Source of the DNA: an uncultured Bacteroidales bacterium
Lineage (GTDB): Bacteria; Bacteroidota; Bacteroidia; Bacteroidales; Muribaculaceae
Length of the DNA: 64,000 nt
Assembly: GCA_902792895.1 (NCBI GenBank)
Contig: CADBBK010000008.1
Coordinates: 21,785 to 85,784 of the forward strand
Direction of reading: 5' to 3'
In this document: in pieces, positions 1 through 64,000 of the stretch
Numbering within the stretch: the stretch's first letter is position 1
How the letters are laid out: each line of letters begins with the position of its first letter
Notes under the pieces: model-generated
What the model saw: only the letters and a program-made list of their open reading frames with translations
Told to the model about the DNA's origin: nothing
The model's database searches: none
Position numbers and translations under genes: made by a program

Positions 1-126
1 CCCGCTGATAATGACTACTGCGATAGTGTCCTCAGCATTACCCGCTAGACTTGGTGCCGCTGTGTCCTTCACGACACGGTGACCCCTGTCGCATTGTGCC
101 CACGTGACCAAATATTCACCCCCCCG

Positions 127-1242
127 ATGATACTAGATAAAGACATCATTACCGTTACGTCGCCCCTGATGCCCGACCTCGACGAGTTTCACAAGATGCT
201 CCAGGAGATCTGGGACCGCAAGTGGGTGACCAACAACGGCGAGTTCCATCGCCGCTTCGAGGCCGCGCTGTGTGAGTACCTCAAGGTGCCCTACATCAGC
301 CTGTTCACCAACGGCACCCTGCCGCTCATCACCGCCCTGCAGGCCCTCAACATCAGCGGCGAGGTCATCACCACGCCCTACAGTTTTGTGGCCACCACCC
401 ACTCGCTGTGGTGGAACGGCATCAAGCCCGTGTTTGTCGACATCGACATGGCCACGGGAGGCATCGACCCCGACCGCATCGAGGCCGCCATCACGCCGCG
501 CACCACCGCCATCATGCCTGTCCACGTCTATGGCAAGCCCTGCCGCACCCGCGAGATACAGGACATTGCCGACAAGTACGGCCTGCGCGTCATCTACGAC
601 GCCGCCCATGCCTTCGGCATCGAGGTCGACGGCAAGAGCATCCTCAGCGAGGGCGACATGTCCACGCTCAGTTTCCATGGCACCAAGGTCTTCGGCACTA
701 CCGAGGGCGGTGCCCTTGTCGTGCATGACGAGAAGACCAAGCAACGCATCGACTACCTCAAGAACTTCGGCTTTGCCGGCGAGACCGAGGTCGTCGCCCC
801 CGGCATCAACGGCAAGATGGACGAGATGCGCGCCGCCTACGGCCTGCTTAACCTGCGTCAGGTTGATGCCGCCATCGAGGCGCGTCATCAGGTCGCCATC
901 CGTTACCGCGAGGCCCTGCGCCCCGTCGAGGGCATCACCTTCTGGGACGACATGCCCGGTGTGCGCCACAACTACGGCTATTTCCCCATCTTTGTCGATG
1001 CCGACAAATATGGCATGACGCGCGACGAACTCTTCTTCAAGCTGCGTGAGCACCGCATCCTCGCTCGTCGCTACTTCTATCCCCTCATCAGCGACTTCTC
1101 CACCTACCGCGGCCTGCCCAGTGCCACCCGTGAGAACCTCCCCAATGCCACCCGCATGGCCGACACCGTTATTTGCCTCCCCATCCACCACGAACTCACC
1201 CCCACCGACCAACAACGCGTCCTCGACTGCATCCTCAAGTAA
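127..1242 (+). CDS. DegT/DnrJ/EryC1/StrS-family sugar aminotransferase
   Basis: PLP-dependent enzyme of the family that aminates nucleotide-linked keto sugars for surface polysaccharide synthesis. About 371 residues from the chosen ATG, the usual family length. Visible motifs are VIYDAAHAFG (Asp158 for the PLP pyridine nitrogen) and SFHGTKVFGTTEGG, where Lys187 is the Schiff-base lysine; the usual TGEGG has become TTEGG. A GTG at 79 would add 16 unlikely residues (many Pro/Cys), so ATG 127 is preferred. Bases 1-126 carry no gene I can support; one frame is open from the edge to a TAG at 46-48 and could be the tail of an upstream gene. High-GC codon use contrasts sharply with the next gene. 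Substrate unknown; it may provide the amino group that the acyl genes downstream decorate (inference). Confidence 0.9.
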   Translation: MILDKDIITVTSPLMPDLDEFHKMLQEIWDRKWVTNNGEFHRRFEAALCEYLKVPYISLFTNGTLPLITALQALNISGEVITTPYSFVATTHSLWWNGIKPVFVDIDMATGGIDPDRIEAAITPRTTAIMPVHVYGKPCRTREIQDIADKYGLRVIYDAAHAFGIEVDGKSILSEGDMSTLSFHGTKVFGTTEGGALVVHDEKTKQRIDYLKNFGFAGETEVVAPGINGKMDEMRAAYGLLNLRQVDAAIEARHQVAIRYREALRPVEGITFWDDMPGVRHNYGYFPIFVDADKYGMTRDELFFKLREHRILARRYFYPLISDFSTYRGLPSATRENLPNATRMADTVICLPIHHELTPTDQQRVLDCILK

Positions 1243-1303
1243 TAACCTTCTTTTATCATATTTCTATCTTAATAGGAAGGTTTGATTTTTTATATTATTA
1301 ATT

Positions 1304-2506
1304 ATGGATAAAGAAAAGTGTCATTTTTTTGTAAAAGAAGATTCGACAGCTAATAAACTTAGAGAGGTTTGCTATAAAAGTTATTATTCAAACAAACAAT
1401 TAGGTTTAAGAGTCATTAAGGATGGCTATGTCTTAATATCAAGAAAATGGGATGAAGCTTTTCATCTTGAAGGTGGCGTTGTTGATTCTAATATGCGCTA
1501 TTTGATAGGAACTGGATATGTTGACGTAGGTGGGTGTTCATATGAATTTGATGCTTCAAATGTAGAATGTGCAGGAAAATGTGTTTTTCTAGGTACTTTT
1601 CATACTTGTTATGGCCATGCTATTACTGATGCATTAAAGAAGTTATGGTTTTTAAATACAGACGAAGGGAAAAAACTACTTATTGACCATTCTGTAGATT
1701 TAGTATATATTACTGACTGCAATGTTGATATGCCGCAGTGGCATTTGAGAATATTTGAACTTGCTGGAATTGATGTCTCGAGGATTAAACACATCCGACA
1801 TACTACAAAATATAAAGAAATTATCATACCAGATAATTCCATATTTAGAGAAGAGGATGCGTTGTATTTTAGTAAAGAGTATCGTGAAATAATCGAAAAG
1901 ATTAAAGACAATGTTCGGAGCACTACTTATTATGAGTCGGCACCATCGTATGGTTTATATTATACACGGACCGCTTTAAAAGATGCCTCAAAAAGAGAAA
2001 TAGGAGAGAAATCAATTGAAAAGCTTTTTAAAAAGAGAGGATTTCAGGTGTTTTCTCCTGAGACACTGCCGTTAGAAGAACAAATAAGTCTCCTGATGAA
2101 GTGCAATAAATTCGCAGCTACAGAAGGCTCGTGTTCACATGCTTCGGTGTTTTGTGATTCATCTGCTGAAGTAATTATTCTGAGAAAAGCAAATTATGTG
2201 AATAGGTATTCGCCAATGATAAGCGATTTTGTTGGTTATCAAACAGTTTTTGTCGATGCCAATCATTCGGTAATGGCAAATAAGAAAGCCCCTATGGTTG
2301 GTCCGTTCTATCTGTGTGTGACTAAAGAATTGTCTCGTTATTTGGGCCAGAAATCGTTTGTTGTTCCTCTTTTTTTACGCCCCTCATATTGGAATTACCG
2401 TTGTATCTTCCCCATCAGGAAAGAATATTATCGGCTGAGAGCAGGCATAGGACTGAGAAGAAAGCTTAGGGGCTTCATAACTTCCGCATTTGACCATAGA
2501 CACTAA
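1304..2506 (+). CDS. GT61-like (DUF563) glycosyltransferase
   Basis: 400-residue protein with features of the GT61/DUF563 glycosyltransferase group: an N-terminal segment with TFHTCYGHAITDALKKLWFL (His and Asp of the conserved H-x-x-x-D region), a YYTR motif near residue 217, and a late ATEGSCSHASVFC segment resembling the conserved nucleotide-sugar region. No signal peptide or membrane span, so a cytoplasmic enzyme adding a sugar to the lipid-linked repeat unit is likely. The gene is strikingly AT-rich next to GC-rich neighbours, which suggests recent acquisition within a variable polysaccharide locus. A weak inverted repeat (1244-1250 with 1276-1282) lies just upstream. Family assignment is by motif resemblance; donor and acceptor unknown. 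Confidence 0.65.
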   Translation: MDKEKCHFFVKEDSTANKLREVCYKSYYSNKQLGLRVIKDGYVLISRKWDEAFHLEGGVVDSNMRYLIGTGYVDVGGCSYEFDASNVECAGKCVFLGTFHTCYGHAITDALKKLWFLNTDEGKKLLIDHSVDLVYITDCNVDMPQWHLRIFELAGIDVSRIKHIRHTTKYKEIIIPDNSIFREEDALYFSKEYREIIEKIKDNVRSTTYYESAPSYGLYYTRTALKDASKREIGEKSIEKLFKKRGFQVFSPETLPLEEQISLLMKCNKFAATEGSCSHASVFCDSSAEVIILRKANYVNRYSPMISDFVGYQTVFVDANHSVMANKKAPMVGPFYLCVTKELSRYLGQKSFVVPLFLRPSYWNYRCIFPIRKEYYRLRAGIGLRRKLRGFITSAFDHRH

Positions 2507-2661
2507 TGATTTAATATTTGTGCTGGAATAATTATTTCACGGAGTTTATTATATCGAACAAGGAAATCTCATCAGCTGAAAGATTTCATGAAGATACAAG
2601 GGCTCATGTGTTGTTATTGAATTGCTATCACGCTACTAGAATTGCCGAATAACATTGATCA

Positions 2662-3876
2662 ATGGCTGAAGTGAAGAAGAAACTCATGCTGCTGGGCGGG
2701 CTGCGTTATCTGTTGCCCGTCATCGAAGCGGCCCACCGTCACGGCATCCACGTCATAACCGTGGACTATCTGCCTGGCAACATTGCTCACAAGTATAGTG
2801 ATGAGTACCATAACGTGAGCATCATCGACAAGGAGGCTGTGCTGGCGCTGGCGCGCGAACTGCAGATTGACGGCATCATGTCGTTTGCCGTTGATCCTGG
2901 TGTTGTCGCCGCTGCTTATACTGCCGAGCAGATGGGCCTGCCGTTCCAGTGCAGTTATGAGGCGGCCTGCATCCTGCAGGACAAGTCGCGATTCCGCCAA
3001 TTCCTGGCCGACAATGGCTTTAACGTGCCCAACGCCCGCGGCTACAACGAGGCCGACGAAGCTCTCAAGGATATCGATTACTATAACTGGCCAGTCATTG
3101 TCAAGCCCGTGGACAGTGCCGGCAGCAAGGGCGTTACTCGCGTCGATGATCCTGCCGACCTGCCTGCTGCCATTACCCACGCTCTCGACAGCTCCCCCTC
3201 CCGCCACTACATCATCGAGGACTTCCTCGAGAAGGCTGGGCCCTCGATGGGAGACGAATGCTTTGTAGTCGATGGCAAGTTGCTGTACAATGCCTTTTAT
3301 GACCAGTTCTTTGACAACGAGGCGATGAATCCTTATGCCCCCTCGGGTGAGTTCTGGCCCTCGGCGATGAGCCAAGAGCATGAGCAGGAATTCAAGCGCG
3401 ACCTGCAACGCCTGTTTGACCTGTTGCACATCACCACGGGCATGTTCAACGTCGAGTGCCGTGTCTGCACCGATGGCAAAGCCTATCTAATGGAGGTCTC
3501 TCCGCGTGCCGGAGGCAACCGCCTGGCCGAGATACTGAACTATGCCGCCGACGTGGACATCATCGATGCCGAGGTGTGCGCTTCGGTAGGCCTACCGTTG
3601 CCTGACGTCCACGAGCCCAACTACAACGGCTACTATGCCATCAACGTGCTTCATAGCGAGCGTGATGGTGTGTTCAAGCAACTGAGCATCGACCCCGACT
3701 TTGAGCGTGAGCATCTCGTTGAGCGCGACCTTTGGGTCAAGCCGGGTGATAAGGTGGCAGCCTTTACCGGTGCCAATCAGTCCTTGGGCACCATCTTCCT
3801 GCGCTTCGATACCCGCGAAGCCCTCAACCGTTTCGTCTCCGCTCCCAATACCTACATCTCCATAGTCACCGAATGA
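2662..3876 (+). CDS. ATP-grasp ligase (CarB-like fold)
   Basis: 404-residue ATP-grasp enzyme, a family that forms amide or thioester bonds through an acyl-phosphate. An N-terminal Rossmann-like pre-ATP-grasp domain (residues 5-95) is followed by WPVIVKPVDSAGSKGV (about 143-158, ATP-binding lysine and glycine-rich loop) and MEVSPRAGGNRLAE (about 285-298, metal-binding Glu and Arg/Asn). Its TGA overlaps the next gene's ATG by four bases, so translation is coupled to the PLP enzyme and then to the NeuD-type protein. Preceded by about 155 bases of AT-rich non-coding DNA with no clear promoter. It may ligate an amino acid or acyl group to a sugar or to an amino acid made by the next gene (inference); the substrate is not readable from sequence. 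Confidence 0.85.
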   Translation: MAEVKKKLMLLGGLRYLLPVIEAAHRHGIHVITVDYLPGNIAHKYSDEYHNVSIIDKEAVLALARELQIDGIMSFAVDPGVVAAAYTAEQMGLPFQCSYEAACILQDKSRFRQFLADNGFNVPNARGYNEADEALKDIDYYNWPVIVKPVDSAGSKGVTRVDDPADLPAAITHALDSSPSRHYIIEDFLEKAGPSMGDECFVVDGKLLYNAFYDQFFDNEAMNPYAPSGEFWPSAMSQEHEQEFKRDLQRLFDLLHITTGMFNVECRVCTDGKAYLMEVSPRAGGNRLAEILNYAADVDIIDAEVCASVGLPLPDVHEPNYNGYYAINVLHSERDGVFKQLSIDPDFEREHLVERDLWVKPGDKVAAFTGANQSLGTIFLRFDTREALNRFVSAPNTYISIVTE

Positions 3877-4814
3877 AACCCATCGGCGGATACTTCGAAC
3901 TCGAATTGCCGCAGCGCAGCGAATACCACAGCGCAGCGATAGCCCTGAACACGGGCCGCAATGCCTTGGAGTACATTTTGCGGGCGCGAGGCTACAAGCA
4001 TGTCTATCTGCCGTACTATTCCTGCGAGGTGCTGCTTGAGCCCTTCAGGAAATTGGGCGTTGACTACACGTTCTATCACATTGATGAACGTTTGGAGATC
4101 GCGGCACCGATGACGTTGGGCGATGGTGAGACGCTCTTGTACATCAACTATTATGGCCTCAAGCATGACTATTGTGAGGCTCTGATGGAGAAATATGGCA
4201 AACGACTGATTGTGGACAATACGCAGGCATTTTATGCCCTCCCGACAGATGGAATCGACACCTTCTATAGTTGCCGCAAGTTCTTTGGTGTTGCCGATGG
4301 CGCTTATCTCTACTGTGACCAGCCGTTGAACATGGAACTGGAACAGGACCAGTCATGGCAGCGTATGGACTATCTGCTCAAGAGAGCAGACATTTCAGCC
4401 GAGGCTGCCTATGCCGATTTCAGGGCCCAAAGCGAGAAACTCAAGGACAATCCCATCAGGAGGATGTCGCACTTGACGCATCGCATCATGGCATCAATCG
4501 ACTATAAACAAGCCGCAACGCGTCGCCGCGAGAATTATGCTTTCCTCGACGAGGCTTTGAAAGGGCAAAACCGCATCTCATTGCCGTTGGCCGATGATGC
4601 CGTGCCCATGGTCTATCCATTTCTCACCGATGATGACGGGTTGCGTCAACGATTAATTGAAAACAAGATATTTGTAGCACAATACTGGCCCAATGTGCTG
4701 GACTGGTGTGAAAAAGGCTACACCGACTATCAACTGACAAAGCAACTTCTCCCGCTGCCAGTCGACCAACGCTACGGCACCGAGGAGATGAAACGAATCA
4801 TTGAACTGATATGA
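3873..4814 (+). CDS. Short DegT-like PLP-dependent enzyme
   Basis: 313 residues, shorter and more divergent than ordinary sugar aminotransferases. The PLP fold can be traced: an N-terminal NTGRNALEYILRARG helix, IVDNTQAF with Asp115 and Gln118 in the cofactor positions, and YSCRKFFGVADGAYLY with Lys136 as the likely Schiff-base lysine. All key residues are kept, so it is probably active. It overlaps the ATP-grasp gene upstream (ATGA) and the NeuD-type gene downstream (ATGA), making a three-gene coupled unit. A role in aminating a sugar or making an amino acid for the ATP-grasp partner is inferred from context only. Confidence 0.75.
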   Translation: MKPIGGYFELELPQRSEYHSAAIALNTGRNALEYILRARGYKHVYLPYYSCEVLLEPFRKLGVDYTFYHIDERLEIAAPMTLGDGETLLYINYYGLKHDYCEALMEKYGKRLIVDNTQAFYALPTDGIDTFYSCRKFFGVADGAYLYCDQPLNMELEQDQSWQRMDYLLKRADISAEAAYADFRAQSEKLKDNPIRRMSHLTHRIMASIDYKQAATRRRENYAFLDEALKGQNRISLPLADDAVPMVYPFLTDDDGLRQRLIENKIFVAQYWPNVLDWCEKGYTDYQLTKQLLPLPVDQRYGTEEMKRIIELI

Positions 4815-5440
4815 AAGATTTAATTATAGCAGGAGCTGGCGGTTTTGGCCGCGAAGCTTTAGCCTTAGCCAAGACATTAAATAAAATCGAACCCAGATGG
4901 AACATCCGTGGCTTCATCAATGACATACCCGATGCACTCGACGGTGTGAAATGCAGTCATAGCATCATAGGCACCATCAAAGATTGGCAGCCATCAGAAA
5001 ATGAAGTGTTTGTCATGGGTATATCCTCGCCTGCGGGCAAGGAAAAGGTTGCTGGCATTCTTAAAGCAAAAGGCGCGCAATTCGTGACTTTGATACATCC
5101 CTTCGCAATTGTGGGAGAATTCGTAGAGATGGGTGAAGGATGCGTTATCAATGGACGCTCATCAATTGGTGGTGGTGCTGTGTTAGGAGATTTTGTTAAT
5201 TTGGCAGGTTCTATGGTGGGTCAGGATGCTGTGATCGGGGACTTTTCGACTACTACAGGCTATGCAAACATCACTAATGCTCATTTAGGTAAACGTGTAT
5301 TTGTAGGCAGTCATGCTGTCATCATGAATAAGCGTAAAATTGGCGATGATGTCTACATCTGTGCTGGTAGTATCGTATTTAATAATGTCAAGTCAGGAAT
5401 TAAGGTATTTGGAAATCCAGCAAAGAAATTCGATTTATAG
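4811..5440 (+). CDS. NeuD/PglD-type sugar O/N-acyltransferase (left-handed beta-helix)
   Basis: 209 residues. Residues 1-80 form a small Rossmann-like domain starting MKDLIIAGAGGFGREALALA, which binds the nucleotide-sugar in PglD-like enzymes. Residues 95-205 show hexapeptide repeats ([LIV]-G-x-x) of a left-handed beta-helix acyltransferase, with HPFAIVGEFVEMGEGCVING and GSHAVIMNKRKIGDDVYI. Members transfer acetyl or other acyl groups to amino sugars or sialic acids. Coupled by ATGA overlap to the PLP enzyme and three bases from the following SDR gene, it sits at the junction of the sugar and acyl genes. It is one of two candidates (with the GNAT at 8936-9751) for placing the acyl group on the sugar. 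Confidence 0.88.
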   Translation: MKDLIIAGAGGFGREALALAKTLNKIEPRWNIRGFINDIPDALDGVKCSHSIIGTIKDWQPSENEVFVMGISSPAGKEKVAGILKAKGAQFVTLIHPFAIVGEFVEMGEGCVINGRSSIGGGAVLGDFVNLAGSMVGQDAVIGDFSTTTGYANITNAHLGKRVFVGSHAVIMNKRKIGDDVYICAGSIVFNNVKSGIKVFGNPAKKFDL

Positions 5441-5443
5441 TAC

Positions 5444-6196
5444 ATGAGCGATAATTACAATCCTTTTGTGTTGAAGGGGCGTACTATACTTGTGACAGGT
5501 GCTTCGTCAGGTATAGGGCGCATGACAACTATCTGTTGCTCCAAAATGGGCGCACGTTTGATAGTAACAGGCCGTAACCAGGAGCGCCTTGATGAAGTCA
5601 GTTGTATGTTGGAGAGTGATGACCATCAAGTTGTTGCCGCTGACTTGACCCAACCAGACCAGGTCGACCATTTGTTGGAGCGATTGCCTGTTGTCGATGG
5701 TGTCGTGTTGTGTGCTGGACAGGGGACCGTAGTTCCATTTAAAATGGCTGACCGTAAAAAGCAGGACCCGATATTTGAGATCAACTACTTCGCGCCTGTC
5801 GAGTTATTGCGATTGTTGTTGAAAAAGAAAAAGTTGGCAAATGGTGCATCGGTGGTATTCGTTTCATCGATTGGAGGTGTGGATTCAATCACAATCGGCA
5901 ATAGTATTTATGGCGCATCCAAGGCTGCTTTGAATTCTGCTATGAGGTTTTGTGCCTTGGAGTTAGCGCCTAAGAAAATACGTGTTAATAGCGTGTGCCC
6001 TGGAATGGTGAACACGCGTCTAATTCAGGGTGGCGCTATCTCTGAAGAACAGCATCAGGCTGATATGCAGAAGTACCCACTCAAGCGCTATGGAGAACCT
6101 GAAGATATTGCCTATGGAATAGTGTACTTATTGTCAGATGCTTCGTCATGGGTTACTGGACATTCTCTAGTGATTGATGGCGGTTACACGTTATGA
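5444..6196 (+). CDS. SDR-family oxidoreductase (FabG-like), copy 1
   Basis: 250-residue classical short-chain dehydrogenase. TGASSGIG lies at residues 18-25 (NAD(P) binding), VVLCAGQG stands in for the NAG motif, and VSSIGG plus YGASKAA give the Ser-Tyr-Lys catalytic residues; it ends with VIDGGYTL as in FabG relatives. It starts three bases after the NeuD-type gene and is followed 15 bases later by the first KAS III gene. A role as 3-ketoacyl-ACP (or -CoA) reductase in the acyl cassette fits the neighbours; a sugar dehydrogenase role is the alternative. Confidence 0.9.
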   Translation: MSDNYNPFVLKGRTILVTGASSGIGRMTTICCSKMGARLIVTGRNQERLDEVSCMLESDDHQVVAADLTQPDQVDHLLERLPVVDGVVLCAGQGTVVPFKMADRKKQDPIFEINYFAPVELLRLLLKKKKLANGASVVFVSSIGGVDSITIGNSIYGASKAALNSAMRFCALELAPKKIRVNSVCPGMVNTRLIQGGAISEEQHQADMQKYPLKRYGEPEDIAYGIVYLLSDASSWVTGHSLVIDGGYTL

Positions 6197-6211
6197 TATT
6201 GATTTAAGATT

Positions 6212-7324
6212 ATGGCTTTTTTCGAGTTTAACAATATACGTGTGGCGGGTGTTGCTTGTGCTGTGCCTAAGAACGTGGTCGAGAGTGAATCCTATAAGCC
6301 CATTTTTGGCGATGAGGAGGTAGATAAGTTCATGGCGATGACAGGTGTTAAGGTCTCACACCGCACGCTTGAACATCAGACTTGTTCCGATCTTGGTTAC
6401 CGGGCTGCTAAGGAACTGCTGGCCCACAAGGGAGTCAAATCTGAAGATATTGGCGCTCTGTTGTTTTCATCACACAGTCCAGACTATCGTCGTCCCTCGA
6501 CGGCATTTGTCCTTCAGTACCGCTTGGGTATCCCTGAAGAGGCTGTATGCTACGACATCAGCCTGGGATGTTCCTCGCTAGTTGTAGGCATGCAGACGAT
6601 GGCTTCTATTTTGAGTACCAGCGACATGAAGTATGGCCTCTTGTTTGTTGGTGATACTGCGGGTAAGTCGGTGAACCCCAACGACCGCAGTTCGGCCATG
6701 CTTTTTGGTGAGGCGGGTGCCGTGATGTTGATGGAGAAGACTCAAGATTCCACTGATGAGGTCAAGGCGCTTATTCGTAGTGATGGTACGGGTTTCAAGT
6801 ACATGATTATCCCTGGTGGCGGTTACCGCAACCTGCATGCTAGTGAGGATGTGGAGATGTGTGCCGATGGCAACGAACGCTCACTGATGAACTCGTTTAT
6901 CCAGGGCGCCTCGGTATTCACGTTCACTATCTTTGATGTGCCTCGTCTTATTAAGGACTTTTGGACGAAAACAGGCACAACTCCACAGGATTATGACTGC
7001 TTTGCCTTTCATCAGGCCAATCTATATATCCTCAAGCAGATAGCCAAGAAGACTAAGATCCCATTCGAGAAAATGCCGATTACGCTCGATCGCTATGGTA
7101 ACACGTCGGGCGCTTCGGCCATCGTTTCACTATGCGACGTTTATGGCGGTAGCACCGAGGCCAGCACCATCAAGGTGATGGCATGTGGCTTTGGCATTGG
7201 CATCTCTCTGGGAGCGACTTCGTTTGAAATAAACACTGCCGATATCCTGCCCATTATGGAAGATGATGAAATCTATGCTGAGGGGCTCATCACTTATCCC
7301 AATCAACTCTACGAGAAAAAGTGA
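6212..7324 (+). CDS. Ketoacyl-ACP synthase III family enzyme, copy 1
   Basis: 370-residue FabH-like thiolase-fold protein. The full Cys-His-Asn triad is present: YDISLGCSSLVVG (Cys120), FAFHQANLYILKQI (His267) and RYGNTSGASA (Asn297). FabH-like enzymes condense an acyl-CoA or acyl-ACP starter with malonyl-ACP; relatives in specialised pathways transfer acyl groups. About 50 residues longer than housekeeping FabH and sitting in a polysaccharide locus, it is unlikely to be the cell's FabH. The last four bases overlap the adenylation gene (GTGA), coupling their translation. Confidence 0.9.
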   Translation: MAFFEFNNIRVAGVACAVPKNVVESESYKPIFGDEEVDKFMAMTGVKVSHRTLEHQTCSDLGYRAAKELLAHKGVKSEDIGALLFSSHSPDYRRPSTAFVLQYRLGIPEEAVCYDISLGCSSLVVGMQTMASILSTSDMKYGLLFVGDTAGKSVNPNDRSSAMLFGEAGAVMLMEKTQDSTDEVKALIRSDGTGFKYMIIPGGGYRNLHASEDVEMCADGNERSLMNSFIQGASVFTFTIFDVPRLIKDFWTKTGTTPQDYDCFAFHQANLYILKQIAKKTKIPFEKMPITLDRYGNTSGASAIVSLCDVYGGSTEASTIKVMACGFGIGISLGATSFEINTADILPIMEDDEIYAEGLITYPNQLYEKK

Positions 7325-8850
7325 TTTACAACGTCCTGTCTTATCTTGAGGATACTGCTCGCCGTTTTCCTGGTAAAATGGCGCTAGTCGATGACAAGAA
7401 CGCTCTCACCTTTACCCAATGGTTGTTCATGGCAGAGGGCATAGGCACTTATATCGCTCGCTCTACGGGTGTTATGCGTCGCCCTGTATTGGTGTTTGTG
7501 GACCGCAAGATTGAGTGTCTTATCGGCTTTATGGGGGTAGTAGAGAGTGGCAATTTTTATGTGCCAATCGATAATAAGATGCCCTGCGCACGCATTCGTC
7601 TGATTTCCGAGGTGCTTAATCCTGTCGCTGCAATCACAGTGACCCCTAAGGATGGCGAGGCTCTCAGTGAAATCGGTTTCCAGGGTGTGGTAATGGACTA
7701 TGCGGAAGTCATTAAGGAGGTGGGCGACAAAAAACTGTTGAGCAGCATCCGGGCTCAGATGATTGATACCGATCCGCTCTATGCCATTTTCACGAGCGGC
7801 TCGACAGGTGTACCTAAAGGTGTGGTCGTCAGCCATCGTGGCGTGATAGATTTGGCTGAATGGCTGGTCGACAGGTTTGGCTTCGACGAGACTGACGCTT
7901 TGGGCAACCAGACTCCATTTTATTTTGATGGTTCTGTTAAGGATATATACATTTGTCTCAAGACAGGAGCAACGCTCAACGTCATCGGCAAGAAGTATTT
8001 TACCTTTCCCAAACTGCTCATCCAACTGCTTAATGAGCGGCGAATAACTACTATTTTGTGGGCAACATCGGCCATCATGCTGGTGGGCAACAGCCATATC
8101 CTCGACGATAACGTGCCTAGGGGGCTCAAGCGCGTATTTTTTGCCGGCGAGGCGATGCCTGCCAAGCAATTGAAGGTATGGATGAGCAAACTGCCCTCAA
8201 CGCAGTTTATCAACTTGTACGGCCCCACTGAGATTACCGTGGATTGTACCTACTATATCGTGGATCGCGACTTCGACAGCGATGAGTACATTCCCATCGG
8301 CAGACCTTGTGAGAACATGCAGGTGCTGGTGTTTAATGATGATGGCCGCCTGGTGGGTGTTGATGAACCTGGCGAACTCTGCGTGCGCGGCACAGGTGTT
8401 GCTTTGGGATACTATAACAACAAGGGAAAAACACGTGAGGTTTTTGTGCAGAATCCTTTGCATGATCTCTACGATGACATCATCTACCGCACGGGGGACA
8501 TCGTTAAATACAACAAGCGTGGTGAGTTGGAATTCGTCTCTCGCAAGGATTTCCAGATCAAGCACAACGGCAACCGCATCGAGTTGGGAGAGATAGAAGT
8601 GGCAATCAACGCCCTGGATGATGTGACAAGTGCTGCATGCATCTTTGACAGTGAGGAAGACAAAATTGTGCTCTATTACACCACGGCCAGCGGCAATGAG
8701 TTGGACATCATCAATCTGGTGAAAGACCGTCTGCCCAAGTACATGTTCCCAAACGTCATCAACCACCTGACTGCCATGCCGCACAACATGAACGGCAAGA
8801 TTGACCGTATCGCCCTCAAACAACGATACCAACAATTAAAACTACGATAG
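7321..8850 (+). CDS. Stand-alone amino/hydroxy-acid adenylation enzyme (DltA-like)
   Basis: 509 residues of the AMP-forming acyl-activating family, closest in look to NRPS adenylation domains or DltA. Core motifs: FTSGSTGVPKG (157-167, A3 P-loop), LYGPTEIT (A5), IYRTGDIV (A7), and NMNGKIDRIAL near the C-terminus with the A10 lysine. There is no fused carrier or condensation domain, so it would load a carrier in trans; two small ACPs lie just downstream. It starts at a GTG overlapping the previous stop. The activated acid is unknown; reading substrate-pocket residues needs a structural alignment. Function within the acyl cassette is inferred. Confidence 0.9.
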   Translation: MIYNVLSYLEDTARRFPGKMALVDDKNALTFTQWLFMAEGIGTYIARSTGVMRRPVLVFVDRKIECLIGFMGVVESGNFYVPIDNKMPCARIRLISEVLNPVAAITVTPKDGEALSEIGFQGVVMDYAEVIKEVGDKKLLSSIRAQMIDTDPLYAIFTSGSTGVPKGVVVSHRGVIDLAEWLVDRFGFDETDALGNQTPFYFDGSVKDIYICLKTGATLNVIGKKYFTFPKLLIQLLNERRITTILWATSAIMLVGNSHILDDNVPRGLKRVFFAGEAMPAKQLKVWMSKLPSTQFINLYGPTEITVDCTYYIVDRDFDSDEYIPIGRPCENMQVLVFNDDGRLVGVDEPGELCVRGTGVALGYYNNKGKTREVFVQNPLHDLYDDIIYRTGDIVKYNKRGELEFVSRKDFQIKHNGNRIELGEIEVAINALDDVTSAACIFDSEEDKIVLYYTTASGNELDIINLVKDRLPKYMFPNVINHLTAMPHNMNGKIDRIALKQRYQQLKLR

Positions 8851-8878
8851 GACATAGTTTTTAGTTTAACAACAGATT

Positions 8879-8904
8879 ATTCTGAAAAATCTGATATTCA
8901 GAAT
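8879..8904. repeat. 26-bp palindromic element, left copy, before the GNAT gene
   Basis: ATTCTGAA and TTCAGAAT form a perfect 8-bp stem around a 10-base loop containing AAATCTGA. A second copy, identical at 21 of 26 positions, lies at 9754-9779 directly after the GNAT gene. It could act as an attenuator or weak terminator, or mark the borders of an inserted gene. Confidence 0.7.
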
Positions 8905-8935
8905 GCTTAGATTCTTCAGTTGTTTTTAAGTCAGT

Positions 8936-9751
8936 ATGAAGCAGTTGACCTCAATAGAGCAGTATAACAGCATTGTCGAGCGTTACCGACGCACGGGATG
9001 CCTGAGCAACGACTACCTGCAGGCTCGTGCAGCAGGGCTTATCGCCCATGGGACGCTACTAGCCGAGTGCAACGGTGACAACGCCTACCTGCTCGAGGCC
9101 AAGGACAACTGCTACCGCTTGTACTATTTCATCAATGACATTGAGGCTATCGATCAACCTGTTTTCTCAAGTGATGTAGTGACCGAAATCCTTTATCGTG
9201 GAGCAGAACATTTCCCGACCGAAGAGGTGGCGTTTCTCGAGCGAATGGGCTTTGAGCGAAACTTGGTGCGAGACCAGTATGCTGCTGTTTATAAGGACTT
9301 GGTGCCTGCTTGCAAGTATGAAGAGGTTACTGTACGGCCCGCTGTTGACCTGGGTGAGGTACAATGGTCATGTCGACTCTTTAATGCCACTTTTGATCCT
9401 TACAGTGGAGACTTCATCCCAGAGCAGACCTATGATCAACTACTGGCAACAGGAAGCATCCTTATAGCTGTGGATTCCCTCTGTAACAAGGTTGGAGCGT
9501 TGCATCTGACATTGGAGCGCAAGGTGGCATGGATTTCCCATATCGCAGTCATGCCTGCAGCACGAGGCCATCATGTGGGAACCGCCCTGCTGGACGACTT
9601 TGTCGAACGTAATCACGTCACCGACAAGAGTCGTTACATGCTATGGGTTCAGCAGCAGAACACCGCAGCCGTGGCCATGTACCAGAACAAAGGCTTTCGC
9701 TATTTGGGCAAATCCACCCTCTCCCTCATTAGAACAATCACAAACAACTGA
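8936..9751 (+). CDS. GNAT-family N-acyltransferase
   Basis: 271 residues. The C-terminal half has the GNAT acyl-CoA fold: ISHIAVMPAARGHHVGTALL with the R-G-x-x-V-G-T pyrophosphate loop (motif A), then NTAAVAMYQNKGFRYLGKS (motif B). The N-terminal 120 residues (CYRLYYFINDIEAI...) look like a degenerate second GNAT-like or substrate domain. The gene is set apart from its neighbours by 85 and 113 bases that each carry a nearly identical palindrome. It may move the ACP-bound acyl group, or an acetyl group, onto an amino sugar (inference). Confidence 0.8.
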   Translation: MKQLTSIEQYNSIVERYRRTGCLSNDYLQARAAGLIAHGTLLAECNGDNAYLLEAKDNCYRLYYFINDIEAIDQPVFSSDVVTEILYRGAEHFPTEEVAFLERMGFERNLVRDQYAAVYKDLVPACKYEEVTVRPAVDLGEVQWSCRLFNATFDPYSGDFIPEQTYDQLLATGSILIAVDSLCNKVGALHLTLERKVAWISHIAVMPAARGHHVGTALLDDFVERNHVTDKSRYMLWVQQQNTAAVAMYQNKGFRYLGKSTLSLIRTITNN

Positions 9752-9753
9752 TA

Positions 9754-9779
9754 TTTCTGATAAATCTGACAATCAGAAA
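9754..9779. repeat. 26-bp palindromic element, right copy, after the GNAT gene
   Basis: TTTCTGAT and ATCAGAAA form a perfect 8-bp stem with the same AAATCTGA core as the copy at 8879-8904. The following bases up to 9864 are AT-rich with no recognisable -7 box, so nothing shows independent transcription of the ACP gene downstream. Confidence 0.7.
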
Positions 9780-9864
9780 CCTCAGAATAATCAATTGTCA
9801 AGCATAGTTGCAAACTGGATAACTATAGTAATTATTGTATTTATTGTTTTCCTTTTTTTAGAAT

Positions 9865-10086
9865 ATGGACAAATTGTTAGAAATTTTACAGGGCATTCGC
9901 CCCGATGTGGACTTTGTGAACGAGACTGAACTTATAGACGAGGGTATCCTCGACTCCTTCGACGTCGTTTCCATCATCAGTGAAATCGATGATGCCTTCG
10001 GTGTGCAAATCCGTATTAACGAACTCGACCCCGAGAACTTCAACTCCGTCGAAGCCATCTGGTCCCTTATCCAGAAACTGAAATAG
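9865..10086 (+). CDS. Acyl carrier protein, copy 1
   Basis: 73-residue acidic helical protein with the carrier-protein signature DEGILDSFDVVSII; Ser31 is the phosphopantetheine site. The motif (DS followed by hydrophobics, not DSLD) and the short length resemble DltC-like or pathway-specific carriers rather than housekeeping AcpP. Its TAG is followed immediately by the ATG of the next gene. It is a likely partner for the adenylation enzyme and KAS III proteins of the cassette. Confidence 0.9.
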   Translation: MDKLLEILQGIRPDVDFVNETELIDEGILDSFDVVSIISEIDDAFGVQIRINELDPENFNSVEAIWSLIQKLK

Positions 10087-10758
10087 ATGCCTATCAATCC
10101 TATGTCATTATGCGGAAAACGGTTGCTGTTAGGTAGTGACGGATCCGCTCTAAATCACGAAATTTGTCGCACTTTGCAGGCATTGGGTGCCGAGGTGTTA
10201 GTAATTGATGCAAAAGCGGAATTAAATGATATTCTAGCAGGTATTGATAATGTAGAATATGATGGTTTTTTTTGGGGTTGCGTGCATAGCGATTTCCGTC
10301 CCTTGAAGATGGTCTCGCGTGATAATATGATGCAAATCATGGATGAAAATTATTTTAGGTTCATCGATTTGTTACGCGACTTGATGAAACACAAACGTAT
10401 TGGCAAGAACGCTAGCATAGTTGCTATGTCATCCATTAGTAGCATAAGGGCGATGAAGGCAAAGATGGTTTTTAGCGCTGCTAAGGCTGCACTAGACGCT
10501 TCGATGCGAAGCCTAGCTTTAGAACTGGCGCCCAAGGGCATAAGGATCAACACTATTCAGAAGGGTGCCGTTGATGTGGATTTTGAGAAAGAACATATCC
10601 AGACAGTGAGCGCAATAAACGATGGGATGGCAAGTCGGCAGGTCCTGGGGGTTACTGCAGCAGTTGAGGTCGCTAACCTTGTCGCTTTTTTGCTCAGTGA
10701 TGCGACCAAGTCACTGACGGGTACATCAATCGTCATTGATGGAGGATATACACTATAA
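10087..10758 (+). CDS. SDR-like protein lacking cofactor motif and catalytic Tyr
   Basis: 223 residues with a clear SDR C-terminal half (SLALELAPKGIRINTIQKGAV, then LLSDATKSLTGTSIVIDGGYTL), so it belongs to the FabG-like family. The nucleotide loop TGxxxGIG is replaced by GSDGSALNHEI, the NAG motif by FFWGCVHSD, and the YxxxK pair reads FSAAK: Phe replaces the catalytic Tyr while Ser and Lys remain. The frame is intact and the C-terminus well kept, so it is not decaying DNA. It may be a non-catalytic partner of the intact SDR encoded 12 bases downstream, or have taken on a different reaction. Adjacent to ACP upstream with no spacer. Confidence 0.85.
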   Translation: MPINPMSLCGKRLLLGSDGSALNHEICRTLQALGAEVLVIDAKAELNDILAGIDNVEYDGFFWGCVHSDFRPLKMVSRDNMMQIMDENYFRFIDLLRDLMKHKRIGKNASIVAMSSISSIRAMKAKMVFSAAKAALDASMRSLALELAPKGIRINTIQKGAVDVDFEKEHIQTVSAINDGMASRQVLGVTAAVEVANLVAFLLSDATKSLTGTSIVIDGGYTL

Positions 10759-10770
10759 AAGAGATTAATC

Positions 10771-11532
10771 ATGCCCGATTTTTTAGATTTTAAAGGAAAG
10801 AAAATATTCGTCACGGGTGCTGCAGGTGGAATGGGGCAGGCGGTTTCTGCTTTGTTGGCTGCACACGGCGCTCATCTCATTTTGCTAGACCGCAACAAAG
10901 AACAGCTGGATGTTACTCGTATTGGCCTTGAAGGGAGTGATCATACGTCTTATGTTTGTGATTTGGGACAAATCGATGCCATTGAAGGATTGATGAGTCA
11001 GATAACTAAAGAACAAGGTGCTGTGGATGGTTTGGTACATTGTGCAGGAATTGCCAATGTGCGACCTTTGAAGTTGTCCAAGTATTCCTATATGGTTGAC
11101 GTGATGAATGTGAACTATTTCTCATTTGTGGAGATTGTGCGTTGCATCACCAAACGCAAGGCTTTTAACCCAGGGTTGAGCATCGTGGGCATCTGTTCAA
11201 TCGGAGCTTTTTATGGCGCTCCGACCAAGACGGCCTACAGCTCTTCAAAGGCGGCGATGTATGCTGCCGTCAAGTGTATGGCTGTAGAGCTAGCTGAAAA
11301 GGGAGTGAGAGCTAATGTCGTGGCTCCAGGCTCGACCCGTACCGGTATGATGGAACAAGCCGAGGAATATTCTGCTGGAACAGACAGTTACAAGCAGAAA
11401 CTATCAAGACAATATTTGGGTATCTGTGAGCCTGAAGATATTGCCAACTCCATTGCCTTCCTGTTGAGCGATAAGGCCCGCATGATTACAGGTGCCTGCT
11501 TGACTGTGGATGGTGGCAAAATGTCTACCTAA
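10771..11532 (+). CDS. SDR-family oxidoreductase (FabG-like), copy 3
   Basis: 253 residues. FVTGAAGGMG near the N-terminus (cofactor loop), HCAGIAN (NAG-type motif), CSIGAF (Ser) and YSSSKAA (Tyr and Lys) show a complete active site. The C-terminal ITGACLTVDGGKMST is typical of the family. It follows the Tyr-less SDR by 12 bases and precedes the second KAS III gene by 76 bases. Probable ketoreductase acting on carrier-bound acyl groups, possibly together with the inactive-looking paralogue; a sugar substrate cannot be excluded. Confidence 0.9.
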   Translation: MPDFLDFKGKKIFVTGAAGGMGQAVSALLAAHGAHLILLDRNKEQLDVTRIGLEGSDHTSYVCDLGQIDAIEGLMSQITKEQGAVDGLVHCAGIANVRPLKLSKYSYMVDVMNVNYFSFVEIVRCITKRKAFNPGLSIVGICSIGAFYGAPTKTAYSSSKAAMYAAVKCMAVELAEKGVRANVVAPGSTRTGMMEQAEEYSAGTDSYKQKLSRQYLGICEPEDIANSIAFLLSDKARMITGACLTVDGGKMST

Positions 11533-11608
11533 GTGGCTGGCGATTCATTTAGAGTTTAAGGTTGGAATTAGGATCCACAGACAATAAAAAATAAATAACA
11601 GATAATTA

Positions 11609-12658
11609 ATGATTGGCAAAATGATACTAAATGAATTTAATGGTATCGCGGTAAAGGGTATCGCTTGTGCTGTATCAACAAACTGGGTATCGATAGAGTC
11701 GCTAAAGAACGGAGAAAACGATGCTGTTCTTGACAAATTTGTGAAGACGACGAGCGTGCTGGGACATTATGAGTGTGGTCCTCGCCAGACGGCTGCCGAT
11801 TTGGCCCAAGCTGCCGCCCAGCGCATCTTTGATGCCCAGGGCATTGACAAAAGTGAAGTGGGCGTGCTGGTTTTTGCAACGCAGTACCCTGATTACCGTG
11901 TGCCCTCGACAGCATGCGTATTGCAAGATAGGTTGGGCCTGCAAAGAGACTGCATGGCGTTTGACATTAACCTGGGGTGCTCGGGCTATGTCTATGGACT
12001 TAATGTGGTGTCGTCGCTGATGCAGTCAAGCAACGTGCGCTATGGTCTGTTGTTGGCAGGTGACACTCCGTCAAAGGGGGTGCGCAGCGACAACTCACGC
12101 AACTTGTTCGGAGATGCCAGTGCTGCAACCTTGTTGGTTAAAGAAGAGGGCGCATCACCCATTACCATCGCTTCGCGCACCGACGGCTCTGGCTACAAGG
12201 CCATTCTACGTCCCTACGGTTATAGCAAGCACCCCGAGAGACCTGACATAGAAGGGGTGTTTAATGAGATTGACGTGTTCAATTTCGCCATCGACGAGGC
12301 CCCGGCACTTATCAATGAGCTGTTAGCTGCCAAAGGCCTTACACCTGGCGATTTTGACTGTATGGCACTACATCAGGCCAATATGATGATTATGAAACAG
12401 ATCGTGCGACGCACCCACTTTGACAAGGCCAAAATGTTGATGTCTATAGACCGCTTTGCCAACACGAGCGCGGCTTCGATTCCCTTGTGCTTCGTCCAGA
12501 AATATGGGGAGACTGAGGGAGCCGAAATAGTGAACGCGCTCATCTGCGGCTACGGAGTGGGACTGTCATGGGCTGCCGGCATCATCTGCATCAATGCACA
12601 AGATGTGCTGCCCATCATCGAGACCGATGAATACTTTGATGACGGATTATTTGTTTAA
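11609..12658 (+). CDS. Ketoacyl-ACP synthase III family enzyme, copy 2
   Basis: 349 residues with a complete triad: FDINLGCSGYVYG (Cys124), ALHQANMMIMKQI (His255) and DRFANTSAAS (Asn285). It is a clear paralogue of the enzyme at 6212-7324 (shared PDYR.PST.....QDR/YRLG region and PII.D.E C-terminus) but diverged throughout, so not a recent duplication. The start at 11609 has an alternative ATG four codons later. The following ACP begins 19 bases downstream. Two KAS III enzymes suggest two successive condensations or a condensing/transfer pair. Confidence 0.9.
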   Translation: MIGKMILNEFNGIAVKGIACAVSTNWVSIESLKNGENDAVLDKFVKTTSVLGHYECGPRQTAADLAQAAAQRIFDAQGIDKSEVGVLVFATQYPDYRVPSTACVLQDRLGLQRDCMAFDINLGCSGYVYGLNVVSSLMQSSNVRYGLLLAGDTPSKGVRSDNSRNLFGDASAATLLVKEEGASPITIASRTDGSGYKAILRPYGYSKHPERPDIEGVFNEIDVFNFAIDEAPALINELLAAKGLTPGDFDCMALHQANMMIMKQIVRRTHFDKAKMLMSIDRFANTSAASIPLCFVQKYGETEGAEIVNALICGYGVGLSWAAGIICINAQDVLPIIETDEYFDDGLFV

Positions 12659-12677
12659 CTATATAAACTATACAATT

Positions 12678-12896
12678 ATGACTAACGAAGAAAAATTGCA
12701 TTTGCTGGAAGATGTTTTTGAACTGGACGAGAATACGCTGACTCCAGAGATGGTTTTGGCTGATATCGAGGAGTATGACTCAATGTCCAAGTTATCACTT
12801 ATTGTGATGATTGACGATGAGTGCCACAAGAAACTCACAGGTGAGCAGCTTAAGGAATTTGAGACAATACAGGACATTCTCGACTTCATGGGCTGA
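12678..12896 (+). CDS. Acyl carrier protein, copy 2
   Basis: 72-residue acidic protein. ADIEEYDSMSKLSLIVMI carries the attachment serine (Ser35) in a DSM context. An upstream in-frame ATG at 12594 lies inside the KAS III gene; the start at 12678 gives a normal carrier length. Its stop overlaps the ATG of the metallo-hydrolase by one base (TGATG), so the two are translationally coupled. Divergent from copy 1, so the two carriers may serve different enzymes. Confidence 0.88.
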   Translation: MTNEEKLHLLEDVFELDENTLTPEMVLADIEEYDSMSKLSLIVMIDDECHKKLTGEQLKEFETIQDILDFMG

Positions 12897-13483
12897 TGGC
12901 CATACGTATCGTCAACTCATTCTATTTCTCTTGTACATGGGTGCTTGAGGAGGGATGGGTGGTAGATTGTGGTGATGTGGAGCCATTGTTGCCGTTGCTG
13001 CTAGAAACTGGATTGCAGGGCGTATTGCTTACCCATGGCCACTATGACCATATTTACGGGTTGAATAATTTGTGCACAAGATTCCCTGAGGCAAAAGTTT
13101 ATTGCAGCCCATGGACACGGAGACAGTTGCTGGATGAGAAATTAAATATTTCATTCTACCACGAGATGCCGTTTGTGTTTGCCTTCCCTGAACGCATTGT
13201 GACGGTGGAGGATGGTTGGCGTACAGACTTGGGCAGTGGAAATGAGGTGAGAGCCATCTATACACCAGGACACACCCCTGACTGTATCACTTGGATGACA
13301 AACAAAGCATTATTCACGGGTGATGCCTATATTCCAGGTTATAAAGTGGTGACCAGGTTGCCCTATGGCAACAAGCAACAAGCCACCAAATCCATCGAGA
13401 TGATTCTGTCGCTAGCTGAGGGAAGGACAATATGCCCAGGTCACAATATAGATGACATACATGTACCAAATATAAAGTTGTAA
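12896..13483 (+). CDS. Metallo-beta-lactamase-fold hydrolase
   Basis: 195-residue MBL-fold enzyme with all metal ligands: THGHYDH (His47, His49, Asp51, His52), TPGHT (His126), TGDAY (Asp143) and CPGH (His183). Members of this size include glyoxalase II-like and acyl-thioesterase enzymes. Coupled by overlap to the second ACP, it could hydrolyse or release acyl thioesters, either as the product-release step or as an editing thioesterase (inference). Confidence 0.88.
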   Translation: MAIRIVNSFYFSCTWVLEEGWVVDCGDVEPLLPLLLETGLQGVLLTHGHYDHIYGLNNLCTRFPEAKVYCSPWTRRQLLDEKLNISFYHEMPFVFAFPERIVTVEDGWRTDLGSGNEVRAIYTPGHTPDCITWMTNKALFTGDAYIPGYKVVTRLPYGNKQQATKSIEMILSLAEGRTICPGHNIDDIHVPNIKL

Positions 13484-13490
13484 GATTTGG

Positions 13491-14465
13491 ATGAGTGAAC
13501 CTATTGCACCGTTGGTTTCAATTCGTTGTTTGGTATACAATCACGAGCCTTATTTGCGACAATGCTTAGACGGTTTCGTGATGCAGAAGACCAATTTCCC
13601 CTTCGAAGCCATCGTCCATGACGATGCCTCGACCGACGGATCGGCTGCCATCATCCGTGAGTATGCCGAGAAGTACCCCGACATCATCAAGCCCATCTAC
13701 GAGACCAAGAACCAGTATTACAAAGCGTTAGGAAAGATAATGTATGAAGCTATACATCCAGGCGCTAAATACATTGCTTTTTGCGAAGGTGACGACTACT
13801 GGACCGACCCCTACAAACTGCAAAAGCAAGTGGACATCTTGGAATCGGACCCAGAGATAGGCCTTGTCTATACCTGTGCTTCTATGTTTGACCAACAAGC
13901 ACAAAAGATTGTTGTGGAGAAGTTTGGAAAATCAATAGACTCTTTTGAGGCAGAGTTGCGCAATAATGAATGCATTACTCTCACTTCCTGCGTGAGAAAA
14001 GACTTTTTGACAGACTATCGAAGCTTTTTTAGAAGCAACAAACTGGGTATGCGGTATTGGAAAATGGGTGATTACCCGTTATGGCTATATGTTTGCCATC
14101 ACTCTAAGGCTTTTTTTATCCCAGAGGTGACCGGTGTTTACCGCGTGTTGCCGAATTCCGCCAGCCACAGCACCGATATGCAGAAGAATGTGGACTTTGA
14201 GTTGTCTGCGCTTGACATTCGCGATTTTTTTGCAAAATATCATCACTGCGAGGAACTCATGGACGAAATTGCCGCTGAATCTGTTTCCCGAATTCAGTGG
14301 CTCTCTGTAGCACATAACCAGCCGCCCACCTATAGCCTGAGAGAACTTGAGAAGAAGTATGAGATCAAGTTACCGGCTAAGATATGGATTAAGCACTTTC
14401 TGCTGAAGCATCGAATGACACGCAGCGCCTTCATCAGATTGATAAAAATGAAAAATAGAGGATAG
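13491..14465 (+). CDS. GT2-family glycosyltransferase
   Basis: 324 residues. The N-terminal GT-A domain shows VSIRCLVYNHEPYLRQCLDG, VHDDASTDGSAAII and FCEGDDYWTDPYKLQKQVDI, the last carrying the D-D/DxD nucleotide-sugar and metal site. No signal peptide; a few hydrophobic residues only, so cytoplasmic or peripheral on the inner membrane. It starts seven bases after the metallo-hydrolase and is the last gene of the polysaccharide locus before a terminator-like hairpin. The sugar transferred is unknown. Confidence 0.9.
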   Translation: MSEPIAPLVSIRCLVYNHEPYLRQCLDGFVMQKTNFPFEAIVHDDASTDGSAAIIREYAEKYPDIIKPIYETKNQYYKALGKIMYEAIHPGAKYIAFCEGDDYWTDPYKLQKQVDILESDPEIGLVYTCASMFDQQAQKIVVEKFGKSIDSFEAELRNNECITLTSCVRKDFLTDYRSFFRSNKLGMRYWKMGDYPLWLYVCHHSKAFFIPEVTGVYRVLPNSASHSTDMQKNVDFELSALDIRDFFAKYHHCEELMDEIAAESVSRIQWLSVAHNQPPTYSLRELEKKYEIKLPAKIWIKHFLLKHRMTRSAFIRLIKMKNRG

Positions 14466-14525
14466 CCCCGAATTGGGAACGTTGCAGACTCAAGATGCTG
14501 CAACGCTACTTCTGAGGAGAACAGT

Positions 14526-14557
14526 AAAGCCGGGTCAACGTTTGTTGGCCCGGCTTT
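14526..14557. terminator. Hairpin between convergent genes
   Basis: AAAGCCGGGTCAAC and GTTGGCCCGGCTTT form a 14-bp stem with one G-T pair around a GTTT loop. It sits between the end of the GT2 gene (+) and the end of the dockerin gene (-) and could serve both. There is no strong downstream U-tract on either strand. Confidence 0.75.
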
Positions 14558-14576
14558 GCTGTGGGGGAGGGTGGGG

Positions 14577-15950
14577 TTACCACTGGGAGTTGAGGAGGTA
14601 GTCGATGATGGCGCTGGCGTCGGCGATGGTGATGCCGGTAGCGAGGTCGCAGTCGGCTCCGGTGTGGTTGAGGCCGGTGGCGTTGCCGTTGAGCAGGTAG
14701 TCGATGATGATGCTGGCATCGGCGATACCGACTTCGCCGTCACCGTTGGCATCACCGCGCAGTGCTGCCACTTCGGGCTCTTCTTGGCCGTCGACCCACA
14801 TCAGCGAGAACAGGTAGCGGTCCTGGAGGTTGGCCAGGCGACGGGCTTCACCGGTGGTGATGTCAACCTCGTAGAGCGATGTGTCGTACTTGCCGTTAGC
14901 CTTCCAGTTCTTGTCAGGCAGGGGATTCCAGTTGCCGTAGTCATCAAATCCGAGGCCGCAGTTGAAGTAGCCCATCCAGTACATCTTGTTGGGGTCGTCC
15001 TTAGAGAAGCAGGCCGACTGGCGCTTGAACTGGCTCATGTAGCCGGTATTGCTGCGGTTGTCCTCCATGATGAGGCCCGTGTTGAGGTCAAACTCAAACA
15101 GGTGGGCACCGGTGAGGTCACCGTTGATGTCATAGACCTTGCCGTCCTCGGAGGGGATGGCTGCCGTGGCGCCGCTGTTCAGGGCAAAGGCGCGGCCCTC
15201 GCTGTTGATGGCGAAGGTGATAAAGTTGTAGTAGTACAGGCCCGGGGTAATCTGGGTGATCTCCATCTTGTCGAGGTCGATGGTGCAGATGGCATATCCA
15301 CTGTCGGTCGAGTCTGCAGCCTCGTCGGCAAAGAAGTCGGGGTCGTTGAGGATGGAGTCGGGCAGGTACTTGTGGGTGATGTGGAACAGGCCGTAAACCT
15401 TGCCGTCGTTAGGGTTGACAGCCATGCCGGCCGACTCGATGCACTGCCAGGCGGGATAGATTTCGTCCTCAGCCGACAGCAGGTCACCGGTCTTGATGTC
15501 CCACCGGCGCACGGCAAAGCGGTTGGTGTCGTTGGTCACCCAGGTGCCGTCGGGGTTCTGCATGTCGGTGCGCGACGTCACGGTGGTGAGAATACCGTTG
15601 TGGATCACGGCGCCAGAGTTGCCGTACATCCTGTTGAAGTTCGTCGCCCACAACGCCTTGTCGTTGTCGGTAAAACGGCCGTTGCTGTAGAAGTCGGCCT
15701 TGTTGACCTCGGGATCCTTCTCGGGCATGGAGAGCGTTGCGCCGTCCCATTCCATTTTGTACAGGCCTTGGGGAACGATGAAAATGGCCTTTTGCAGGTC
15801 ATAGTTCCAGCCCACGTACTCACTGCCCACGCTGTTGTCGTCGTTACGGCTGGTTTGATACACGCCGCGCAAGGTCACTCCTTGGGCCATGGCGCTAAGG
15901 GTAATGGCAGCCATCAGCGTGGCCGCAATGATTCTGATAGGTTTTGTCAT
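14577..15950 (-). CDS. Secreted protein with C-terminal dockerin-like repeats
   Basis: 457 residues. An N-terminal Sec signal peptide (residues 1-22, ending SAMAQ) is followed by about 360 residues with beta-propeller-like spacing (recurring G-x-V-Y-G and D-x-x-T-G segments such as DIKTGDLLSAE, DGKVYGLF, DLNTGLIM, DITTGEARRL). The C-terminus carries two EF-hand-like dockerin segments, GDANGDGEVGIADASIIIDY and DLATGITIADASAIIDY; the second has weakened calcium ligands. Likely exported to the surface or medium; function unknown. It shares the dockerin type with the three C10 peptidases at 32295-41941. It converges on the polysaccharide locus and has its own promoter. Confidence 0.8.
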   Translation of the reverse strand: MTKPIRIIAATLMAAITLSAMAQGVTLRGVYQTSRNDDNSVGSEYVGWNYDLQKAIFIVPQGLYKMEWDGATLSMPEKDPEVNKADFYSNGRFTDNDKALWATNFNRMYGNSGAVIHNGILTTVTSRTDMQNPDGTWVTNDTNRFAVRRWDIKTGDLLSAEDEIYPAWQCIESAGMAVNPNDGKVYGLFHITHKYLPDSILNDPDFFADEAADSTDSGYAICTIDLDKMEITQITPGLYYYNFITFAINSEGRAFALNSGATAAIPSEDGKVYDINGDLTGAHLFEFDLNTGLIMEDNRSNTGYMSQFKRQSACFSKDDPNKMYWMGYFNCGLGFDDYGNWNPLPDKNWKANGKYDTSLYEVDITTGEARRLANLQDRYLFSLMWVDGQEEPEVAALRGDANGDGEVGIADASIIIDYLLNGNATGLNHTGADCDLATGITIADASAIIDYLLNSQW

Positions 15951-16027
15951 GTCTTAACTGTTAATGTTGATGTTAATGATTAAATAAAAAATGTGTGTGG
16001 AGGTATTCCGATTATGCAGAATGGTCA

Positions 16028-16058
16028 CAAAGGTAGAATAAATATTTCATTTAAGCAA
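16028..16058 (-). promoter_or_regulatory. Bacteroidetes-type promoter for the dockerin gene
   Basis: On the minus strand TACCTTTG (16028-16035) matches the -7 box TAnnTTTG, with TTG at 16056-16058, 20 bases further upstream. It is about 80 bases before the start codon at 15950. Confidence 0.7.
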
Positions 16059-16660
16059 ACAAACTGCCGAAAATGTAACTTTGTGCTCACGATGGGCCTA
16101 AAATTGGTGTCAAATTGTTGTTTTTGGGGTGTTTAAATCAATAGAGCATTGGTTTTCAGAGGTTTGGTGAAAAATCAGGTCAGAAAAATACAAATTTTCG
16201 GTCAAAAATAAACAAATAATCCTAATGATTTTCGTAGTTTGTCCTAATCGCGAAAAATAATCTATTATAATTTTGCCAGCGAAAAATAGTTCCTGACCCT
16301 CATCTGAAATGATTACTGGTACATATCTACCGCATTAAAGAAAATCCTTATGAACCTCTATAAATCGGTTGGAAACGCTGGCAAAGTTTCCAACCATTTC
16401 TGTTTCCACACCATCGGTGACATTCCAATGCCGTCGGCCACGCCATGGCGAGGCCCTACAATGCGTATCCCATCATATATATAAACTTAGCGGCTTTGCG
16501 ACTTAGCGTGAGGCAGAAACAGCGCGGATGCCGCGGGCGGGGTTTTGTGAAAAAATGTTGTACGGTAGCGTTTTTTGGCCGCGGGCGTTGTCGGGATTGC
16601 AGCAATTGTAGTAATTTAGCGGGTTAAAACGGGCCATAATAGGCCAATGAAATTGAAGAA
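16059..16660. other. Long non-coding stretch with promoter, hairpin and repeat copy
   Basis: No convincing gene. From left to right: a plus-strand TAATTTTG (16268-16275) that fits a -7 box; a perfect 10-bp hairpin GGTTGGAAAC/GTTTCCAACC (16367-16376, 16386-16395); an unsupported 44-codon frame at 16350-16484; and a copy (16486-16532) of the GGCGGATGC-type repeat found again near 49000 and 63750. The promoter-to-hairpin distance of about 120 bases would suit a small RNA or a leader, but no known RNA family is recognised. Whether the DUF5106-like gene at 16661 is transcribed from here is unclear. Confidence 0.5.
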
Positions 16661-17554
16661 ATGAAGTATATATTGTTAATAATCACTGCCTTGTCGCTGT
16701 CGCTAGCCGCCACGGCCCAAGTGCAGCTGGCCGAGCAACAGCCCGGCTCCCTGTTTGCCTATCCGCTGGCGCCCGACACGTGCTCCACGCTGGAATCGCG
16801 CTGCAACTACATCATCACCCACTTCTGGGACAACTACGACATCAGCAAGCCCATCACCGACGATGCGGCCCTCGAGACCACCATCCGCGACTATGTGGGC
16901 TTCTTCCGCTATGCCCACCGCAACGTGGTGCTGTCGGCGGTGCGCGACCTGGTCAACAAGGCCCAGTCCAACACCACCAACATGCTCAAGCTGGGCGAGG
17001 CTGCCGAGCGTGCCCTGTATGGCCCTACTGCCGAATACTGGAGCGACGAGGTTTATATCGCTTTTATCAAGCCGCTGGCTGCTTCCAAGCAGTTGCCTAA
17101 GGAAACGCGTGAACACTATGCCAGCCAGCTGGCCCACATGAACGCGGTGCAGGTGGGTGTCGCGTTCGACGTTGAGTTCACAGGCACCGACGGCGTGAAG
17201 CGCCGCCTGAGTGAGCTGCCCGAGACGCAGAATTTCATTGTGCTGTTCCTCGGCGACGATGTCGACAGTACAATAGGCCGCGTGCGCCTGAGCACCGATG
17301 TCGCCCTCAACGAACTGCTGGACAATGGCACTGCCACGCTGGTGTGCCTGTGCGCCAACAAGTACAGCGCCGACTGGGCCGCCACGGCTGCTGGCTATGC
17401 ATCGAACTGGGTTGTGGGTTGCAACGAGAACCTGACCAACGTCTTGGACCTCCGCGCGTTGCCGTGCTGCTATTGGCTCGACGGGCAGCGTGTGGTCGTG
17501 AGCAAGAGCCTCTCGGTCGAGGCGTTGATGTCGGCTGTGAATCCTAACTATTAA
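16661..17554 (+). CDS. DUF5106-like secreted protein
   Basis: 297 residues with a signal peptide (1-20, ending ATAQ). The middle section (FWDNYDISKPITDDAALE, YWSDEVYIAFIKPLAAS) resembles the DUF5106 domain that Bacteroidetes place before thioredoxin-like domains; the C-terminal 130 residues (NFIVLFLGDDVDS, LVCLCANKYSADWA, DLRALPCCYWLDGQRVV) look like a thioredoxin fold without a CxxC redox pair. Likely periplasmic; function unknown. It precedes DoxX by 20 bases and mnmA by a further short gap, so the three are probably co-transcribed. Confidence 0.7.
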   Translation: MKYILLIITALSLSLAATAQVQLAEQQPGSLFAYPLAPDTCSTLESRCNYIITHFWDNYDISKPITDDAALETTIRDYVGFFRYAHRNVVLSAVRDLVNKAQSNTTNMLKLGEAAERALYGPTAEYWSDEVYIAFIKPLAASKQLPKETREHYASQLAHMNAVQVGVAFDVEFTGTDGVKRRLSELPETQNFIVLFLGDDVDSTIGRVRLSTDVALNELLDNGTATLVCLCANKYSADWAATAAGYASNWVVGCNENLTNVLDLRALPCCYWLDGQRVVVSKSLSVEALMSAVNPNY

Positions 17555-17574
17555 ACACCAATAACTCCACTGTT

Positions 17575-18060
17575 ATGACCGGATTTTTCAAGTACCTATT
17601 CCTCTATAGCGCGGGCCACACCTACAGCAACCTGTCGCGCCTGTTCCTGCGCTTGTTCACTGGCATCATGTTCCTGCAGCTGTGCATCCGCCAGATGCTC
17701 AACTTCGACACGATTTTGCCCAGCTTCGACGGCTTCCTGGGAATGTCCCCCGTGGCCTCGATGACGGTGTTGGTGATCATCGAACTGTTGTGTGCCGTGT
17801 GCATCATGCTGGGTTTCCTCACCCGCTACGCAGTGTTGGCCCCGCTGGCCTTCATGGTGGCAGCCGAGCATTTCCTCATGTCGTCACCCGCCGGTGCGTC
17901 CTACTCCCTGTTCAATTTCGGGCCAGGTTATCCCGTGATGTTCATCGGCATCTTTGTGTACTTCCTGCTGGCAGGACCCGGCAAGATTTCGCTGGATTAC
18001 TTCATCGCCGCCCACTTCACCGAGAACACCGACGATGAGCACGTCATCGATCAGGCCTGA
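17575..18060 (+). CDS. DoxX-family membrane protein
   Basis: 161 residues with four predicted membrane spans (about 25-45, 62-82, 84-105, 117-140), the layout of the DoxX family. Visible conserved parts are LRLFTGIMFLQLCIRQ near span 1 and VLVIIELLCAVCIMLGFLTR in spans 2-3. The family is linked to respiratory or redox functions in some organisms, but the role is generally unclear. Lies between the DUF5106-like gene and mnmA on the same strand. Confidence 0.8.
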   Translation: MTGFFKYLFLYSAGHTYSNLSRLFLRLFTGIMFLQLCIRQMLNFDTILPSFDGFLGMSPVASMTVLVIIELLCAVCIMLGFLTRYAVLAPLAFMVAAEHFLMSSPAGASYSLFNFGPGYPVMFIGIFVYFLLAGPGKISLDYFIAAHFTENTDDEHVIDQA

Positions 18061-18094
18061 TGCAACAGAATATATAAATAAAGAGCGATAACCC

Positions 18095-19159
18095 TTGAAT
18101 ATAGCAGTTCTCATATCTGGTGGCGTGGACAGCGCCGTGGTGGTCCACCAGCTCAAGGAGCAGGGCGAGGACCTGCACCTGTTCTACATCCGCATCGGCA
18201 TGGACAATGACGAGGGCGACTGCAGCGCCGAGGAGGACATCGAGATGTGCACCTTGATTGCCCACCGCTACGGCTTGCCGCTCGAGGTGGTGTCGCTGCA
18301 CGAGGAGTATTGGGACCACGTGATGGAATACGCCCTGCGCACTGTTAAGGCGGGCCTCACGCCCAACCCCGACATGATGTGCAACCGCATGATCAAGTTC
18401 GGCTTCTTCGAGCAGCGGTGGGGCAAGGACTTTGACATGACGGCCACGGGACACTATGCCACGACCGACGTCGTCGACGGCGTGAAGTACCTGGCCACGG
18501 CGGTTGACCCCGTCAAGGACCAGACCGACTTCCTGGCGCAGATCACCTACGACCAGCTGAAGCACGTCATGTTCCCCATCGGCAACATGCCTAAGGAGGA
18601 GGTGCGCCGCATCGCCGAGGCTGCCCACCTGCCCAATGCCCATCGGCGCGACAGCCAGGGCATCTGTTTCCTGGGGCAGATTGACTATAACGACTTCATC
18701 CGCCGCCACCTGGGCGAGCGTCCCGGCCCCATCGTGGAGTTGGAAACGGGCCGTGTCCTTGGTGAGCACCGCGGTTATTGGTTCCACACCATCGGGCAGC
18801 GCAAGGGCCTGGGCCTGAGCGGCGGCCCCTGGTATGTCGTGCGCAAGGACGTCAAGGAAAACGTCATCTACGTCTCCAACGGCTACGGCACCGCCAAGCA
18901 GTATGGCCGCACGCTGCGCCTCGACGAGATGCACTTCATCTCGGGCAACCCCTGGGAGGGTGTTGAGGGTCCCGTGGACATCATGTTCAAGAACCGCCAC
19001 ACGCCCCACATGATGCGCGGCAGCTTCACCCGCATCGGCGATCTGCAGTGGGTCATCGAAAGCGAGGAGGATGTGCAGGGCATCGCCCCCGGCCAGTTTG
19101 CTGTGGTCTATGACACGCAGGGGCACCTGTGCTACGGCAGCGGAATCATTACTGGGTAG
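18095..19159 (+). CDS. mnmA: tRNA-specific 2-thiouridylase MnmA
   Basis: Installs the 2-thio group on U34 of Lys, Glu and Gln tRNAs. 354 residues with the PP-loop [10 protein letters not shown] (residues 7-16), the first catalytic cysteine in [13 protein letters not shown] (Cys96) and the second in [15 protein letters not shown] (Cys191). Start is a TTG at 18095: an in-frame TAA lies just two codons upstream, and the conserved NIAVLISGG begins right after, so no ATG is possible. The TAG stop is also the first unit of a heptad repeat tract leading to the next gene. Confidence 0.95.
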
Positions 19160-19191
19160 GCTTTAGGCATTAGGTTTTAGGGGTTTAGGTG
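19157..19191 (+). repeat. Period-7 TAGGNNT tract starting at the mnmA stop codon
   Basis: Units TAGGCTT, TAGGCAT, TAGGTTT, TAGGGGT and TTAGGTG follow each other without interruption. The first TAG is the mnmA stop codon; later TAGs fall in the other two reading frames. It ends eight bases before the ATG of the next gene. Similar tracts occur at 31011-31059, 43096-43130, 55646-55680, 62145-62241 and 63638-63672. Confidence 0.8.
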
Positions 19192-19198
19192 TTTGAAA

Positions 19199-21001
19199 AT
19201 GGCAGGCGGTAGAATCATCGACAGAATCATACAAGCGTTGCGGACGGTTTTTGGACCCGTGCTGCAGCAGTGGCCGTTGTGGCTCACGACGGTGCTCACG
19301 CTGATTCCCATGACCTGGGCGACGTGGGAGTACCACGTTATCCGTCTGCACGACCTGCCCTTGTCCCACCTGTTGGGAAGCCTGGTCACCGATGCCAGCG
19401 TGGCTGCCGTGGTGGCGACGCTAGTGGTATGGATTGTAGCCCACATTCCTGGACGGCGCGTGGTCAAGTGGTTGATCTACGTGCTGTTGCTGGCCCTGTG
19501 GCTGGTGAGCCTGTTCCTACTGCGCAACTTCAACACGACCTATACGCCCCAGGTGCTGCAGCTCCTGCTCGAGACCAACCGCGGCGAGTGCAGCGAGTTC
19601 CTGCATGCTTGGATTGGCGCCCCCGGCACTCGTCGTGCCATCATGATTGTCGTCTTCACCCTCGCACTCGTGCTTGTTGCCGAGTGGCTGCGCCCGCGCG
19701 TTGCCACATGGCTGCAGCGCCGTGTGCCGATGGTGGTCGCTTCGCTGCTGCTGACGGCATTGCTGTTGTTCGGCCTGTGGAACATACGCCCGCTCGTGCG
19801 GTCCTACCATTCGCTCTACGAGCTCGAACTTGCGCGTGCCGACAACCATGCCAATGACGTCCTCTCCACCCTGCACGCCTCGATCGTGACCTTGCGCATC
19901 CAGGAGCAGGAAACGGCCGCCGCCATCGACCTCACCGTGCGTGAGGCCACCGAGGGCCAGGCGACGTGCGCCGTCGATTCGATGGATCTCGTCCTTGTCA
20001 TCGGCGAGAGTTACAACAAGTGGCACTCCAGCCTGTACGGCTACGGTTTGGACACGTCGCCGCTAATGCGTGCCGAGCGTGACCGCGGCCTGTTGACCGT
20101 GTTCACCGACGCCATCTCGCCCTATAATCTCACCAGTGTCACGCTCAAGAACCTCTTCAGCCTCAACAGCCTGGGTCACGGCGAGCGCTGGGAGCAGCGC
20201 CCCATGTGGACCGCCGTCATGCATCGTGCCGGTTGGCAGGTCGATGTGTGGGACAACCAGCGCGACTTCATGGCCACCGAGTTGTTCACCGCCTCGCTCA
20301 ACATGTATCTGTTCAATCCGCGCATCGTCGAGACGGTTTATCACCAGGTCAATGCCGTGGGCCACGAGTTTGACGCTGACCTCGTCAAGGACTACTACGC
20401 CAGTTGCCCCGCGTCGGCGCGTAACCTCGTGATTTTCCATCTGATGGGGCAGCACACCCAGTTCTCGGCCCGCTACCCCCACACCCCCGAGTGGGAGGTG
20501 TGGACTCCGGCCGAGGTGCCCAACGCCACCGCTCCATACATTGACGACGAGCGCCGCCAGGTCATCTTGGACTATGCCCGCGCCACACGCTACAACGACT
20601 ATGTGCTTGCCTCCATCATCGAGCATTACCGCGACCGCAACGCCGTGGTGGTGATGCTCAGCGACCATGGCGAGGAGGTGTATGACTACCGCGACTTCAT
20701 CGAGCGTGACCACAACCCCGTCAAGACGCCCCTGATGGTGCGTCACGAGAACGAGATTCCCCTGCTGGTGTGGTGCTCGCCTGTTTACAAGGCCCGCCAT
20801 CCCGAGCGCGCCGCCGCCATCGCTGCCGCGGCCTCGCGTCCCGTGATGAACGACGCCATCGGCCAGATGATGCTCTGGCTGGGCGAGGTCAGCAGCCCCT
20901 GGTGCGACAGCACCCGCAACGTCCTGCACCCCGCCTACCGTCCCGCCCCGCGTCTCATCTACGACAACATCGACTACGACCGCCTCATGTCCCGCCAATA
21001 A
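19199..21001 (+). CDS. Membrane phosphoethanolamine-transferase-like protein (sulfatase fold)
   Basis: 600 residues from ATG 19199. Four or five N-terminal membrane spans (roughly 27-45, 65-85, 92-110, 147-163, 178-195) precede a periplasmic alkaline-phosphatase-superfamily domain. Metal and catalytic motifs: VIGESYNKWHSSLYGYG (Glu270, with Ser271 where EptA has its Thr nucleophile), HLMGQHTQF, and VVMLSDHGEEVYDYRDF. Related enzymes transfer phosphoethanolamine to lipid A or core sugars, or phosphoglycerol to polymers. An unusual Ser nucleophile position leaves the donor uncertain. Stands alone on the strand, separated from mnmA by the heptad tract. Confidence 0.82.
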   Translation: MAGGRIIDRIIQALRTVFGPVLQQWPLWLTTVLTLIPMTWATWEYHVIRLHDLPLSHLLGSLVTDASVAAVVATLVVWIVAHIPGRRVVKWLIYVLLLALWLVSLFLLRNFNTTYTPQVLQLLLETNRGECSEFLHAWIGAPGTRRAIMIVVFTLALVLVAEWLRPRVATWLQRRVPMVVASLLLTALLLFGLWNIRPLVRSYHSLYELELARADNHANDVLSTLHASIVTLRIQEQETAAAIDLTVREATEGQATCAVDSMDLVLVIGESYNKWHSSLYGYGLDTSPLMRAERDRGLLTVFTDAISPYNLTSVTLKNLFSLNSLGHGERWEQRPMWTAVMHRAGWQVDVWDNQRDFMATELFTASLNMYLFNPRIVETVYHQVNAVGHEFDADLVKDYYASCPASARNLVIFHLMGQHTQFSARYPHTPEWEVWTPAEVPNATAPYIDDERRQVILDYARATRYNDYVLASIIEHYRDRNAVVVMLSDHGEEVYDYRDFIERDHNPVKTPLMVRHENEIPLLVWCSPVYKARHPERAAAIAAAASRPVMNDAIGQMMLWLGEVSSPWCDSTRNVLHPAYRPAPRLIYDNIDYDRLMSRQ

Positions 21002-21118
21002 ACCCATAATCATCACAAAAATATTGTAACATTATAGCGGTTTGTTCATCGGTAATTGTAACCGCCCTGGGACGGGAAATTGAGCAAATTATAATTTTAA
21101 AATTATTTTTCTTCTAAT

Positions 21119-21145
21119 TCCCCGTGCTGCTGCAGGGGATTTTTT
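21119..21145 (+). terminator. Rho-independent-type terminator
   Basis: TCCCC ... GGGGA with inner TGC/GCA pairs (one bulged base) and a TGCT loop, followed by a run of T. It lies about 118 bases after the sulfatase-fold gene and before the promoter of the next gene. The rest of 21002-21320 holds nothing else I can identify. Confidence 0.6.
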
Positions 21146-21219
21146 GTGGGCGATTTTTGGGCTTTTAGGGATGGAGGAGGGGAGAATCGCGGGGGTGTTA
21201 ATTCTTTTACCCCACAATG

Positions 21220-21251
21220 TTTGGTGCAATGGCGAAATGTGGTTATTTTTG
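21220..21251 (+). promoter_or_regulatory. Bacteroidetes-type promoter for the BFN-domain gene
   Basis: TTTG at 21220-21223 and TATTTTTG at 21244-21251 match the -33 and TAnnTTTG -7 boxes with a 20-base spacer; the start codon is 70 bases downstream. Confidence 0.65.
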
Positions 21252-21320
21252 CGAGTTATTTGTAATGAGTCAAAATGCCGCCAGGGGACGGTTACCGCTG
21301 GTGGCTCATCGAGACATCTA

Positions 21321-21917
21321 ATGGAGAAGGAGAATCTGATAGAATTGAAGGTGCTGGGCATCACGCGCAGCGAGGTGCAGCCGGGGGCGTATGCCCTGCT
21401 GCTGCAGAATGCCGACAGCACGCCCGACGAGGCGCGCCGCATTCCCATCGTCGTCGGTGCTGCCGAGGCCCAGTCCATCGCCGTGCACATGGAGCAGGTG
21501 GTGCCGTCGCGCCCGTTGACACACGACCTGTTTGTAAGCCTGTTCCACGTCTATAAAATCGAGCTGCAGCGCGTCACGATCTACAACTTCAAGGACGGCG
21601 TGTTTGCCGCGATGCTGCATGTGACCAACGGCAATGTGGAGGTGGATATCGACTCGCGCACGAGCGATGCCATCGCCATCGCCCTGCGCACCGGGGCTCC
21701 CATCTACACCACACCCGAGGTGATGGCACTCACCAGCTACGAGTGGCGCCGCGACGGCGATTACAAGCCTCAGCGTCCCGTGCGCCTCGAGGACCTGCCG
21801 GTCGATAAGCTGGAGCGCCGCCTGCAGCACTATGTCGAGACCGAGGAGTATGAGAAGGCAGCCCGCGTCCAGAAAATTATCGCCCAGAAAACTAATCCCG
21901 CTGCCGAAACGGAATAA
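21321..21917 (+). CDS. Bifunctional nuclease (BFN/DUF151) domain protein with UVR motif
   Basis: 198 residues. Residues 1-135 match the BFN/DUF151 domain: IPIVVGAAEAQSIAVHMEQV, RPLTHDLFVSLF and IDSRTSDAIAIALRTGAPIY, the last being the family signature. The C-terminal 40 residues (LERRLQHYVETEEYEKAARV) form a UvrB/UvrC-like helical hairpin. The family is named for nuclease activity reported in plant and thermophile members; its role in Bacteroidetes is not settled. The frame extends upstream to 21144 but ATG 21321 begins the conserved domain and follows a promoter. Confidence 0.85.
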   Translation: MEKENLIELKVLGITRSEVQPGAYALLLQNADSTPDEARRIPIVVGAAEAQSIAVHMEQVVPSRPLTHDLFVSLFHVYKIELQRVTIYNFKDGVFAAMLHVTNGNVEVDIDSRTSDAIAIALRTGAPIYTTPEVMALTSYEWRRDGDYKPQRPVRLEDLPVDKLERRLQHYVETEEYEKAARVQKIIAQKTNPAAETE

Positions 21918-21932
21918 ATGGCGGATTTTTAG

Positions 21933-21940
21933 TACCTTTG
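21933..21940 (+). promoter_or_regulatory. -7 box for the nucleoside transporter gene
   Basis: TACCTTTG matches the Bacteroidetes -7 consensus exactly, 43 bases before the start codon. No clear TTTG is seen at the -33 spacing. Confidence 0.6.
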
Positions 21941-21983
21941 CCAGTTGAAACCAACCAACAATTAAAATAATAGATCCAAGATT

Positions 21984-23309
21984 ATGAAAAATCTGAAGTT
22001 GAGACTCATCGTGATGAATTTCCTGGAGTTCGCCGTGTGGGGTGCTTATCTCACCTGCATGGGCAACTACCTGGGACGTGCCGGCATGGGAGCCGAAATC
22101 TCGTGGTTCTATGCCGTCCAGGGCATTGTGTCGATTTTCATGCCCACGCTCATGGGCATCGTTGCCGACAAGTACATTCAGCCGCAGCGCCTGCTGGGCA
22201 TCTGCCACCTGATTGCAGGTATGGCCATGATTGCGCTGGCCTACATGGGCATGACCAACCCCATGCCTAACAAGGTGGCCTTCATCACCCTGTACACGCT
22301 GAGCGTGGCCTTCTACATGCCCACGCTGGCCTTGTCCAACACGGTGGCCTTCACCATCCTCAAGGACAACGGCATGGACACCGAGAAGGACTTCCCGCCC
22401 ATCCGCGTGTTTGGCACCATCGGCTTTATCGCCACGATGTGGTTTGTCAACTGCGCCGTGCTCGACGGCGGCAGCTTCGGCTTCACGCTGGGCGAGAACG
22501 CCAATAAGTTCCAGTACACCTACATGCAGTTCATGGTATCGGGCCTGCTGAGCTTCGTGCTCTTCCTCTACTGCCTGACGCTGCCTGCTTGCCAGCTGGT
22601 CAAGAAGGAATCCAAGTCGCTGGCCGAGCAGTTGGGCCTGAGCGCCTTCAAGCTCTTCAAGACCAAGAAGATGGCGATGTTCTTCATCTTCTCGGCTATG
22701 TTGGGTATGTCGCTGCAGGTGACCAACGGTTTCGCTACCCCTTACCTGACGCACTTCAAGAGTGATCCCGCGATGGCCGACACCTTCGGTGCCAACAACG
22801 CCACGATGCTCGTGTCGCTCTCGCAGATTGCCGAGGCCCTGTGTATCCTGCTCATCCCGTTCTTCCTCAAGCGCTACGGCATCAAGGTGGTGATGTTGAT
22901 CGCCATGTTTGCATGGGTGCTCAGGTTCGGCTTCTTCGGTGCCGGTAACCCCGCCTTCCCTGGTGTGATCCTCATCGTGCTGTCGTGTCTGGTCTATGGT
23001 GTGGCCTTCGACTTCTTCAACGTCTCGGGCGGTATCTTTGTGGACAAGGAGTGTGAGCCCGACGTCAAGGCTTCGGCCCAGGGTCTGTTCATGCTGATGA
23101 CCAATGGTCTGGGTGCCACCATCGGTACGCTGGCCGCCGGTGCCATCGTCAACAGCCTGTGCCACTGGACCGAGGACGGTTTCCTCGTGGGCAACACCGC
23201 CACCAGCTGGAGCACTGCCTGGTACATCTTCGCTGCGTTTGCCCTCGTGGTAGCCGTGTCGTTCATGTTCCTGTTCAAGTACAAACACGTACGCACGGAC
23301 AATAAATAA
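21984..23309 (+). CDS. Nucleoside:H+ symporter (NupG-like MFS)
   Basis: 441-residue polytopic protein with about 12 membrane spans of the NHS branch of the major facilitator superfamily. The N-terminus (MNFLEFAVWGAYLTCMGNYL), the TLMGIVADKYIQPQRLLGI loop, and FPPIRVFGTIGFIATMW are characteristic of NupG/XapB-like nucleoside permeases. Imports nucleosides across the inner membrane. Transcribed from its own -7 box; rsmE follows after 55 bases. Confidence 0.9.
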   Translation: MKNLKLRLIVMNFLEFAVWGAYLTCMGNYLGRAGMGAEISWFYAVQGIVSIFMPTLMGIVADKYIQPQRLLGICHLIAGMAMIALAYMGMTNPMPNKVAFITLYTLSVAFYMPTLALSNTVAFTILKDNGMDTEKDFPPIRVFGTIGFIATMWFVNCAVLDGGSFGFTLGENANKFQYTYMQFMVSGLLSFVLFLYCLTLPACQLVKKESKSLAEQLGLSAFKLFKTKKMAMFFIFSAMLGMSLQVTNGFATPYLTHFKSDPAMADTFGANNATMLVSLSQIAEALCILLIPFFLKRYGIKVVMLIAMFAWVLRFGFFGAGNPAFPGVILIVLSCLVYGVAFDFFNVSGGIFVDKECEPDVKASAQGLFMLMTNGLGATIGTLAAGAIVNSLCHWTEDGFLVGNTATSWSTAWYIFAAFALVVAVSFMFLFKYKHVRTDNK

Positions 23310-23364
23310 GCGATTTGTTAGTTTGCTATACGAGAAGCGTTAGTGACTGACAACTGAAAAGAAA

Positions 23365-24087
23365 ATGCACCGTTTCTACTGTCCTGATATTGCTGACACC
23401 TTGACACTGGGCGAGGAGGATTCCAAGCACTGCGTCAAGGTGCTGCGCATGGCCGAGGGCGACACCATCGAGGTGGTGGACGGGAACGGGACATTATACA
23501 CCTGCCGCATCGCGATGGCGCATCCCAAGCGCTGCGTCGTCGAGGTGGTGGACAGCGTCAAGCAGCTCCCGCACTGGGGATGCCGCATCACACTCGCCAT
23601 CGCGCCCACCAAGAACCTGGACCGCATCGAGTGGCTCGTGGAAAAGTGTGTCGAGATGGGCATTGACCGCATCATCCCGCTGCGGTGCCACAACAGCGAG
23701 CGCACGGTGCTGAAGACCGAGCGCCTCAAGAAAATCATGGTTTCGGCCATGAAGCAGTCCCTCAAGGCCACCTTGCCCCAGCTCGACGAGATGACGCCTA
23801 TCGAGCAGGTCATCGGCCAGGCTGGCAGCGGCATCCGTTGCATCGCCTATTGTGACGCGCTGCTGCCCCGTGAGGAGCGCCTCTCCCTGGCCACTGCCTA
23901 CAAGCCCGGACAGGATGTGACGGTGCTCATCGGGCCCGAGGGCGACTTCAGCCCCGATGAGGTGGCTATGGCCCGCGAGGCAGGGTTTGTGCCCGTGACC
24001 TTGGGCGAGAGCCGCCTGCGCACCGAGACCGCTGGCCTGATGGCTGTGGCTTGGATTCACGCTTTGCTGGCAAAACGTGAAATATAG
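23365..24087 (+). CDS. rsmE: 16S rRNA (uracil-1498-N3)-methyltransferase RsmE
   Basis: 240 residues, normal for the family. N-terminal PUA-like domain (MHRFYCPDIAD, DSKHCVKVLRMAEGD) and a C-terminal SPOUT knot with VLIGPEGDFSPDEV and VTLGESRLRTETAG, which bind S-adenosylmethionine. Methylates U1498 of 16S rRNA in the 30S subunit. Lies between the nucleoside transporter and kdsA with small gaps. Confidence 0.95.
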   Translation: MHRFYCPDIADTLTLGEEDSKHCVKVLRMAEGDTIEVVDGNGTLYTCRIAMAHPKRCVVEVVDSVKQLPHWGCRITLAIAPTKNLDRIEWLVEKCVEMGIDRIIPLRCHNSERTVLKTERLKKIMVSAMKQSLKATLPQLDEMTPIEQVIGQAGSGIRCIAYCDALLPREERLSLATAYKPGQDVTVLIGPEGDFSPDEVAMAREAGFVPVTLGESRLRTETAGLMAVAWIHALLAKREI

Positions 24088-24139
24088 ACTATAGAGATCA
24101 ACCGCTGATTGCCAACGGCATCAGCTAAAAACGAAAAAT

Positions 24140-24958
24140 ATGTTGAACGAATTACTGTCATCGCCGCAACACAACTTCTTCCTGCTCGCCGGTCCCTGTG
24201 TGATCGAGGGCGAGGAGATGGCGATGGATATTGCCGAGAAGGCACTCAAGATTACCCAGAAACTGGGCATACCCTATGTGTTCAAGGGCAGTTACCGCAA
24301 GGCCAACCGCTCGCGCATCGACTCGTTTACCGGCATCGGTGACGAGAAGGCGCTGCGCATCCTGCGCAAGGTGGGCGAGACCTTCAAGATTCCCGTGGTG
24401 ACCGACATCCACGAGCCTGTCGAGGCCGACATTGCCGCCGAGTATGTCGATGTGCTGCAGATTCCCGCCTTCCTGTGCCGCCAGACCGAACTGCTGGTCG
24501 CTGCCGCCCACACGGGCCGCATGGTGAACATCAAGAAGGGACAGTTCCTGGCTCCCGAGTCGATGCGCTATGCCGTGCAGAAGGTGCGCGACGCCGGCAA
24601 TGACCAGGTGGCCATCACCGAGCGCGGCACGACCTTCGGCTACCAGGACCTCGTGGTGGACTTCCGCGGCGTGCCCGTGATGCAGGCCTACGCTCCCGTC
24701 ATCGTCGATGTGACGCACAGCCTGCAGCAGCCCAACCAGGGTGGGGGAGTGACCGGTGGACGCCCCGAGCTTATCGAGACCATGGCGCGTGCCGCCATTG
24801 CAGCGGGTGCCGACGGCCTCTTCCTCGAGACGCATCAGGATCCCTCGGTGGCCAAGAGCGACGGTGCCAACATGCTGCGTCTGGACCTGCTCGAGGGGCT
24901 GCTCACGCGCTTGACGGTGCTGCGCGAGGCCATCAACCGGATAGACAACAAGATTTAA
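24140..24958 (+). CDS. kdsA: 3-deoxy-8-phosphooctulonate (KDO-8-P) synthase
   Basis: Condenses arabinose-5-phosphate and phosphoenolpyruvate to KDO-8-P, for the inner core of LPS. 272 residues; LLAGPCVIEGEEMAMDIAE at the start, FKGSYRKANRS (substrate loop), PVVTDIHEP, NIKKGQFLAPE and a late HQDPSVAKSDGANML are family signatures. Cysteine in AGPCVIE is at the position of the metal-dependent class ligand. Followed 27 bases later by the TPR gene. Confidence 0.96.
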   Translation: MLNELLSSPQHNFFLLAGPCVIEGEEMAMDIAEKALKITQKLGIPYVFKGSYRKANRSRIDSFTGIGDEKALRILRKVGETFKIPVVTDIHEPVEADIAAEYVDVLQIPAFLCRQTELLVAAAHTGRMVNIKKGQFLAPESMRYAVQKVRDAGNDQVAITERGTTFGYQDLVVDFRGVPVMQAYAPVIVDVTHSLQQPNQGGGVTGGRPELIETMARAAIAAGADGLFLETHQDPSVAKSDGANMLRLDLLEGLLTRLTVLREAINRIDNKI

Positions 24959-24985
24959 ACTACAAAACCAACTTAGATATACGCT

Positions 24986-26599
24986 ATGAATACCAGCAGA
25001 GTAAAATTCATCCTCTCGTTGCTTGTCATTGCCGCTGCCGCCATGAGTGCTGTGGCCCAGACCAGCGATGCCGTGCTTCGCGACAAGATCACCAATGCCG
25101 TGATGAAGGTCTATGACGAACAACTGGCCAAGGATCCCAACGACTACAACACGCTGTTTGCCCGTGCCCACCAGCACTACTACAACGGCGATTACACGTC
25201 GGCCATCACCGATGTCAACCAGGCATTGCTGATTACGCCCAAGACCGATGCTGACCTGCGCTTTGACGAGTACATCCTGCGCGCACGCATCAGCGAGGCT
25301 CGCCAGGACTACACCAGCGAGCTGGCCGACCTGCGCATGGCCCAGGAACTGCTGCCCAAGTCGCTGGCCTGCACCGACATGATTGCCAAGGCCAACCTCA
25401 AGGCCGGCAACATCAATGCCGCCGAGAAGGCTTTCAAGACCATCCTGCGTGCCGAGTCGATGAACTATGACGCGATGTACGGCATGGCCCAGGTGGAGCT
25501 GGCCCGCAACAATGCCAAGGCTGCCATCGAGCATGTGGACAAGGCCGTGGAACTGTTCCGTGTCGAGCCCCAGGTCTATGTCAACCGTGCCGACATCTAC
25601 ACCCGCTTGGGTAACATCGACGGTGCTGTCGCCGACCTGCTCATGGGTTCGTCGGTGGGCAACGGCGGCAACGCTGTACAGCGCTTGTTTGACCTGAGCG
25701 ACACCAACTATGATGCCGTGATGCGCTCGCTGAACGATATCGCCGACCGCAGTGGTGAAAGCGGTACCATGTTCCGCTACCTGCGCGGCAATCTCGCTCT
25801 CGACCACAACCGTTACGGCCAGGCCTTGAGGGATTTCAACCTTGTCAGGCGCACCAACCAGTACTCGGGTGCCGGTCTGTACTACAATCTGGCCAAGTGC
25901 TGCCTGGAGCTGGCACGCTTTGACGAGGCCTTGGACTATGCCGACGAGGCCATCGCCCGCAAACCGTCGGATGCTGAGTCCTACGTGGTCAAGGCGCTTG
26001 CACAGTACTATGCCGGTAACGGTAACAACTATGCCGACGCCATGGAGACGCTCAACCGCTGCTCGCTCATCGCGCCCCAGTATGTGCCCATGCTGATGAC
26101 CAAGGCTTCGCTGCTCATGGGACAGGGTAAGGACAAGGACGCCCTGGGCTACCTCAATGCCGCTGTTGCCAACGAGCCCGGCAATGCCGAGGCACTGCTC
26201 ATGCGTGGCCTGCTGCTCAAGAAACTCGATAACCTCAGGGTAGCTGTCAACGACTTCAACATCATTTCCCGCCTGAGCGACGATCCCGAGGACCTGAAGG
26301 GTCTGGGTCTGAGCGAATTGGGCCGCGACAACGATGCCCTGTCATGGCTGCAGCAGATTACCCGCAACGCACAGCCCGGTGGCGAGAACTTCATCTGCGC
26401 CGCCCTGTTCATGGTCCTGCGTGGCGACAACTACAAGGCTATGGAGTATGTCCAGAAGGCCATTGACAACGGCTACGGCAGTCTGTTCAATCTGCAGTAT
26501 GATGGCCTCTTGCCCGTGAGCCTCAAGCCGCTGCGCAATGAGCCCGGCTTCGACCTGCTCATTGAGAAGGCCAGCCCCAACTTCACCGAGGCCAACTAA
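24986..26599 (+). CDS. Exported tetratricopeptide-repeat protein
   Basis: 537 residues with a signal peptide (1-24, ending SAVAQ). Nearly the whole mature chain is made of 34-residue TPR helices, for instance YNTLFARAHQHYYNGDYTSA, AGLYYNLAKCCLELARFDEA and AEALLMRGLLLKKLDNLRVA. Such proteins act as periplasmic or outer-membrane scaffolds. Lies 36 bases before tamL and just after kdsA, so an envelope role is plausible. Partner unknown. Confidence 0.85.
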   Translation: MNTSRVKFILSLLVIAAAAMSAVAQTSDAVLRDKITNAVMKVYDEQLAKDPNDYNTLFARAHQHYYNGDYTSAITDVNQALLITPKTDADLRFDEYILRARISEARQDYTSELADLRMAQELLPKSLACTDMIAKANLKAGNINAAEKAFKTILRAESMNYDAMYGMAQVELARNNAKAAIEHVDKAVELFRVEPQVYVNRADIYTRLGNIDGAVADLLMGSSVGNGGNAVQRLFDLSDTNYDAVMRSLNDIADRSGESGTMFRYLRGNLALDHNRYGQALRDFNLVRRTNQYSGAGLYYNLAKCCLELARFDEALDYADEAIARKPSDAESYVVKALAQYYAGNGNNYADAMETLNRCSLIAPQYVPMLMTKASLLMGQGKDKDALGYLNAAVANEPGNAEALLMRGLLLKKLDNLRVAVNDFNIISRLSDDPEDLKGLGLSELGRDNDALSWLQQITRNAQPGGENFICAALFMVLRGDNYKAMEYVQKAIDNGYGSLFNLQYDGLLPVSLKPLRNEPGFDLLIEKASPNFTEAN

Positions 26600-26635
26600 C
26601 CTTACCGGAAAATCCAGCCAATCAATCGACAGTCG

Positions 26636-28972
26636 ATGAAGTCTGGTAAAAGAACGTGGACACGCATCGTCATGGCCGTAATCGCCATGGCGGTGTTGTC
26701 GTCTTGTTCTTCGACCAAGCATGTACCTCAGGGGAAGCTGCTGCTTGACAAGGTGAAAATCAAAGTCAACGACTCCCATTCCCAGGTCGAGAATAACCAG
26801 CTGACCAATTACCTGCGCCAGTTGCCCAACCACCGTGTGTTGGGAGGCTTGAAACTCCAGTTGGCTTTCTATAACCTGTCGGGCCGTGACTCCACCAAGT
26901 GGCTCAACCGTTGGATCCAGCGCGTGGGCACACCTCCGGTCATCTACGATAGTGCGCTCACCGTCGCTGGTGCCGAGCAGTTGCACATGGCATTGAGCAA
27001 CCGCGGCTTCATGAAAAACAAGGTGACCTACACTGTCGATGCCGACAGCGTCAAGCGCAAGGCTCGTGTGGAGTATGACGTCACGCTGGGTGAGCCCTAC
27101 TACATCCGCTCCATCGGCTACGACATCCCGGACCCCGACCTGCATGAGCTCATTCTGGCCGACTCGGCCCATTTCAACGTTCATGAGGGCGACCTGCTCG
27201 ACTTCAACCACCTGGACGAGTGGCGGCAAAGCATCACCGACCACTTGCGCAACAATGGCTACTATGCCTTCAACAAGGAGTACATCACCTTCCTGGCCGA
27301 TACCGCGGCCAACTCTCATGCCGTTGACCTGACGCTCTACAGCCGCGATCCCTACCACAACGACCGTTTGCCCTATTACACCGAGCACGAGCCTTTCTAT
27401 GTGCGCAACGTGACCTATGTCACCGACTATGATCCCGTGTTGATGCACGACGGCTATTGGGGCGAGGACACCGTGACGCTGAAGAGTGGCGTGAGAGTTT
27501 TCCAGTCCCATGACTACCTGCTGCGTCCCGGTGCGCTCGACGAGTGCAACTACATCGTGCCCGGTTCGCTCTACAATGCCGATGCCATCACCCGTACCTA
27601 CCGTGCCCTGAGCCGCCTGAATGCGCTCAAGCAGATCAATATCGATGTGCGTCCCCTGGGCAAAATCGACGGTGTACTCATGGTTGATGCCTTTGTCCTG
27701 CTGCAACTCGATAACTCACAGTCGGTGTCGGTATCGCTCGAGGGCACCAACACCGAGGGCGACTTGGGATTCGGCGTCGGCGTGGATTACAGGCATCGCA
27801 ACATTTTCAGGGGTTCCGAGACGTTCAATGTCAAGGGTAGGGTGTCCTATGAGAGCCTCTCGGGCAACCTGGGCGGCCTCATCAATGACAACTACAGCGA
27901 GTATTCTGTCGAGACGGGACTGACCTTCCCCAAGTTCATGTTCCCCTTCCTCAGGCCTTCGTTTAAGAACAAGATACAGGCCTCCACAGCCTTTACCGTC
28001 AACTTTGACTATCAGGCGCGCCCCGAGTACACCCGCGTTATCGCCGGCGGTGCTTGGCGCTACCAGTGGACCGAGCGCAGCCGTCGTCTGGCCCACACCA
28101 TCACGCTGTTTGACTTGAGCGTCATCAGCGTTCCCAAATTCAAAGAGGAATTCTTTGACAAAATTGCCAACCCGCTGCTGCGCGACAGTTACAAGGATCA
28201 CTTGATCATGCGCACGGGCTACAACTTCTATCGCACCAACAAGGCCGAGATGAGTGTGCAGCAGATGGGACGTTTCCAGCGCGACGTGTTCACCATCCGC
28301 GCCAATGCCGAGACGGCCGGCAACCTGCTCTACGGACTGTCGCACCTCACGGGTCAGAAGGCTTCCCAGGACGGCAGTTACAAGGCGTTGGGCATCCGCT
28401 ACTCGCAATATTTCAAGGCCGACGCCGACTATTCGTTCACCCACTACTTCGACAACCGTCAGAGCGTCGCTTTCCATGTGGGCGCCGGTGTGGCAGTCCC
28501 CTATGGCAACAGTGATGTGCTGCCCTTCGAGAAACGATTCTACAGCGGTGGTGCCAACAGTGTGCGCGGTTGGGGTGTGCGCACCTTGGGCCCCGGTAGC
28601 TATAACAGCAACAACGAGTTGTCCAACTTCATCTACCAGTGTGGCGACATCCGTTTCGACATCAACCTGGAGTATCGTGCCAAGCTGTTCTGGGTTGTTG
28701 AGTTAGGCCTCTTCATCGACGCGGGTAACATCTGGACCATCCGTGACTATGAAGACCAGCCGGGCGGCGTGTTCAAGTTCAACCGGTTCTACGAGCAGAT
28801 TGCTGGAGCCTATGGCGCTGGTATCCGTTTGGATTTCAAGTATTTCCTTGTGCGTGTGGATATGGGTATGAAGGCTCATAATCCCGCCAGCGGCCAGGAG
28901 CACTGGCCCCTGATACACCCCAAGTTCAAGCGCGACAGCGAGTTCCACTTCTCGGTCGGCTACCCGTTCTAA
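26636..28972 (+). CDS. tamL: Lipidated Omp85-family protein (TamL-like)
   Basis: 778 residues. The N-terminus is a lipoprotein signal with lipobox VLSSC (Cys23), then POTRA-like domains (about 45-330) and a C-terminal 16-strand-type barrel with the Omp85 motif YSGGANSVRGWGVRTLGPG (about 640) and an aromatic C-terminal residue (VGYPF). BamA is not lipidated; lipid-anchored TamA relatives, called TamL, are known in Bacteroidetes. It would help insert or export outer-membrane or surface proteins, normally with TamB, which is not in this window. Downstream are GAGACGCAA palindromes. Confidence 0.85.
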   Translation: MKSGKRTWTRIVMAVIAMAVLSSCSSTKHVPQGKLLLDKVKIKVNDSHSQVENNQLTNYLRQLPNHRVLGGLKLQLAFYNLSGRDSTKWLNRWIQRVGTPPVIYDSALTVAGAEQLHMALSNRGFMKNKVTYTVDADSVKRKARVEYDVTLGEPYYIRSIGYDIPDPDLHELILADSAHFNVHEGDLLDFNHLDEWRQSITDHLRNNGYYAFNKEYITFLADTAANSHAVDLTLYSRDPYHNDRLPYYTEHEPFYVRNVTYVTDYDPVLMHDGYWGEDTVTLKSGVRVFQSHDYLLRPGALDECNYIVPGSLYNADAITRTYRALSRLNALKQINIDVRPLGKIDGVLMVDAFVLLQLDNSQSVSVSLEGTNTEGDLGFGVGVDYRHRNIFRGSETFNVKGRVSYESLSGNLGGLINDNYSEYSVETGLTFPKFMFPFLRPSFKNKIQASTAFTVNFDYQARPEYTRVIAGGAWRYQWTERSRRLAHTITLFDLSVISVPKFKEEFFDKIANPLLRDSYKDHLIMRTGYNFYRTNKAEMSVQQMGRFQRDVFTIRANAETAGNLLYGLSHLTGQKASQDGSYKALGIRYSQYFKADADYSFTHYFDNRQSVAFHVGAGVAVPYGNSDVLPFEKRFYSGGANSVRGWGVRTLGPGSYNSNNELSNFIYQCGDIRFDINLEYRAKLFWVVELGLFIDAGNIWTIRDYEDQPGGVFKFNRFYEQIAGAYGAGIRLDFKYFLVRVDMGMKAHNPASGQEHWPLIHPKFKRDSEFHFSVGYPF

Positions 28973-28982
28973 TCCTTAAAAT

Positions 28983-29107
28983 CGTCTATAGACGTAGAAC
29001 TGCTGATATCTGGTTATCAGCTTCGTAGAGACGCAACATTTTGCGTCTCCGTGTTGGCATGTTGATGGTACATCACGATAGGAGACGCAAAATCTTGCGT
29101 CTCCTAT
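28983..29107. repeat. Cluster of palindromes with GAGACGCAA/TTGCGTCTC hairpins
   Basis: CGTCTATAGACG (28983-28994), a 6-bp CTGATA/TATCAG hairpin (29003-29020), a perfect 9-bp GAGACGCAA/TTGCGTCTC hairpin (29028-29049), and a perfect 13-bp hairpin with the same core (29078-29107). A third copy of the core lies at 42048-42077. The cluster separates the convergent tamL and FtsX-like genes, so it may terminate both. Confidence 0.8.
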
Positions 29108-29132
29108 ATGCATCTAGTTGATAAATAAGGTA

Positions 29133-30329
29133 TTATTTCTCGTGAATCCACAAGGAATCTACCTTGCGGCGGATGGCAATGATGTTGCCTGCAGTGATGG
29201 CGCCCATGATGAGCAGGCCCACGAGGATGGATACCCAGATGCCGGCTCCACCAATGCCGAAGGCACGTATCATGTCCATATAGGTCAGGCGTCCCAAGAG
29301 CATCAGCACGATGGCCAGCACAAGCACGGCGGCATTGATGACCACGACGAGCAGGATGTAGTGCCGTGACACCTGGTCGGGGGAGTAGCCTAGCAGCAAC
29401 AGGTCTTGTAGCTTTTGGGTGTTTTTCTGCAACAGCAGGTAGATGCTCAGCATGAGCACAAAGAATGACAGCAGGCTGATAATCACGCCCACGGCAATCA
29501 CGATGCCGCTGATGATGGTCAGGAAATAGTTAGCCTTGCTCGACGACATCTTGTCGCCCGCCACCTCGTAGTGGTGCTCGTCCATGTACTGCTCAATTTT
29601 CACGTCACCCGGACTGCTCACCTCCACGATGAGTCGCTGGGGCAGCTGCACGGCACCGGTGCCGAAGTAGCCGTTGGCCCATTCCAGGAATTCCTCGGGC
29701 ACGATGACGGTGTTCAATCGGTTGGAGAAACCAACGATGCGGCCTGGCATGACCTTGCGCTTGCCGTTGCCGCTCAGCGTGAACTGCAGCGGCAGCATTT
29801 CGGCTTGTCCCTCGCTGATGCGTGGCATGCCCTGGGTGGCGGCAAAGCCGAAGTTGTACAGTGACAGGTAGTCGCGTGAGATGACCACGGGCACCTCGGG
29901 CTTGTCAAGCGAGAAGCCCCAGGCATTGGGGTCGATATCGATAAACTCGTCGGGGATGGCCTCGAAGAAGAACTGCGTGTGCATCGCTTGACCGCTGCCC
30001 ACACCCAACTGGGCGTCGATGGCAAAGTCGCTGTTCAGGAAACGGCCCACCTGGCGGCACCAGGGCTGCTGCTCCAGGTCGCTGATGTCGTCGTTGCTGA
30101 ACTCGCCGTTGTTGCCCATCATGGCTCCGGCACCGGTCACGGCGCGGGTGATGATGAGGTAATCCTTGCTGATGAAACTCTCCTCGTCGTTGAACACGGG
30201 CCGCACGTCGCGGTAAAACTGTACGGCGAGCAGGACAATCGTCAACCCGATGAGGTTGGCGATGGAAAACCCGATGAGTTGTCCCTTGCTGATGTGCTGC
30301 CGCAGCAGTTTCCAGATGATATCTTTCAT
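29133..30329 (-). CDS. ABC transporter permease-like protein (FtsX/MacB type)
   Basis: 398 residues with one N-terminal membrane span (about 18-38), a large extracytoplasmic domain (40-270), then three spans (about 275-300, 330-350, 368-388), the FtsX/MacB layout. The loop KNTQKLQDLLLLGYSPDQV between spans 2 and 3 is the usual coupling region. Encoded just after its ATPase (23-base gap) on the same strand. Substrate unknown; such pairs act on lipoproteins or envelope stress rather than bulk import. Confidence 0.75.
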   Translation of the reverse strand: MKDIIWKLLRQHISKGQLIGFSIANLIGLTIVLLAVQFYRDVRPVFNDEESFISKDYLIITRAVTGAGAMMGNNGEFSNDDISDLEQQPWCRQVGRFLNSDFAIDAQLGVGSGQAMHTQFFFEAIPDEFIDIDPNAWGFSLDKPEVPVVISRDYLSLYNFGFAATQGMPRISEGQAEMLPLQFTLSGNGKRKVMPGRIVGFSNRLNTVIVPEEFLEWANGYFGTGAVQLPQRLIVEVSSPGDVKIEQYMDEHHYEVAGDKMSSSKANYFLTIISGIVIAVGVIISLLSFFVLMLSIYLLLQKNTQKLQDLLLLGYSPDQVSRHYILLVVVINAAVLVLAIVLMLLGRLTYMDMIRAFGIGGAGIWVSILVGLLIMGAITAGNIIAIRRKVDSLWIHEK

Positions 30330-30352
30330 GCTTACAGTTGATCGGTCTTTAC

Positions 30353-30997
30353 TTATAGTTTGATGACGGTGGCGCCATCCATCTGCAGGTGGTTGCCCAC
30401 CGAGGTGGCGATGATGCCGGCACCCTGGCGGCTGGCTTCCTCCACGATGAGGTGCGCCACCAGACGGTTGTTCTCCTCGTCGAGGTGGCTCACCGGCTCA
30501 TCGAGCAGGATGAAGTCGCACGGCTGGCACAAGGTGCGGATGATGGCGACGCGCTGCTGCTGCCCGATGGACAGTTTGCTCGCCAGGCTGTCACGCTTGT
30601 CGCTGAGGCCCATGGCGTCGAACAGGCGGTCGATCTCGTCCTTGCTCTTGAAGCCCGTGAGACGGTTTTTCAGCTCCACATTCTCCATCGCCGTGAGTTC
30701 ACCGAACAGGCGCATGTCCTGCGGCAGATAGGCGATGTGGCGCTGCCGCACGTCACACCACTGGGCGACGGTCAGGGTGCGGATGTCCACGCCGTCAAAG
30801 GTGATGCTGCCGCTGTAGTCCTGGCGGTAGCCGTAGATGTAGCTGCACATCGACGACTTGCCGGTGCCGCTCTCGGCGCTGATAAGATAGCGCTTGCCGT
30901 GCTCCAGTTTGATGTCCTGCTGCCACACCTCGCTGTGGATGCCGTCATGGCCGGCGAACACGCGCGGCAGGGTATTGTGTAATGCAATCTCTTTCAT
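30353..30997 (-). CDS. ABC transporter ATP-binding protein
   Basis: 214-residue nucleotide-binding domain. Walker A SAESGTGKSS (GxxGxGKS in the variant ESGTGKS), Q-loop AYLPQD, signature LSIGQQQR (the usual LSGGQ reads LSIGQ), Walker B FILLDEPVSHLDEE, and a late switch region TSVGNH where the usual His is followed by an altered context. Pairs with the FtsX-like permease at 29133-30329. Preceded by the 49-base heptad tract. Confidence 0.88.
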   Translation of the reverse strand: MKEIALHNTLPRVFAGHDGIHSEVWQQDIKLEHGKRYLISAESGTGKSSMCSYIYGYRQDYSGSITFDGVDIRTLTVAQWCDVRQRHIAYLPQDMRLFGELTAMENVELKNRLTGFKSKDEIDRLFDAMGLSDKRDSLASKLSIGQQQRVAIIRTLCQPCDFILLDEPVSHLDEENNRLVAHLIVEEASRQGAGIIATSVGNHLQMDGATVIKL

Positions 30998-31010
30998 TGA
31001 TAACTTTTAT

Positions 31011-31059
31011 AACTCCTAACTCCTAACCCCTAACTCCTAACTCCTAACCCCTAACTAAG
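31011..31059 (-). repeat. Period-7 tract (AGGAGTT/AGGGGTT) after the CDF stop codon
   Basis: On the plus strand: AACTCCT, AACTCCT, AACCCCT, then the same three again, then AACTAAG; a 21-base unit of three heptads occurs twice exactly. Read on the coding (minus) strand it starts with the TAG stop of the CDF gene (31057-31055) and repeats TTAGGNG up to 13 bases before the ABC ATPase start. Confidence 0.85.
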
Positions 31060-31996
31060 GCCTAGCCCCTTTCTCACACTCGTTATTGCCGTGGTAAGGC
31101 TCGACGTGGATGTTGGTCATCACTTCGCCCAGGGATTCACTCAACTGGCGTTCTATCTCGCGGGTGATGTCGTGGGAACGCGTCACGGTGAGGTCTCCGT
31201 CGACCTTGATGTGCATGTCCACCACGCGCAGGTTGCCGTTGCGCCGCGTGCGCAGGTTGTGGAAAGCTTTCACCCCGGGGATGCTGGTCACGATGGTGGC
31301 GATACACTCTTGCTCGTCGCTCGGGAGCGACACCTCCAGCAATTCCTCGACGGCAGGGCGCCCCATGCGGTAGGCGAGCACGAGAATGAGCACGCTCACT
31401 GCGATGGCTGCCAACGGGTCGAGCACACGCCACTGTTCTCCCAGGAACATGGCTCCAGCCACGCCCAGCAGTGTCGCAGACGTTGACAGGGCATCGGCGC
31501 GGTGATGCCAGGCATAGGCCCGCAGTGCAGCGCTGCCAGTGTCGCGACCTTTAAGACGCGTGTAGTGGTACAGCCCTTCTTTCACGACGACGGCGATGAT
31601 GCCCACGATGAGCGCCATGTTGTGCGGGCGCTCCAGCGTCCTTCCTTGGAGGGCCGACCACACGTCCTGTGCGCCCTCAATCATGAGCCCCAGGGCAACG
31701 ACCACCAGGATGATGCTGATGAGGAATGCCGCCAGTGTCTCGTATTTGCCGCGCCCGTAACGGTAGCGTTCGTCAGGTCCTTTGCCCGAGAGTCGCACCA
31801 TGGCATACACCAGCGCATCGGTCACCGTGTCGCTGATGCTGTGGATGCCGTCGGCAAGGATGGCGCTCGAGTGCCCCAGCAGACCAGTGGCGATTTTCAT
31901 CACCGACAGGCCGATGTCGCTCCCGATGCCCACCAGGGTACACCGCTTCTCGACGCGGTTGCGCTGCACGAGGTCATTATGTGTTGATTCTTCCAT
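31055..31996 (-). CDS. Cation diffusion facilitator family metal exporter
   Basis: 313 residues from ATG 31996 (an upstream in-frame start at 32020 overlaps the -7 box and is unlikely). Six membrane spans; metal-site motifs LADGIHSISD in span 2 and HHRADALS in span 5; C-terminal cytoplasmic domain with VDMHIKVDGDLTV. Exports zinc, iron or a similar divalent metal in exchange for protons. Which metal is not evident from the motifs. Divergent from the first C10 peptidase gene. Confidence 0.9.
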   Translation of the reverse strand: MEESTHNDLVQRNRVEKRCTLVGIGSDIGLSVMKIATGLLGHSSAILADGIHSISDTVTDALVYAMVRLSGKGPDERYRYGRGKYETLAAFLISIILVVVALGLMIEGAQDVWSALQGRTLERPHNMALIVGIIAVVVKEGLYHYTRLKGRDTGSAALRAYAWHHRADALSTSATLLGVAGAMFLGEQWRVLDPLAAIAVSVLILVLAYRMGRPAVEELLEVSLPSDEQECIATIVTSIPGVKAFHNLRTRRNGNLRVVDMHIKVDGDLTVTRSHDITREIERQLSESLGEVMTNIHVEPYHGNNECEKGARP

Positions 31997-32017
31997 TAAT
32001 ATATTATAATGTGGCCG

Positions 32018-32025
32018 CAAATATA
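32018..32025 (-). promoter_or_regulatory. -7 box for the CDF gene
   Basis: TATATTTG on the minus strand, 22 bases before ATG 31996. No good -33 box at the expected distance. Confidence 0.5.
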
Positions 32026-32179
32026 CGCAATTCCCTGCACAATGGCGGCCTAATCGGCTGTTTTTTTATCGCTTGTTCTGTTGGTTGAAAAAATCAGTCC
32101 GTTGATTGAAAAAACACGCTCATTGGTTGCAATTTAGTAGTTATTCAATGTTTTTTCATGATAATTTCAAAGAATAGAG

Positions 32180-32211
32180 TTGGTTTATAATTGTTTTTTG
32201 TAGTACCTTTG
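32180..32211 (+). promoter_or_regulatory. Promoter of the first C10 peptidase gene
   Basis: TTG at 32180-32182 and TACCTTTG at 32204-32211 with a 21-base spacer match the Bacteroidetes consensus. Leaves an AT-rich leader of about 80 bases before the start codon. Confidence 0.7.
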
Positions 32212-32294
32212 CGTGTCACATTATCAACTATCATCATTAACTGATTAATTATTAGATTCACTTATAACTACTACCATTTTTAATAATTAGGCTT

Positions 32295-35200
32295 ATGAAA
32301 AAGTTCCTGTTTCTAATTGCTGTCGCTCTAGCGACGCTACAATTGTCGGCCGCCGATGTCTCGCCCTTGCAGGCGCAGAACGCAGCCAACGCTTTCCTTA
32401 ATAGGCAGATGAGAGCCGGTACCCTCAAGGCTTCCAATGCTGCTAACCTCAAACTCGTCAAGGCCGAGGCATCGGTAGCCAGACCCACAGCCGTGGACTA
32501 CTACATCTTCAATGCCGAGAATGCCTACGTTGTCGTGGCTGGTGACGACGATGCACCGCAGATCCTGATGTACAGTGAGAATGGTACTATCGACCTGGAT
32601 AATATCCCTCCCGCAATGCAATGGCTGCTCAACAAGTACAAATATCAGATTGATGGCCTCAAGGCTGGTACCATGGTGCCCGTGAAGGCCCCCAATCTTA
32701 ACGCTACTGCCGTTCCACCGTTGGTTACCGCCAACTGGGACCAGACAAAACCCTACTACAACCATACTCCCACCAGTGGAAGCACCCATGCCTACACCGG
32801 CTGTCCTGCCACCTCGCTGGCTATGTGCTTCTACTTGTATAAGTGGCCCGCAACCTATCCCGCTCTGCCTGCAATTGCGTCCAACTCCTATTACGGGTAT
32901 CTGGCTGCACCGGCTCTGAGTGAAAAAGCCGCCGACTGGGACAACATGATTGATGAGTATACCGGTCCGTCAAACTACAGTTACACATCGGCACAGGCCG
33001 AGGCCGTATCATGGCTGATGCGCTATGTGGGCCAGGCTTGTAACATGGGCTACAGTACCAGCGGCAGTGGTGCTACCGACCCCGAGATTCTGGAGGCGTG
33101 CCACACCTTTGGATACACCGATGCCCAACTGCTCACCCTCACCGAGATCGTTCAATCGGGCTGGAGCGGTTACACCAATAGCTCGCAGAACTATACCGAC
33201 GCCCAGTGGAACGAATGGATGCTGAATGAGTTGTATAACGGACGTCCCATTGAATATCTGGCCTGTGACATCACTGGCAACCAGGTTTCAGGCCACGCCT
33301 TTAATGTGTTTGGCTGCAATAGCAGTGGCCAGTATTATGTGAACTGGGGCTGGAGCGGCGACAGCAATGGTTATTGCACGCTGCACAACTTCACTACTGC
33401 CACTGGTGCGACAGGCCAGTCGGGCTCCTACACCTTCAAGTATGGCGAGGCCATGATTATCGGCATCGCGCCTCCCGGTGGCTCTGCCACAACTCCTGAG
33501 CTCAATGTCGACCCCACCTCGCTGAGCTTTACTGATTGCTCGACCGGCGGTACCTACACCAAGACCTTCACCGTGAGCGGTACCGACTTGAGTGGCAGTG
33601 TGAACATCTCGTCGAGTAATTCCACCTTCACCGTATCGCCCTCGACCCTCACTGCAGCCCAGGCCCAGGCAGGTGCTGCCATCACGGTGACCTACAAGCC
33701 CACTGCAGCAGGTACCCAGAGCGGCAACATCACCGTGTCGAGCACTGGCGCCTCGAGCAAGACTGTGACCGTGTCGGGCACGGCAACCGCGACGCCCACC
33801 ATCACTGTTAATCCCACCTCGCTGAGCCTGAGCACCACTGCAGGCACTGCGGTGAGCCAGACGTTCACCTTGACGGGTACTAACCTCACAGGTACCGTTT
33901 ACCTGTCCTGCACGGGCACTGGTTTCTCGATTGACAAGAGCAACATCACCAAGAATGCTGCGGCTCAAGGTGCCACGATCACCGTGACCTACCATCCGAC
34001 GGCAGCAGGAACCCACACGGGCTCTGTTACCATTACCAGCAGCGGCGCCCAGACTGTGACACTGCCCTTGACCGGAACTGCCGTGGGTGTTCCCACCATT
34101 GTTGCCGATCCCACCTCGCTGAGTTTCAACACCACCGTCGGTCAGCCTGTGACCAAGACGTTCACCGTGACCGGCACCGACCTGACGGGTTCGGTTAGCC
34201 TGGCTGTGACCGGCTCGGGCTTCTCGATTGACAAGAACACCATCAGCAAGAACCAGGCGACCAATGGCTCTACCGTGACTGTGACCTATAATCCCACCGC
34301 TGGCGGTTCCTCTAATGGCACCGTTACCCTGACCAGCAGCGGTGCCCAGGCTGTTACCGTCTCGCTGAGCGGTATCGCCACGACGGTACCCACCATCACG
34401 GCCAACCCCACCACACTGAACTTCCAGACGACCGTGGGCACTCCTGTGACCAACTCCTTCGTGATCAATGCCGCCAACCTCGAGGGCGACGTGAACCTGG
34501 CCGTTGAGGGCGAGGGCTTCGCAATCGACAAGAACTCGTTGACGGCCAATGCCGCTAACGGCTCGACCATCACCGTGACCTACACGCCGACGGCGTTTGG
34601 CACCCACACCGGTACCGTGACCATCACCAGCGCCAATGTTCAGCCCGTCACCGTAACGCTGAACGGCCAGGCCGACCTCGTGAAGTATGCTCCCGTGATG
34701 CTGCCTGCCGATGAGGCTTACATCAACCTGACCAAGTTCCGCGCCGACTGGACCGACCAGACGCCTGCCGACAATGTGGAAAGCTACACCCTGGAGGTAT
34801 CGGCTAAGCCCGAGCTGCCTGCTTATGAGCTGCTAAGCTCTGTTGCAGGTACCGACTTCACTGGCAGTGCAACGGGTTATTACTCGATCACCTTGCCTTA
34901 TCCATGGAGCGGTAAGAATGTGCGTGGTGGTCTCAACTCGGTCATCTACTTCAGAAACAACTACAACAATGACGGCTCCTACGGTAATATCACCTACACC
35001 GTTCCTGCCGGTTACGAGAATGCTACCTTCACGATGAAGATTACCACCGCCACCACCAGTGACGGCTCGGGCAGCTTCATGGTATCCACCCCGCAGACCA
35101 ACGGTGTGACGCGCTATCTCAACGCTGGCGAGACCGGTGCATGGGTAGTGAAGGCCAGCGCCGGCGAGAAGATTCTCATCACCACCGACGATGACCAGTA

Positions 35201-35675
35201 CTCGGCCGACATCGCCCTGCTTGAGGTCTACAGCGGTGATGCATCGGTTGCCAACCTCAGAGCCAACGAGACCGGCGATGCTACCTATCGCCTGATTACC
35301 GGTATCACCGACAAGTTCTACACGGTTGAGGATCTGACTGCCGAAGGCACCTTCCTCTACAAGGTGAAGGCTCTGTACCTCGACGGCACCGAGAGCGAGT
35401 GGAGCAACATTGAGGAAGTAACCTTGTTCCAGAACGGTCATGGCTATGCCGTTGGTGACGTGGACCACGATGGAGTGGTGGCTATCGCAGACGTTTCGGT
35501 ATTGACCGACTATCTGCTGAACGGTACTGGTGACGTATGTCTGATTTGCGCCGATGTTGACGCTGACGGCATTGTCGGCATTTCGGACGTTTCAGAGCTC
35601 ATCGACAGGCTGCTGGGTAACAGCAGTGCCATGATGAAGGCTAAGAAGAACCGCGTCTTCAACCCGAACAAGTAA
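32295..35675 (+). CDS. Secreted C10 (streptopain-like) cysteine peptidase with dockerin, copy 1
   Basis: 1126 residues. Signal peptide 1-20; inhibitory Spi-type propeptide (about 21-135); C10 catalytic domain with YTGCPATSLAM (Cys170), SGHAFNVFG (His334) and VNWGWSG. Four tandem Ig-like repeats of about 100 residues start near 401, 501, 601 and 699 (each opening with a xPTxLxF segment), then a fibronectin III-type module with an inserted beta-sandwich (about 798-1045), and two dockerin-like EF-hand segments (DVDHDGVVAIADV, DVDADGIVGISDV; about 1054-1115). Streptopain cleaves host proteins; targets here are unknown. Own promoter and terminator. Confidence 0.9.
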   Translation: MKKFLFLIAVALATLQLSAADVSPLQAQNAANAFLNRQMRAGTLKASNAANLKLVKAEASVARPTAVDYYIFNAENAYVVVAGDDDAPQILMYSENGTIDLDNIPPAMQWLLNKYKYQIDGLKAGTMVPVKAPNLNATAVPPLVTANWDQTKPYYNHTPTSGSTHAYTGCPATSLAMCFYLYKWPATYPALPAIASNSYYGYLAAPALSEKAADWDNMIDEYTGPSNYSYTSAQAEAVSWLMRYVGQACNMGYSTSGSGATDPEILEACHTFGYTDAQLLTLTEIVQSGWSGYTNSSQNYTDAQWNEWMLNELYNGRPIEYLACDITGNQVSGHAFNVFGCNSSGQYYVNWGWSGDSNGYCTLHNFTTATGATGQSGSYTFKYGEAMIIGIAPPGGSATTPELNVDPTSLSFTDCSTGGTYTKTFTVSGTDLSGSVNISSSNSTFTVSPSTLTAAQAQAGAAITVTYKPTAAGTQSGNITVSSTGASSKTVTVSGTATATPTITVNPTSLSLSTTAGTAVSQTFTLTGTNLTGTVYLSCTGTGFSIDKSNITKNAAAQGATITVTYHPTAAGTHTGSVTITSSGAQTVTLPLTGTAVGVPTIVADPTSLSFNTTVGQPVTKTFTVTGTDLTGSVSLAVTGSGFSIDKNTISKNQATNGSTVTVTYNPTAGGSSNGTVTLTSSGAQAVTVSLSGIATTVPTITANPTTLNFQTTVGTPVTNSFVINAANLEGDVNLAVEGEGFAIDKNSLTANAANGSTITVTYTPTAFGTHTGTVTITSANVQPVTVTLNGQADLVKYAPVMLPADEAYINLTKFRADWTDQTPADNVESYTLEVSAKPELPAYELLSSVAGTDFTGSATGYYSITLPYPWSGKNVRGGLNSVIYFRNNYNNDGSYGNITYTVPAGYENATFTMKITTATTSDGSGSFMVSTPQTNGVTRYLNAGETGAWVVKASAGEKILITTDDDQYSADIALLEVYSGDASVANLRANETGDATYRLITGITDKFYTVEDLTAEGTFLYKVKALYLDGTESEWSNIEEVTLFQNGHGYAVGDVDHDGVVAIADVSVLTDYLLNGTGDVCLICADVDADGIVGISDVSELIDRLLGNSSAMMKAKKNRVFNPNK

Positions 35676-35731
35676 AGAACGCCTTACCGGTCCCTGACCG
35701 GTGACATCTCTGACCCGTTGCTGGGTGTCTC
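34695..35731 (+). repeat. 3'-end repeat shared by C10 copies 1 and 2 (first copy)
   Basis: From 34695 to about 35731 the sequence aligns with 38448-39484 at a constant offset of 3753 bases without net insertions or deletions. Long blocks (for example 35041-35330) differ at only a few third codon positions; the dockerin part (about 35450-35620) is less alike. Covers the FN3/beta-sandwich region, dockerin and the first downstream hairpin. Confidence 0.9.
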
Positions 35732-35756
35732 ACCATCGAGGCACCCAGCAATTTTT
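35686..35756 (+). terminator. Two-hairpin 3' end of C10 copy 1
   Basis: ACCGGTC-CCT-GACCGGT (35686-35702) followed by a 14-bp stem with one G-T pair, TTGCTGGGTGTCTC/GAGGCACCCAGCAA (35718-35731, 35738-35751), and a T run. The second hairpin is a good intrinsic terminator. Confidence 0.8.
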
Positions 35757-35852
35757 CATGGATATCAATTTGGCCCGATCGGGAGGGCCAATTGATACAT
35801 TTTGGTAGTTTGATGTCGTAAATATGAAATCGTAATATTTTTGAGAAAAATA

Positions 35853-35885
35853 TTTGCTTGTTTTAATCGGTTTTTAGTATCTTTG
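35853..35885 (+). promoter_or_regulatory. Promoter of the second C10 peptidase gene
   Basis: TTTG at 35853-35856 and TATCTTTG at 35878-35885, spacer 21 bases; start codon 45 bases downstream. Confidence 0.75.
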
Positions 35886-35930
35886 CCCAGTTTTATGAAA
35901 AGATACGCTATTAACCAAAAGTTTGTTATT

Positions 35931-38900
35931 ATGAGAAAATTCTTGTTACTTTTTGCAGCCGTGATTGCGGCTCTACAAATGTCGGCCGCCGATGTGACCA
36001 CAGCTCAGGCACAGGCAGCCGCTAATTCATTTCTTAATAAACAAGTAGCCGCTGGCCGCCTTAAAGCCTTCGCCGCAGCCGACCTCAAGCTTGTCAAGGC
36101 CGAAAAATCGGTAGCCAAGCCCTCGGCCGTGGACTACTACATCTTTAATTCGACAAAAGCCTATGTTGTGGTTGCCGGTGATGACCAGGCACCCGAGATC
36201 CTGATGTATGGTGAAGAGGGATCGCTTGACATGAAGAACATACCGCCCGCCATGCAGTGGCTGCTCAACAAGTACAAATATCAGATTGACGGTCTCAAGG
36301 CTGGTACCATGGCGCCGTTGAAGCAATCAAAGTTTGCCGCTTCGGTCGTTCCACCGTTGGTAACCGCCAACTGGGACCAGAGTGCACCTTATTATAACCA
36401 GTGCCCCACGAGTGGCAGCAGGCACGCTCTCACTGGCTGTCCTGCCACCTCGCTGAGTATGTGCTACTACAAGTGGAAATGGCCCTATACCTACCCTGCA
36501 GTAGCTGCCATCTCATCTTCTAATGGTATTGCCGCACCCGCTCTTCCTGAGCGTGATGCCGACTGGGATAACATCATCGACGAGTACACCGGTCCTTCAA
36601 ACTACAACTACACGTCTGCTCAGGCCGATGCCGTGGCATGGCTGATGCGCTATACCGGCCAGGCTATTCCCGATTATTCTTATGGTACCAGTGCCAGCGG
36701 TGCTAACGACCCCGAAATTTACCAGGGTTGCCTCAATATGGGTTACACCGATGCCGAGTACCTCCTGCTCACTGAACTTCAGGGATCTTATTGGAGCGGT
36801 TACTCCAATGGTCCTCAGCAGTACACTGATGTTCAATGGAAAGAGTTCATGATGACCGAGCTGCAGAACGGTCGTCCCATCGAATACCTTGCCTATGATT
36901 ACACTGGTGGCAGTCTTTCGGGCCACGCCTTCAACGTGTTTGGCTGCAATGCCACTGGTCAGTTCTACGTTAACTGGGGTTGGAGTGGCGATAGCAACGG
37001 CTATTGTACGCTGCACAATTTCACCACCGCTACCGGTGCAACGGGTCAGGCTGGTTCTTACGTGTTCAACTATGGTGAAGCCATGATTATCGGCATCGAG
37101 CCTCCCGCAGGTGCTCTTACCAATTCCCGAATCAAGGCTAATCCTACCAATCTGACGATGAACACAATCGTGGGTCAACCCGTAACCGCTACCTTCAATG
37201 TTTCCGGTGCCAACCTCACCAGCAACGTCGCCTTGAGCATCAGCGGCAGTAATGCCTTCTCACTGAGCACCAGCAGCATCAGTATCGCTCAGGCCGAGAA
37301 TGGTGTGGACGTCACTGTTACCTATAGCCCCACTAACGTCGGTAGCCATGAGGCCAATATCACGCTGACCAGCACCGATGCCGAGACCGTGACTGTCAAG
37401 GTTAACGGTACCGCCGACCTGGAGACCTACGAGCCCGTGATGCTCGACGCCAGCAATATCACCTCTACCTCGTTCACCGCTACCTGGACCGACCAGACTC
37501 CCGCTCAGAACGTGGAGAGCTACACCCTCTATGTAAGCGATAAGCCGTTCTTGCCCCCTTATGCTCTGCTCGACAGTGTCGTATGGACTTCGTCAAATGC
37601 TGTTCCCACTGGCTGGAGCCAGAATGGTCTGAACTATTATAGCTCCAACAGCGCATGCTACTTGAGCGGAAGCACCTCCAATGCCTATGTTCAGAGTAGG
37701 ACTTACGACCTTACCGGCTATGACAAGGTGACCGTTATGATCTATTCTGAGCCCTATAACAGCAACAATACCCTCACCGTGACCACCAGTGTCGCCAATA
37801 AGAAAGTCAATCTTCCCAATAATGCATCGTTCGCCTGGTACACCTTCGTTGTGGATTGCGCCAGCAGCGACTATGTGAAGATCACTTCCAGTGGTATGCC
37901 CGACATGAGGTATGTGAAGGTTTATGCCGGCGAGGTTACCGCCCCGCAGCTCAGAGCCTCCGAGACCGGCGATGCCACCTATCGTGTGATCACCGGTATC
38001 ACCGACAAGAGCTACACCGTTACCGGTCTTACCGCTGGTGGCACGTTCAACTACTATGTTGAGGCCAACTACATCAATGGCGGTACCGGCAGCAGCGAGG
38101 TTGAGCAGGTTACCCTCGTCGAGAACACCAACCCCCTCATCAATGTCAATCCGGTTTCTCTCAACATGGCTGCCAATGTCGGCGAGAGCGTAACCGCTAC
38201 CTTCAATGTAACGGGTGAAAACCTTACCGGTAATGTAAACTTGGCCCTGGCCGATGCCAATGATGCTTTCAGCATCAACCCGACGACCATCACCGCCGCC
38301 GAGGCCATGGCTGGCAAGGAAGTTACCGTTACCTATGCGCCCACCGTCTTCGGCATCCAGAACGCTACCGTAACCCTGAGCGCTGCAGGTGCCGACAATG
38401 TGACCGTTGCCCTGAATGGTACGGCCGCTCTGCTCAAGAACGATCCCGTGATGCTGCCTGCCGACGAGGCTTACATCAACCTGACCAAGTTCCGTGCCGA
38501 CTGGACCGACCAGACTCCTGCCGACAATGTTGAAAGCTACACCCTGGAGGTTTCGGCCAAGCCCGAGTTGCCCACCTATGAACTCCTCAGCTCAATTGCC
38601 GGTACCGACTTCTCTGGCAGTGCAACGGGTTATTACTCGATCACCTTGCCTTATCCCTGGAGCGGTCAGAACGTGCGCGGTGGTCTCAACTCGATCATCT
38701 ACTTCAGGAACAACTACGACAACGATGGTTCCTATGGTAACATCAGCTACACTGTTCCTGCCGGTTACGAGAATGCCACCTTCACGATGAAGATTACCAC
38801 CGCCACCACCAGTGACGGCTCGGGCAGCTTCATGGTATCCACCCCGCAGACCAATGGCGTGACCCGCTACCTCAATGCTGGCGAGACCGGTGCATGGGTA

Positions 38901-39428
38901 GTGAAGGCCAGCGCTGGCGAGAAGATTCTCATCACCACCGACGATGACCAGTACTCGGCCGACATCGCCCTGCTTGAGGTCTACAGCGGTGACGCTTCGG
39001 TTGCCAACCTCAGAGCCAACGAGACCGGCGATGCTACCTATCGCCTGATTACCGGTATCACCGACAAGTTCTACACCGTTGAGGATCTGACTGCCGAGGG
39101 CACCTTCCTCTATAAGGTGAAGGCTCTGTACCTCGACGGCACCGAGAGCGAGTGGAGCAACGTTGAGGAAGTAACCTTGTTCCAGAATGGTCATGGCTAT
39201 GTCGTTGGTGACGTGGATCATGACGGTGAGGTGGCCATTGCCGATGTCACGAAGCTGATCGACTATCTGCTGAGCGGTGACACTGGCGCTTGTGTGATTT
39301 GCGCCGATGTTGACGGTGACGGTGAAGTTAGCATTGCTGATGCTTCGGCTCTGATCGACAGGCTGTTGGGTAACAGCAGCGCCATGATGAAGGCTAAGAA
39401 GAACCGCATCTTCAATCCGAACAAGTAA
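35931..39428 (+). CDS. Secreted C10 (streptopain-like) cysteine peptidase with dockerin, copy 2
   Basis: 1165 residues from ATG 35931, which begins a normal signal peptide (1-20); the frame is open upstream to 35841 but that would cross the promoter. Propeptide 21-135, catalytic domain with LTGCPATSLSM (Cys170), LSGHAFNVFG (His332) and VNWGWSG. Then one Ig-like repeat (about 402), an FN3 module, a jelly-roll-like insert (about 545-665), a second Ig-like repeat (about 735), the FN3/beta-sandwich module shared with copy 1, and dockerin segments DVDHDGEVAIADV and DVDGDGEVSIADA. Domain order differs from copy 1 in the middle only. Confidence 0.9.
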   Translation: MRKFLLLFAAVIAALQMSAADVTTAQAQAAANSFLNKQVAAGRLKAFAAADLKLVKAEKSVAKPSAVDYYIFNSTKAYVVVAGDDQAPEILMYGEEGSLDMKNIPPAMQWLLNKYKYQIDGLKAGTMAPLKQSKFAASVVPPLVTANWDQSAPYYNQCPTSGSRHALTGCPATSLSMCYYKWKWPYTYPAVAAISSSNGIAAPALPERDADWDNIIDEYTGPSNYNYTSAQADAVAWLMRYTGQAIPDYSYGTSASGANDPEIYQGCLNMGYTDAEYLLLTELQGSYWSGYSNGPQQYTDVQWKEFMMTELQNGRPIEYLAYDYTGGSLSGHAFNVFGCNATGQFYVNWGWSGDSNGYCTLHNFTTATGATGQAGSYVFNYGEAMIIGIEPPAGALTNSRIKANPTNLTMNTIVGQPVTATFNVSGANLTSNVALSISGSNAFSLSTSSISIAQAENGVDVTVTYSPTNVGSHEANITLTSTDAETVTVKVNGTADLETYEPVMLDASNITSTSFTATWTDQTPAQNVESYTLYVSDKPFLPPYALLDSVVWTSSNAVPTGWSQNGLNYYSSNSACYLSGSTSNAYVQSRTYDLTGYDKVTVMIYSEPYNSNNTLTVTTSVANKKVNLPNNASFAWYTFVVDCASSDYVKITSSGMPDMRYVKVYAGEVTAPQLRASETGDATYRVITGITDKSYTVTGLTAGGTFNYYVEANYINGGTGSSEVEQVTLVENTNPLINVNPVSLNMAANVGESVTATFNVTGENLTGNVNLALADANDAFSINPTTITAAEAMAGKEVTVTYAPTVFGIQNATVTLSAAGADNVTVALNGTAALLKNDPVMLPADEAYINLTKFRADWTDQTPADNVESYTLEVSAKPELPTYELLSSIAGTDFSGSATGYYSITLPYPWSGQNVRGGLNSIIYFRNNYDNDGSYGNISYTVPAGYENATFTMKITTATTSDGSGSFMVSTPQTNGVTRYLNAGETGAWVVKASAGEKILITTDDDQYSADIALLEVYSGDASVANLRANETGDATYRLITGITDKFYTVEDLTAEGTFLYKVKALYLDGTESEWSNVEEVTLFQNGHGYVVGDVDHDGEVAIADVTKLIDYLLSGDTGACVICADVDGDGEVSIADASALIDRLLGNSSAMMKAKKNRIFNPNK

Positions 39429-39484
39429 TGAACACCTTACCGGTCCCTGACCGGTGACATCACTAACCCGTTGCGGGGTGTCTC
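38448..39484 (+). repeat. 3'-end repeat shared by C10 copies 1 and 2 (second copy)
   Basis: Partner of 34695-35731 at +3753 bases. The match continues past the stop codon into the ACCGGTC hairpin and the left arm of the terminator, showing that duplication or conversion included non-coding sequence. Confidence 0.9.
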
Positions 39485-39504
39485 GATGGAGAGACACCCC
39501 GCAA
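39439..39504 (+). terminator. Two-hairpin 3' end of C10 copy 2
   Basis: ACCGGTC-CCT-GACCGGT (39439-39455) and a perfect 14-bp stem TTGCGGGGTGTCTC/GAGACACCCCGCAA (39471-39484, 39491-39504). Same order and spacing as after copy 1. Confidence 0.8.
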
Positions 39505-39607
39505 TTGTTCCTGTGGATTTACTGATTAGTAGTGTGTATCGCGTGAAATAGGTTGATTTTATATAAATTAAGTATATTGGGATTTTATGTTAATATGATG
39601 TGAAAAA

Positions 39608-39640
39608 TTTGGAAGATTAGGTTTTCTTTTTGTAAATTTG
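39608..39640 (+). promoter_or_regulatory. Promoter of the third C10 peptidase gene
   Basis: TTTG at 39608-39611 and TAAATTTG at 39633-39640 with a 21-base spacer; start codon 46 bases downstream. Confidence 0.75.
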
Positions 39641-39685
39641 CAGGTCATTTTAGACTAATCATTTAATTATCTTACAAATACATTT

Positions 39686-41941
39686 ATGAAAAAAAATCTT
39701 CTATTGATGATTGCCACCTTCATGGCAATTCAAATGGCTGCCGCTCCTGTTGACCAGGCGCAGGCCATGCGCGTGGCTAAGAGTTTCTTGACCAACGAAC
39801 ACTTTGCCGGCAAAATGATGGCTCCCGCAGCAGTTAACCCCGTACTGTACAAGGCCGAAATGGGCAGTGTCAAGGTGGGACAGCCTGTTTACTACATCTT
39901 TAATACCGCTTCAACTTTCGTTGTTGTCTCAGGTGATGACCGTGCAAGGGAAATCCTCATGGTGGGTGATGCGCCTCTGGATACGCGACCCATACCCGAC
40001 AACATGCAGTACATGCTCGACTGCTACAAGGAGGAGATTGAGTACCTTCAGGCTCGTCCGGGTCTGGTTGTCGAAAAGGGGTACTACAACAACAATACTT
40101 CGCTCAGGGCTTCTACCTATGGCCCTTATCTTACTGCCAACTGGGACCAGAGCTCACCCTACTACAATGACTGTGTGTTCACGACCGTTGGCGGAACTCA
40201 GTACCAGTGCTTGACCGGTTGTGCTGCTACCTCGGCTTCAATGGTGATGTATTACTGGAAATACCCGACTGAGCCGACCCCCACGGTTCCGGCATACTCA
40301 TTCTATCTGAATGACAGCTATTCATCAAGCTTGTTAGTTAATGTTGCGGCTCTGCCCTCTACCACCTTCCAATGGGCTAACATGAGGAACTCCTATACCT
40401 TTGGCGGTACGGCTGCTCAAAAGGCTGCTGTAGCCAATCTCATGCGCTATGTTGGCCAGGCCGAGAAGATGGGGTATGGAGATGCCGACCATGGTAGCGG
40501 TATCCCCTCGAGCGAACCCGAAAGAGTATCTAACATGTTTAAGCTCTTTGGCTATGACCAAAGCACCACTCGTGCCGTCCGCAAGACAACATATACCCAG
40601 GCAAACTGGAATCAACTTATTCAGAATGAGATGGTTGGTGGTCGCCCCGTTGTTTATATGGCCATAGCTACACAGGGTGGTGGTCACGCTTTCAACGTTG
40701 ACGGCTATAACGGCAATTCCGATACCTATCATGTGAACTGGGGTTGGAGTGGCTACGGCAACAGCTGGTTTGCAATGAATTCTTTTGTTGATCCCGATGG
40801 TTATACCTTCAGCCAGAGTCAGCGTGCCATTGTCGGTATCCAGCCTCCTGGCGGTCAGCAGACTAATCCTACGCTCAGCGTTGATCCCCAGTCGCTTGAC
40901 TTCGGAACTGTTAAAACCGGTAAGAGTGTAACTATGACCTTCCATGTGACAGGTTCCGACCTGCTGGGTGACATCTCCTTTACCCGCAATGGCAATGCCA
41001 GCTTCAGTGTATCGCCCGAGACGCTTACTGCTGCCCAGGTCGAGGCTGGTGCGGACATCACCGTGACCTATGCTCCCACAGCCGCTGGTACCCATACATG
41101 TAACATCGAGGTGATGGGTGGCGCAGCAGCTGGCCTTCAGGTGGCTTGTACTGGTGTTGGCCAGGCTGCACCCGCTATCGTCGCTAATCCTAGCGAACTG
41201 AGCTTCACGACCAATGTTGGTGAGCCTGTGAGCGCTACCTTCAACCTGAAGGGTTACAACCTCACTAAGACGACCTACATTTCCGTGCAGAACGCTGGCG
41301 GTGTATTCTCTGTCAGCAAGAGCAATGTTAACTACGCTACCGTTAACGCAGGTGTTGATATTACAGTGACCTATTCGCCTAAGTCTCCTGGCGTCAAGAA
41401 TGCCCGCGTGATGTTGCGCAATGCTGAAACCGATACCATCTATGTGGAACTCACTGGTACCGCAACTGTGCAGAAGTACGATCCCGTGATGCTCGATCCC
41501 ATTGCTGACTATATCACTCCCAGCTCGTTCCGTGCCGACTGGACCGACGAGACGGCTGCTGCCGCTATCTCCAGCTACACGCTCGAGTACTACCTGGCTG
41601 GTCAGACTCATAGCAGCATCACCGGCATCAACGAGAAGTACTGCACTGTTACCGGCTTGACGCCTGGCTCGACCTACAACTACAGGGTTAAGTCCTTCTA
41701 TGTTGACGGCACCGAGAGCGCTTGGAGTAACGTCAAGGCCGTGACACTGCCTGCAGGCCATGCCTATGCAAAGGGTGATGTAGATCACGATGGCTCGATT
41801 GCCATTAGCGATGCATCCTTGCTGATTGACTACCTCCTGGGTAACGCAAATGGCATTTGCCTCATCTGTGCTGATGTAGATGGTGACGGCGAGGTTGCTG
41901 TGTCCGATGTCACTGCCATCATCGACATGCTGCTCCAGTGA
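39686..41941 (+). CDS. Secreted C10 (streptopain-like) cysteine peptidase with dockerin, copy 3
   Basis: 751 residues, the shortest and most divergent of the three. Signal peptide 1-20, propeptide (about 21-140), catalytic domain with LTGCAATSASM (Cys179), GGHAFNVDG (His334) and VNWGWSG. Two Ig-like repeats follow (near 393 and 493), then a single FN3 module (about 595-685) without the inserted beta-sandwich, and two dockerin segments (DVDHDGSIAISDA, DVDGDGEVAVSDV). All catalytic residues are kept, so it should be active after removal of the propeptide. Own promoter and strong terminator. Confidence 0.9.
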   Translation: MKKNLLLMIATFMAIQMAAAPVDQAQAMRVAKSFLTNEHFAGKMMAPAAVNPVLYKAEMGSVKVGQPVYYIFNTASTFVVVSGDDRAREILMVGDAPLDTRPIPDNMQYMLDCYKEEIEYLQARPGLVVEKGYYNNNTSLRASTYGPYLTANWDQSSPYYNDCVFTTVGGTQYQCLTGCAATSASMVMYYWKYPTEPTPTVPAYSFYLNDSYSSSLLVNVAALPSTTFQWANMRNSYTFGGTAAQKAAVANLMRYVGQAEKMGYGDADHGSGIPSSEPERVSNMFKLFGYDQSTTRAVRKTTYTQANWNQLIQNEMVGGRPVVYMAIATQGGGHAFNVDGYNGNSDTYHVNWGWSGYGNSWFAMNSFVDPDGYTFSQSQRAIVGIQPPGGQQTNPTLSVDPQSLDFGTVKTGKSVTMTFHVTGSDLLGDISFTRNGNASFSVSPETLTAAQVEAGADITVTYAPTAAGTHTCNIEVMGGAAAGLQVACTGVGQAAPAIVANPSELSFTTNVGEPVSATFNLKGYNLTKTTYISVQNAGGVFSVSKSNVNYATVNAGVDITVTYSPKSPGVKNARVMLRNAETDTIYVELTGTATVQKYDPVMLDPIADYITPSSFRADWTDETAAAAISSYTLEYYLAGQTHSSITGINEKYCTVTGLTPGSTYNYRVKSFYVDGTESAWSNVKAVTLPAGHAYAKGDVDHDGSIAISDASLLIDYLLGNANGICLICADVDGDGEVAVSDVTAIIDMLLQ

Positions 41942-41953
41942 TGACTAACGACG

Positions 41954-42023
41954 CCGGTCGCATGACCGGATAGTCACAAATAATAATTTGCGGGGCTTCT
42001 CATTTATCGAGAAGCCCCGCAAA
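41954..42023 (+). terminator. Two-hairpin 3' end of C10 copy 3
   Basis: CCGGTC-GCAT-GACCGG (41954-41969), then a perfect 15-bp stem TTTGCGGGGCTTCTC/GAGAAGCCCCGCAAA (41987-42001, 42009-42023) followed by GTGTTTT. Confidence 0.85.
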
Positions 42024-42047
42024 GTGTTTTAATACTCCAGAAAAATG

Positions 42048-42077
42048 TAGAGACGCAAAACAAATGTTGCGTCTCTA
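42048..42077. repeat. GAGACGCAA/TTGCGTCTC palindrome, third copy
   Basis: TAGAGACGCAA and TTGCGTCTCTA form a perfect 11-bp stem with an 8-base loop, the same core as the two hairpins at 29028-29107. It lies between the convergent C10 copy 3 and fmt genes. Confidence 0.85.
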
Positions 42078-42102
42078 TATGGTGTATCAGTAGTGTTAAT
42101 GG

Positions 42103-43083
42103 TTATTGGCAGTGGCAGCCGGGGGTGAGGGTGAAACCGCGCAGAAAGGCGTCGGTGTCCATCCTTTTCTTGCCCGACTGCTGCAACGACAGCACTTGCA
42201 GCCATCCGTCGCTGCACGCCACCTGCAGCGTCTTGCGGTCGGCCTGGATAGCGCCGGGAGCGGGTTGCTCGCCTTGGGCAAAGGGCATCGGCTCGCTGGT
42301 CTTGAACACCTTGAGTGTGGTCAGTTCGGTACCGGCTTCGTCGGCCAGTGTGGTCCAGGCGGCAGGGTAGGGCGACAGGCCGCGGATGTGGTTGTACAGT
42401 ACCTCAGCAGGGCGGCTCCAGTCGATGCGGCAGGTGTCCTTGAAAATCTTGGGGGCGGGGGTGGGTTGCTGGCCTGCCGTGAGCATCTGCTCCTGCGGGA
42501 TAGGCTTGACGGTGCCGTCGATGATGGCATCGACGGTCTCGAGCACCATGCCGGCGCCCATTGTCATCAGACGGTCGTGGATGTCCTCCACGTTTTCCTG
42601 GCGGCCGATGGGGCAACTGCGCTGCTGGATCACGTCGCCCGTGTCAATCTCGTGCTTGAGGAAGAAGGTGGTAACACCCGTCTCGGTGTCGCCGTTCATC
42701 ACGGCCCAGTTGATGGGGGCCGCACCGCGGTAACGGGGCAGCAGCGAGGCATGCAGGTTGAAAGTACCCAGCGGGGGCATCTGCCACACGGCCTCGGGCA
42801 GCATCCTGAAGGCGATAACGATAAACAACTGGGCCCCATAGGCACGCAGTTCCTCGATAAACGCCTCGTCCTTGAGGCTAACAGGCTGCAACACGGGCAG
42901 GCCGTGTTCCACTGCATAGCGCTTCACGTCGCTCTGTTGTAACTGGCGCCCACGTCCCGCAGGCTTGTCGGGCATGGTGACCACGGCAACGACATTGTAG
43001 CCGCCGTCAACCAATCGGCTCAGGCTCTCAACGGCAAAATCCGGAGTCCCGAAAAATATGATTTTCAGTTCTTCTTTAGTCAT
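42103..43083 (-). CDS. fmt: Methionyl-tRNA formyltransferase
   Basis: Formylates initiator Met-tRNA using 10-formyltetrahydrofolate. 326 residues; N-terminal IIFFGTPDFAVESL, catalytic region FNLHASLLPRYRGAAPINWA with the Asn-His pair, and HEIDTGDVI carrying the catalytic Asp; C-terminal OB-like domain from about 205. Preceded on the same strand by the PAP2 fusion gene with a 42-base gap filled by a heptad tract. Confidence 0.96.
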   Translation of the reverse strand: MTKEELKIIFFGTPDFAVESLSRLVDGGYNVVAVVTMPDKPAGRGRQLQQSDVKRYAVEHGLPVLQPVSLKDEAFIEELRAYGAQLFIVIAFRMLPEAVWQMPPLGTFNLHASLLPRYRGAAPINWAVMNGDTETGVTTFFLKHEIDTGDVIQQRSCPIGRQENVEDIHDRLMTMGAGMVLETVDAIIDGTVKPIPQEQMLTAGQQPTPAPKIFKDTCRIDWSRPAEVLYNHIRGLSPYPAAWTTLADEAGTELTTLKVFKTSEPMPFAQGEQPAPGAIQADRKTLQVACSDGWLQVLSLQQSGKKRMDTDAFLRGFTLTPGCHCQ

Positions 43084-43095
43084 GATTGCTTAATA

Positions 43096-43130
43096 AACTC
43101 CTAACTCCAAACTCCTAACTTCTAACTAAA
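43096..43130 (-). repeat. Period-7 tract after the PAP2-gene stop codon
   Basis: On the plus strand AACTCCT, AACTCCA, AACTCCT, AACTTCT, AACTAAA. On the coding strand it starts with the TAG stop (43128-43126) then TTAGAAG, TTAGGAG, TTTGGAG, TTAGGAG, ending 12 bases before the fmt start. Same arrangement as at 31011-31059. Confidence 0.85.
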
Positions 43131-44895
43131 AAGAGACGCACAGCGCTCCGCCCAATACCCACTGGTTCAGGTGCTTGCTTGCACTGGATTTGAAATACTG
43201 CACGGGATCCCAGTTGTATTCAGCAATGAAAGAATCACGCAGTTCTGGACTGAAATTTTCCAGGTATATGAACGGGGCATAGGTGGCTGTATAGGTTTTG
43301 TGGGAATAATCATAGTCACAGAAGACCCTCCACGAGAATGAGTTCTTGTAAGCGTAGGTGAGTGAAAGGCCGGTGCCGAATTTCATCGAATTGGAAGCAT
43401 GGACATTAATGTAGTCCCAGTCACTGTAGGCAGTCTGTTCTTCGTCTACCGTGAAATTGCCATTTCCATCATAGTGAAGCAGGTCTCCGAGGAATTTGGC
43501 ATTCACGTCAATGTCGTCCATGATGCTGCGGCCAATGAGTAACTTGGAGCCGATGGCAAAACGGCTGGAGAGTGGCAGGCTGAAGTAAATGCCGGCATCG
43601 GCCGCGAATTCGGTAATATGGTCACTTTCAATCTCGAGGTCGAAGTATTTGATGGAGCCCATGTAATCGGGATCATCGGCTATATCGCTCATACTCTCTC
43701 TCTCGATATTGGCAAATTGTGACCAGCCATTGATGGGCGTGCTCTTGACGCGAAGACGTCCGCCGATACCGATGTAAGGATTGAAGAACCAGGCTCCCTC
43801 GACGCCCACAGCTGTCGCGGAGCGGAATTGGAGTTTGAGTGATTGTGTATCGGGACCGTAATCAGTGTCGTCATCAGGAATCTGGATGCCGTAGGAGAAT
43901 CCAGGCAGCGTCAAGTTCTTGTTTCCCAGTCCGATACCCATCGAGATAGAGAAGAATGATGGATTCTTCTTCAGGTCGGGGTAGTAGGCGAGGTCATTCA
44001 TCAGCAAGCCTTTCTGCTTGAATAGCAGGTCGCAGATGCCATAGGCCAACTCGGTGGAAAGAATACCGATGCCAGCACCCGAGAGCACGTCACTGATCCA
44101 GTGACGGTTGTTGAGCACGCGCATCACACCTGTGGCAGTAGCTACCGTATAGCCGGCGATGGAGTACCAGGGCGAGCGCGTCAGACCGTATTCCTTGTGG
44201 AGGATCGTTGCACCGACAAAGGCCGTTGCCGTGTGCCCCGAGGGCCAAGAGTTGCGCGTCGAGCCATCGGGACGCATTTCGCTGGCGGTGTATTTAATGC
44301 CGTTGACAAAGGCGGCCATCACGCCGTAGGAAGCGAGTGACGAGGCAAACAGTCGTGGCCATGATGAGCGACTTTCGACACCTGCTATTTTCAGGCCTGC
44401 AGTCAACGCAATGCCCGAGAACTGGGTGTAATTGTCGATTTCGCTATGGAAGTTGTATTTGACGAGGCGGATCTTGGTGTTCGGGTTGTTATAGTTCTGA
44501 CGGAAGGCCTCTTTCTCCCCCTTGGCAATCATTCCCGCCACGAATACGGGAATTCCTACCCATGTCTGGTCGTCCATGAACTTGTAGGGCTTGGCAGCAG
44601 GGTTGGTGGTGTTCTTCAGAAAGGTGAAATCCATCCCATGATGCGGTTGATAAACAGTCGTTTTCGGCTCGATAAACAGCTGTGGCGCATTTGCCGTGTC
44701 GATGGCAGCTTCGGGTTGAACTGTCACTGCCACGGTGTCGGCGAGGTTGATAGCGTCAAGGCTCATCTCGTGGGTGGCAGTGGCTACCGAGTCATTTTGT
44801 CCTGGGCCATTGATTTCGACGACTTCTGCCGCACGGGCGGTGACTGGCAGCAGTGCGATGGCCATCAGGAAAAGAATATGTACTTTCTTCATCAT
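43126..44895 (-). CDS. PAP2-family phosphatase fused to an outer-membrane-type barrel
   Basis: 589 residues. Signal peptide (1-22). Residues 160-285 hold the PAP2 acid phosphatase domain: KYTASEMRP (Lys201, Arg208), PSGH (218-221), and RHWISD (Arg264, His265, Asp269). Residues 300-589 look like beta-barrel strands (alternating aromatic and polar, ending in FSF-like VSF). PAP2 enzymes dephosphorylate undecaprenyl pyrophosphate or lipid phosphates; fusion to a barrel suggests a place in the outer membrane and a role on lipid A or other outer-leaflet phosphates (inference). Confidence 0.82.
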   Translation of the reverse strand: MMKKVHILFLMAIALLPVTARAAEVVEINGPGQNDSVATATHEMSLDAINLADTVAVTVQPEAAIDTANAPQLFIEPKTTVYQPHHGMDFTFLKNTTNPAAKPYKFMDDQTWVGIPVFVAGMIAKGEKEAFRQNYNNPNTKIRLVKYNFHSEIDNYTQFSGIALTAGLKIAGVESRSSWPRLFASSLASYGVMAAFVNGIKYTASEMRPDGSTRNSWPSGHTATAFVGATILHKEYGLTRSPWYSIAGYTVATATGVMRVLNNRHWISDVLSGAGIGILSTELAYGICDLLFKQKGLLMNDLAYYPDLKKNPSFFSISMGIGLGNKNLTLPGFSYGIQIPDDDTDYGPDTQSLKLQFRSATAVGVEGAWFFNPYIGIGGRLRVKSTPINGWSQFANIERESMSDIADDPDYMGSIKYFDLEIESDHITEFAADAGIYFSLPLSSRFAIGSKLLIGRSIMDDIDVNAKFLGDLLHYDGNGNFTVDEEQTAYSDWDYINVHASNSMKFGTGLSLTYAYKNSFSWRVFCDYDYSHKTYTATYAPFIYLENFSPELRDSFIAEYNWDPVQYFKSSASKHLNQWVLGGALCVSF

Positions 44896-44919
44896 CGGTA
44901 GTGATTGTTGTTGATGTTG

Positions 44920-46767
44920 TTAATCATACGTATAGTGTTTCAGCACCTGGCGGTAGCTGTTGAAAATCTTGCTCTTGGACACGAATCCCACATACTTGCC
45001 GTCCTCGTCGACGACGGGCAGGTTCCAGGCCCCGGTGTCGTCAAAGGTCTTCATCACCCTTTCCATGGGGGTGCCGACAACAACTTTGGCGGGTGGAACG
45101 GCCATGAAGCGGTGCACCTGGATGCGGCGATACAGGTCGGGGCGGAACATGATGTTGCGGATGTCGTCGAGCAGCACGATGCCCAGCAGCTTGCCGTCAT
45201 CATCGGTGACGGGGAACAGGTTGCGGCGGCTTTGCGCGATGATGTCAACCATGTCCTTGAGACTCATGTCGGGGTGGACGACCGAGAAATCTTTCTCGAT
45301 GACACTGTCCATCTTGAGCAGGGTGAGCACCGAGCGGTCCTTCTGATGCGTCAGCAGTTCACCGCGCTTGGCCAGGCGTCGCGAGTAGATGCCGTAGGGC
45401 GTGAAGATGCGGCAGATGGCGTAACTGCTGGCCGACACGATGAGCAGCGGCAGGAACAGTTCATAGCCGCCGGTCATCTCGGCGGTAAGGAAGATCGCCA
45501 TCAACGGGGCGTGCATCACACCTGCCATCACACCCGCCATGCCCATCAGGGCGAAGTTCTTGATGCTCAGCGGGCTTTCGGAGTCAATGATGCCCAGGTG
45601 ATTGAACAGGTAGGCGAAAAACACGCCTGCCATGCAGCCCACAAACAGCGAGGGCGCAAATGTTCCGCCCACGCCACCGCCACCATTGGTCGCAGCAGTG
45701 GCAAACACCTTGAAGGCTCCCAGCGCAAACAGGAACAATAGCACGGCCACTACATTGTCGCGGTAGCCGTAGAACAGGCTGTTGTTGAAGATGAGCGTCA
45801 CTTCTCCGTTGATGAGGCGGCCGATGCCGTCAAAACCTTCACCGTAGAGCGGAGGCATCAGGAAGATGAGGATGCTCAGCGTGATACCACCCACGACAAA
45901 GCGTATCCAGCGGTTGCGCAGGCGCTTGAATCGGGCCTCAATCCTGTCGATGAGCGTGATGAAATACAGTGACACAAAGCCGCAGAACACGCCCAGCAAC
46001 ACCACGAACGGGATGCGGTAGGCATAGAACGGCTCGCTCTGGGAGAAGAAGAACTCCACGTTATAGCCCGTGAAGATGTAGGCCACCGTTGCACCGGCCA
46101 CCGACGCCGTGATCAGCGGGATGGCAGCACCCGCCGTGAGGTCGAGCATGAGCACCTCGATGGTGAACAGCATGCCGGCAATCGGGGCCTTGAAGATGCC
46201 GGCGATACCCGCTGCGGCACCACAGGCAACGAGCATGGCCAGTTTCTGCGGCGACAGACGGAAAGCCTGCCCCAGGTTGCTGCCGATGGCGGCACCCGTG
46301 AACACGATAGGACCCTCGGCACCGACCGAACCACCGAACCCGATGGTCAACGACGAGGCGATGAGCGAGGAGTACATGTTGTGGATCTTGAGGCGGCTCT
46401 TCTTCAGCGCCAGGGCATACAGCACGCGGGTGACACCATGCGAGATGGGCTCGCGTGCGACGTAATACACATACAGGCTTGCCAGGGCGATACCGATGGC
46501 GGGGAACACCAGGTAGAGCAGGTTGCCCTGGTCGATGTGGAAACGGCTGGTGAGGAATCCCGCAATCAGGCCGATGAGCGTCTTGAGCAGGACTGCTGCA
46601 AGGCCCGACGCAATGCCCACGATGAGGGCGAGCACCACGACAAAGGTCTTGTCGGGCACATATTTCTCACGCCAGACGATCAGGCGTTTCCACCAGTTGG
46701 CAGTGCCTTCAGCGGCACCGCCATCATGGGCATGAATTGTATGTCTGGCTGAGTCTTGAGCCATCAC
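44920..46767 (-). CDS. ClC-family chloride transport protein with CBS domains
   Basis: 615 residues: about 30-445 the ClC membrane domain, 480-610 two CBS domains. Selectivity motifs GSVGAEGPIVFTG (gating Glu151) and GGGVGGTFAPSLFVG are intact. In FKAPIAGMLFTIEVL the position of the internal proton glutamate of E. coli ClC-ec1 (Glu203) is Val205, as in channel-type members. The last gene (sugar transferase) overlaps by four bases. Bacteroidetes commonly keep a ClC gene near yrdC and fmt. Ion and proton coupling cannot be settled by sequence. Confidence 0.92.
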   Translation of the reverse strand: MMAQDSARHTIHAHDGGAAEGTANWWKRLIVWREKYVPDKTFVVVLALIVGIASGLAAVLLKTLIGLIAGFLTSRFHIDQGNLLYLVFPAIGIALASLYVYYVAREPISHGVTRVLYALALKKSRLKIHNMYSSLIASSLTIGFGGSVGAEGPIVFTGAAIGSNLGQAFRLSPQKLAMLVACGAAAGIAGIFKAPIAGMLFTIEVLMLDLTAGAAIPLITASVAGATVAYIFTGYNVEFFFSQSEPFYAYRIPFVVLLGVFCGFVSLYFITLIDRIEARFKRLRNRWIRFVVGGITLSILIFLMPPLYGEGFDGIGRLINGEVTLIFNNSLFYGYRDNVVAVLLFLFALGAFKVFATAATNGGGGVGGTFAPSLFVGCMAGVFFAYLFNHLGIIDSESPLSIKNFALMGMAGVMAGVMHAPLMAIFLTAEMTGGYELFLPLLIVSASSYAICRIFTPYGIYSRRLAKRGELLTHQKDRSVLTLLKMDSVIEKDFSVVHPDMSLKDMVDIIAQSRRNLFPVTDDDGKLLGIVLLDDIRNIMFRPDLYRRIQVHRFMAVPPAKVVVGTPMERVMKTFDDTGAWNLPVVDEDGKYVGFVSKSKIFNSYRQVLKHYTYD

Positions 46768-48200
46768 ATTCCACGTCCTGCAAAGACGATTTTAATCGTG
46801 TAGATGAGTATCTTGATGTCGTTGAGCAACGACATGTTATTCAGGTACATAAGGTCATACTTCACGCGCTCGACCATCTCGTCGACGTCCTTGGCATAAC
46901 CGTATTTTACCATTCCCATCGAGGTGATGCCCGGACGCACCTGCCGCAGCAGCGAGTAGGCGGGTACCAGCGGCGTGATTTGGTCAATGTAGTACTGGCG
47001 CTCGGGACGCGGGCCGACAATCGACATCTCGCCCTTGAGCACGTTCCAGAACTGCGGCAACTCATCGATGCGGTACTTGCGCATGAAGCGGCCGAACGGG
47101 GTGATGCGCGGGTCATTGTCCGTCGTCAACTGGGGCTTGCCGGTCGACTCGGCATTCTGGACCATCGAGCGGAACTTGATGATATGGAACGGCTTGTTGT
47201 GCAGGCCGATGCGTTCCTGCTTATAGAAGATGGGGCCGGGGCTCGTCAGCTTGATGATGAGGGCCACAATGATGTAGAGCGGCGTGAGCAGGATCAGGGC
47301 GATGATCGACACGAGCACGTCTATCGCCCGCTTGATGTTCTTGCCGCTGTCGCTCATGCTGCTGCGCGAGATGTTGACCAGCGGCTCGCCGTAGATGTCC
47401 GAGATGGTCACCGGCGTCTGCATCTTGTTGAAGTATTCGGGCGAGATCATGATGGGCAGGCCCAGGTCAAACAGCTTGTTGATGGCGCTCATGGTCTGCA
47501 CGGTGTCGTCGCGCGACGGCACCACGATCAGTTCCCAGATGCCCTCACGGGCACACACCTCCTTGAGCTCGTCGAGGTCATAGCAGGGCAGGGGATTGCC
47601 CTTGACGGGATTCTCGCCGGGGATATTGACAAAACCCTTGATGTCATGGCCTGAGGAACGGCGACGGCTGTTGAGCTTGTTGGCAAAGGACAGTGCCGCC
47701 GAGCCGCTGCCGATGATGAGCGTGGGGAACGTCCACTTGCGCGTCTTGATCTGGTTGATGGCCGAATGGGTGATGATGAACCTGACAAGGTACACCAGGC
47801 CGAACAGCAGCGCCCACAGGATGAGAATCATCTCATAGTCACTGCCGCGCACGCCCACCACGTCGTTGATGAGCGCCAGGAAGAAGATGAGCAGCGTGTT
47901 GATGGTGGCACTGGCTGCTGTGGTGAGCAGTTCCTGCACCCTCGACTTGCGGTACACATTGTTGTAATAGCCGCTGAAGATATAGGTCACCATCATCATC
48001 AGCGGGAAGAAGATCTGCCCGGCTATCACCATGTCGCTCTTGAGGTAACTCTCCAGATAGGGCCACCCGACGACGGTGCCCATCTGGTAGCGCACGATGT
48101 TGTAGATGAACCAGGCCACATTGGACATCAAGAAGTCGCCCACGACATACTTGATGCGCTGTCGGTGAGCCTTGTTGTTGATATCTAGCCTGATCTTCAT
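46764..48200 (-). CDS. Polyprenyl-phosphate sugar-1-phosphate transferase (WcaJ/WbaP type)
   Basis: 478 residues. Four N-terminal membrane spans (about 20-40, 50-68, 85-105, 118-138), a Rossmann-like middle (TLIIGSGSAALSFANKL), a fifth span (about 285-310) and the catalytic bacterial sugar transferase domain with PGPIFYKQERIGLHNKPF, FRSM, DELPQFWNVLKGEMSIVGPRP and VRPGITSMGMV. Starts surface-polysaccharide synthesis by moving a sugar phosphate onto undecaprenyl phosphate. It lies far from the polysaccharide locus at 127-14465 and overlaps the ClC gene. Confidence 0.94.
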   Translation of the reverse strand: MKIRLDINNKAHRQRIKYVVGDFLMSNVAWFIYNIVRYQMGTVVGWPYLESYLKSDMVIAGQIFFPLMMMVTYIFSGYYNNVYRKSRVQELLTTAASATINTLLIFFLALINDVVGVRGSDYEMILILWALLFGLVYLVRFIITHSAINQIKTRKWTFPTLIIGSGSAALSFANKLNSRRRSSGHDIKGFVNIPGENPVKGNPLPCYDLDELKEVCAREGIWELIVVPSRDDTVQTMSAINKLFDLGLPIMISPEYFNKMQTPVTISDIYGEPLVNISRSSMSDSGKNIKRAIDVLVSIIALILLTPLYIIVALIIKLTSPGPIFYKQERIGLHNKPFHIIKFRSMVQNAESTGKPQLTTDNDPRITPFGRFMRKYRIDELPQFWNVLKGEMSIVGPRPERQYYIDQITPLVPAYSLLRQVRPGITSMGMVKYGYAKDVDEMVERVKYDLMYLNNMSLLNDIKILIYTIKIVFAGRGM

Positions 48201-48214
48201 GTCTCTTCTCGGGT

Positions 48215-48817
48215 TTAGCGGATAATCTTGAATGTGCCGTCGCGGCTCAGCAGGATGATGTTCGACGGCTGGTGCGGTGTGTTGTCACCACGGCGGTATT
48301 CAACGGCATAGTCCACTCCATCGACAATGGCAGGGGCAATGTCGGCAAAGGTCTTGGCCGTCGGCTGGCCGCTCACGTTGGCCGATGTGGACACGATGGG
48401 CTTGCCGTAGCGTTCGCACAGGCGGTGGCAGAACTCATCGTTGGGAATCCTGATGCCCACGCTGTCCTCGGCGCCCAGCACATTGGGGGCCAGGTTGTAT
48501 GCGCCCTCATAGATGATGGTCAACGGCTTGACGGCCACATCAATGAGCTCGCGGGCGATGGCGGGCACGTCCACCACATAGTGGTCCAGATGGTCGGCAC
48601 TGTCGATGAGCACGATGAGGGACTTGCTGTCGTCGCGCTGCTTGAGCTGGTACACACGCTTGACGGCCTCCTCGTTGGTGGCGTCACAGCCGATTCCCCA
48701 CACCGTGTCGGTGGGGTAGAGGATCAGTCCACCGGCGCTCAAGGTCTTGAGGCATTGGACGATATCGGCTTCTTGTTGAGCCCTGTTTTTCTGTATTTCT
48801 TCCTTTTTTGAACTCAT
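48215..48817 (-). CDS. tsaC: Threonylcarbamoyl-AMP synthase (YrdC/Sua5 family)
   Basis: 200 residues from ATG 48817; the longer frame to 48940 lacks family similarity and crosses a promoter. YPTDTVWGIGCDA, KQRDDSKSLIVLI and IVSTSANVSGQPTAKTF are the ATP, threonine and bicarbonate pocket motifs. Makes threonylcarbamoyl-AMP for the universal t6A37 tRNA modification. First gene of the likely operon tsaC - sugar transferase - ClC - PAP2 - fmt. No long Sua5 C-terminal domain. Confidence 0.94.
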   Translation of the reverse strand: MSSKKEEIQKNRAQQEADIVQCLKTLSAGGLILYPTDTVWGIGCDATNEEAVKRVYQLKQRDDSKSLIVLIDSADHLDHYVVDVPAIARELIDVAVKPLTIIYEGAYNLAPNVLGAEDSVGIRIPNDEFCHRLCERYGKPIVSTSANVSGQPTAKTFADIAPAIVDGVDYAVEYRRGDNTPHQPSNIILLSRDGTFKIIR

Positions 48818-48837
48818 TTCTGTCGGTTTGTAATCTG

Positions 48838-48868
48838 CAAAGATAATGGAAAGAAATAATACCTGCAA
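48838..48868 (-). promoter_or_regulatory. Promoter of the tsaC operon
   Basis: TATCTTTG (48838-48845) and TTG (48866-48868) on the minus strand with a 20-base spacer, 21 bases before ATG 48817. Confidence 0.75.
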
Positions 48869-49163
48869 TATTGTGGCATGACTTTTTGCCGAATCGTTAC
48901 TGCTCGAGCTTATCGTCGCGAGAATAGCGGTAACGGACACGATGTGGACTAAGGTAAAGCGCGAAGCCGCTAAGAGTTGATTTCTTAGCGGCTTCGTGTC
49001 TTAGCTTGAGGCCTAGCGGAGCGCGGATGCCAATTGGATGAATTCGTCTAATTCGCAGGCAGGATAAAGAAGGCGGATGCAAAAAATATTTTGTCTTTTT
49101 TGTCTTTCTTGTCTTTTGCCCCAAATGCTTCGCGGCTTCGCGTGAGGGAATTTAGGGGTGGCC
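48869..49163. repeat. Repeat-filled gap after glnS
   Basis: No gene. A perfect 14-bp inverted repeat CGAAGCCGCTAAGA/TCTTAGCGGCTTCG (48962-48975, 48983-48996) could terminate glnS. Its right arm opens a CTTAGCGGCTT...AGCGCGGATGC element (48984-49030) that matches 16486-16532, and a second GGCGGATGC with the TTGTCTTTTTTGTCTTTCTTGTCTT tail (about 49064-49117) matches the repeats at 63711-63892. Confidence 0.8.
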
Positions 49164-50885
49164 TTACTTGGCCTGCTGCTTGGCCCAACTGTCCTTCAGG
49201 CCGATGGTGCGGTTAAAGACGAGGTGGCCTTCGGTGGTGTCCTGATCGACGGTGAAGTAGCCGATGCGCTGGAACTGGAACGTGTCGCCCACCTTGGCAG
49301 TCTCGGCCAGGAACGGCTCGATCTTGGCATTGGTAAGCACGCGCAGCGAGTCGGGGTTGAGCAGCTCACGGAAGTCGTGCTCGGTGTCGGCGCTGGGATT
49401 CTCCACGGCAAACAGGCGGTCGTAGAGCCTTACCTCGGCGTCCACACAGTGGCGGGCGCTCACCCAGTGTAGCGTGCCTTTGACCTTGCGCTGACTGCCG
49501 GCGCTGCCGCTCAGCGTGTCGGGGTCATAGGTGCACTGGATCTCGACGACGTTGCCGTCGGCGTCCTTGGTGCAGCCGGTGCACATGATAATGTAGGCAC
49601 CCTTGAGGCGCACTTCCTTGCCCGGCGTGAGGCGGAAGAACTTCTTGGGAGGCTCCTCCATGAAGTCGTCACGCTCGATGTACAGCTCGCGGGAGAAGGG
49701 CATCTGGTGCTTGCCGGCATTCTCCTGCTCGGGGTTGTTGTCCATCTCCATCATCTCCACCTTGTCCTCGGGGTAGTTGGTGATGACGACCTTGACGGGG
49801 TTGAGCACGGCGCTCACGCGGTTGGCGTGGTGGTTGAGCTCCTCGCGGATGTTGTGCTCCAACAGGCCGATGTCGTTCAGCGCCTCATACTTGGTGTAGC
49901 CGATGTCCTCGATGAAGTTCTTGATCGACTGTGCGGTGTAGCCGCGGCGGCGCAGGCCGCACAGCGTCGGCATGCGGGGGTCGTCCCAACCGGCCACGAG
50001 GCCTTCCTTGACGAGCTGCAGCAGTTTGCGCTTGCTCATCACGGTGTAGGTGAGGTTCAGACGGTTGAACTCGATCTGGCGCGGGCAGTACTCGCTGGCG
50101 CTCTCGCCGGCCAACTCGTGCACGAAGTAGTCGTACAACTCGTGGTGAGGCACGAACTCCAGGGTACAGATCGAGTGCGTCACGCCCTCGAAGTAGTCGC
50201 TCTGGCCGTGTGCGAAGTCATACATCGGGTACACGTTCCACTTGTTGCCCGTGCGCCAGTGCGGCGTCTTGATGATGCGGTAGATGATCGGGTCGCGGAA
50301 GTGCATGTTGCTCGACGCCATGTCAATCTTGGCGCGCAGCACGCGGCTGCCCTCGTCAAACTCGCCCGCGTTCATCCGCTCAAACAGGTCCAGGTTCTCC
50401 TCCACCGTGCGGTCGCGGTAGGGGCTGTTGGTGCCCGGCGTGGTGGGCGTGCCCTTCTGCTGGGCAATCTGCTCGGCCGTCTGGTCATCGACATAGGCCT
50501 TGCCCTCCTTGATCAGCCGGATGGCGAACTCATACAGTTTGGGGAAATAGTCGCTGGCATAGTACAGGCGGTCTTCCCAGTCATAGCCCAGCCAGTGGAT
50601 GTCGCGCATGATGGCCTCGACGTACTCGGTGTCCTCCTTCTGGGGGTTGGTGTCGTCAAAGCGCAGGTTGCACGTGCCACCAAACTTCTCGGCGACGCCA
50701 AAGTCCATGCAGATGGCCTTGGCATGACCGATGTGCAGGTAACCGTTGGGCTCAGGCGGGAAACGCGTGTTCAAGCGTCCTCCGTTCTTGCCTGCTGCCA
50801 GGTCGTCGGCTACAATCTGCTGCACAAAATTCAAGGGCTTCTTCTCCTCGCCCACAGCATTGATGTTTTCAATATTTTCCGCCAT
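49164..50885 (-). CDS. glnS: Glutaminyl-tRNA synthetase
   Basis: 573 residues. Class I synthetase: [15 protein letters not shown] (HIGH motif near 45), [29 protein letters not shown] (KMSKS variant), [11 protein letters not shown], then the two-part C-terminal anticodon-binding beta-barrel. Charges tRNA-Gln directly, so the cell does not rely only on the amidotransferase route. Gene stands alone between repeat-rich gaps. Confidence 0.97.
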
Positions 50886-50935
50886 AATCTAGTAACGTAT
50901 CTCGTTAAAAAATCAGTTTTTGGTTAATCAAACTG

Positions 50936-50943
50936 CAAAAGTA
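50936..50943 (-). promoter_or_regulatory. -7 box for glnS
   Basis: TACTTTTG on the minus strand, about 51 bases before the glnS start codon. No clear -33 box at 19-21 bases. Confidence 0.5.
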
Positions 50944-51002
50944 CAAAAAATCCTCCAATCTGCTACCTGTTTGCTCGATTTTCGTCAGTTTTTGGAAAAA
51001 AG

Positions 51003-51038
51003 GAACCCGCCTGGCCCAGTCACGGGTGAGGCGGGTTC
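51003..51038 (-). terminator. Terminator of the glp operon
   Basis: GAACCCGCCT and AGGCGGGTTC form a perfect 10-bp stem. On the minus strand it is followed by CCTTTTTTCC, a U-tract. It lies 103 bases after the porin stop codon. Confidence 0.85.
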
Positions 51039-51140
51039 ACGTTGATTGATAGGAAAAATTAGTCTATTTGGAAATCTTTATATTGATGGTTATGTGGTGT
51101 TTTTAGATTTTTTCCAAATGATCAATGTTCTAGTTCCCTG

Positions 51141-52484
51141 TTAGAAGGTGAACTGTACACGGGCCTGGGCCACGTGGATGTTCTTGTCGTAGGGGAGGAA
51201 CGGCTTGTCAAGCTTGTTGAAGGTGTAGTCAAACATGCACAGCACGTAACGGTTGAACGCATAGTTCAGACCCAGGGTGATGCTGTGGATGTCGCCACCG
51301 CCGACGCTGGTAGCGCCAGTGCCGGGCCAATCCTCCATGTAGCCGTTGGCATAGTAGTGGCCACGACCAGCGTTGAAGTACTCACCGTCGGTGAGGTTGT
51401 TCAGGCCGGTGTAGTTGTAGCGGGCCACGATCTCCAGCGACTTGCCGTCCATGCCGCCGAGCAGACCTTCTTGGGTGTTGTACTTGTAGCCATTGCCCAG
51501 GAGCTGGACGCCACACTCAACGTAGCCGCCAAAGAAGTTGTTGGTCTTCAGCTTGTTGGCGTTCTCCCACCACTCGATGTCGCCCCAACCGTCGATGTTG
51601 TTCTGGGCGTCGATGTAGAGCGAGTAGCTGTCGCGCTTCTTGGTCACGTTCTTGTAGAAGAACTCGCCGCGGGCAAAGAACTTGTTGTTGCGATACAGGG
51701 CCTCGGCACCCAGATTAAGCACGTTGTTGGCCCAATCGAGGTCGGCGCTGACGAACTGATCGTCCTCATCGACGAGCGTCTCGAGCGACTGGCCCAGGTG
51801 GAGGCTCTTCTTGAGCACGTTGTTATACACCTCGCCACCGCCCAGGTGTGCCCAGCGTGCGCTCACGCCCACGTGCAGGGTCTGGTAGTCGTCGTTGATG
51901 GGACGGAACAGGTAGCGGCCAGCAACGGTGATGCCGTTGAAACCAGCGTCGATCTTGTTGTACTGGTTCTCGGTGAACACACCCTGATAGGCCATGAAGT
52001 GGTTGCTGTTGAACTTGTAGGTGATACCCAGCTCGCGGCCCTCGCCCAGTGCATAGGACGAACCGGGACGGCTGATGAAGTGGTAGCTACCCAGCGACGT
52101 GTTGCGGGCCATCGAGCCGGCGGGGTCATTGTAGTAACCCACCTTCACGGCATGGGTGTTCTCGTTGTTGTCCTGACGGCTGTACTGCAGGAAGATGTTC
52201 TTCTGCGAGAACTTGCCACCGCCGAAACCGAAGTCGGCATAGAAATACCAGTCCTTGTAGGTCATCGAGGTGCGGATGCGGGCATCGGTGATCGAGGCAC
52301 CGCTCTGCAGCGGGGTGAAGTCGCTGTGGTAGTAAGCGGCATCGGCCATCATGCGGGCACCGACGGTGAACTTCACTTCCTTCTTGGCGTTCTCGAGCTC
52401 CAGGGTGGGATCAGTGTCAAAGTCCTGGGCAACTGCTGTCAAAGCGAAGATGGCTAAAACAGGCATCAAAATATATTTTTTCAT
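51141..52484 (-). CDS. OprP/OprO-like outer-membrane porin
   Basis: 447 residues from ATG 52484, which starts a clear signal peptide (MKKYILMPVLAIFALTAVAQ). The mature chain shows beta-strands with alternating hydrophobic residues throughout and ends in QFTF, an aromatic barrel end. SGASITDARIRTSMTYKDWY and KYNTQEGLLGG resemble phosphate-selective porins. As last gene of the glp operon, 57 bases after glpQ, it may let glycerophosphodiesters, glycerol-3-phosphate or phosphate through the outer membrane (inference). Confidence 0.85.
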   Translation of the reverse strand: MKKYILMPVLAIFALTAVAQDFDTDPTLELENAKKEVKFTVGARMMADAAYYHSDFTPLQSGASITDARIRTSMTYKDWYFYADFGFGGGKFSQKNIFLQYSRQDNNENTHAVKVGYYNDPAGSMARNTSLGSYHFISRPGSSYALGEGRELGITYKFNSNHFMAYQGVFTENQYNKIDAGFNGITVAGRYLFRPINDDYQTLHVGVSARWAHLGGGEVYNNVLKKSLHLGQSLETLVDEDDQFVSADLDWANNVLNLGAEALYRNNKFFARGEFFYKNVTKKRDSYSLYIDAQNNIDGWGDIEWWENANKLKTNNFFGGYVECGVQLLGNGYKYNTQEGLLGGMDGKSLEIVARYNYTGLNNLTDGEYFNAGRGHYYANGYMEDWPGTGATSVGGGDIHSITLGLNYAFNRYVLCMFDYTFNKLDKPFLPYDKNIHVAQARVQFTF

Positions 52485-52541
52485 ATTAAATTGTGTCGAT
52501 TTAATGTTGTTAATGTATATGTTCATTACACCTGTAGCAGA

Positions 52542-54164
52542 TTAGTAGCCCAGACGCTCGAGGGTAGCAACGGCATCGGGAACGATGACATTGGCCTGTG
52601 AGTTGTCATACTTCTGACCGGCATGGAAGGGATTGGGCAGCTGGGAATTGCCGCGGAATCCGTTCTCGATCATGTAGCGCAGCGACATCTCGGTGCGGTT
52701 GGTGAAGCAGCCGTCCATGTACACGGGTACACTGCTGGGGTAGCCGGCGGCACAGTAGGGCGTAGAGGGGATATCAAGACGCAGCAGGTCGTCGAACTCG
52801 GTGTCCCAACCGTAGTTGTAGTAGCCCATGTACTTGGTCATCTGGGCCCACGAGTCGAAGCTGTAGGGGTGGTTGATCATACCGCTCTTGCGGATCATGT
52901 AAGCCTGCCAGGGAGCGTTCATCTCAGGATAGTTGTTGGGAGCGCCGCTGATGGCCGGACCGATGATGTGAGCGCCATTGTCCTGTGCCCACTTGATAAA
53001 GGCGGCATAGCCGGTGGGGGTGTCATAAGCGATGTCGGTAGCATAGGCCGGCTCGCTGATCCACAACAGGTAGCACATGGGGATGCGGCCCTTGAAGACG
53101 TCGTTGGCACGGCGCAGTGCATCAAACGAGAAGGTCTGCAGGATGACGCGGCCACGGGTATTGCCCACGTTGACCTTGCCGTTCTTGTAGAAGGGCTGCT
53201 CACCGGGATCGTTGGTGATGATGTTCCAGCCCTGCTCAGCCAGCACGTCATACACGCGCTGCTCCATGTTGCCGGGGTTCAGCCAGCTCTCCTTGAACTC
53301 GACATAGATGCCGGGGCGGTTGCCGGTGTCCTCGGGGTCAGCCTCGTAGGCGTGAGCAAAGTCGTACTCGATGAAGTCCATGTACTTGGCGTTGTACTGA
53401 CCTTTGGCCTTGATGGCATCATAGATCTGCTGCAGCGTCATGCCCTTGTACTCGTCCTTGATCTTGTAGGACAGCACGCGGCGGCCGTTGGCGTCACGCA
53501 CGAGGCGCTTGCCCTGTGCATAGGCGATCTGGTCCTGGATGGCGCTGATGTAGAGACCGTTGCTATAGACGATCTTGCCGTTCTCGAAGCGGCCGTTCTC
53601 GGTGGCCTTGAAGGTGGGACGAGCCTGCTCGAGCGAGCTCTCGTTGAACCAACTGCCGGCATCGAGCATGAGCAGCTCGGCATAGTAGTAGGACAGGGTG
53701 TAGAACGGGCGGAAGGCAGCGATGTCGCGGCCGTACTGTGCCTCGGCGTCAGCACGCGAGAAGCCCAGGCTCATATAGAAGTCAACACGGCTGGCGGGAA
53801 CGGTCTCGCTGAAGACGTTCTCGATGTTGGTGGTGCGCTTCAGGTTCTCATCGTGGTTGGCGAGCACGATACCGTCCTTGGTGCACTGCACGTCGCTCTC
53901 GAGGTAGTCGGCACCCATCTCACGGGCCCAACGCCACGATGCCTCGGTCTCCTCGGGAGCCCAGAAGGTGGAACCGCGGTGGGCGATGACTGCATACAGG
54001 GGTACATAGTCGCGCACCTTGGCAAGATTGTCGTTCAGCACTTGAACTTCGACGCGCTTGGCGTCGCGCTTCTCATTGGTGAACTGCTGTTCTTCCTCAC
54101 ATGAGGTGAAGGCTGCGAGCACAACGGCGCTCAACAAACCTACTCTAACGAGATTCTTAAACAT
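52542..54164 (-). CDS. glpQ: Lipoprotein glycerophosphodiester phosphodiesterase
   Basis: 540 residues, longer than E. coli GlpQ (about 360). Lipoprotein signal with lipobox AFTSC (Cys22). Catalytic GDPD motifs: VIAHRGSTFWAPEETEAS (His, Arg, Glu), ADYLESDVQCTKDG (Glu-Ser-Asp metal site) and LANHDENLKRTTN (second His). The extra length comes from inserts between about 140 and 260. Hydrolyses glycerophosphodiesters to glycerol-3-phosphate plus an alcohol at the envelope; encoded directly after glpT, which would import the product. Confidence 0.92.
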   Translation of the reverse strand: MFKNLVRVGLLSAVVLAAFTSCEEEQQFTNEKRDAKRVEVQVLNDNLAKVRDYVPLYAVIAHRGSTFWAPEETEASWRWAREMGADYLESDVQCTKDGIVLANHDENLKRTTNIENVFSETVPASRVDFYMSLGFSRADAEAQYGRDIAAFRPFYTLSYYYAELLMLDAGSWFNESSLEQARPTFKATENGRFENGKIVYSNGLYISAIQDQIAYAQGKRLVRDANGRRVLSYKIKDEYKGMTLQQIYDAIKAKGQYNAKYMDFIEYDFAHAYEADPEDTGNRPGIYVEFKESWLNPGNMEQRVYDVLAEQGWNIITNDPGEQPFYKNGKVNVGNTRGRVILQTFSFDALRRANDVFKGRIPMCYLLWISEPAYATDIAYDTPTGYAAFIKWAQDNGAHIIGPAISGAPNNYPEMNAPWQAYMIRKSGMINHPYSFDSWAQMTKYMGYYNYGWDTEFDDLLRLDIPSTPYCAAGYPSSVPVYMDGCFTNRTEMSLRYMIENGFRGNSQLPNPFHAGQKYDNSQANVIVPDAVATLERLGY

Positions 54165-54209
54165 AAGTCGTTTGGTTTTTAATGAATAAAATATTGTGAT
54201 AATAATTGA

Positions 54210-55637
54210 TTATTTCTTCTCTTCGATGTGTTCGCCCTTGCGGTCGGCAACGAGGTACTGCTCCTCCTTGTAGGTCAGGGCCATGAAGAAGATGGCACCC
54301 ACGCAGCCCACAATCAGCAGCACGAACGGCATGTCCCAGCCGCCGGTGGCTTCGGCAACGTAGCCCAGTACTGAGTTGGCCAGAATGGCCGTACCCAGCA
54401 CGTAGCCCATGAAGCCCGTCAGGCCGGCAGCGGTGCCGGCAGCGTTCTTGGGTGCCAGGTCAAGCGCCTGCACGCCGATGAGCATCACAGGACCGTAAAT
54501 CAGGAAGCCGATGGCAATCAGGCAGCCGAGGACAACGCTCAGGTTGGTCATGTTCTGCCAGTAGATGACGATGGCAATGATGATGAGCGCCATAAAGATC
54601 ATCGTGGGCAGCGCACGGCGGCCGTTGAAGACCTTGTCGCTCAGCCAGCCGCAGAAGATGGTGCCAGGGATGGCGGCGATCTCATAGGCAAAATAAGCCC
54701 AACCGGCGTTCTTGATGTCCACGCCCTGCTCGCTCAGGATGGTAGGAGCCCAGTCCAGACAGCCGTAGCGCACCATGTAGATAAACGAGTTGGCCAGTGC
54801 GATGTACCACAGGAACTTGTTGGAGAGGACGGTGCGGAAAATCTCCTTCACACTCAGTGACTGCTCGCTCTTCTTCTCATCGTAGTTCTTGGAGGCGCTT
54901 CCGCTCCACTTCTCAATCGAGGGCAGACCACACGACTGGGGGGTGTCACGGATGAGCACATAGGCGATAATGGCAATCAGGATAGCCACAGCAGCGGGGA
55001 AGGCATAGGTGCCGATGAGGAAGTACATCTTCTGGTCGGTGCCGTAGAACCAGGAGCCGAACCATATCGCGCCATAGGCAGCCATAGGGCCGACCAGTGC
55101 ACCACCCACGTTGTGGGCGCAGTTCCACACGCTCATCCACGTGCCGCGCTCCTTGATAGAGAACCAGCGCGTCATCACGCGGCCGCACGGGGGCCAGCCC
55201 ATGCCCTGGAACCAACCCACGAGGAAGTTGAAGGCTCCCATCAGGAAGACGGCGAGACCTCTACGTTCGGGATGACCGATGGGGTCGAGCAGGGTGATGG
55301 GAACCATCATGAACAACATGGCGATGGCCGACAGAATCAGTCCCAGCGGCAAGAAGCGGCGCGCATTGCTGCGGTCGCTGATACTGGCCATGACAAACTT
55401 GGAGAAGCCGTAAGCTACGGCGTTCATCGCCAGGGCGGTACCCAGCATACCCTTGGTGAAGCCGAAAGGCTCGAGCATGGGAATCGCCATGGAGAAGTTC
55501 TTTCTCACCAGATAGAAACCGGCATAGCCGATGAAGATGCCGATAAAGACTTGCCAACGCAGTCTCTTGTACTTGGCATCGGCCTCGGGGCCGGTCTGTT
55601 CCGGCTTATAGGCCGGAGGAGCTAAAAAACTTGCCAT
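54210..55637 (-). CDS. glpT: Glycerol-3-phosphate transporter
   Basis: 475-residue MFS antiporter of the organophosphate:phosphate family with 12 spans. FYLVRKNFSMAIPML carries the substrate-binding Arg of span 1, MGWPPCGRVMTRWF and WNCAHNVGGALVGP (with the His that corresponds to E. coli GlpT His165) are family hallmarks. Imports glycerol-3-phosphate in exchange for phosphate. Placed between glpC and glpQ in the operon. Confidence 0.95.
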   Translation of the reverse strand: MASFLAPPAYKPEQTGPEADAKYKRLRWQVFIGIFIGYAGFYLVRKNFSMAIPMLEPFGFTKGMLGTALAMNAVAYGFSKFVMASISDRSNARRFLPLGLILSAIAMLFMMVPITLLDPIGHPERRGLAVFLMGAFNFLVGWFQGMGWPPCGRVMTRWFSIKERGTWMSVWNCAHNVGGALVGPMAAYGAIWFGSWFYGTDQKMYFLIGTYAFPAAVAILIAIIAYVLIRDTPQSCGLPSIEKWSGSASKNYDEKKSEQSLSVKEIFRTVLSNKFLWYIALANSFIYMVRYGCLDWAPTILSEQGVDIKNAGWAYFAYEIAAIPGTIFCGWLSDKVFNGRRALPTMIFMALIIIAIVIYWQNMTNLSVVLGCLIAIGFLIYGPVMLIGVQALDLAPKNAAGTAAGLTGFMGYVLGTAILANSVLGYVAEATGGWDMPFVLLIVGCVGAIFFMALTYKEEQYLVADRKGEHIEEKK

Positions 55638-55645
55638 AATTTCTT

Positions 55646-55680
55646 TAAGTTTTTAGTTGTAAGTTGTTAGTTTTAAGTTA
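55646..55680. repeat. Period-7 tract between glpC and glpT
   Basis: Plus strand TAAGTTT, TTAGTTG, TAAGTTG, TTAGTTT, TAAGTTA, exact period 7. Unlike the tracts at 19157, 31011 and 43096, the TTAG/TAAG reading is opposite to the direction of transcription, and the glpC stop lies 12 bases away. Confidence 0.8.
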
Positions 55681-55692
55681 TATATGTATTGT

Positions 55693-56955
55693 TTATTTGA
55701 TTCCGTTGGCTTGGCGGGTGGCCTCGACGTCAAGGGCATCGGCGAGGATGCTGATGGGGTTCTCGACGGGCAGGCCGGTGGACATCTCGATCTGCCACTT
55801 GCAGGTCTCGCAGTCGGTGGCGACGGCCTCGACCTGCGCCTGCTCGATGCTCTTGAACAGGGCGGAGCCGATGGCCTGGGAGCGCTCGTAGTTCTCCTTC
55901 TTAAAGCCATAAGTGCCCGAGATGCCGCAGCATTCCTGCTCCAGCTCTATGAGATCCAGACCGGGAATCATGCGCAGCAGCTCGATGCTGAACAGCTGCC
56001 AGCCCATGCGCTGCATGTGGCAGGCGGTGTGATAGGCCACACGGCGCTTATAGTCTTGCTTGAAGATGAGTTTGATTTTTCCCTCATCCACAAGATTGTA
56101 GATAAATCGTGTTGCTAGCGTGATGTTGTCTCTGACATCGCTGTTGTCGATGTCGAGCATCGTGGCGTACTCGTCGCGCATGTTGAACGTGCAGCTCGAG
56201 CTCGTGGTGAGCACCATGTGGTGGTCGCGGTTCACGGCGGTGCGGATGCTTGCGATGTTGGTTCTGGCCTGGCGCTTGGCTTGCTTGTACAGGCCGTTGG
56301 CAATCAGGGCCACGCCACAGCACTGCTCCTTGTCGAGCAGGTGGACGCCGTAGCCCATGGCATTGAGCAGTTTGACCAGGTCTTGGCCCAACTTGGGAAA
56401 ATTGTAGTTGACGTAGCAGCCATGGAAGTAGCTCACGTGGTTGGAGTAGGCATCCTGGCTTTGGGCGGCATGGCGCTTGAACCAGGTGGTGAACTTCTGG
56501 CGGCTATAGGCGGGGAAAGTGCGGTGCTTGTCGATGGCCATCATGCTGTGCATCACCATCTTAACGGGCGATAGGCCCAGTGTGGCGTTGGCGACGGGAG
56601 CAACCAGGTTGGCCATGGTGCCCAGCAGGTCGGTGTTGGCAAGCATGGTGTCGCGCAGCGAGGCGCGGTGCCCCTCGGTGGCGCGCATGCGGGCGTGTTG
56701 TATGATGTCGGCAATGTGAACGCCGCTGGGGCAAGCCACCTCGCATCGCTTGCAGTTGAGGCACAGCTTCAATGCCTTGTCAAAATAGGCGGGGTCCTTC
56801 AAGCGGTAACGCTCACCGTCGGGCCCTGCCTGCTTGGGGCCAGGGTAGTCGGTGGTTACAGCAGCGACCGGACAGACGGTGGTGCAGATGCTGCACTTGG
56901 TGCACTGCTCAAAGTTGTTCTCGCTGAGGTTGCAGAGTTGCATTCGTTCAGCCAT
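55693..56955 (-). CDS. glpC: Anaerobic glycerol-3-phosphate dehydrogenase subunit C
   Basis: 420 residues. Two [4Fe-4S] ferredoxin motifs, CTKCSICTTVCPVA (about 18-31) and CLNCKRCEVACPSG (about 83-96), and two cysteine-rich CCG domains (CCGVALI about 215, CCGISGTYG about 344), the GlpC/HdrD-type layout. Anchors the GlpAB dehydrogenase to the membrane and hands electrons to menaquinone. It is separated from glpB by 97 bases, a gap that holds nothing evident. Confidence 0.95.
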   Translation of the reverse strand: MAERMQLCNLSENNFEQCTKCSICTTVCPVAAVTTDYPGPKQAGPDGERYRLKDPAYFDKALKLCLNCKRCEVACPSGVHIADIIQHARMRATEGHRASLRDTMLANTDLLGTMANLVAPVANATLGLSPVKMVMHSMMAIDKHRTFPAYSRQKFTTWFKRHAAQSQDAYSNHVSYFHGCYVNYNFPKLGQDLVKLLNAMGYGVHLLDKEQCCGVALIANGLYKQAKRQARTNIASIRTAVNRDHHMVLTTSSSCTFNMRDEYATMLDIDNSDVRDNITLATRFIYNLVDEGKIKLIFKQDYKRRVAYHTACHMQRMGWQLFSIELLRMIPGLDLIELEQECCGISGTYGFKKENYERSQAIGSALFKSIEQAQVEAVATDCETCKWQIEMSTGLPVENPISILADALDVEATRQANGIK

Positions 56956-57052
56956 AATAACCCATTAAAAAATCATCAATCAAATCGTTATCTATCTATA
57001 TCTTAACCATTGGTTGAAGTAAAAATACTCCTGAACCCGCAAGGTTGTGCGT

Positions 57053-58300
57053 CTATTTTTTTGCGATGATGAGGTCGTTGACCGCCAGTGCCGTCAGCAG
57101 CGACACGCCGGTCCCGTCACCCATCTTCACGGCGTCGTGTCCGCTCAGGACCGAGCCGATGGCGTACAGGTTGTTGATTGTCTTGCCCTGCTTGCGGCAG
57201 CGGAACTGCTCGTCGGTGGCCACGCCGTAGCGCATGTAGGCCTGCGGCTCCAGCACGCCGAATCGGGTCCACTGCTCGCGGTCGGCATCGGCATCCACGT
57301 CGAGGTCGAGCACGGGCTCATAGATGCGCTCGTAGTCGGCCCTCAGTCCGCGGCTGACGAACGAGCCCGTGGCGAGCACGAAGTTGTCGGCGCGCAGGGG
57401 CATGTCGTTCATTTTGGCGGTAGTGATGCTCGTCAGCTGGTCGCCCTCGATGGTGCCGCTCACGGCCGAGTCGCCCATCAGGTAGGTGCCGCCCAGCATC
57501 CTGAAGTAGTGGCGCAGCTGCGTCTGGATCCTCATGCCGGCCACTGCAGGGGGCAGGGTAGCAATCAGGCGCAGGGGCTTGTTGACCTTTGACTGCAGCG
57601 ACTGGAAGTCGGAGTCGTCGCTCTGGCCGAACACGCTGGGCAGCAGCACCATGTCGGCATCGCCGGCGAGGCTGTTGATCTGGTCGGCAATGCGCTGCAG
57701 CGCGCTGTGGCTCACCAGACGCTTGGCCAGGTTGGTGGCGCGCATCTCGCTGGGGCTGCGGCGCAGGGCGCTGATGTCGTCGGTGGTGAACTCGATGACC
57801 TTGACCTCAAAGCCCAGGTTGCGCAGGCCCATAGCCATCATCGAGTTGGGCTGGTCAAAGTAGCCGCGTATGCACATCAGTGCCAGACGCTTGGCGGGCA
57901 GGTTGTTGAGGTCATCGATGCGCAGGTGGTCGTTCAGCGTGAGCCATGCGGGCTTGGCGACACCCATCGGGGTGATGCGCCAGTGGTTGGCGTTGGCCGT
58001 GCCCGTCATGTTAACGCCCGAGTCGTTGAACAGCAGCTTCACGCGCTCGCTCAGAGCGGCGATGCGCTCAGCACCGATTTTGCTGTAGGGGTGGCTCTGG
58101 GGCAGGGTAGCAATGGCCTCCAGAGGCGAGGTGACGGCTTTACCGTCGACGTAGCCCAGCATCTCCATCGAGCCGCCGTTGAACAGCAGGGTGCTTTGTC
58201 CGCTGGCCACGATAGCCACGCGTTTGCCGCGCTTGGCCAGTGCGATGCCGCAGGCCAGGCCGCTCAGGCCGCCTCCCATGATAACGGTGTCCATTCTCAT
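57053..58300 (-). CDS. glpB: Anaerobic glycerol-3-phosphate dehydrogenase subunit B
   Basis: 415-residue flavoprotein subunit. FAD/FMN-binding GGGLSGLACGIALAKRGKRV at residues 8-27 and a C-terminal YAIGSVLSGHDAVKMGDGTG typical of GlpB. Works with GlpA and GlpC to oxidise glycerol-3-phosphate to dihydroxyacetone phosphate. Overlaps glpA by four bases, so translation is coupled. Confidence 0.94.
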   Translation of the reverse strand: MRMDTVIMGGGLSGLACGIALAKRGKRVAIVASGQSTLLFNGGSMEMLGYVDGKAVTSPLEAIATLPQSHPYSKIGAERIAALSERVKLLFNDSGVNMTGTANANHWRITPMGVAKPAWLTLNDHLRIDDLNNLPAKRLALMCIRGYFDQPNSMMAMGLRNLGFEVKVIEFTTDDISALRRSPSEMRATNLAKRLVSHSALQRIADQINSLAGDADMVLLPSVFGQSDDSDFQSLQSKVNKPLRLIATLPPAVAGMRIQTQLRHYFRMLGGTYLMGDSAVSGTIEGDQLTSITTAKMNDMPLRADNFVLATGSFVSRGLRADYERIYEPVLDLDVDADADREQWTRFGVLEPQAYMRYGVATDEQFRCRKQGKTINNLYAIGSVLSGHDAVKMGDGTGVSLLTALAVNDLIIAKK

Positions 58301-59940
58301 TGCACGTCCTCCTTTCCTTGCATGTTAACAGCCATATCCAGTCCGCACAGGCCCTCGTAGATGGTCGAAGTCAGCTGTGCCTCGCGCAGGGTGTCCCCCC
58401 AAGCGACGGGCCTCACGCCCTTCCAGCGCTCGTCGAGGAAAGCGGCCAGGTCTTCCTGGGCTCCCTTCACGTCGTGCCTGAACTCGCCCATGAGCGATGC
58501 GGCCCGGCAGGAACAGAGCTTGCCCTGGCAGGTGCCCATGCCCACGCGGGTGCGGCGGCGCAGGTTCACCAGGTTGTGGACGTGCAGCTGGTGCACGGCA
58601 TATTTGATTTCGCCCACGGTGACGCCTTCGCATTCACACACCAGGGCGTTGTCGATGTCGTTGTCCTTCTCGATGCGGGCCGCGAGCGAGCCGTGGCGGC
58701 CGATGGCAGCGCGCTGGCCGAAGGAGTAGCGCTTCGTCAGGTCATCCTGGCTGGGGGCGCCTTCCTCCGAGCCGGGCAGCGGCTGGCTGGCGGTGACGCA
58801 GGGCGCGGTGTTGCCCAATTTGGCACACACGGCGTTGGTGGCGATTTCGCCCATCAGGCGGTAGGTCATCATCTTGCCGCCCGTGATGGTGATGAAGCCC
58901 TCCAGACCGTCGCGCTGGGCGTGGTCCAGGCAGACAATGCCGCGGCTGATGCTGCGGCCGCTGGGATCGTCGTCGCTGGCCACTAGGGGGCGCACGCCGG
59001 CATAGGCGCGGATGATGCGTGTCGTTGCCAGCGATGGAGCGATTTTCACACCCTCCTTGAGCAGCACGTCGACCTCCTCGCGTGTCACGCGCATGTCATC
59101 GACGGTCTCGATGGGGATGCGGTCGCTGGTGGTGCCGATGACGCACACGGTGTCGTCGGGCACCAGGATGTCGGCGTTGGCGGGCTTGCGGCAGCGGTTG
59201 ATGACCATGTTGTTAACACGGTGGCCGAAGATGAGCAACGCCCCGCGTGCGGGGAACATTGAGATGTTCACTCCCGCCAGCTGGGCGATGCGCTGGCCCC
59301 AGATGCCGGCGGCGTTGACCACCACGTGGCCACGCACCTCGACATGGCTGCCGTTGAGCTTGTTGAACAGTTTCACTCCTTCAACACGGCCTTGGTTGAT
59401 AACCATGCCCTCCACCTCGTGGTAGTTGAGCGTGTCGGCGCCGTGCAGGCGGGCGTCAAGCAGATTGGCCACGGTGAGGCGGAACGGGTCGATGGCTGCG
59501 TCGGGAACCCTGACGGCACCGATGAGGGCGGGGTTCACTGCCGGCTCGATGGCGCGGGCCTCATCGGGGTCGATGATGTCGGCGCGGATGCCGGCACGCT
59601 CGCACGCGTCCACAAAGGTGCGCTGGTACTGCAGGTCGTCCTCGGGCAGGGTGATGAACAGGCCGTCGGTCTCCTCCACGCAGTGCCGCGCGATGCGGCG
59701 CAGGATCATGTTCTCGCTGATGCATTCACTGGCGCTCTCACCATCGGTCACGGCATAGCGCGCGCCGCTGTGCATCAGGCCGTGGTTGCGGCCCGTGGCG
59801 CCCGTGCTGTAGTCGTTGCGCTCAACGAGCAGCACCTTCAACCCACGCAGGGCGCAATCCCTCGCGGTGCCGGCGCCCGTGGCGCCGCCGCCGATGATGA
59901 TCACGTCATATTCCTTATTATTAATGTCTTCAGTTACCAT
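58297..59940 (-). CDS. glpA: Anaerobic glycerol-3-phosphate dehydrogenase subunit A
   Basis: 547 residues. FAD-binding VIIIGGGATGAGTARDCALR (about 14-33), the GlpD/GlpA motif TGATGRNHGLMHSGARYAV, and a C-terminal BFD-like [2Fe-2S] domain, CECEGVT ... GTCQGKLCSCRA (about 434-483). Catalytic subunit of the quinone-linked dehydrogenase. First gene of the operon; its promoter and a probable GlpR-type operator lie in the 368-base gap to the divergent regulator. Confidence 0.96.
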   Translation of the reverse strand: MVTEDINNKEYDVIIIGGGATGAGTARDCALRGLKVLLVERNDYSTGATGRNHGLMHSGARYAVTDGESASECISENMILRRIARHCVEETDGLFITLPEDDLQYQRTFVDACERAGIRADIIDPDEARAIEPAVNPALIGAVRVPDAAIDPFRLTVANLLDARLHGADTLNYHEVEGMVINQGRVEGVKLFNKLNGSHVEVRGHVVVNAAGIWGQRIAQLAGVNISMFPARGALLIFGHRVNNMVINRCRKPANADILVPDDTVCVIGTTSDRIPIETVDDMRVTREEVDVLLKEGVKIAPSLATTRIIRAYAGVRPLVASDDDPSGRSISRGIVCLDHAQRDGLEGFITITGGKMMTYRLMGEIATNAVCAKLGNTAPCVTASQPLPGSEEGAPSQDDLTKRYSFGQRAAIGRHGSLAARIEKDNDIDNALVCECEGVTVGEIKYAVHQLHVHNLVNLRRRTRVGMGTCQGKLCSCRAASLMGEFRHDVKGAQEDLAAFLDERWKGVRPVAWGDTLREAQLTSTIYEGLCGLDMAVNMQGKEDVQ

Positions 59941-59990
59941 AAACTCGGTTTTTAGGGTAGCAAGACTAATCGCTTGTATTTGTTTCGGTG

Positions 59991-60021
59991 CAAAGTTACA
60001 AAACGTTTTTTGATTGACAAA
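59991..60021 (-). promoter_or_regulatory. Promoter of the glp operon
   Basis: On the minus strand TAACTTTG (59991-59998) and TTTG (60018-60021) with a 19-base spacer, 51 bases before the glpA start codon. Confidence 0.75.
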
Positions 60022-60152
60022 ATAATTTCGTATTTATTTTTGATACTATAGGGTATTATATTGCTTATGAAGTTGATTTTCAACGGATTGTTTTTGTATT
60101 TTGATTTTGATTTCTACTGAAAATAATACTTTCGTTTGTGATTTCAAAGTAT

Positions 60153-60173
60153 TTCGTTTTGCTAATAAACGAA
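60153..60173. promoter_or_regulatory. Candidate GlpR-type operator
   Basis: TTCGTTT-TGCTAAT-AAACGAA is a perfect 7-bp inverted repeat centred between the divergent promoters. E. coli GlpR operators also carry TTCG...CGAA half-sites. More half-sites lie at 60131-60137 (TTCGTTT), 60189-60195 (TTTCGAA) and 60286-60292 (AAACGAA, just before the regulator start). The rest of 59941-60308 is AT-rich with nothing else recognised. Confidence 0.55.
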
Positions 60174-60246
60174 GCATTATTGCTATTGTTTCGAACCTAT
60201 GCTGTGTTTCATTTTGAAGATTTTCGTAACTTTTCTTTGATTTTAT

Positions 60247-60277
60247 TTTGGCGTTTTTGGGCTTTTGATTACTTTTG
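60247..60277 (+). promoter_or_regulatory. Promoter of the DeoR-family regulator gene
   Basis: TTTG (60247-60250) and TACTTTTG (60270-60277), spacer 19 bases, 32 bases before the start codon. An AAACGAA half-site falls in the short leader, allowing autoregulation. Confidence 0.75.
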
Positions 60278-60308
60278 CCGCATCAAAACGAAACCATTAA
60301 ACTGATTT

Positions 60309-61079
60309 ATGGCCATGACCAAAGAAGAACGTCACGAGATGATTATGGAGGCGCTGATCAAGCACGGATCGGTCCTGGTGTCCGACCTGGTGTCGATGCT
60401 CAACGTGAGTGCGGTAACGGTGCGCAAGGATCTTACTGAACTCGAGAAGAGCGACAAGCTGTACCGCAGCCACGGCAAGGCGGTGCTGGTCAACCCCTAC
60501 ATCAACAACCGCCCGGTGAACGAGAAGGAAAAACACGCTGCCGACGAGAAACATGCCATCGGCAGGGAGGCTGCGCGGCTCATCACACGCAACGACAGCA
60601 TCGTCATCGCCTCGGGGACGACGGTTCACGCCCTGGCGCGCAACATCCAGCCCATCCACAAGCTCACGGTTGTGTCGGCATCGCTGGCGGTGAGCAACAT
60701 CCTGTCGCAGCACGACAACATCGACATCATCCAGCTGGGCGGACTCATGCGCCACAGCAGCCTGTCGGTAGTGGGGGAGTATGCCGCGCGTTTCCTGGCG
60801 CAGTGTTCTTTCAGCAAACTGTATCTGGGGGTTGACGGCATCGATTTGGACTATGGCATCACCACGACCGAGATCCGCGAGGCGGCGCTGAACAACAAGA
60901 TGATGGACGCTGCCGAGAAGACCATTGTTCTGGCCGACAGCAGCAAATTCGGTCGGAGGGGCTTTGCCAAGATTGCCGACATGGATGCCATCGACATCAT
61001 CATCACCGATGCCGGTGTTTCGCCCAAGATCGTCAAGAAGCTTGAGGACATGGGCATAGAGCTCATCATCGCCGAGTGA
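60309..61079 (+). CDS. glpR: DeoR/GlpR-family transcriptional repressor
   Basis: 256 residues. N-terminal winged helix-turn-helix typical of DeoR proteins: RHEMIMEALIKHGSVLVSDL and VSAVTVRKDLTELEKSDKLY (about 6-50). C-terminal sugar-phosphate sensing domain with IASGTTVHALA, IIQLGGLMRHSSLSVVGE, LYLGVDGIDLDYG and LADSSKFGRRGF. Divergent position next to glpABCTQ, and repeated TTCG/CGAA half-sites between them, point to glycerol-3-phosphate control of the operon. ATG 60315 is a possible alternative start. Confidence 0.85.
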   Translation: MAMTKEERHEMIMEALIKHGSVLVSDLVSMLNVSAVTVRKDLTELEKSDKLYRSHGKAVLVNPYINNRPVNEKEKHAADEKHAIGREAARLITRNDSIVIASGTTVHALARNIQPIHKLTVVSASLAVSNILSQHDNIDIIQLGGLMRHSSLSVVGEYAARFLAQCSFSKLYLGVDGIDLDYGITTTEIREAALNNKMMDAAEKTIVLADSSKFGRRGFAKIADMDAIDIIITDAGVSPKIVKKLEDMGIELIIAE

Positions 61080-61089
61080 CGGCAATGCT

Positions 61090-61121
61090 CTAGAGCTTCT
61101 AGATATTCTAGATGATCTAGG
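61090..61121. repeat. Period-9 CTAGA tract
   Basis: CTAGAGCTT, CTAGATATT, CTAGATGAT, CTAGG in the short gap between the convergent regulator and apbE genes. Each unit also holds a TAG. Confidence 0.75.
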
Positions 61122-61125
61122 AAAA

Positions 61126-62133
61126 TTATTTGGAATTGATTTTTTGGGCAAACGGGGCGTTGCTCCACACGACGAGGGCACCGGTGACGGTGTCGGCGGC
61201 GATGGTCATTACCCCGAGGTCGCTGCGGCGCTCCATCATGGCGCGTGTGGTGCTGTCGCCCATCACCATGCAGGCGGTGGCCCATGCGTCGGCGCTCATG
61301 CAGTCGCCGGCGATGACGGTCACACTCAGCAGCGTGCCGGCACGGCTGTCGCCCGTGTGCGGGTCAATGATGTGCGACACTTTGTTCCCGCCCTCCATGC
61401 GCCACTTGCGGTAGTTGCCGCTGGTGGCCACGGCACCGCTGTCCAGGGCGAGCGTCATTGCGCTCTCGTGGCTCACGCCGTCCTGCTCATCGGTGGGCAT
61501 GTCGACCGATACCTGCCAGGCCGTGCCGCGCTTGTTGACACCGCTGGCCATCACCTCACCGCCGATTTCGACGAGCCAGTTGCGTGCACCGTTGCGTTCC
61601 AGCATGCGGCCTATTTCGTCACAGGCCATCCCCTTGGCGATGGAGCTGAAGTCAAGCATCACGCGCGGGTCCTGCTTGCTCAGCGAGTCGCCGTGCAGCG
61701 CGACCTTGTCCAGGCCCACAAACGCCAGGATGCTGTCGAGTTGTGCGCGCGTGGGCATCTGGCCGCTCTTGTAGCCGAAACCCCATGCGTTGACCAGCGG
61801 CATCACCGTCGGGTCATAGGCTCCGCCGCTCTCGCGGTGAATCTGCACCGATGCCTCCAGCAGACGCTTGATGTATGCATCGACCAGACGTGTCTTGTTC
61901 TCGTTGAGGGCGGTAATGAGCGAGGCCTTGTTATAGGGCGATACGCTGATGTCGATGTTGCCCAGGATGAGCTGGATGCTGTCGCTCAGGTCCTGGGAGG
62001 CCTCGTAGGTGATGTGGTATTCGGTGGTCCACACCACACCCTCGCTGGTGTAGAAACGCTTGCGGTCCCGCGAGCAGTACAGCATCGCGATGGCCACTGC
62101 GAGTGCCACGATGATCGCTACGTATCGTCTCAT
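61126..62133 (-). CDS. apbE: FAD:protein FMN transferase (ApbE family)
   Basis: Attaches FMN covalently to threonines of proteins such as NqrC and RnfG. 335 residues; N-terminal membrane or lipoprotein signal (possible lipobox AMLYC at Cys20), VDAYIKRLLEASVQIHRESGG, the flavin-binding MLDFSSIAKGMACDEIG, SGNYRKW, HIIDPHTGDSR and DAWATACMVMG. Exported, as expected. The partner flavoprotein is not in this window. Converges with the glpR gene. Confidence 0.93.
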   Translation of the reverse strand: MRRYVAIIVALAVAIAMLYCSRDRKRFYTSEGVVWTTEYHITYEASQDLSDSIQLILGNIDISVSPYNKASLITALNENKTRLVDAYIKRLLEASVQIHRESGGAYDPTVMPLVNAWGFGYKSGQMPTRAQLDSILAFVGLDKVALHGDSLSKQDPRVMLDFSSIAKGMACDEIGRMLERNGARNWLVEIGGEVMASGVNKRGTAWQVSVDMPTDEQDGVSHESAMTLALDSGAVATSGNYRKWRMEGGNKVSHIIDPHTGDSRAGTLLSVTVIAGDCMSADAWATACMVMGDSTTRAMMERRSDLGVMTIAADTVTGALVVWSNAPFAQKINSK

Positions 62134-62144
62134 GATCAGTTTTT

Positions 62145-62241
62145 ATTTAGTTTTAAGTTTTTAGTTTTTAGTTGTAAGTATGATTACTTACGCCAGGCGA
62201 TACAAATCTTACTTAAAACTTAAAACTTACGACTCGACTTA
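62145..62241. repeat. Period-7 TTAG/TAAG tracts in both orientations between barrel gene and apbE
   Basis: Plus-strand units TTAGTTT, TAAGTTT, TTAGTTT, TTAGTTG, TAAGTAT (about 62147-62182), then a reversed set AACTTAA, AACTTAC near 62213-62231. Read in the transcription direction the reversed set starts at the TAA stop of the barrel gene (62241-62239). Confidence 0.75.
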
Positions 62242-62862
62242 CTTTAAAAACCACGTCACGTTGAAGTACCACGTGCGGTTCTTGGCCACGTTCTCGTCGA
62301 GCAGCTTGGTGTGGAACGACTGGCCAACCGAGAAGTTGTAGCCGGCTTTGAGCTGCACGCGCTGCCTGATTTCGCAGCCCAGTCCCATGTCCAGATACAC
62401 GTTCACGGGAGGGTAGCTGTTGAGGTTGCGGTGGGTGCTGTAGGGGAGGAACGAGAACATCGGGCCGAAATACACGAGCGGCATCAGGTTTTCCTCGAAG
62501 CCATTCAGACGGCGGTACTTGAACTTGAGGTGCAGCGGCACGTCGATGTAGTGCATGGCCACGGTCTCGTTCTCGGCGCCCAGCGATGCCCATGCCTCAC
62601 GGCCACCATAGTTCACCTTGCCCTGCCTGAGTGAGTACAGCAGCGCGCCCTCGACACCGAAGCCGATGCCGCTGAAGTTCATCTCCCCGGTGAGGCCCAC
62701 CTGGGGACCCCACATGGTCTTGGTCTGCAGGATATCGCTCTGCTTGAAGTGTACGTTGTTGATATTGGCGCCAGCGGTGATGCCCCAGCGCGAGGTGGTC
62801 TGTGCCAGCGCGTTGCTGGCGGTGAGCAGCAGGGCTGCCAGGAGTAGGGTTGTCTTCTTCAT
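62239..62862 (-). CDS. Small outer-membrane beta-barrel protein, copy 1
   Basis: 207 residues. Signal peptide (1-20, ending NALAQ) and about eight predicted beta-strands, as in PF13568-type barrels common in Bacteroidetes: RWGITAGANINNVHF, PQVGLTGEMNFSGIGFGVEG, YIDVPLHLKFKYR, YFGPMFSF, and a closing TWYFNVTWFLK. Function of the family is unknown. Follows its paralogue by 34 bases on the same strand, then apbE. Confidence 0.82.
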   Translation of the reverse strand: MKKTTLLLAALLLTASNALAQTTSRWGITAGANINNVHFKQSDILQTKTMWGPQVGLTGEMNFSGIGFGVEGALLYSLRQGKVNYGGREAWASLGAENETVAMHYIDVPLHLKFKYRRLNGFEENLMPLVYFGPMFSFLPYSTHRNLNSYPPVNVYLDMGLGCEIRQRVQLKAGYNFSVGQSFHTKLLDENVAKNRTWYFNVTWFLK

Positions 62863-62896
62863 TGATATGTTGTTGGTTGATTGGTTGCTGATAGGG

Positions 62897-63484
62897 TTAG
62901 AACAGGTAGGCGGCGCTGATGGTCCAGCAGCGGTCTTTGCCCGATACCTGCTTGCCTGTGTACTCGCTGTTGATGTAGCTCATGGCCTTGGAGATGCCGA
63001 TGCTGTAGCTGGCGGTCAGGCGCAAATGGTTGAACAGGTCGACACCGCCACCCACGTCCCACGACAGGAACGTCCTGGAGTTCTTGTAGTTTTTCGGGGC
63101 GTTCTCGCTGAACAGAATCGAGAAACTGGGTCCGGTGAACGCGATGGGGGCGAACACGTGCGACATGCCGGGGATGGTCAGTCGGTAGCGTGCGTACACG
63201 GGGATGTCGATATAGTGACGCTTGTACACCAGCTCGTTGTCGGTCAAGCGGTTCTTGCGATGGGTGTACATGGCCGAAGCCTCAAAGCCGAGCCCGATGA
63301 CGGGGATGTTCAGGTCCAGTACCAGGCCACCGCAGTAGCCGGCGCGATTGTCGCTGGAGACGAGTTCGCGGTCAAAACTCAGCTTTCCCACACTGATGCC
63401 GCCGCGGATGCCGATGCGGGCCTGAGCCGACACACACAGCGCAATCGTAGCCATAAGAATGCTGACGATGATCTTTTTATTCAT
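62897..63484 (-). CDS. Small outer-membrane beta-barrel protein, copy 2
   Basis: 195 residues from ATG 63484, which opens a good signal peptide (MNKKIIVSILMATIALCVSA). Same strand pattern as copy 1: ARIGIRGGISVGKLSF, CGGLVLDLNIPVIGLGFEAS, YIDIPVYARYRL, AFTGPSFSILF, ending CWTISAAYLF. The two are diverged paralogues, each about 8 strands. A TAGTTTTG on the minus strand at 63518-63525 could be its -7 box. Confidence 0.82.
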   Translation of the reverse strand: MNKKIIVSILMATIALCVSAQARIGIRGGISVGKLSFDRELVSSDNRAGYCGGLVLDLNIPVIGLGFEASAMYTHRKNRLTDNELVYKRHYIDIPVYARYRLTIPGMSHVFAPIAFTGPSFSILFSENAPKNYKNSRTFLSWDVGGGVDLFNHLRLTASYSIGISKAMSYINSEYTGKQVSGKDRCWTISAAYLF

Positions 63485-63607
63485 AGTCTTAAAATCGTTT
63501 TTTGTCGTTTCAAACCCCAAAACTACACATTATTTTCCAAACTGCACCCAGTTTTAAGGGTTTTTGTGATTTTCACCCCCGTTTATCCGTTTATCCGCCC
63601 CCTCTTG

Positions 63608-63897
63608 TATTGGAAGACAAGAAAGACAAGAAGTATTTTAGGCTTTAGGCTTTAGCTATTAGCTTTTAGCGGCCATCGCCACGCTCGGCGAAGCCAATTC
63701 CAAGAAAAACCTTAGCGTCTTAGCGTCTTGGCGTCTTAGCCCGAGGCAGGAGGGCGGATGCAAAAATAATTATTGTCTTTTTTTGTCTTTCTTGTCTTCA
63801 AATACAAAAAAACTTAGCGTCTTGGCGACTTAGCGTGAGGCAAAAGGGCGGATGCAAAAAAAATTATTGTCTTTTTTGTCTTTCTTGTCTTCAAATC
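63608..63897. repeat. Repeat-dense intergenic block
   Basis: Inverted GAAGACAAGAAAGACAAGAAG (63613-63633), a heptad tract TTAGGCT, TTAGGCT, TTAGCTA, TTAGCTT, TTAGCGG (63638-63672), and two head-to-tail copies of CTTAGCGTC...GGCGGATGC plus the TTGTCTTTCTTGTCTTC tail (63711-63800 and 63813-63892). No gene in 63526-63930. Confidence 0.85.
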
Positions 63898-63930
63898 CAA
63901 AATGTATCGTCCTGAAATAGTTTGACAAAA

Positions 63931-64000
63931 ATGTCAGATAAAATCAGGACTAAAATGAGAACAGTAAAACGAAGAACGGATTATGAGATTTTGGAGATAC
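63931..64000 (+). CDS. Start of an ORF cut by the window edge
   Basis: Open from ATG 63931 (or 63955) to the edge; the visible residues are basic (TKMRTVKRRTDYEILEI). The first codons lie inside a nested inverted repeat, GTCCTGA (63909-63915) with TCAGGAC (63944-63950) around TGACA/TGTCA. The basic start and border-like repeat would suit a transposase gene, but only 23 residues are visible and no family is recognised. Confidence 0.3.
   Translation, partial: MSDKIRTKMRTVKRRTDYEILEI

Follow-up and report, generated by a model that had tools for sequence, protein, structure and literature searches.

An acyl-building gene cassette with a putative amino-acid-loading module in an uncultured Muribaculaceae bacterium

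The viosamine genes vioR and vioS of P. syringae encode a KAS III condensing enzyme and a reductase, and the genes Cj1299-Cj1308 of C. jejuni may be kin of the genes described here, an identification that was dropped. Nothing in the passages of PMC3068675 tests that kinship, and those of PMC5601056 contain nothing on acyl genes. In the O-polysaccharide of F. psychrophilum a 3,5-dihydroxyhexanoyl group on Qui2NAc4N has been proven by NMR; the functions of the R1-group genes wfpC-wfpG in making it are predicted, the passages of the source containing no knock-out (PMC6519341). These genes are described as encoding two 3-ketoacyl-ACP synthases, an ACP, a reductase and a PglD-type acyltransferase, and they lie beside 4-amino sugar genes (PMC6519341). 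The qhbC and qhbB genes of A. baumannii are associated with a hydroxybutanoyl group on a 4-amino sugar (QuiNAc4NHb), and no amino-acid module figures in the passages describing them (PMC9676051). In the Streptomyces cluster for the antibiotic SB-203208, a stand-alone adenylating enzyme (SbzB or SbzL) is combined with a free ACP (SbzG or SbzK) and with a GNAT (SbzC or SbzI) for which the acyl-loaded ACP is the donor, as was demonstrated in vitro for SbzB/SbzG/SbzC (PMC6331615).

The window, as we call the whole 64,000-nucleotide stretch of DNA that was analysed, contains eleven intact genes at 4811-13483, all on the + strand (Table 1). An earlier note, made from the sequence alone, had listed eleven co-directional genes with particular active sites, and ORFs together with Pfam and NCBIfam matches confirm every one of them in its place. 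The genes of the cassette are separated by gaps of 0-113 bp, and there are 4-bp overlaps between ATP-grasp and AT2, AT2 and NeuD, and KAS1 and A, as well as a 1-bp overlap between ACP2 and MBL; the cassette is therefore likely to be a single operon. By Pfam, the DegT, GT61 and ATP-grasp genes lie on one side, together with AT2, and the GT2 gene on the other. AT2 has no Pfam or NCBIfam match; its R135 and K136 are invariant in four aligned homologues, and homologues occur in L195, L191 (= L123) and L127, adjacent to an ATP-grasp homologue and next to the cassette in L195. ATP-grasp had also seemed to be linked to L114, but this arose from training and was dropped as an artefact.

Table 1. Features of the cassette and its flanks, with positions in the window
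Feature	Position	Strand	Basis or remark
DegT-family sugar aminotransferase	79..1242	+	PF01041, 325 bits
GT61-family glycosyltransferase	1304..2506	+	PF04577
ATP-grasp ligase	2662..3876	+	PF13535; 4-bp overlap with AT2
AT2, aminotransferase-like by eye only	3873..4814	+	
NeuD/PglD-type N-acyltransferase	4811..5440	+	PF17836, PF00132 above cut-off
SDR1, intact ketoreductase-type SDR	5444..6196	+	motifs; FastTree
KAS1, KAS III, Cys-His-Asn intact	6212..7324	+	
A, stand-alone amino-acid adenylation enzyme, GTG start	7321..8850	+	TIGR01733
GNAT, tandem-GNAT acyltransferase	8936..9751	+	PF00583 on C-terminal half; predicted model
ACP1, DltC-like carrier, DSF motif	9865..10086	+	PF00550
SDR2, pseudo-SDR	10087..10758	+	motifs
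SDR3, intact SDR	10771..11532	+	motifs
KAS2, second KAS III	11609..12658	+	Cys-His-Asn intact
ACP2, FAS-type acyl carrier protein, DSM motif	12678..12896	+	PF00550
MBL-fold hydrolase, glyoxalase-II-like	12896..13483	+	PF00753
GT2-family glycosyltransferase	13491..14465	+	PF00535

The label "polysaccharide locus", which the cassette's surroundings had been given, is weak: the neighbours examined included just two glycosyltransferases, and neither a flippase nor a polymerase or an initiating transferase was seen among them; no glycan cluster was found by eye in the 21.8 kb upstream; and the downstream proteins that were scanned (part of the ORFs) are unrelated. The same poverty of the surroundings would suit a small diffusible or lipid natural product, decorated by the two glycosyltransferases, in place of a glycan acyl group, but we consider this very improbable, since the cassette itself contains NeuD and its relatives lie among sugar-phosphate transferase, DegT, FnlA-like and NeuD genes (L169, L127 and L216, with several matches below curated cut-offs) or beside a nonulosonate set (L170).

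Like wfpC-wfpG, compared by description, the window has two KAS III, an ACP, an SDR reductase and a NeuD/PglD-type enzyme in one probable operon; unlike them, as far as the passages available describe them, it also has A, GNAT, a second ACP, a pseudo-SDR and a second reductase (PMC6519341). With this amino-acid-loading module (A, GNAT and ACP1), the set is a variant, not a member, of the wfpC-G type of acyl cassette. In Flavobacterium the full complement of that type occurs in L216, and two KAS, an SDR and most of the rest occur in L213-L215 and L217. The window set resembles qhbC/qhbB in the kind of acyl group proposed, and the SB-203208 enzymes in its adenylating enzyme, free ACP and GNAT, differing from the latter in that theirs is an antibiotic cluster with no KAS III in the passages available (PMC9676051, PMC6331615). 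Simple acetylation as the sole role was rejected because it leaves KAS and ACP unexplained, so the set is, as had been remarked, too rich for it. The proposal that an ACP-built, non-acetyl acyl group is made for an amino sugar is supported by the recurrence of KAS/SDR/ACP/NeuD loci and by the F. psychrophilum product; that product also lends support to the suggestion of two condensation and reduction rounds, its 3,5-dihydroxyhexanoyl group occurring alongside a gene set of this kind (PMC6519341).

The adenylation enzyme A scores 338.2 bits against the TIGR01733 model of amino-acid adenylation (cut-off 317.4), and its pocket code, DGKTFALVDK, keeps the amino-acid-binding Asp, which we take to be Asp235 in GrsA numbering. 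The window A retains this residue, as do L170 and 35/35 distinct A over 600 bits, which points to an amino acid as the substrate. We know of no counterpart to the code among known amino-acid codes, and a prediction of the amino acid was dropped for lack of a match. Plain D-alanylation (Dlt) was rejected: A matches DltA (295.9 bits) and ACP1 matches DltC (NF003464, 40.7 bits), but both fall below the curated cut-offs (476 and 68), neither MBOAT nor DltD is found among the neighbours scanned, and the pocket code differs from the DVKVMSLCNK and kin of many weaker A, taken as Dlt by gene sizes. Both carrier proteins reach the PP-binding (PF00550) cut-off and show by eye the DSF (ACP1) and DSM (ACP2) motifs, in agreement with the attachment serines reported before; ACP2 scores 32.7 bits against NF003757, below the cut-off of 65.

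GNAT matches PF00583 only on its C-terminal half and is predicted to have a tandem-GNAT fold (pLDDT 91.3). Foldseek matches its model to tandem GNATs, and MshD and WecD are among the matches; FeeM is absent among the best 50, and a FeeM-like enzyme was rejected. Compared with 11 aligned cassette GNATs it is 18-22% identical, the GNAT of L114 being closer (280 bits) and that of L127 having no Pfam match. GNAT decarboxylases exist in the loading modules of PKS, and a role of that sort may apply here. A MadA-like role of this GNAT as malonyl-ACP decarboxylase was set aside, since in MadA it is a hot-dog domain, not a GNAT, that performs this reaction (PMC8666670, in the passages available).

KAS1 and KAS2 (39% identical to each other) have ACP_syn_III domains and, as had been claimed, complete Cys-His-Asn triads (C120, H267 and N297 in KAS1), which are intact in all 68/68 KAS III compared; they thus belong to the FabH superfamily, and their nearest solved chains are 4efi and 3gwa. 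KAS1 has orthologs in L114 (82%) and L127. The residues Trp32 and Arg36 of FabH, presumably the CoA clamp, are kept in the housekeeping FabH of this genome and missing in 67/67 cassette KAS. This loss fits a carrier-borne primer, or may merely mirror divergence.

Loci elsewhere link A to condensation. A same-strand KAS lies within 9 kb of 27/35 A over 600 bits (17/25 without HMM-training loci; L165 and L191, on the same contigs as L116 and L123, left out), versus 1/54 weaker A; none is in the stretch covered for L116 and L192 (both at contig ends), L151, L190, L172, L135, L129 and L128. The KAS of A loci mostly form a separate clade, here KAS-A (28 rows, support 100/100), in a tree that left out KAS ORFs of at most 250 aa, below 100 bits, or identical. 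Because these loci were retrieved through A, they over-represent it, and a separate KAS-A search of 393 genomes of the order was made to avoid this bias (the genome searches scored just a few candidates per genome, three for A, five for KAS-A and seven for SDR2). At the strict threshold of E<=1e-110, which would miss outlying members, KAS-A was found in 9/393 genomes, all among the 11 with an A of at least 359 bits (the next A score being 251), on the same contig as A and a few kb away in 8/9 and on two contig fragments in G209. The two remaining A-bearing genomes, this one and G550, carry KAS1/KAS2. KAS1 and KAS2 fall outside the KAS-A clade, and this genome has no KAS-A match at that threshold; the coupling of A and KAS at this locus is accordingly argued from relatives.

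The commoner neighbourhood, A-GNAT-ACP1-KAS-ACP2-SDR-(SDR)-(MBL)-NeuD, is found in Bacteroidota, B. fragilis S82 among them, and in variant forms in Pseudomonadota, Acidobacteriota and Bacillota; Methylorubrum rhodesianum DSM 5687 (L180) and Aquirufa antheringensis 30S-ANTBAC (L141) are named strains that have a KAS-A cassette. The window shares its A, GNAT and ACP1 neighbours, although its KAS belong elsewhere. The version that this genome shares with G550 is rarer; it runs KAS1-A-GNAT-ACP1-SDR2-SDR3-KAS2, and its pseudo-SDR is conserved. The earlier note had asked for the ordered set of eleven across Bacteroidales: the A-GNAT-ACP-KAS part recurs, and does not scatter into unrelated combinations; recurrence of the full order is not supported (seven genes are in the same order in L114, whose contig begins 0.75 kb upstream and which lacks ACP2, MBL and NeuD in the stretch covered, and fewer in L127, where A-GNAT adjoins ACP2, not ACP1). 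FabD scores over the cut-off in L127 and L195, pointing to malonyl extension. ORF picking kept the longer of overlapping ORFs, so that shadow ORFs can hide genes, as with the A of L158, recovered by tblastn. Among 23 KAS loci with no A over 600 bits (L092, with no KAS ORF over 200 bits, and L089, which has A, left out), an SDR is near in 20, an ACP in 19, NeuD in 18 and DegT in 12, L083 and L084 having almost none of these. Such KAS III/SDR/ACP/NeuD acyl sets are the known kind, to which the A-GNAT-ACP module, apparently aminoacyl, is here added.

SDR1 and SDR3 have the full TGxxxGxG, Ser and YxxxK set, while SDR2 reads GSDGSALN and FSAAK, without glycine motif or catalytic Tyr, giving the two full and one altered SDR anticipated. 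The Tyr to Phe change and the broken glycine motif are shared by 3/3 orthologs seen, SDR2 and SDR3 are adjacent in all three loci, and at E<=1e-38 SDR2 has matches in 2/393 genomes of this order. Judged by these motifs SDR2 is a conserved pseudo-enzyme, which leaves the window two reductases at most. SDR1 clusters with SDRs of A-less cassettes (support 97), as does MBL; both placements come from FastTree only. MBL scores 60 bits against TIGR03413, below the cut-off, has homologues in related cassettes and is a possible editing thioesterase. NeuD has PglD_N and hexapeptide repeats above the Pfam cut-offs and scores 135.8 bits against TIGR03570 (cut-off 160.8), which makes it NeuD-type but unassigned by the curated rule; we propose it as the final acyl transferase to an amino sugar. 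The likely maker of that acceptor is the DegT enzyme, whose best NCBIfam model is DesI (dTDP-4-dehydro-6-deoxyglucose aminotransferase, TIGR04427; 289.5 bits, below the cut-off of 650) and whose strong homologues adjoin cassettes in L070 and L118 (685 and 687 bits).

We lean, at somewhat better than even chances, towards an NRPS/PKS-like line of stand-alone (type II) enzymes, whose product would be a hydroxyacyl group that contains an amino acid and is meant for a 4-amino-6-deoxy sugar. Gene content, motifs, the pocket Asp and the co-occurrence of A with condensing enzymes are observed; around them we propose the following scheme, in which each reaction, the sequence of steps, the use of an amino acid and the acceptor sugar are inferred. 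A would activate an amino acid and load it on ACP1; the tandem GNAT would acylate the amine of the ACP1-bound amino acid, or hand the amino acid on; KAS1 would condense the aminoacyl unit on ACP1 with malonyl-ACP; SDR3 would reduce the product with SDR2 as its partner; KAS2 and SDR1 would act on ACP2 in a second round or to make a hydroxyacyl unit; MBL might edit stalled thioesters; and NeuD would use the product to acylate the amine of the nucleotide sugar from the DegT enzyme. More tentatively, at rather less than even chances, this would be a dissociated NRPS/PKS hybrid for glycans, in which a carrier-bound amino acid primes KAS III malonyl extension and a pair of reductase subunits, one of them dead, yields a statine-like amino-(di)hydroxyacyl group, the commoner KAS-A form of several phyla doing the same with one ketosynthase.

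A convergent route, in which KAS III, SDR1 and ACP2 supply a 3-hydroxyacyl-ACP, A loads ACP1 and GNAT joins the two into an N-(3-hydroxyacyl)-aminoacyl group with no C-C bond to the amino acid, seems to us unlikely. Qui4N is known to carry N-[(R)-3-hydroxybutyryl]-L-alanyl, and Qui3N or Qui4N to carry N-acetylalanyl (PMC3210612), some GNATs use ACP thioesters (PMC6331615), and SDR1 and MBL of the window have their places among A-less cassettes; but a separate KAS clade with A in 9/9 genomes exceeds the need of an exchangeable hydroxybutyryl supplier, SDR2-SDR3-KAS1 would be surplus, and in L170 (Helicobacter brantae) A, KAS-A, a single ACP, SDR and NeuD lie beside LegC, NeuB and NeuC with no GNAT found by HMM, suggesting that joining by a GNAT is dispensable for A and KAS. 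Less probable again are two independent acyl groups, a hydroxyacyl from KAS/SDR/ACP2/NeuD on one amino position and an aminoacyl passed by A-ACP1-GNAT directly to a different amine or to a hydroxyl, on the pattern of SB-203208 (SbzB/SbzG/SbzC and SbzL/SbzI; PMC6331615). The GNAT model's matches to MshD and WecD, among others, would agree with this, as would A-GNAT-ACP triads with weak GNAT scores and no KAS in the stretch (L128, L132, L138 and L139, some on short contigs), but A co-occurs with a dedicated KAS, and KAS1 and the SDR2-SDR3 pair accompany ACP1 in 3/3 window-type loci.

The amino-acid-primed line that we favour has, in the open-access literature, no description that we found of such a version of the cassette, although one may exist elsewhere, nor of the biosynthesis of statine-like amino-(di)hydroxyacyl N-substituents of sugars. 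N-acyl groups of surface sugars affect the O-serotype, which in F. psychrophilum is associated with the R-group genes (PMC6519341). If the proposal is true, bacteria splice amino-acid loading into a glycan acyl-building line whose starter modules would be swappable (A-GNAT-ACP here; FkbH near 9/23 of the sister KAS loci), and the dedicated KAS-A clade makes the substrate directly testable. It would also help to read sugar substituents from genomes, including that of a Bacteroides fragilis strain.

The window comes from contig C8, in a genome of 3.2 Mb, and the genes of its acyl-building cassette are separated by gaps of 0-113 bp or overlap by 1-4 bp. An earlier note, made from the sequence alone, had seen this cassette well: both KAS III ketosynthases (KAS1 and KAS2) possess the Cys-His-Asn triad, both carriers (the DltC-like ACP1 and the FAS-type ACP2) have the attachment serine, the stand-alone amino-acid adenylation enzyme (A) scores above the cut-off for the adenylation signature, and of the SDRs, described as two full and one altered, SDR1 and SDR3 are intact and SDR2 is not. 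Among the upstream and downstream proteins scanned or read by eye, none was recognised as a flippase, a polymerase or an initiating sugar transferase. The ATP-grasp/aminotransferase-like pair recurs in L195, adjoining an A cassette.

Coordinates and content of the window locus and of features in compared loci
Location	Coordinates	Strand	Content
Window, first eight of 16 genes	79-14465 (all 16)	+	DegT aminotransferase, GT61, ATP-grasp, AT2 (aminotransferase-like), NeuD, SDR1, KAS1, A
Window, last eight of 16 genes	79-14465 (all 16)	+	GNAT, ACP1, SDR2, SDR3, KAS2, ACP2, MBL (glyoxalase-II-like hydrolase), GT2
Window	2662-4814		ATP-grasp ligase and Pfam-less aminotransferase-like protein, overlapping each other and NeuD
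Window	14577-15950	-	Further dockerin-type protein
Window	32295-41941	+	Three proteins in tandem, each with Peptidase C10, Spi inhibitor, Ig-like and dockerin-type domains
L008 (own genome, contig C1)	4158-17708		Second cassette: FkbH (286 bits, cut-off 146.65), VOC protein, two KAS III, ACPs, NeuD-type proteins, DegT, MBL, sugar-transfer ATP-grasp, ligase without the amino-acid Asp
L170 (Helicobacter brantae)	5900-15455		A, KAS-A, ACP, SDR and NeuD between LegC and NeuB/NeuC/cytidylyltransferase genes
L198 (Lachnoclostridium)	4327-18035		Still larger version of the cassette: three KAS III, four ACP2-type and one ACP1-type carriers, five SDRs, two ligases, two GNATs
L213 (Flavobacterium genus)	7425-8522		Rieske-type oxygenase in double-KAS cassette (Pfam)
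L216 (Flavobacterium genus)	6401-7480		Rieske-type oxygenase in double-KAS cassette (Pfam)
L214 (Flavobacterium genus)	7614-8702		Rieske-type oxygenase in double-KAS cassette (by eye)
L217 (Flavobacterium genus)	2926-4014		Rieske-type oxygenase in double-KAS cassette (by eye)

Searches with KAS1 and KAS2 across 198 genomes of the family gave no match above 42% identity beyond the window locus, and many loci with this type of KAS III; 24 regions from other genomes were retrieved for comparison, together with the second locus of the same genome. The 23 KAS loci without a strong A match (over 600 bits) have as neighbours SDR (20/23), ACP (19/23), NeuD (18/23), DegT (12/23), FkbH (9/23) and MBL (8/23), with two KAS in six; L083 and L084 have next to no such neighbours. 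Because of the SDR, ACP and NeuD counts, and the second cassette on C1, KAS III with SDR, ACP and NeuD is a recurring acyl-building core whose neighbours are exchangeable. L074, L078 and L079 resemble the C1 cassette.

For the amino-acid module, A was found at 359 bits or more in 11 of 393 genomes of the order, the next score being 251, and a genome-collection scan added 80 loci, two of them on contigs already in the comparison set. Its commonest arrangement is A-GNAT-ACP1-KAS-ACP2-SDR-(SDR)-(MBL)-NeuD. This arrangement occurs in Bacteroides fragilis S82 (L169), Flavobacterium Leaf82 (L175) and Aquirufa (L141); Methylorubrum rhodesianum (L180), Bryobacterales (L161), Lachnospiraceae (L163, L198) and Desulfovibrionaceae (L205) have modified versions of it. 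Of 35 distinct strong A matches, 27 have a same-strand KAS no more than 9 kb away (17 of 25, by hand count, once the ten that had trained the HMM are set aside), and GNAT, KAS and SDR are all present in 25 of the 35; two of the eight without KAS in the stretch are at contig ends. Among weaker matches a KAS accompanies 1 of 54 (L170, whose gene set suggests an acylated legionaminic-type acid).

In a tree of 68 KAS III proteins, a clade tied to A (KAS-A; 28 rows from 27 loci) has support of 100/100, and an A relative is present in all 27 loci, that of L158 being hidden by the ORF filter yet visible in the genome-collection scan. All these loci save L089 had been retrieved via A, and KAS-A was therefore searched on its own in the same 393 genomes: it was found in nine, all within the 11 that bear A. 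In eight of the nine it shares a contig with A, at a distance of a few kb; in G209 the two lie on separate fragments. At the search threshold KAS-A was not found in the other two of the 11, the genome of the window and G550 (of a different family), which carry KAS1/KAS2 instead; the window's two ketosynthases cluster with proteins of L114, L127, L198 and L205 (95/90).

G550 (locus L114) keeps the order KAS1-A-GNAT-ACP1-SDR2-SDR3-KAS2, followed by SDR1, with 82%, 67% and 71% identity to the window in KAS1, A and KAS2; ACP2, MBL and NeuD are absent from the L114 stretch, whose contig starts just upstream. The order in L127 (Bacteroidia MAG RUG11609) is A-GNAT-ACP2-KAS-SDR-KAS1-ACP1-SDR2-SDR3-MBL-FabD. 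In all three window-type loci SDR2 has Phe for the catalytic-position Tyr, and SDR3 keeps Tyr and Lys, with Ser replaced by Ala in two; a search of the 393 genomes at E<=1e-38 gave SDR2 in two. SDR1 and MBL cluster with cassettes lacking A (FastTree, 97 and 98). From these gene orders and tree placements, the window cassette looks like two parts joined: a hydroxyacyl core (NeuD, SDR1, KAS2, ACP2, MBL) and an aminoacyl module (KAS1, A, GNAT, ACP1, SDR2, SDR3).

The pocket Asp is present in the A of the window and in all 35 strong matches. A loci with KAS have codes like DIFPWALLDK or DNLPLALVDK, or else DGKT(F/T)ALVDK, the code of the three window-type loci; many weaker matches have DVKVMSLCNK or kin, and another group, IARVCSQASK, lacks the Asp. 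We favour a route in which the amino acid would be carbon-extended by the ketosynthase, and FabD in L127 and L195 points to malonyl extension. The main rival is that the amino acid would be N-acylated only, without extension. Substituents of Qui4N or Qui3N named in a review (PMC3210612) include N-[(R)-3-hydroxybutyryl]-L-alanyl, N-acetylalanyl and 3-hydroxy-2,3-dimethyl-5-oxopyrrolidine-carboxyl, so amino-acid/hydroxyacyl hybrids do exist on such sugars. The acceptor is probably a 4-amino-6-deoxy sugar: the top model for the DegT neighbour is a 4-aminotransferase, scoring below the model cut-off, and among solved chains the closest is 2po3, which carries the label 4-dehydrase, with sugar aminotransferases next. 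The GNAT was modelled from 12 sequences as a tandem GNAT (pLDDT 91.3, pTM 0.84), with VipF, MAB_4324, MshD, a clavulanate-pathway GNAT and WecD among its best matches (TM-scores by query length 0.44-0.67 among the best 50 listed); SbzC, likened to mycothiol acetyltransferase, takes an ACP-bound aminoacyl group according to an excerpt of PMC6331615.

Excerpts of PMC6519341 place 3,5-dihydroxyhexanoyl on Qui2NAc4N in the F. psychrophilum O-polysaccharide, its authors predicting wfpC and wfpE to be ketosynthases, wfpD an ACP, wfpF a reductase and wfpG a PglD-type transferase. KAS of this type was found at E<=1e-68 in 15 of 150 genomes of that genus; five of nine regions retrieved (L213-L217) have at least two KAS and SDR, four of the five have ACP and four NeuD, and L216 holds the full set. 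Since Rieske-type oxygenases lie within double-KAS cassettes there, the acyl chain of these may be oxidised.

No description of the amino-acid module with its KAS-A clade, or of the pseudo-SDR form, was found in the open-access papers searched. The cassette is of a kind already known, of which the amino-acid module, having a ketosynthase clade to itself, is a variant, as is the window form with the pseudo-SDR.
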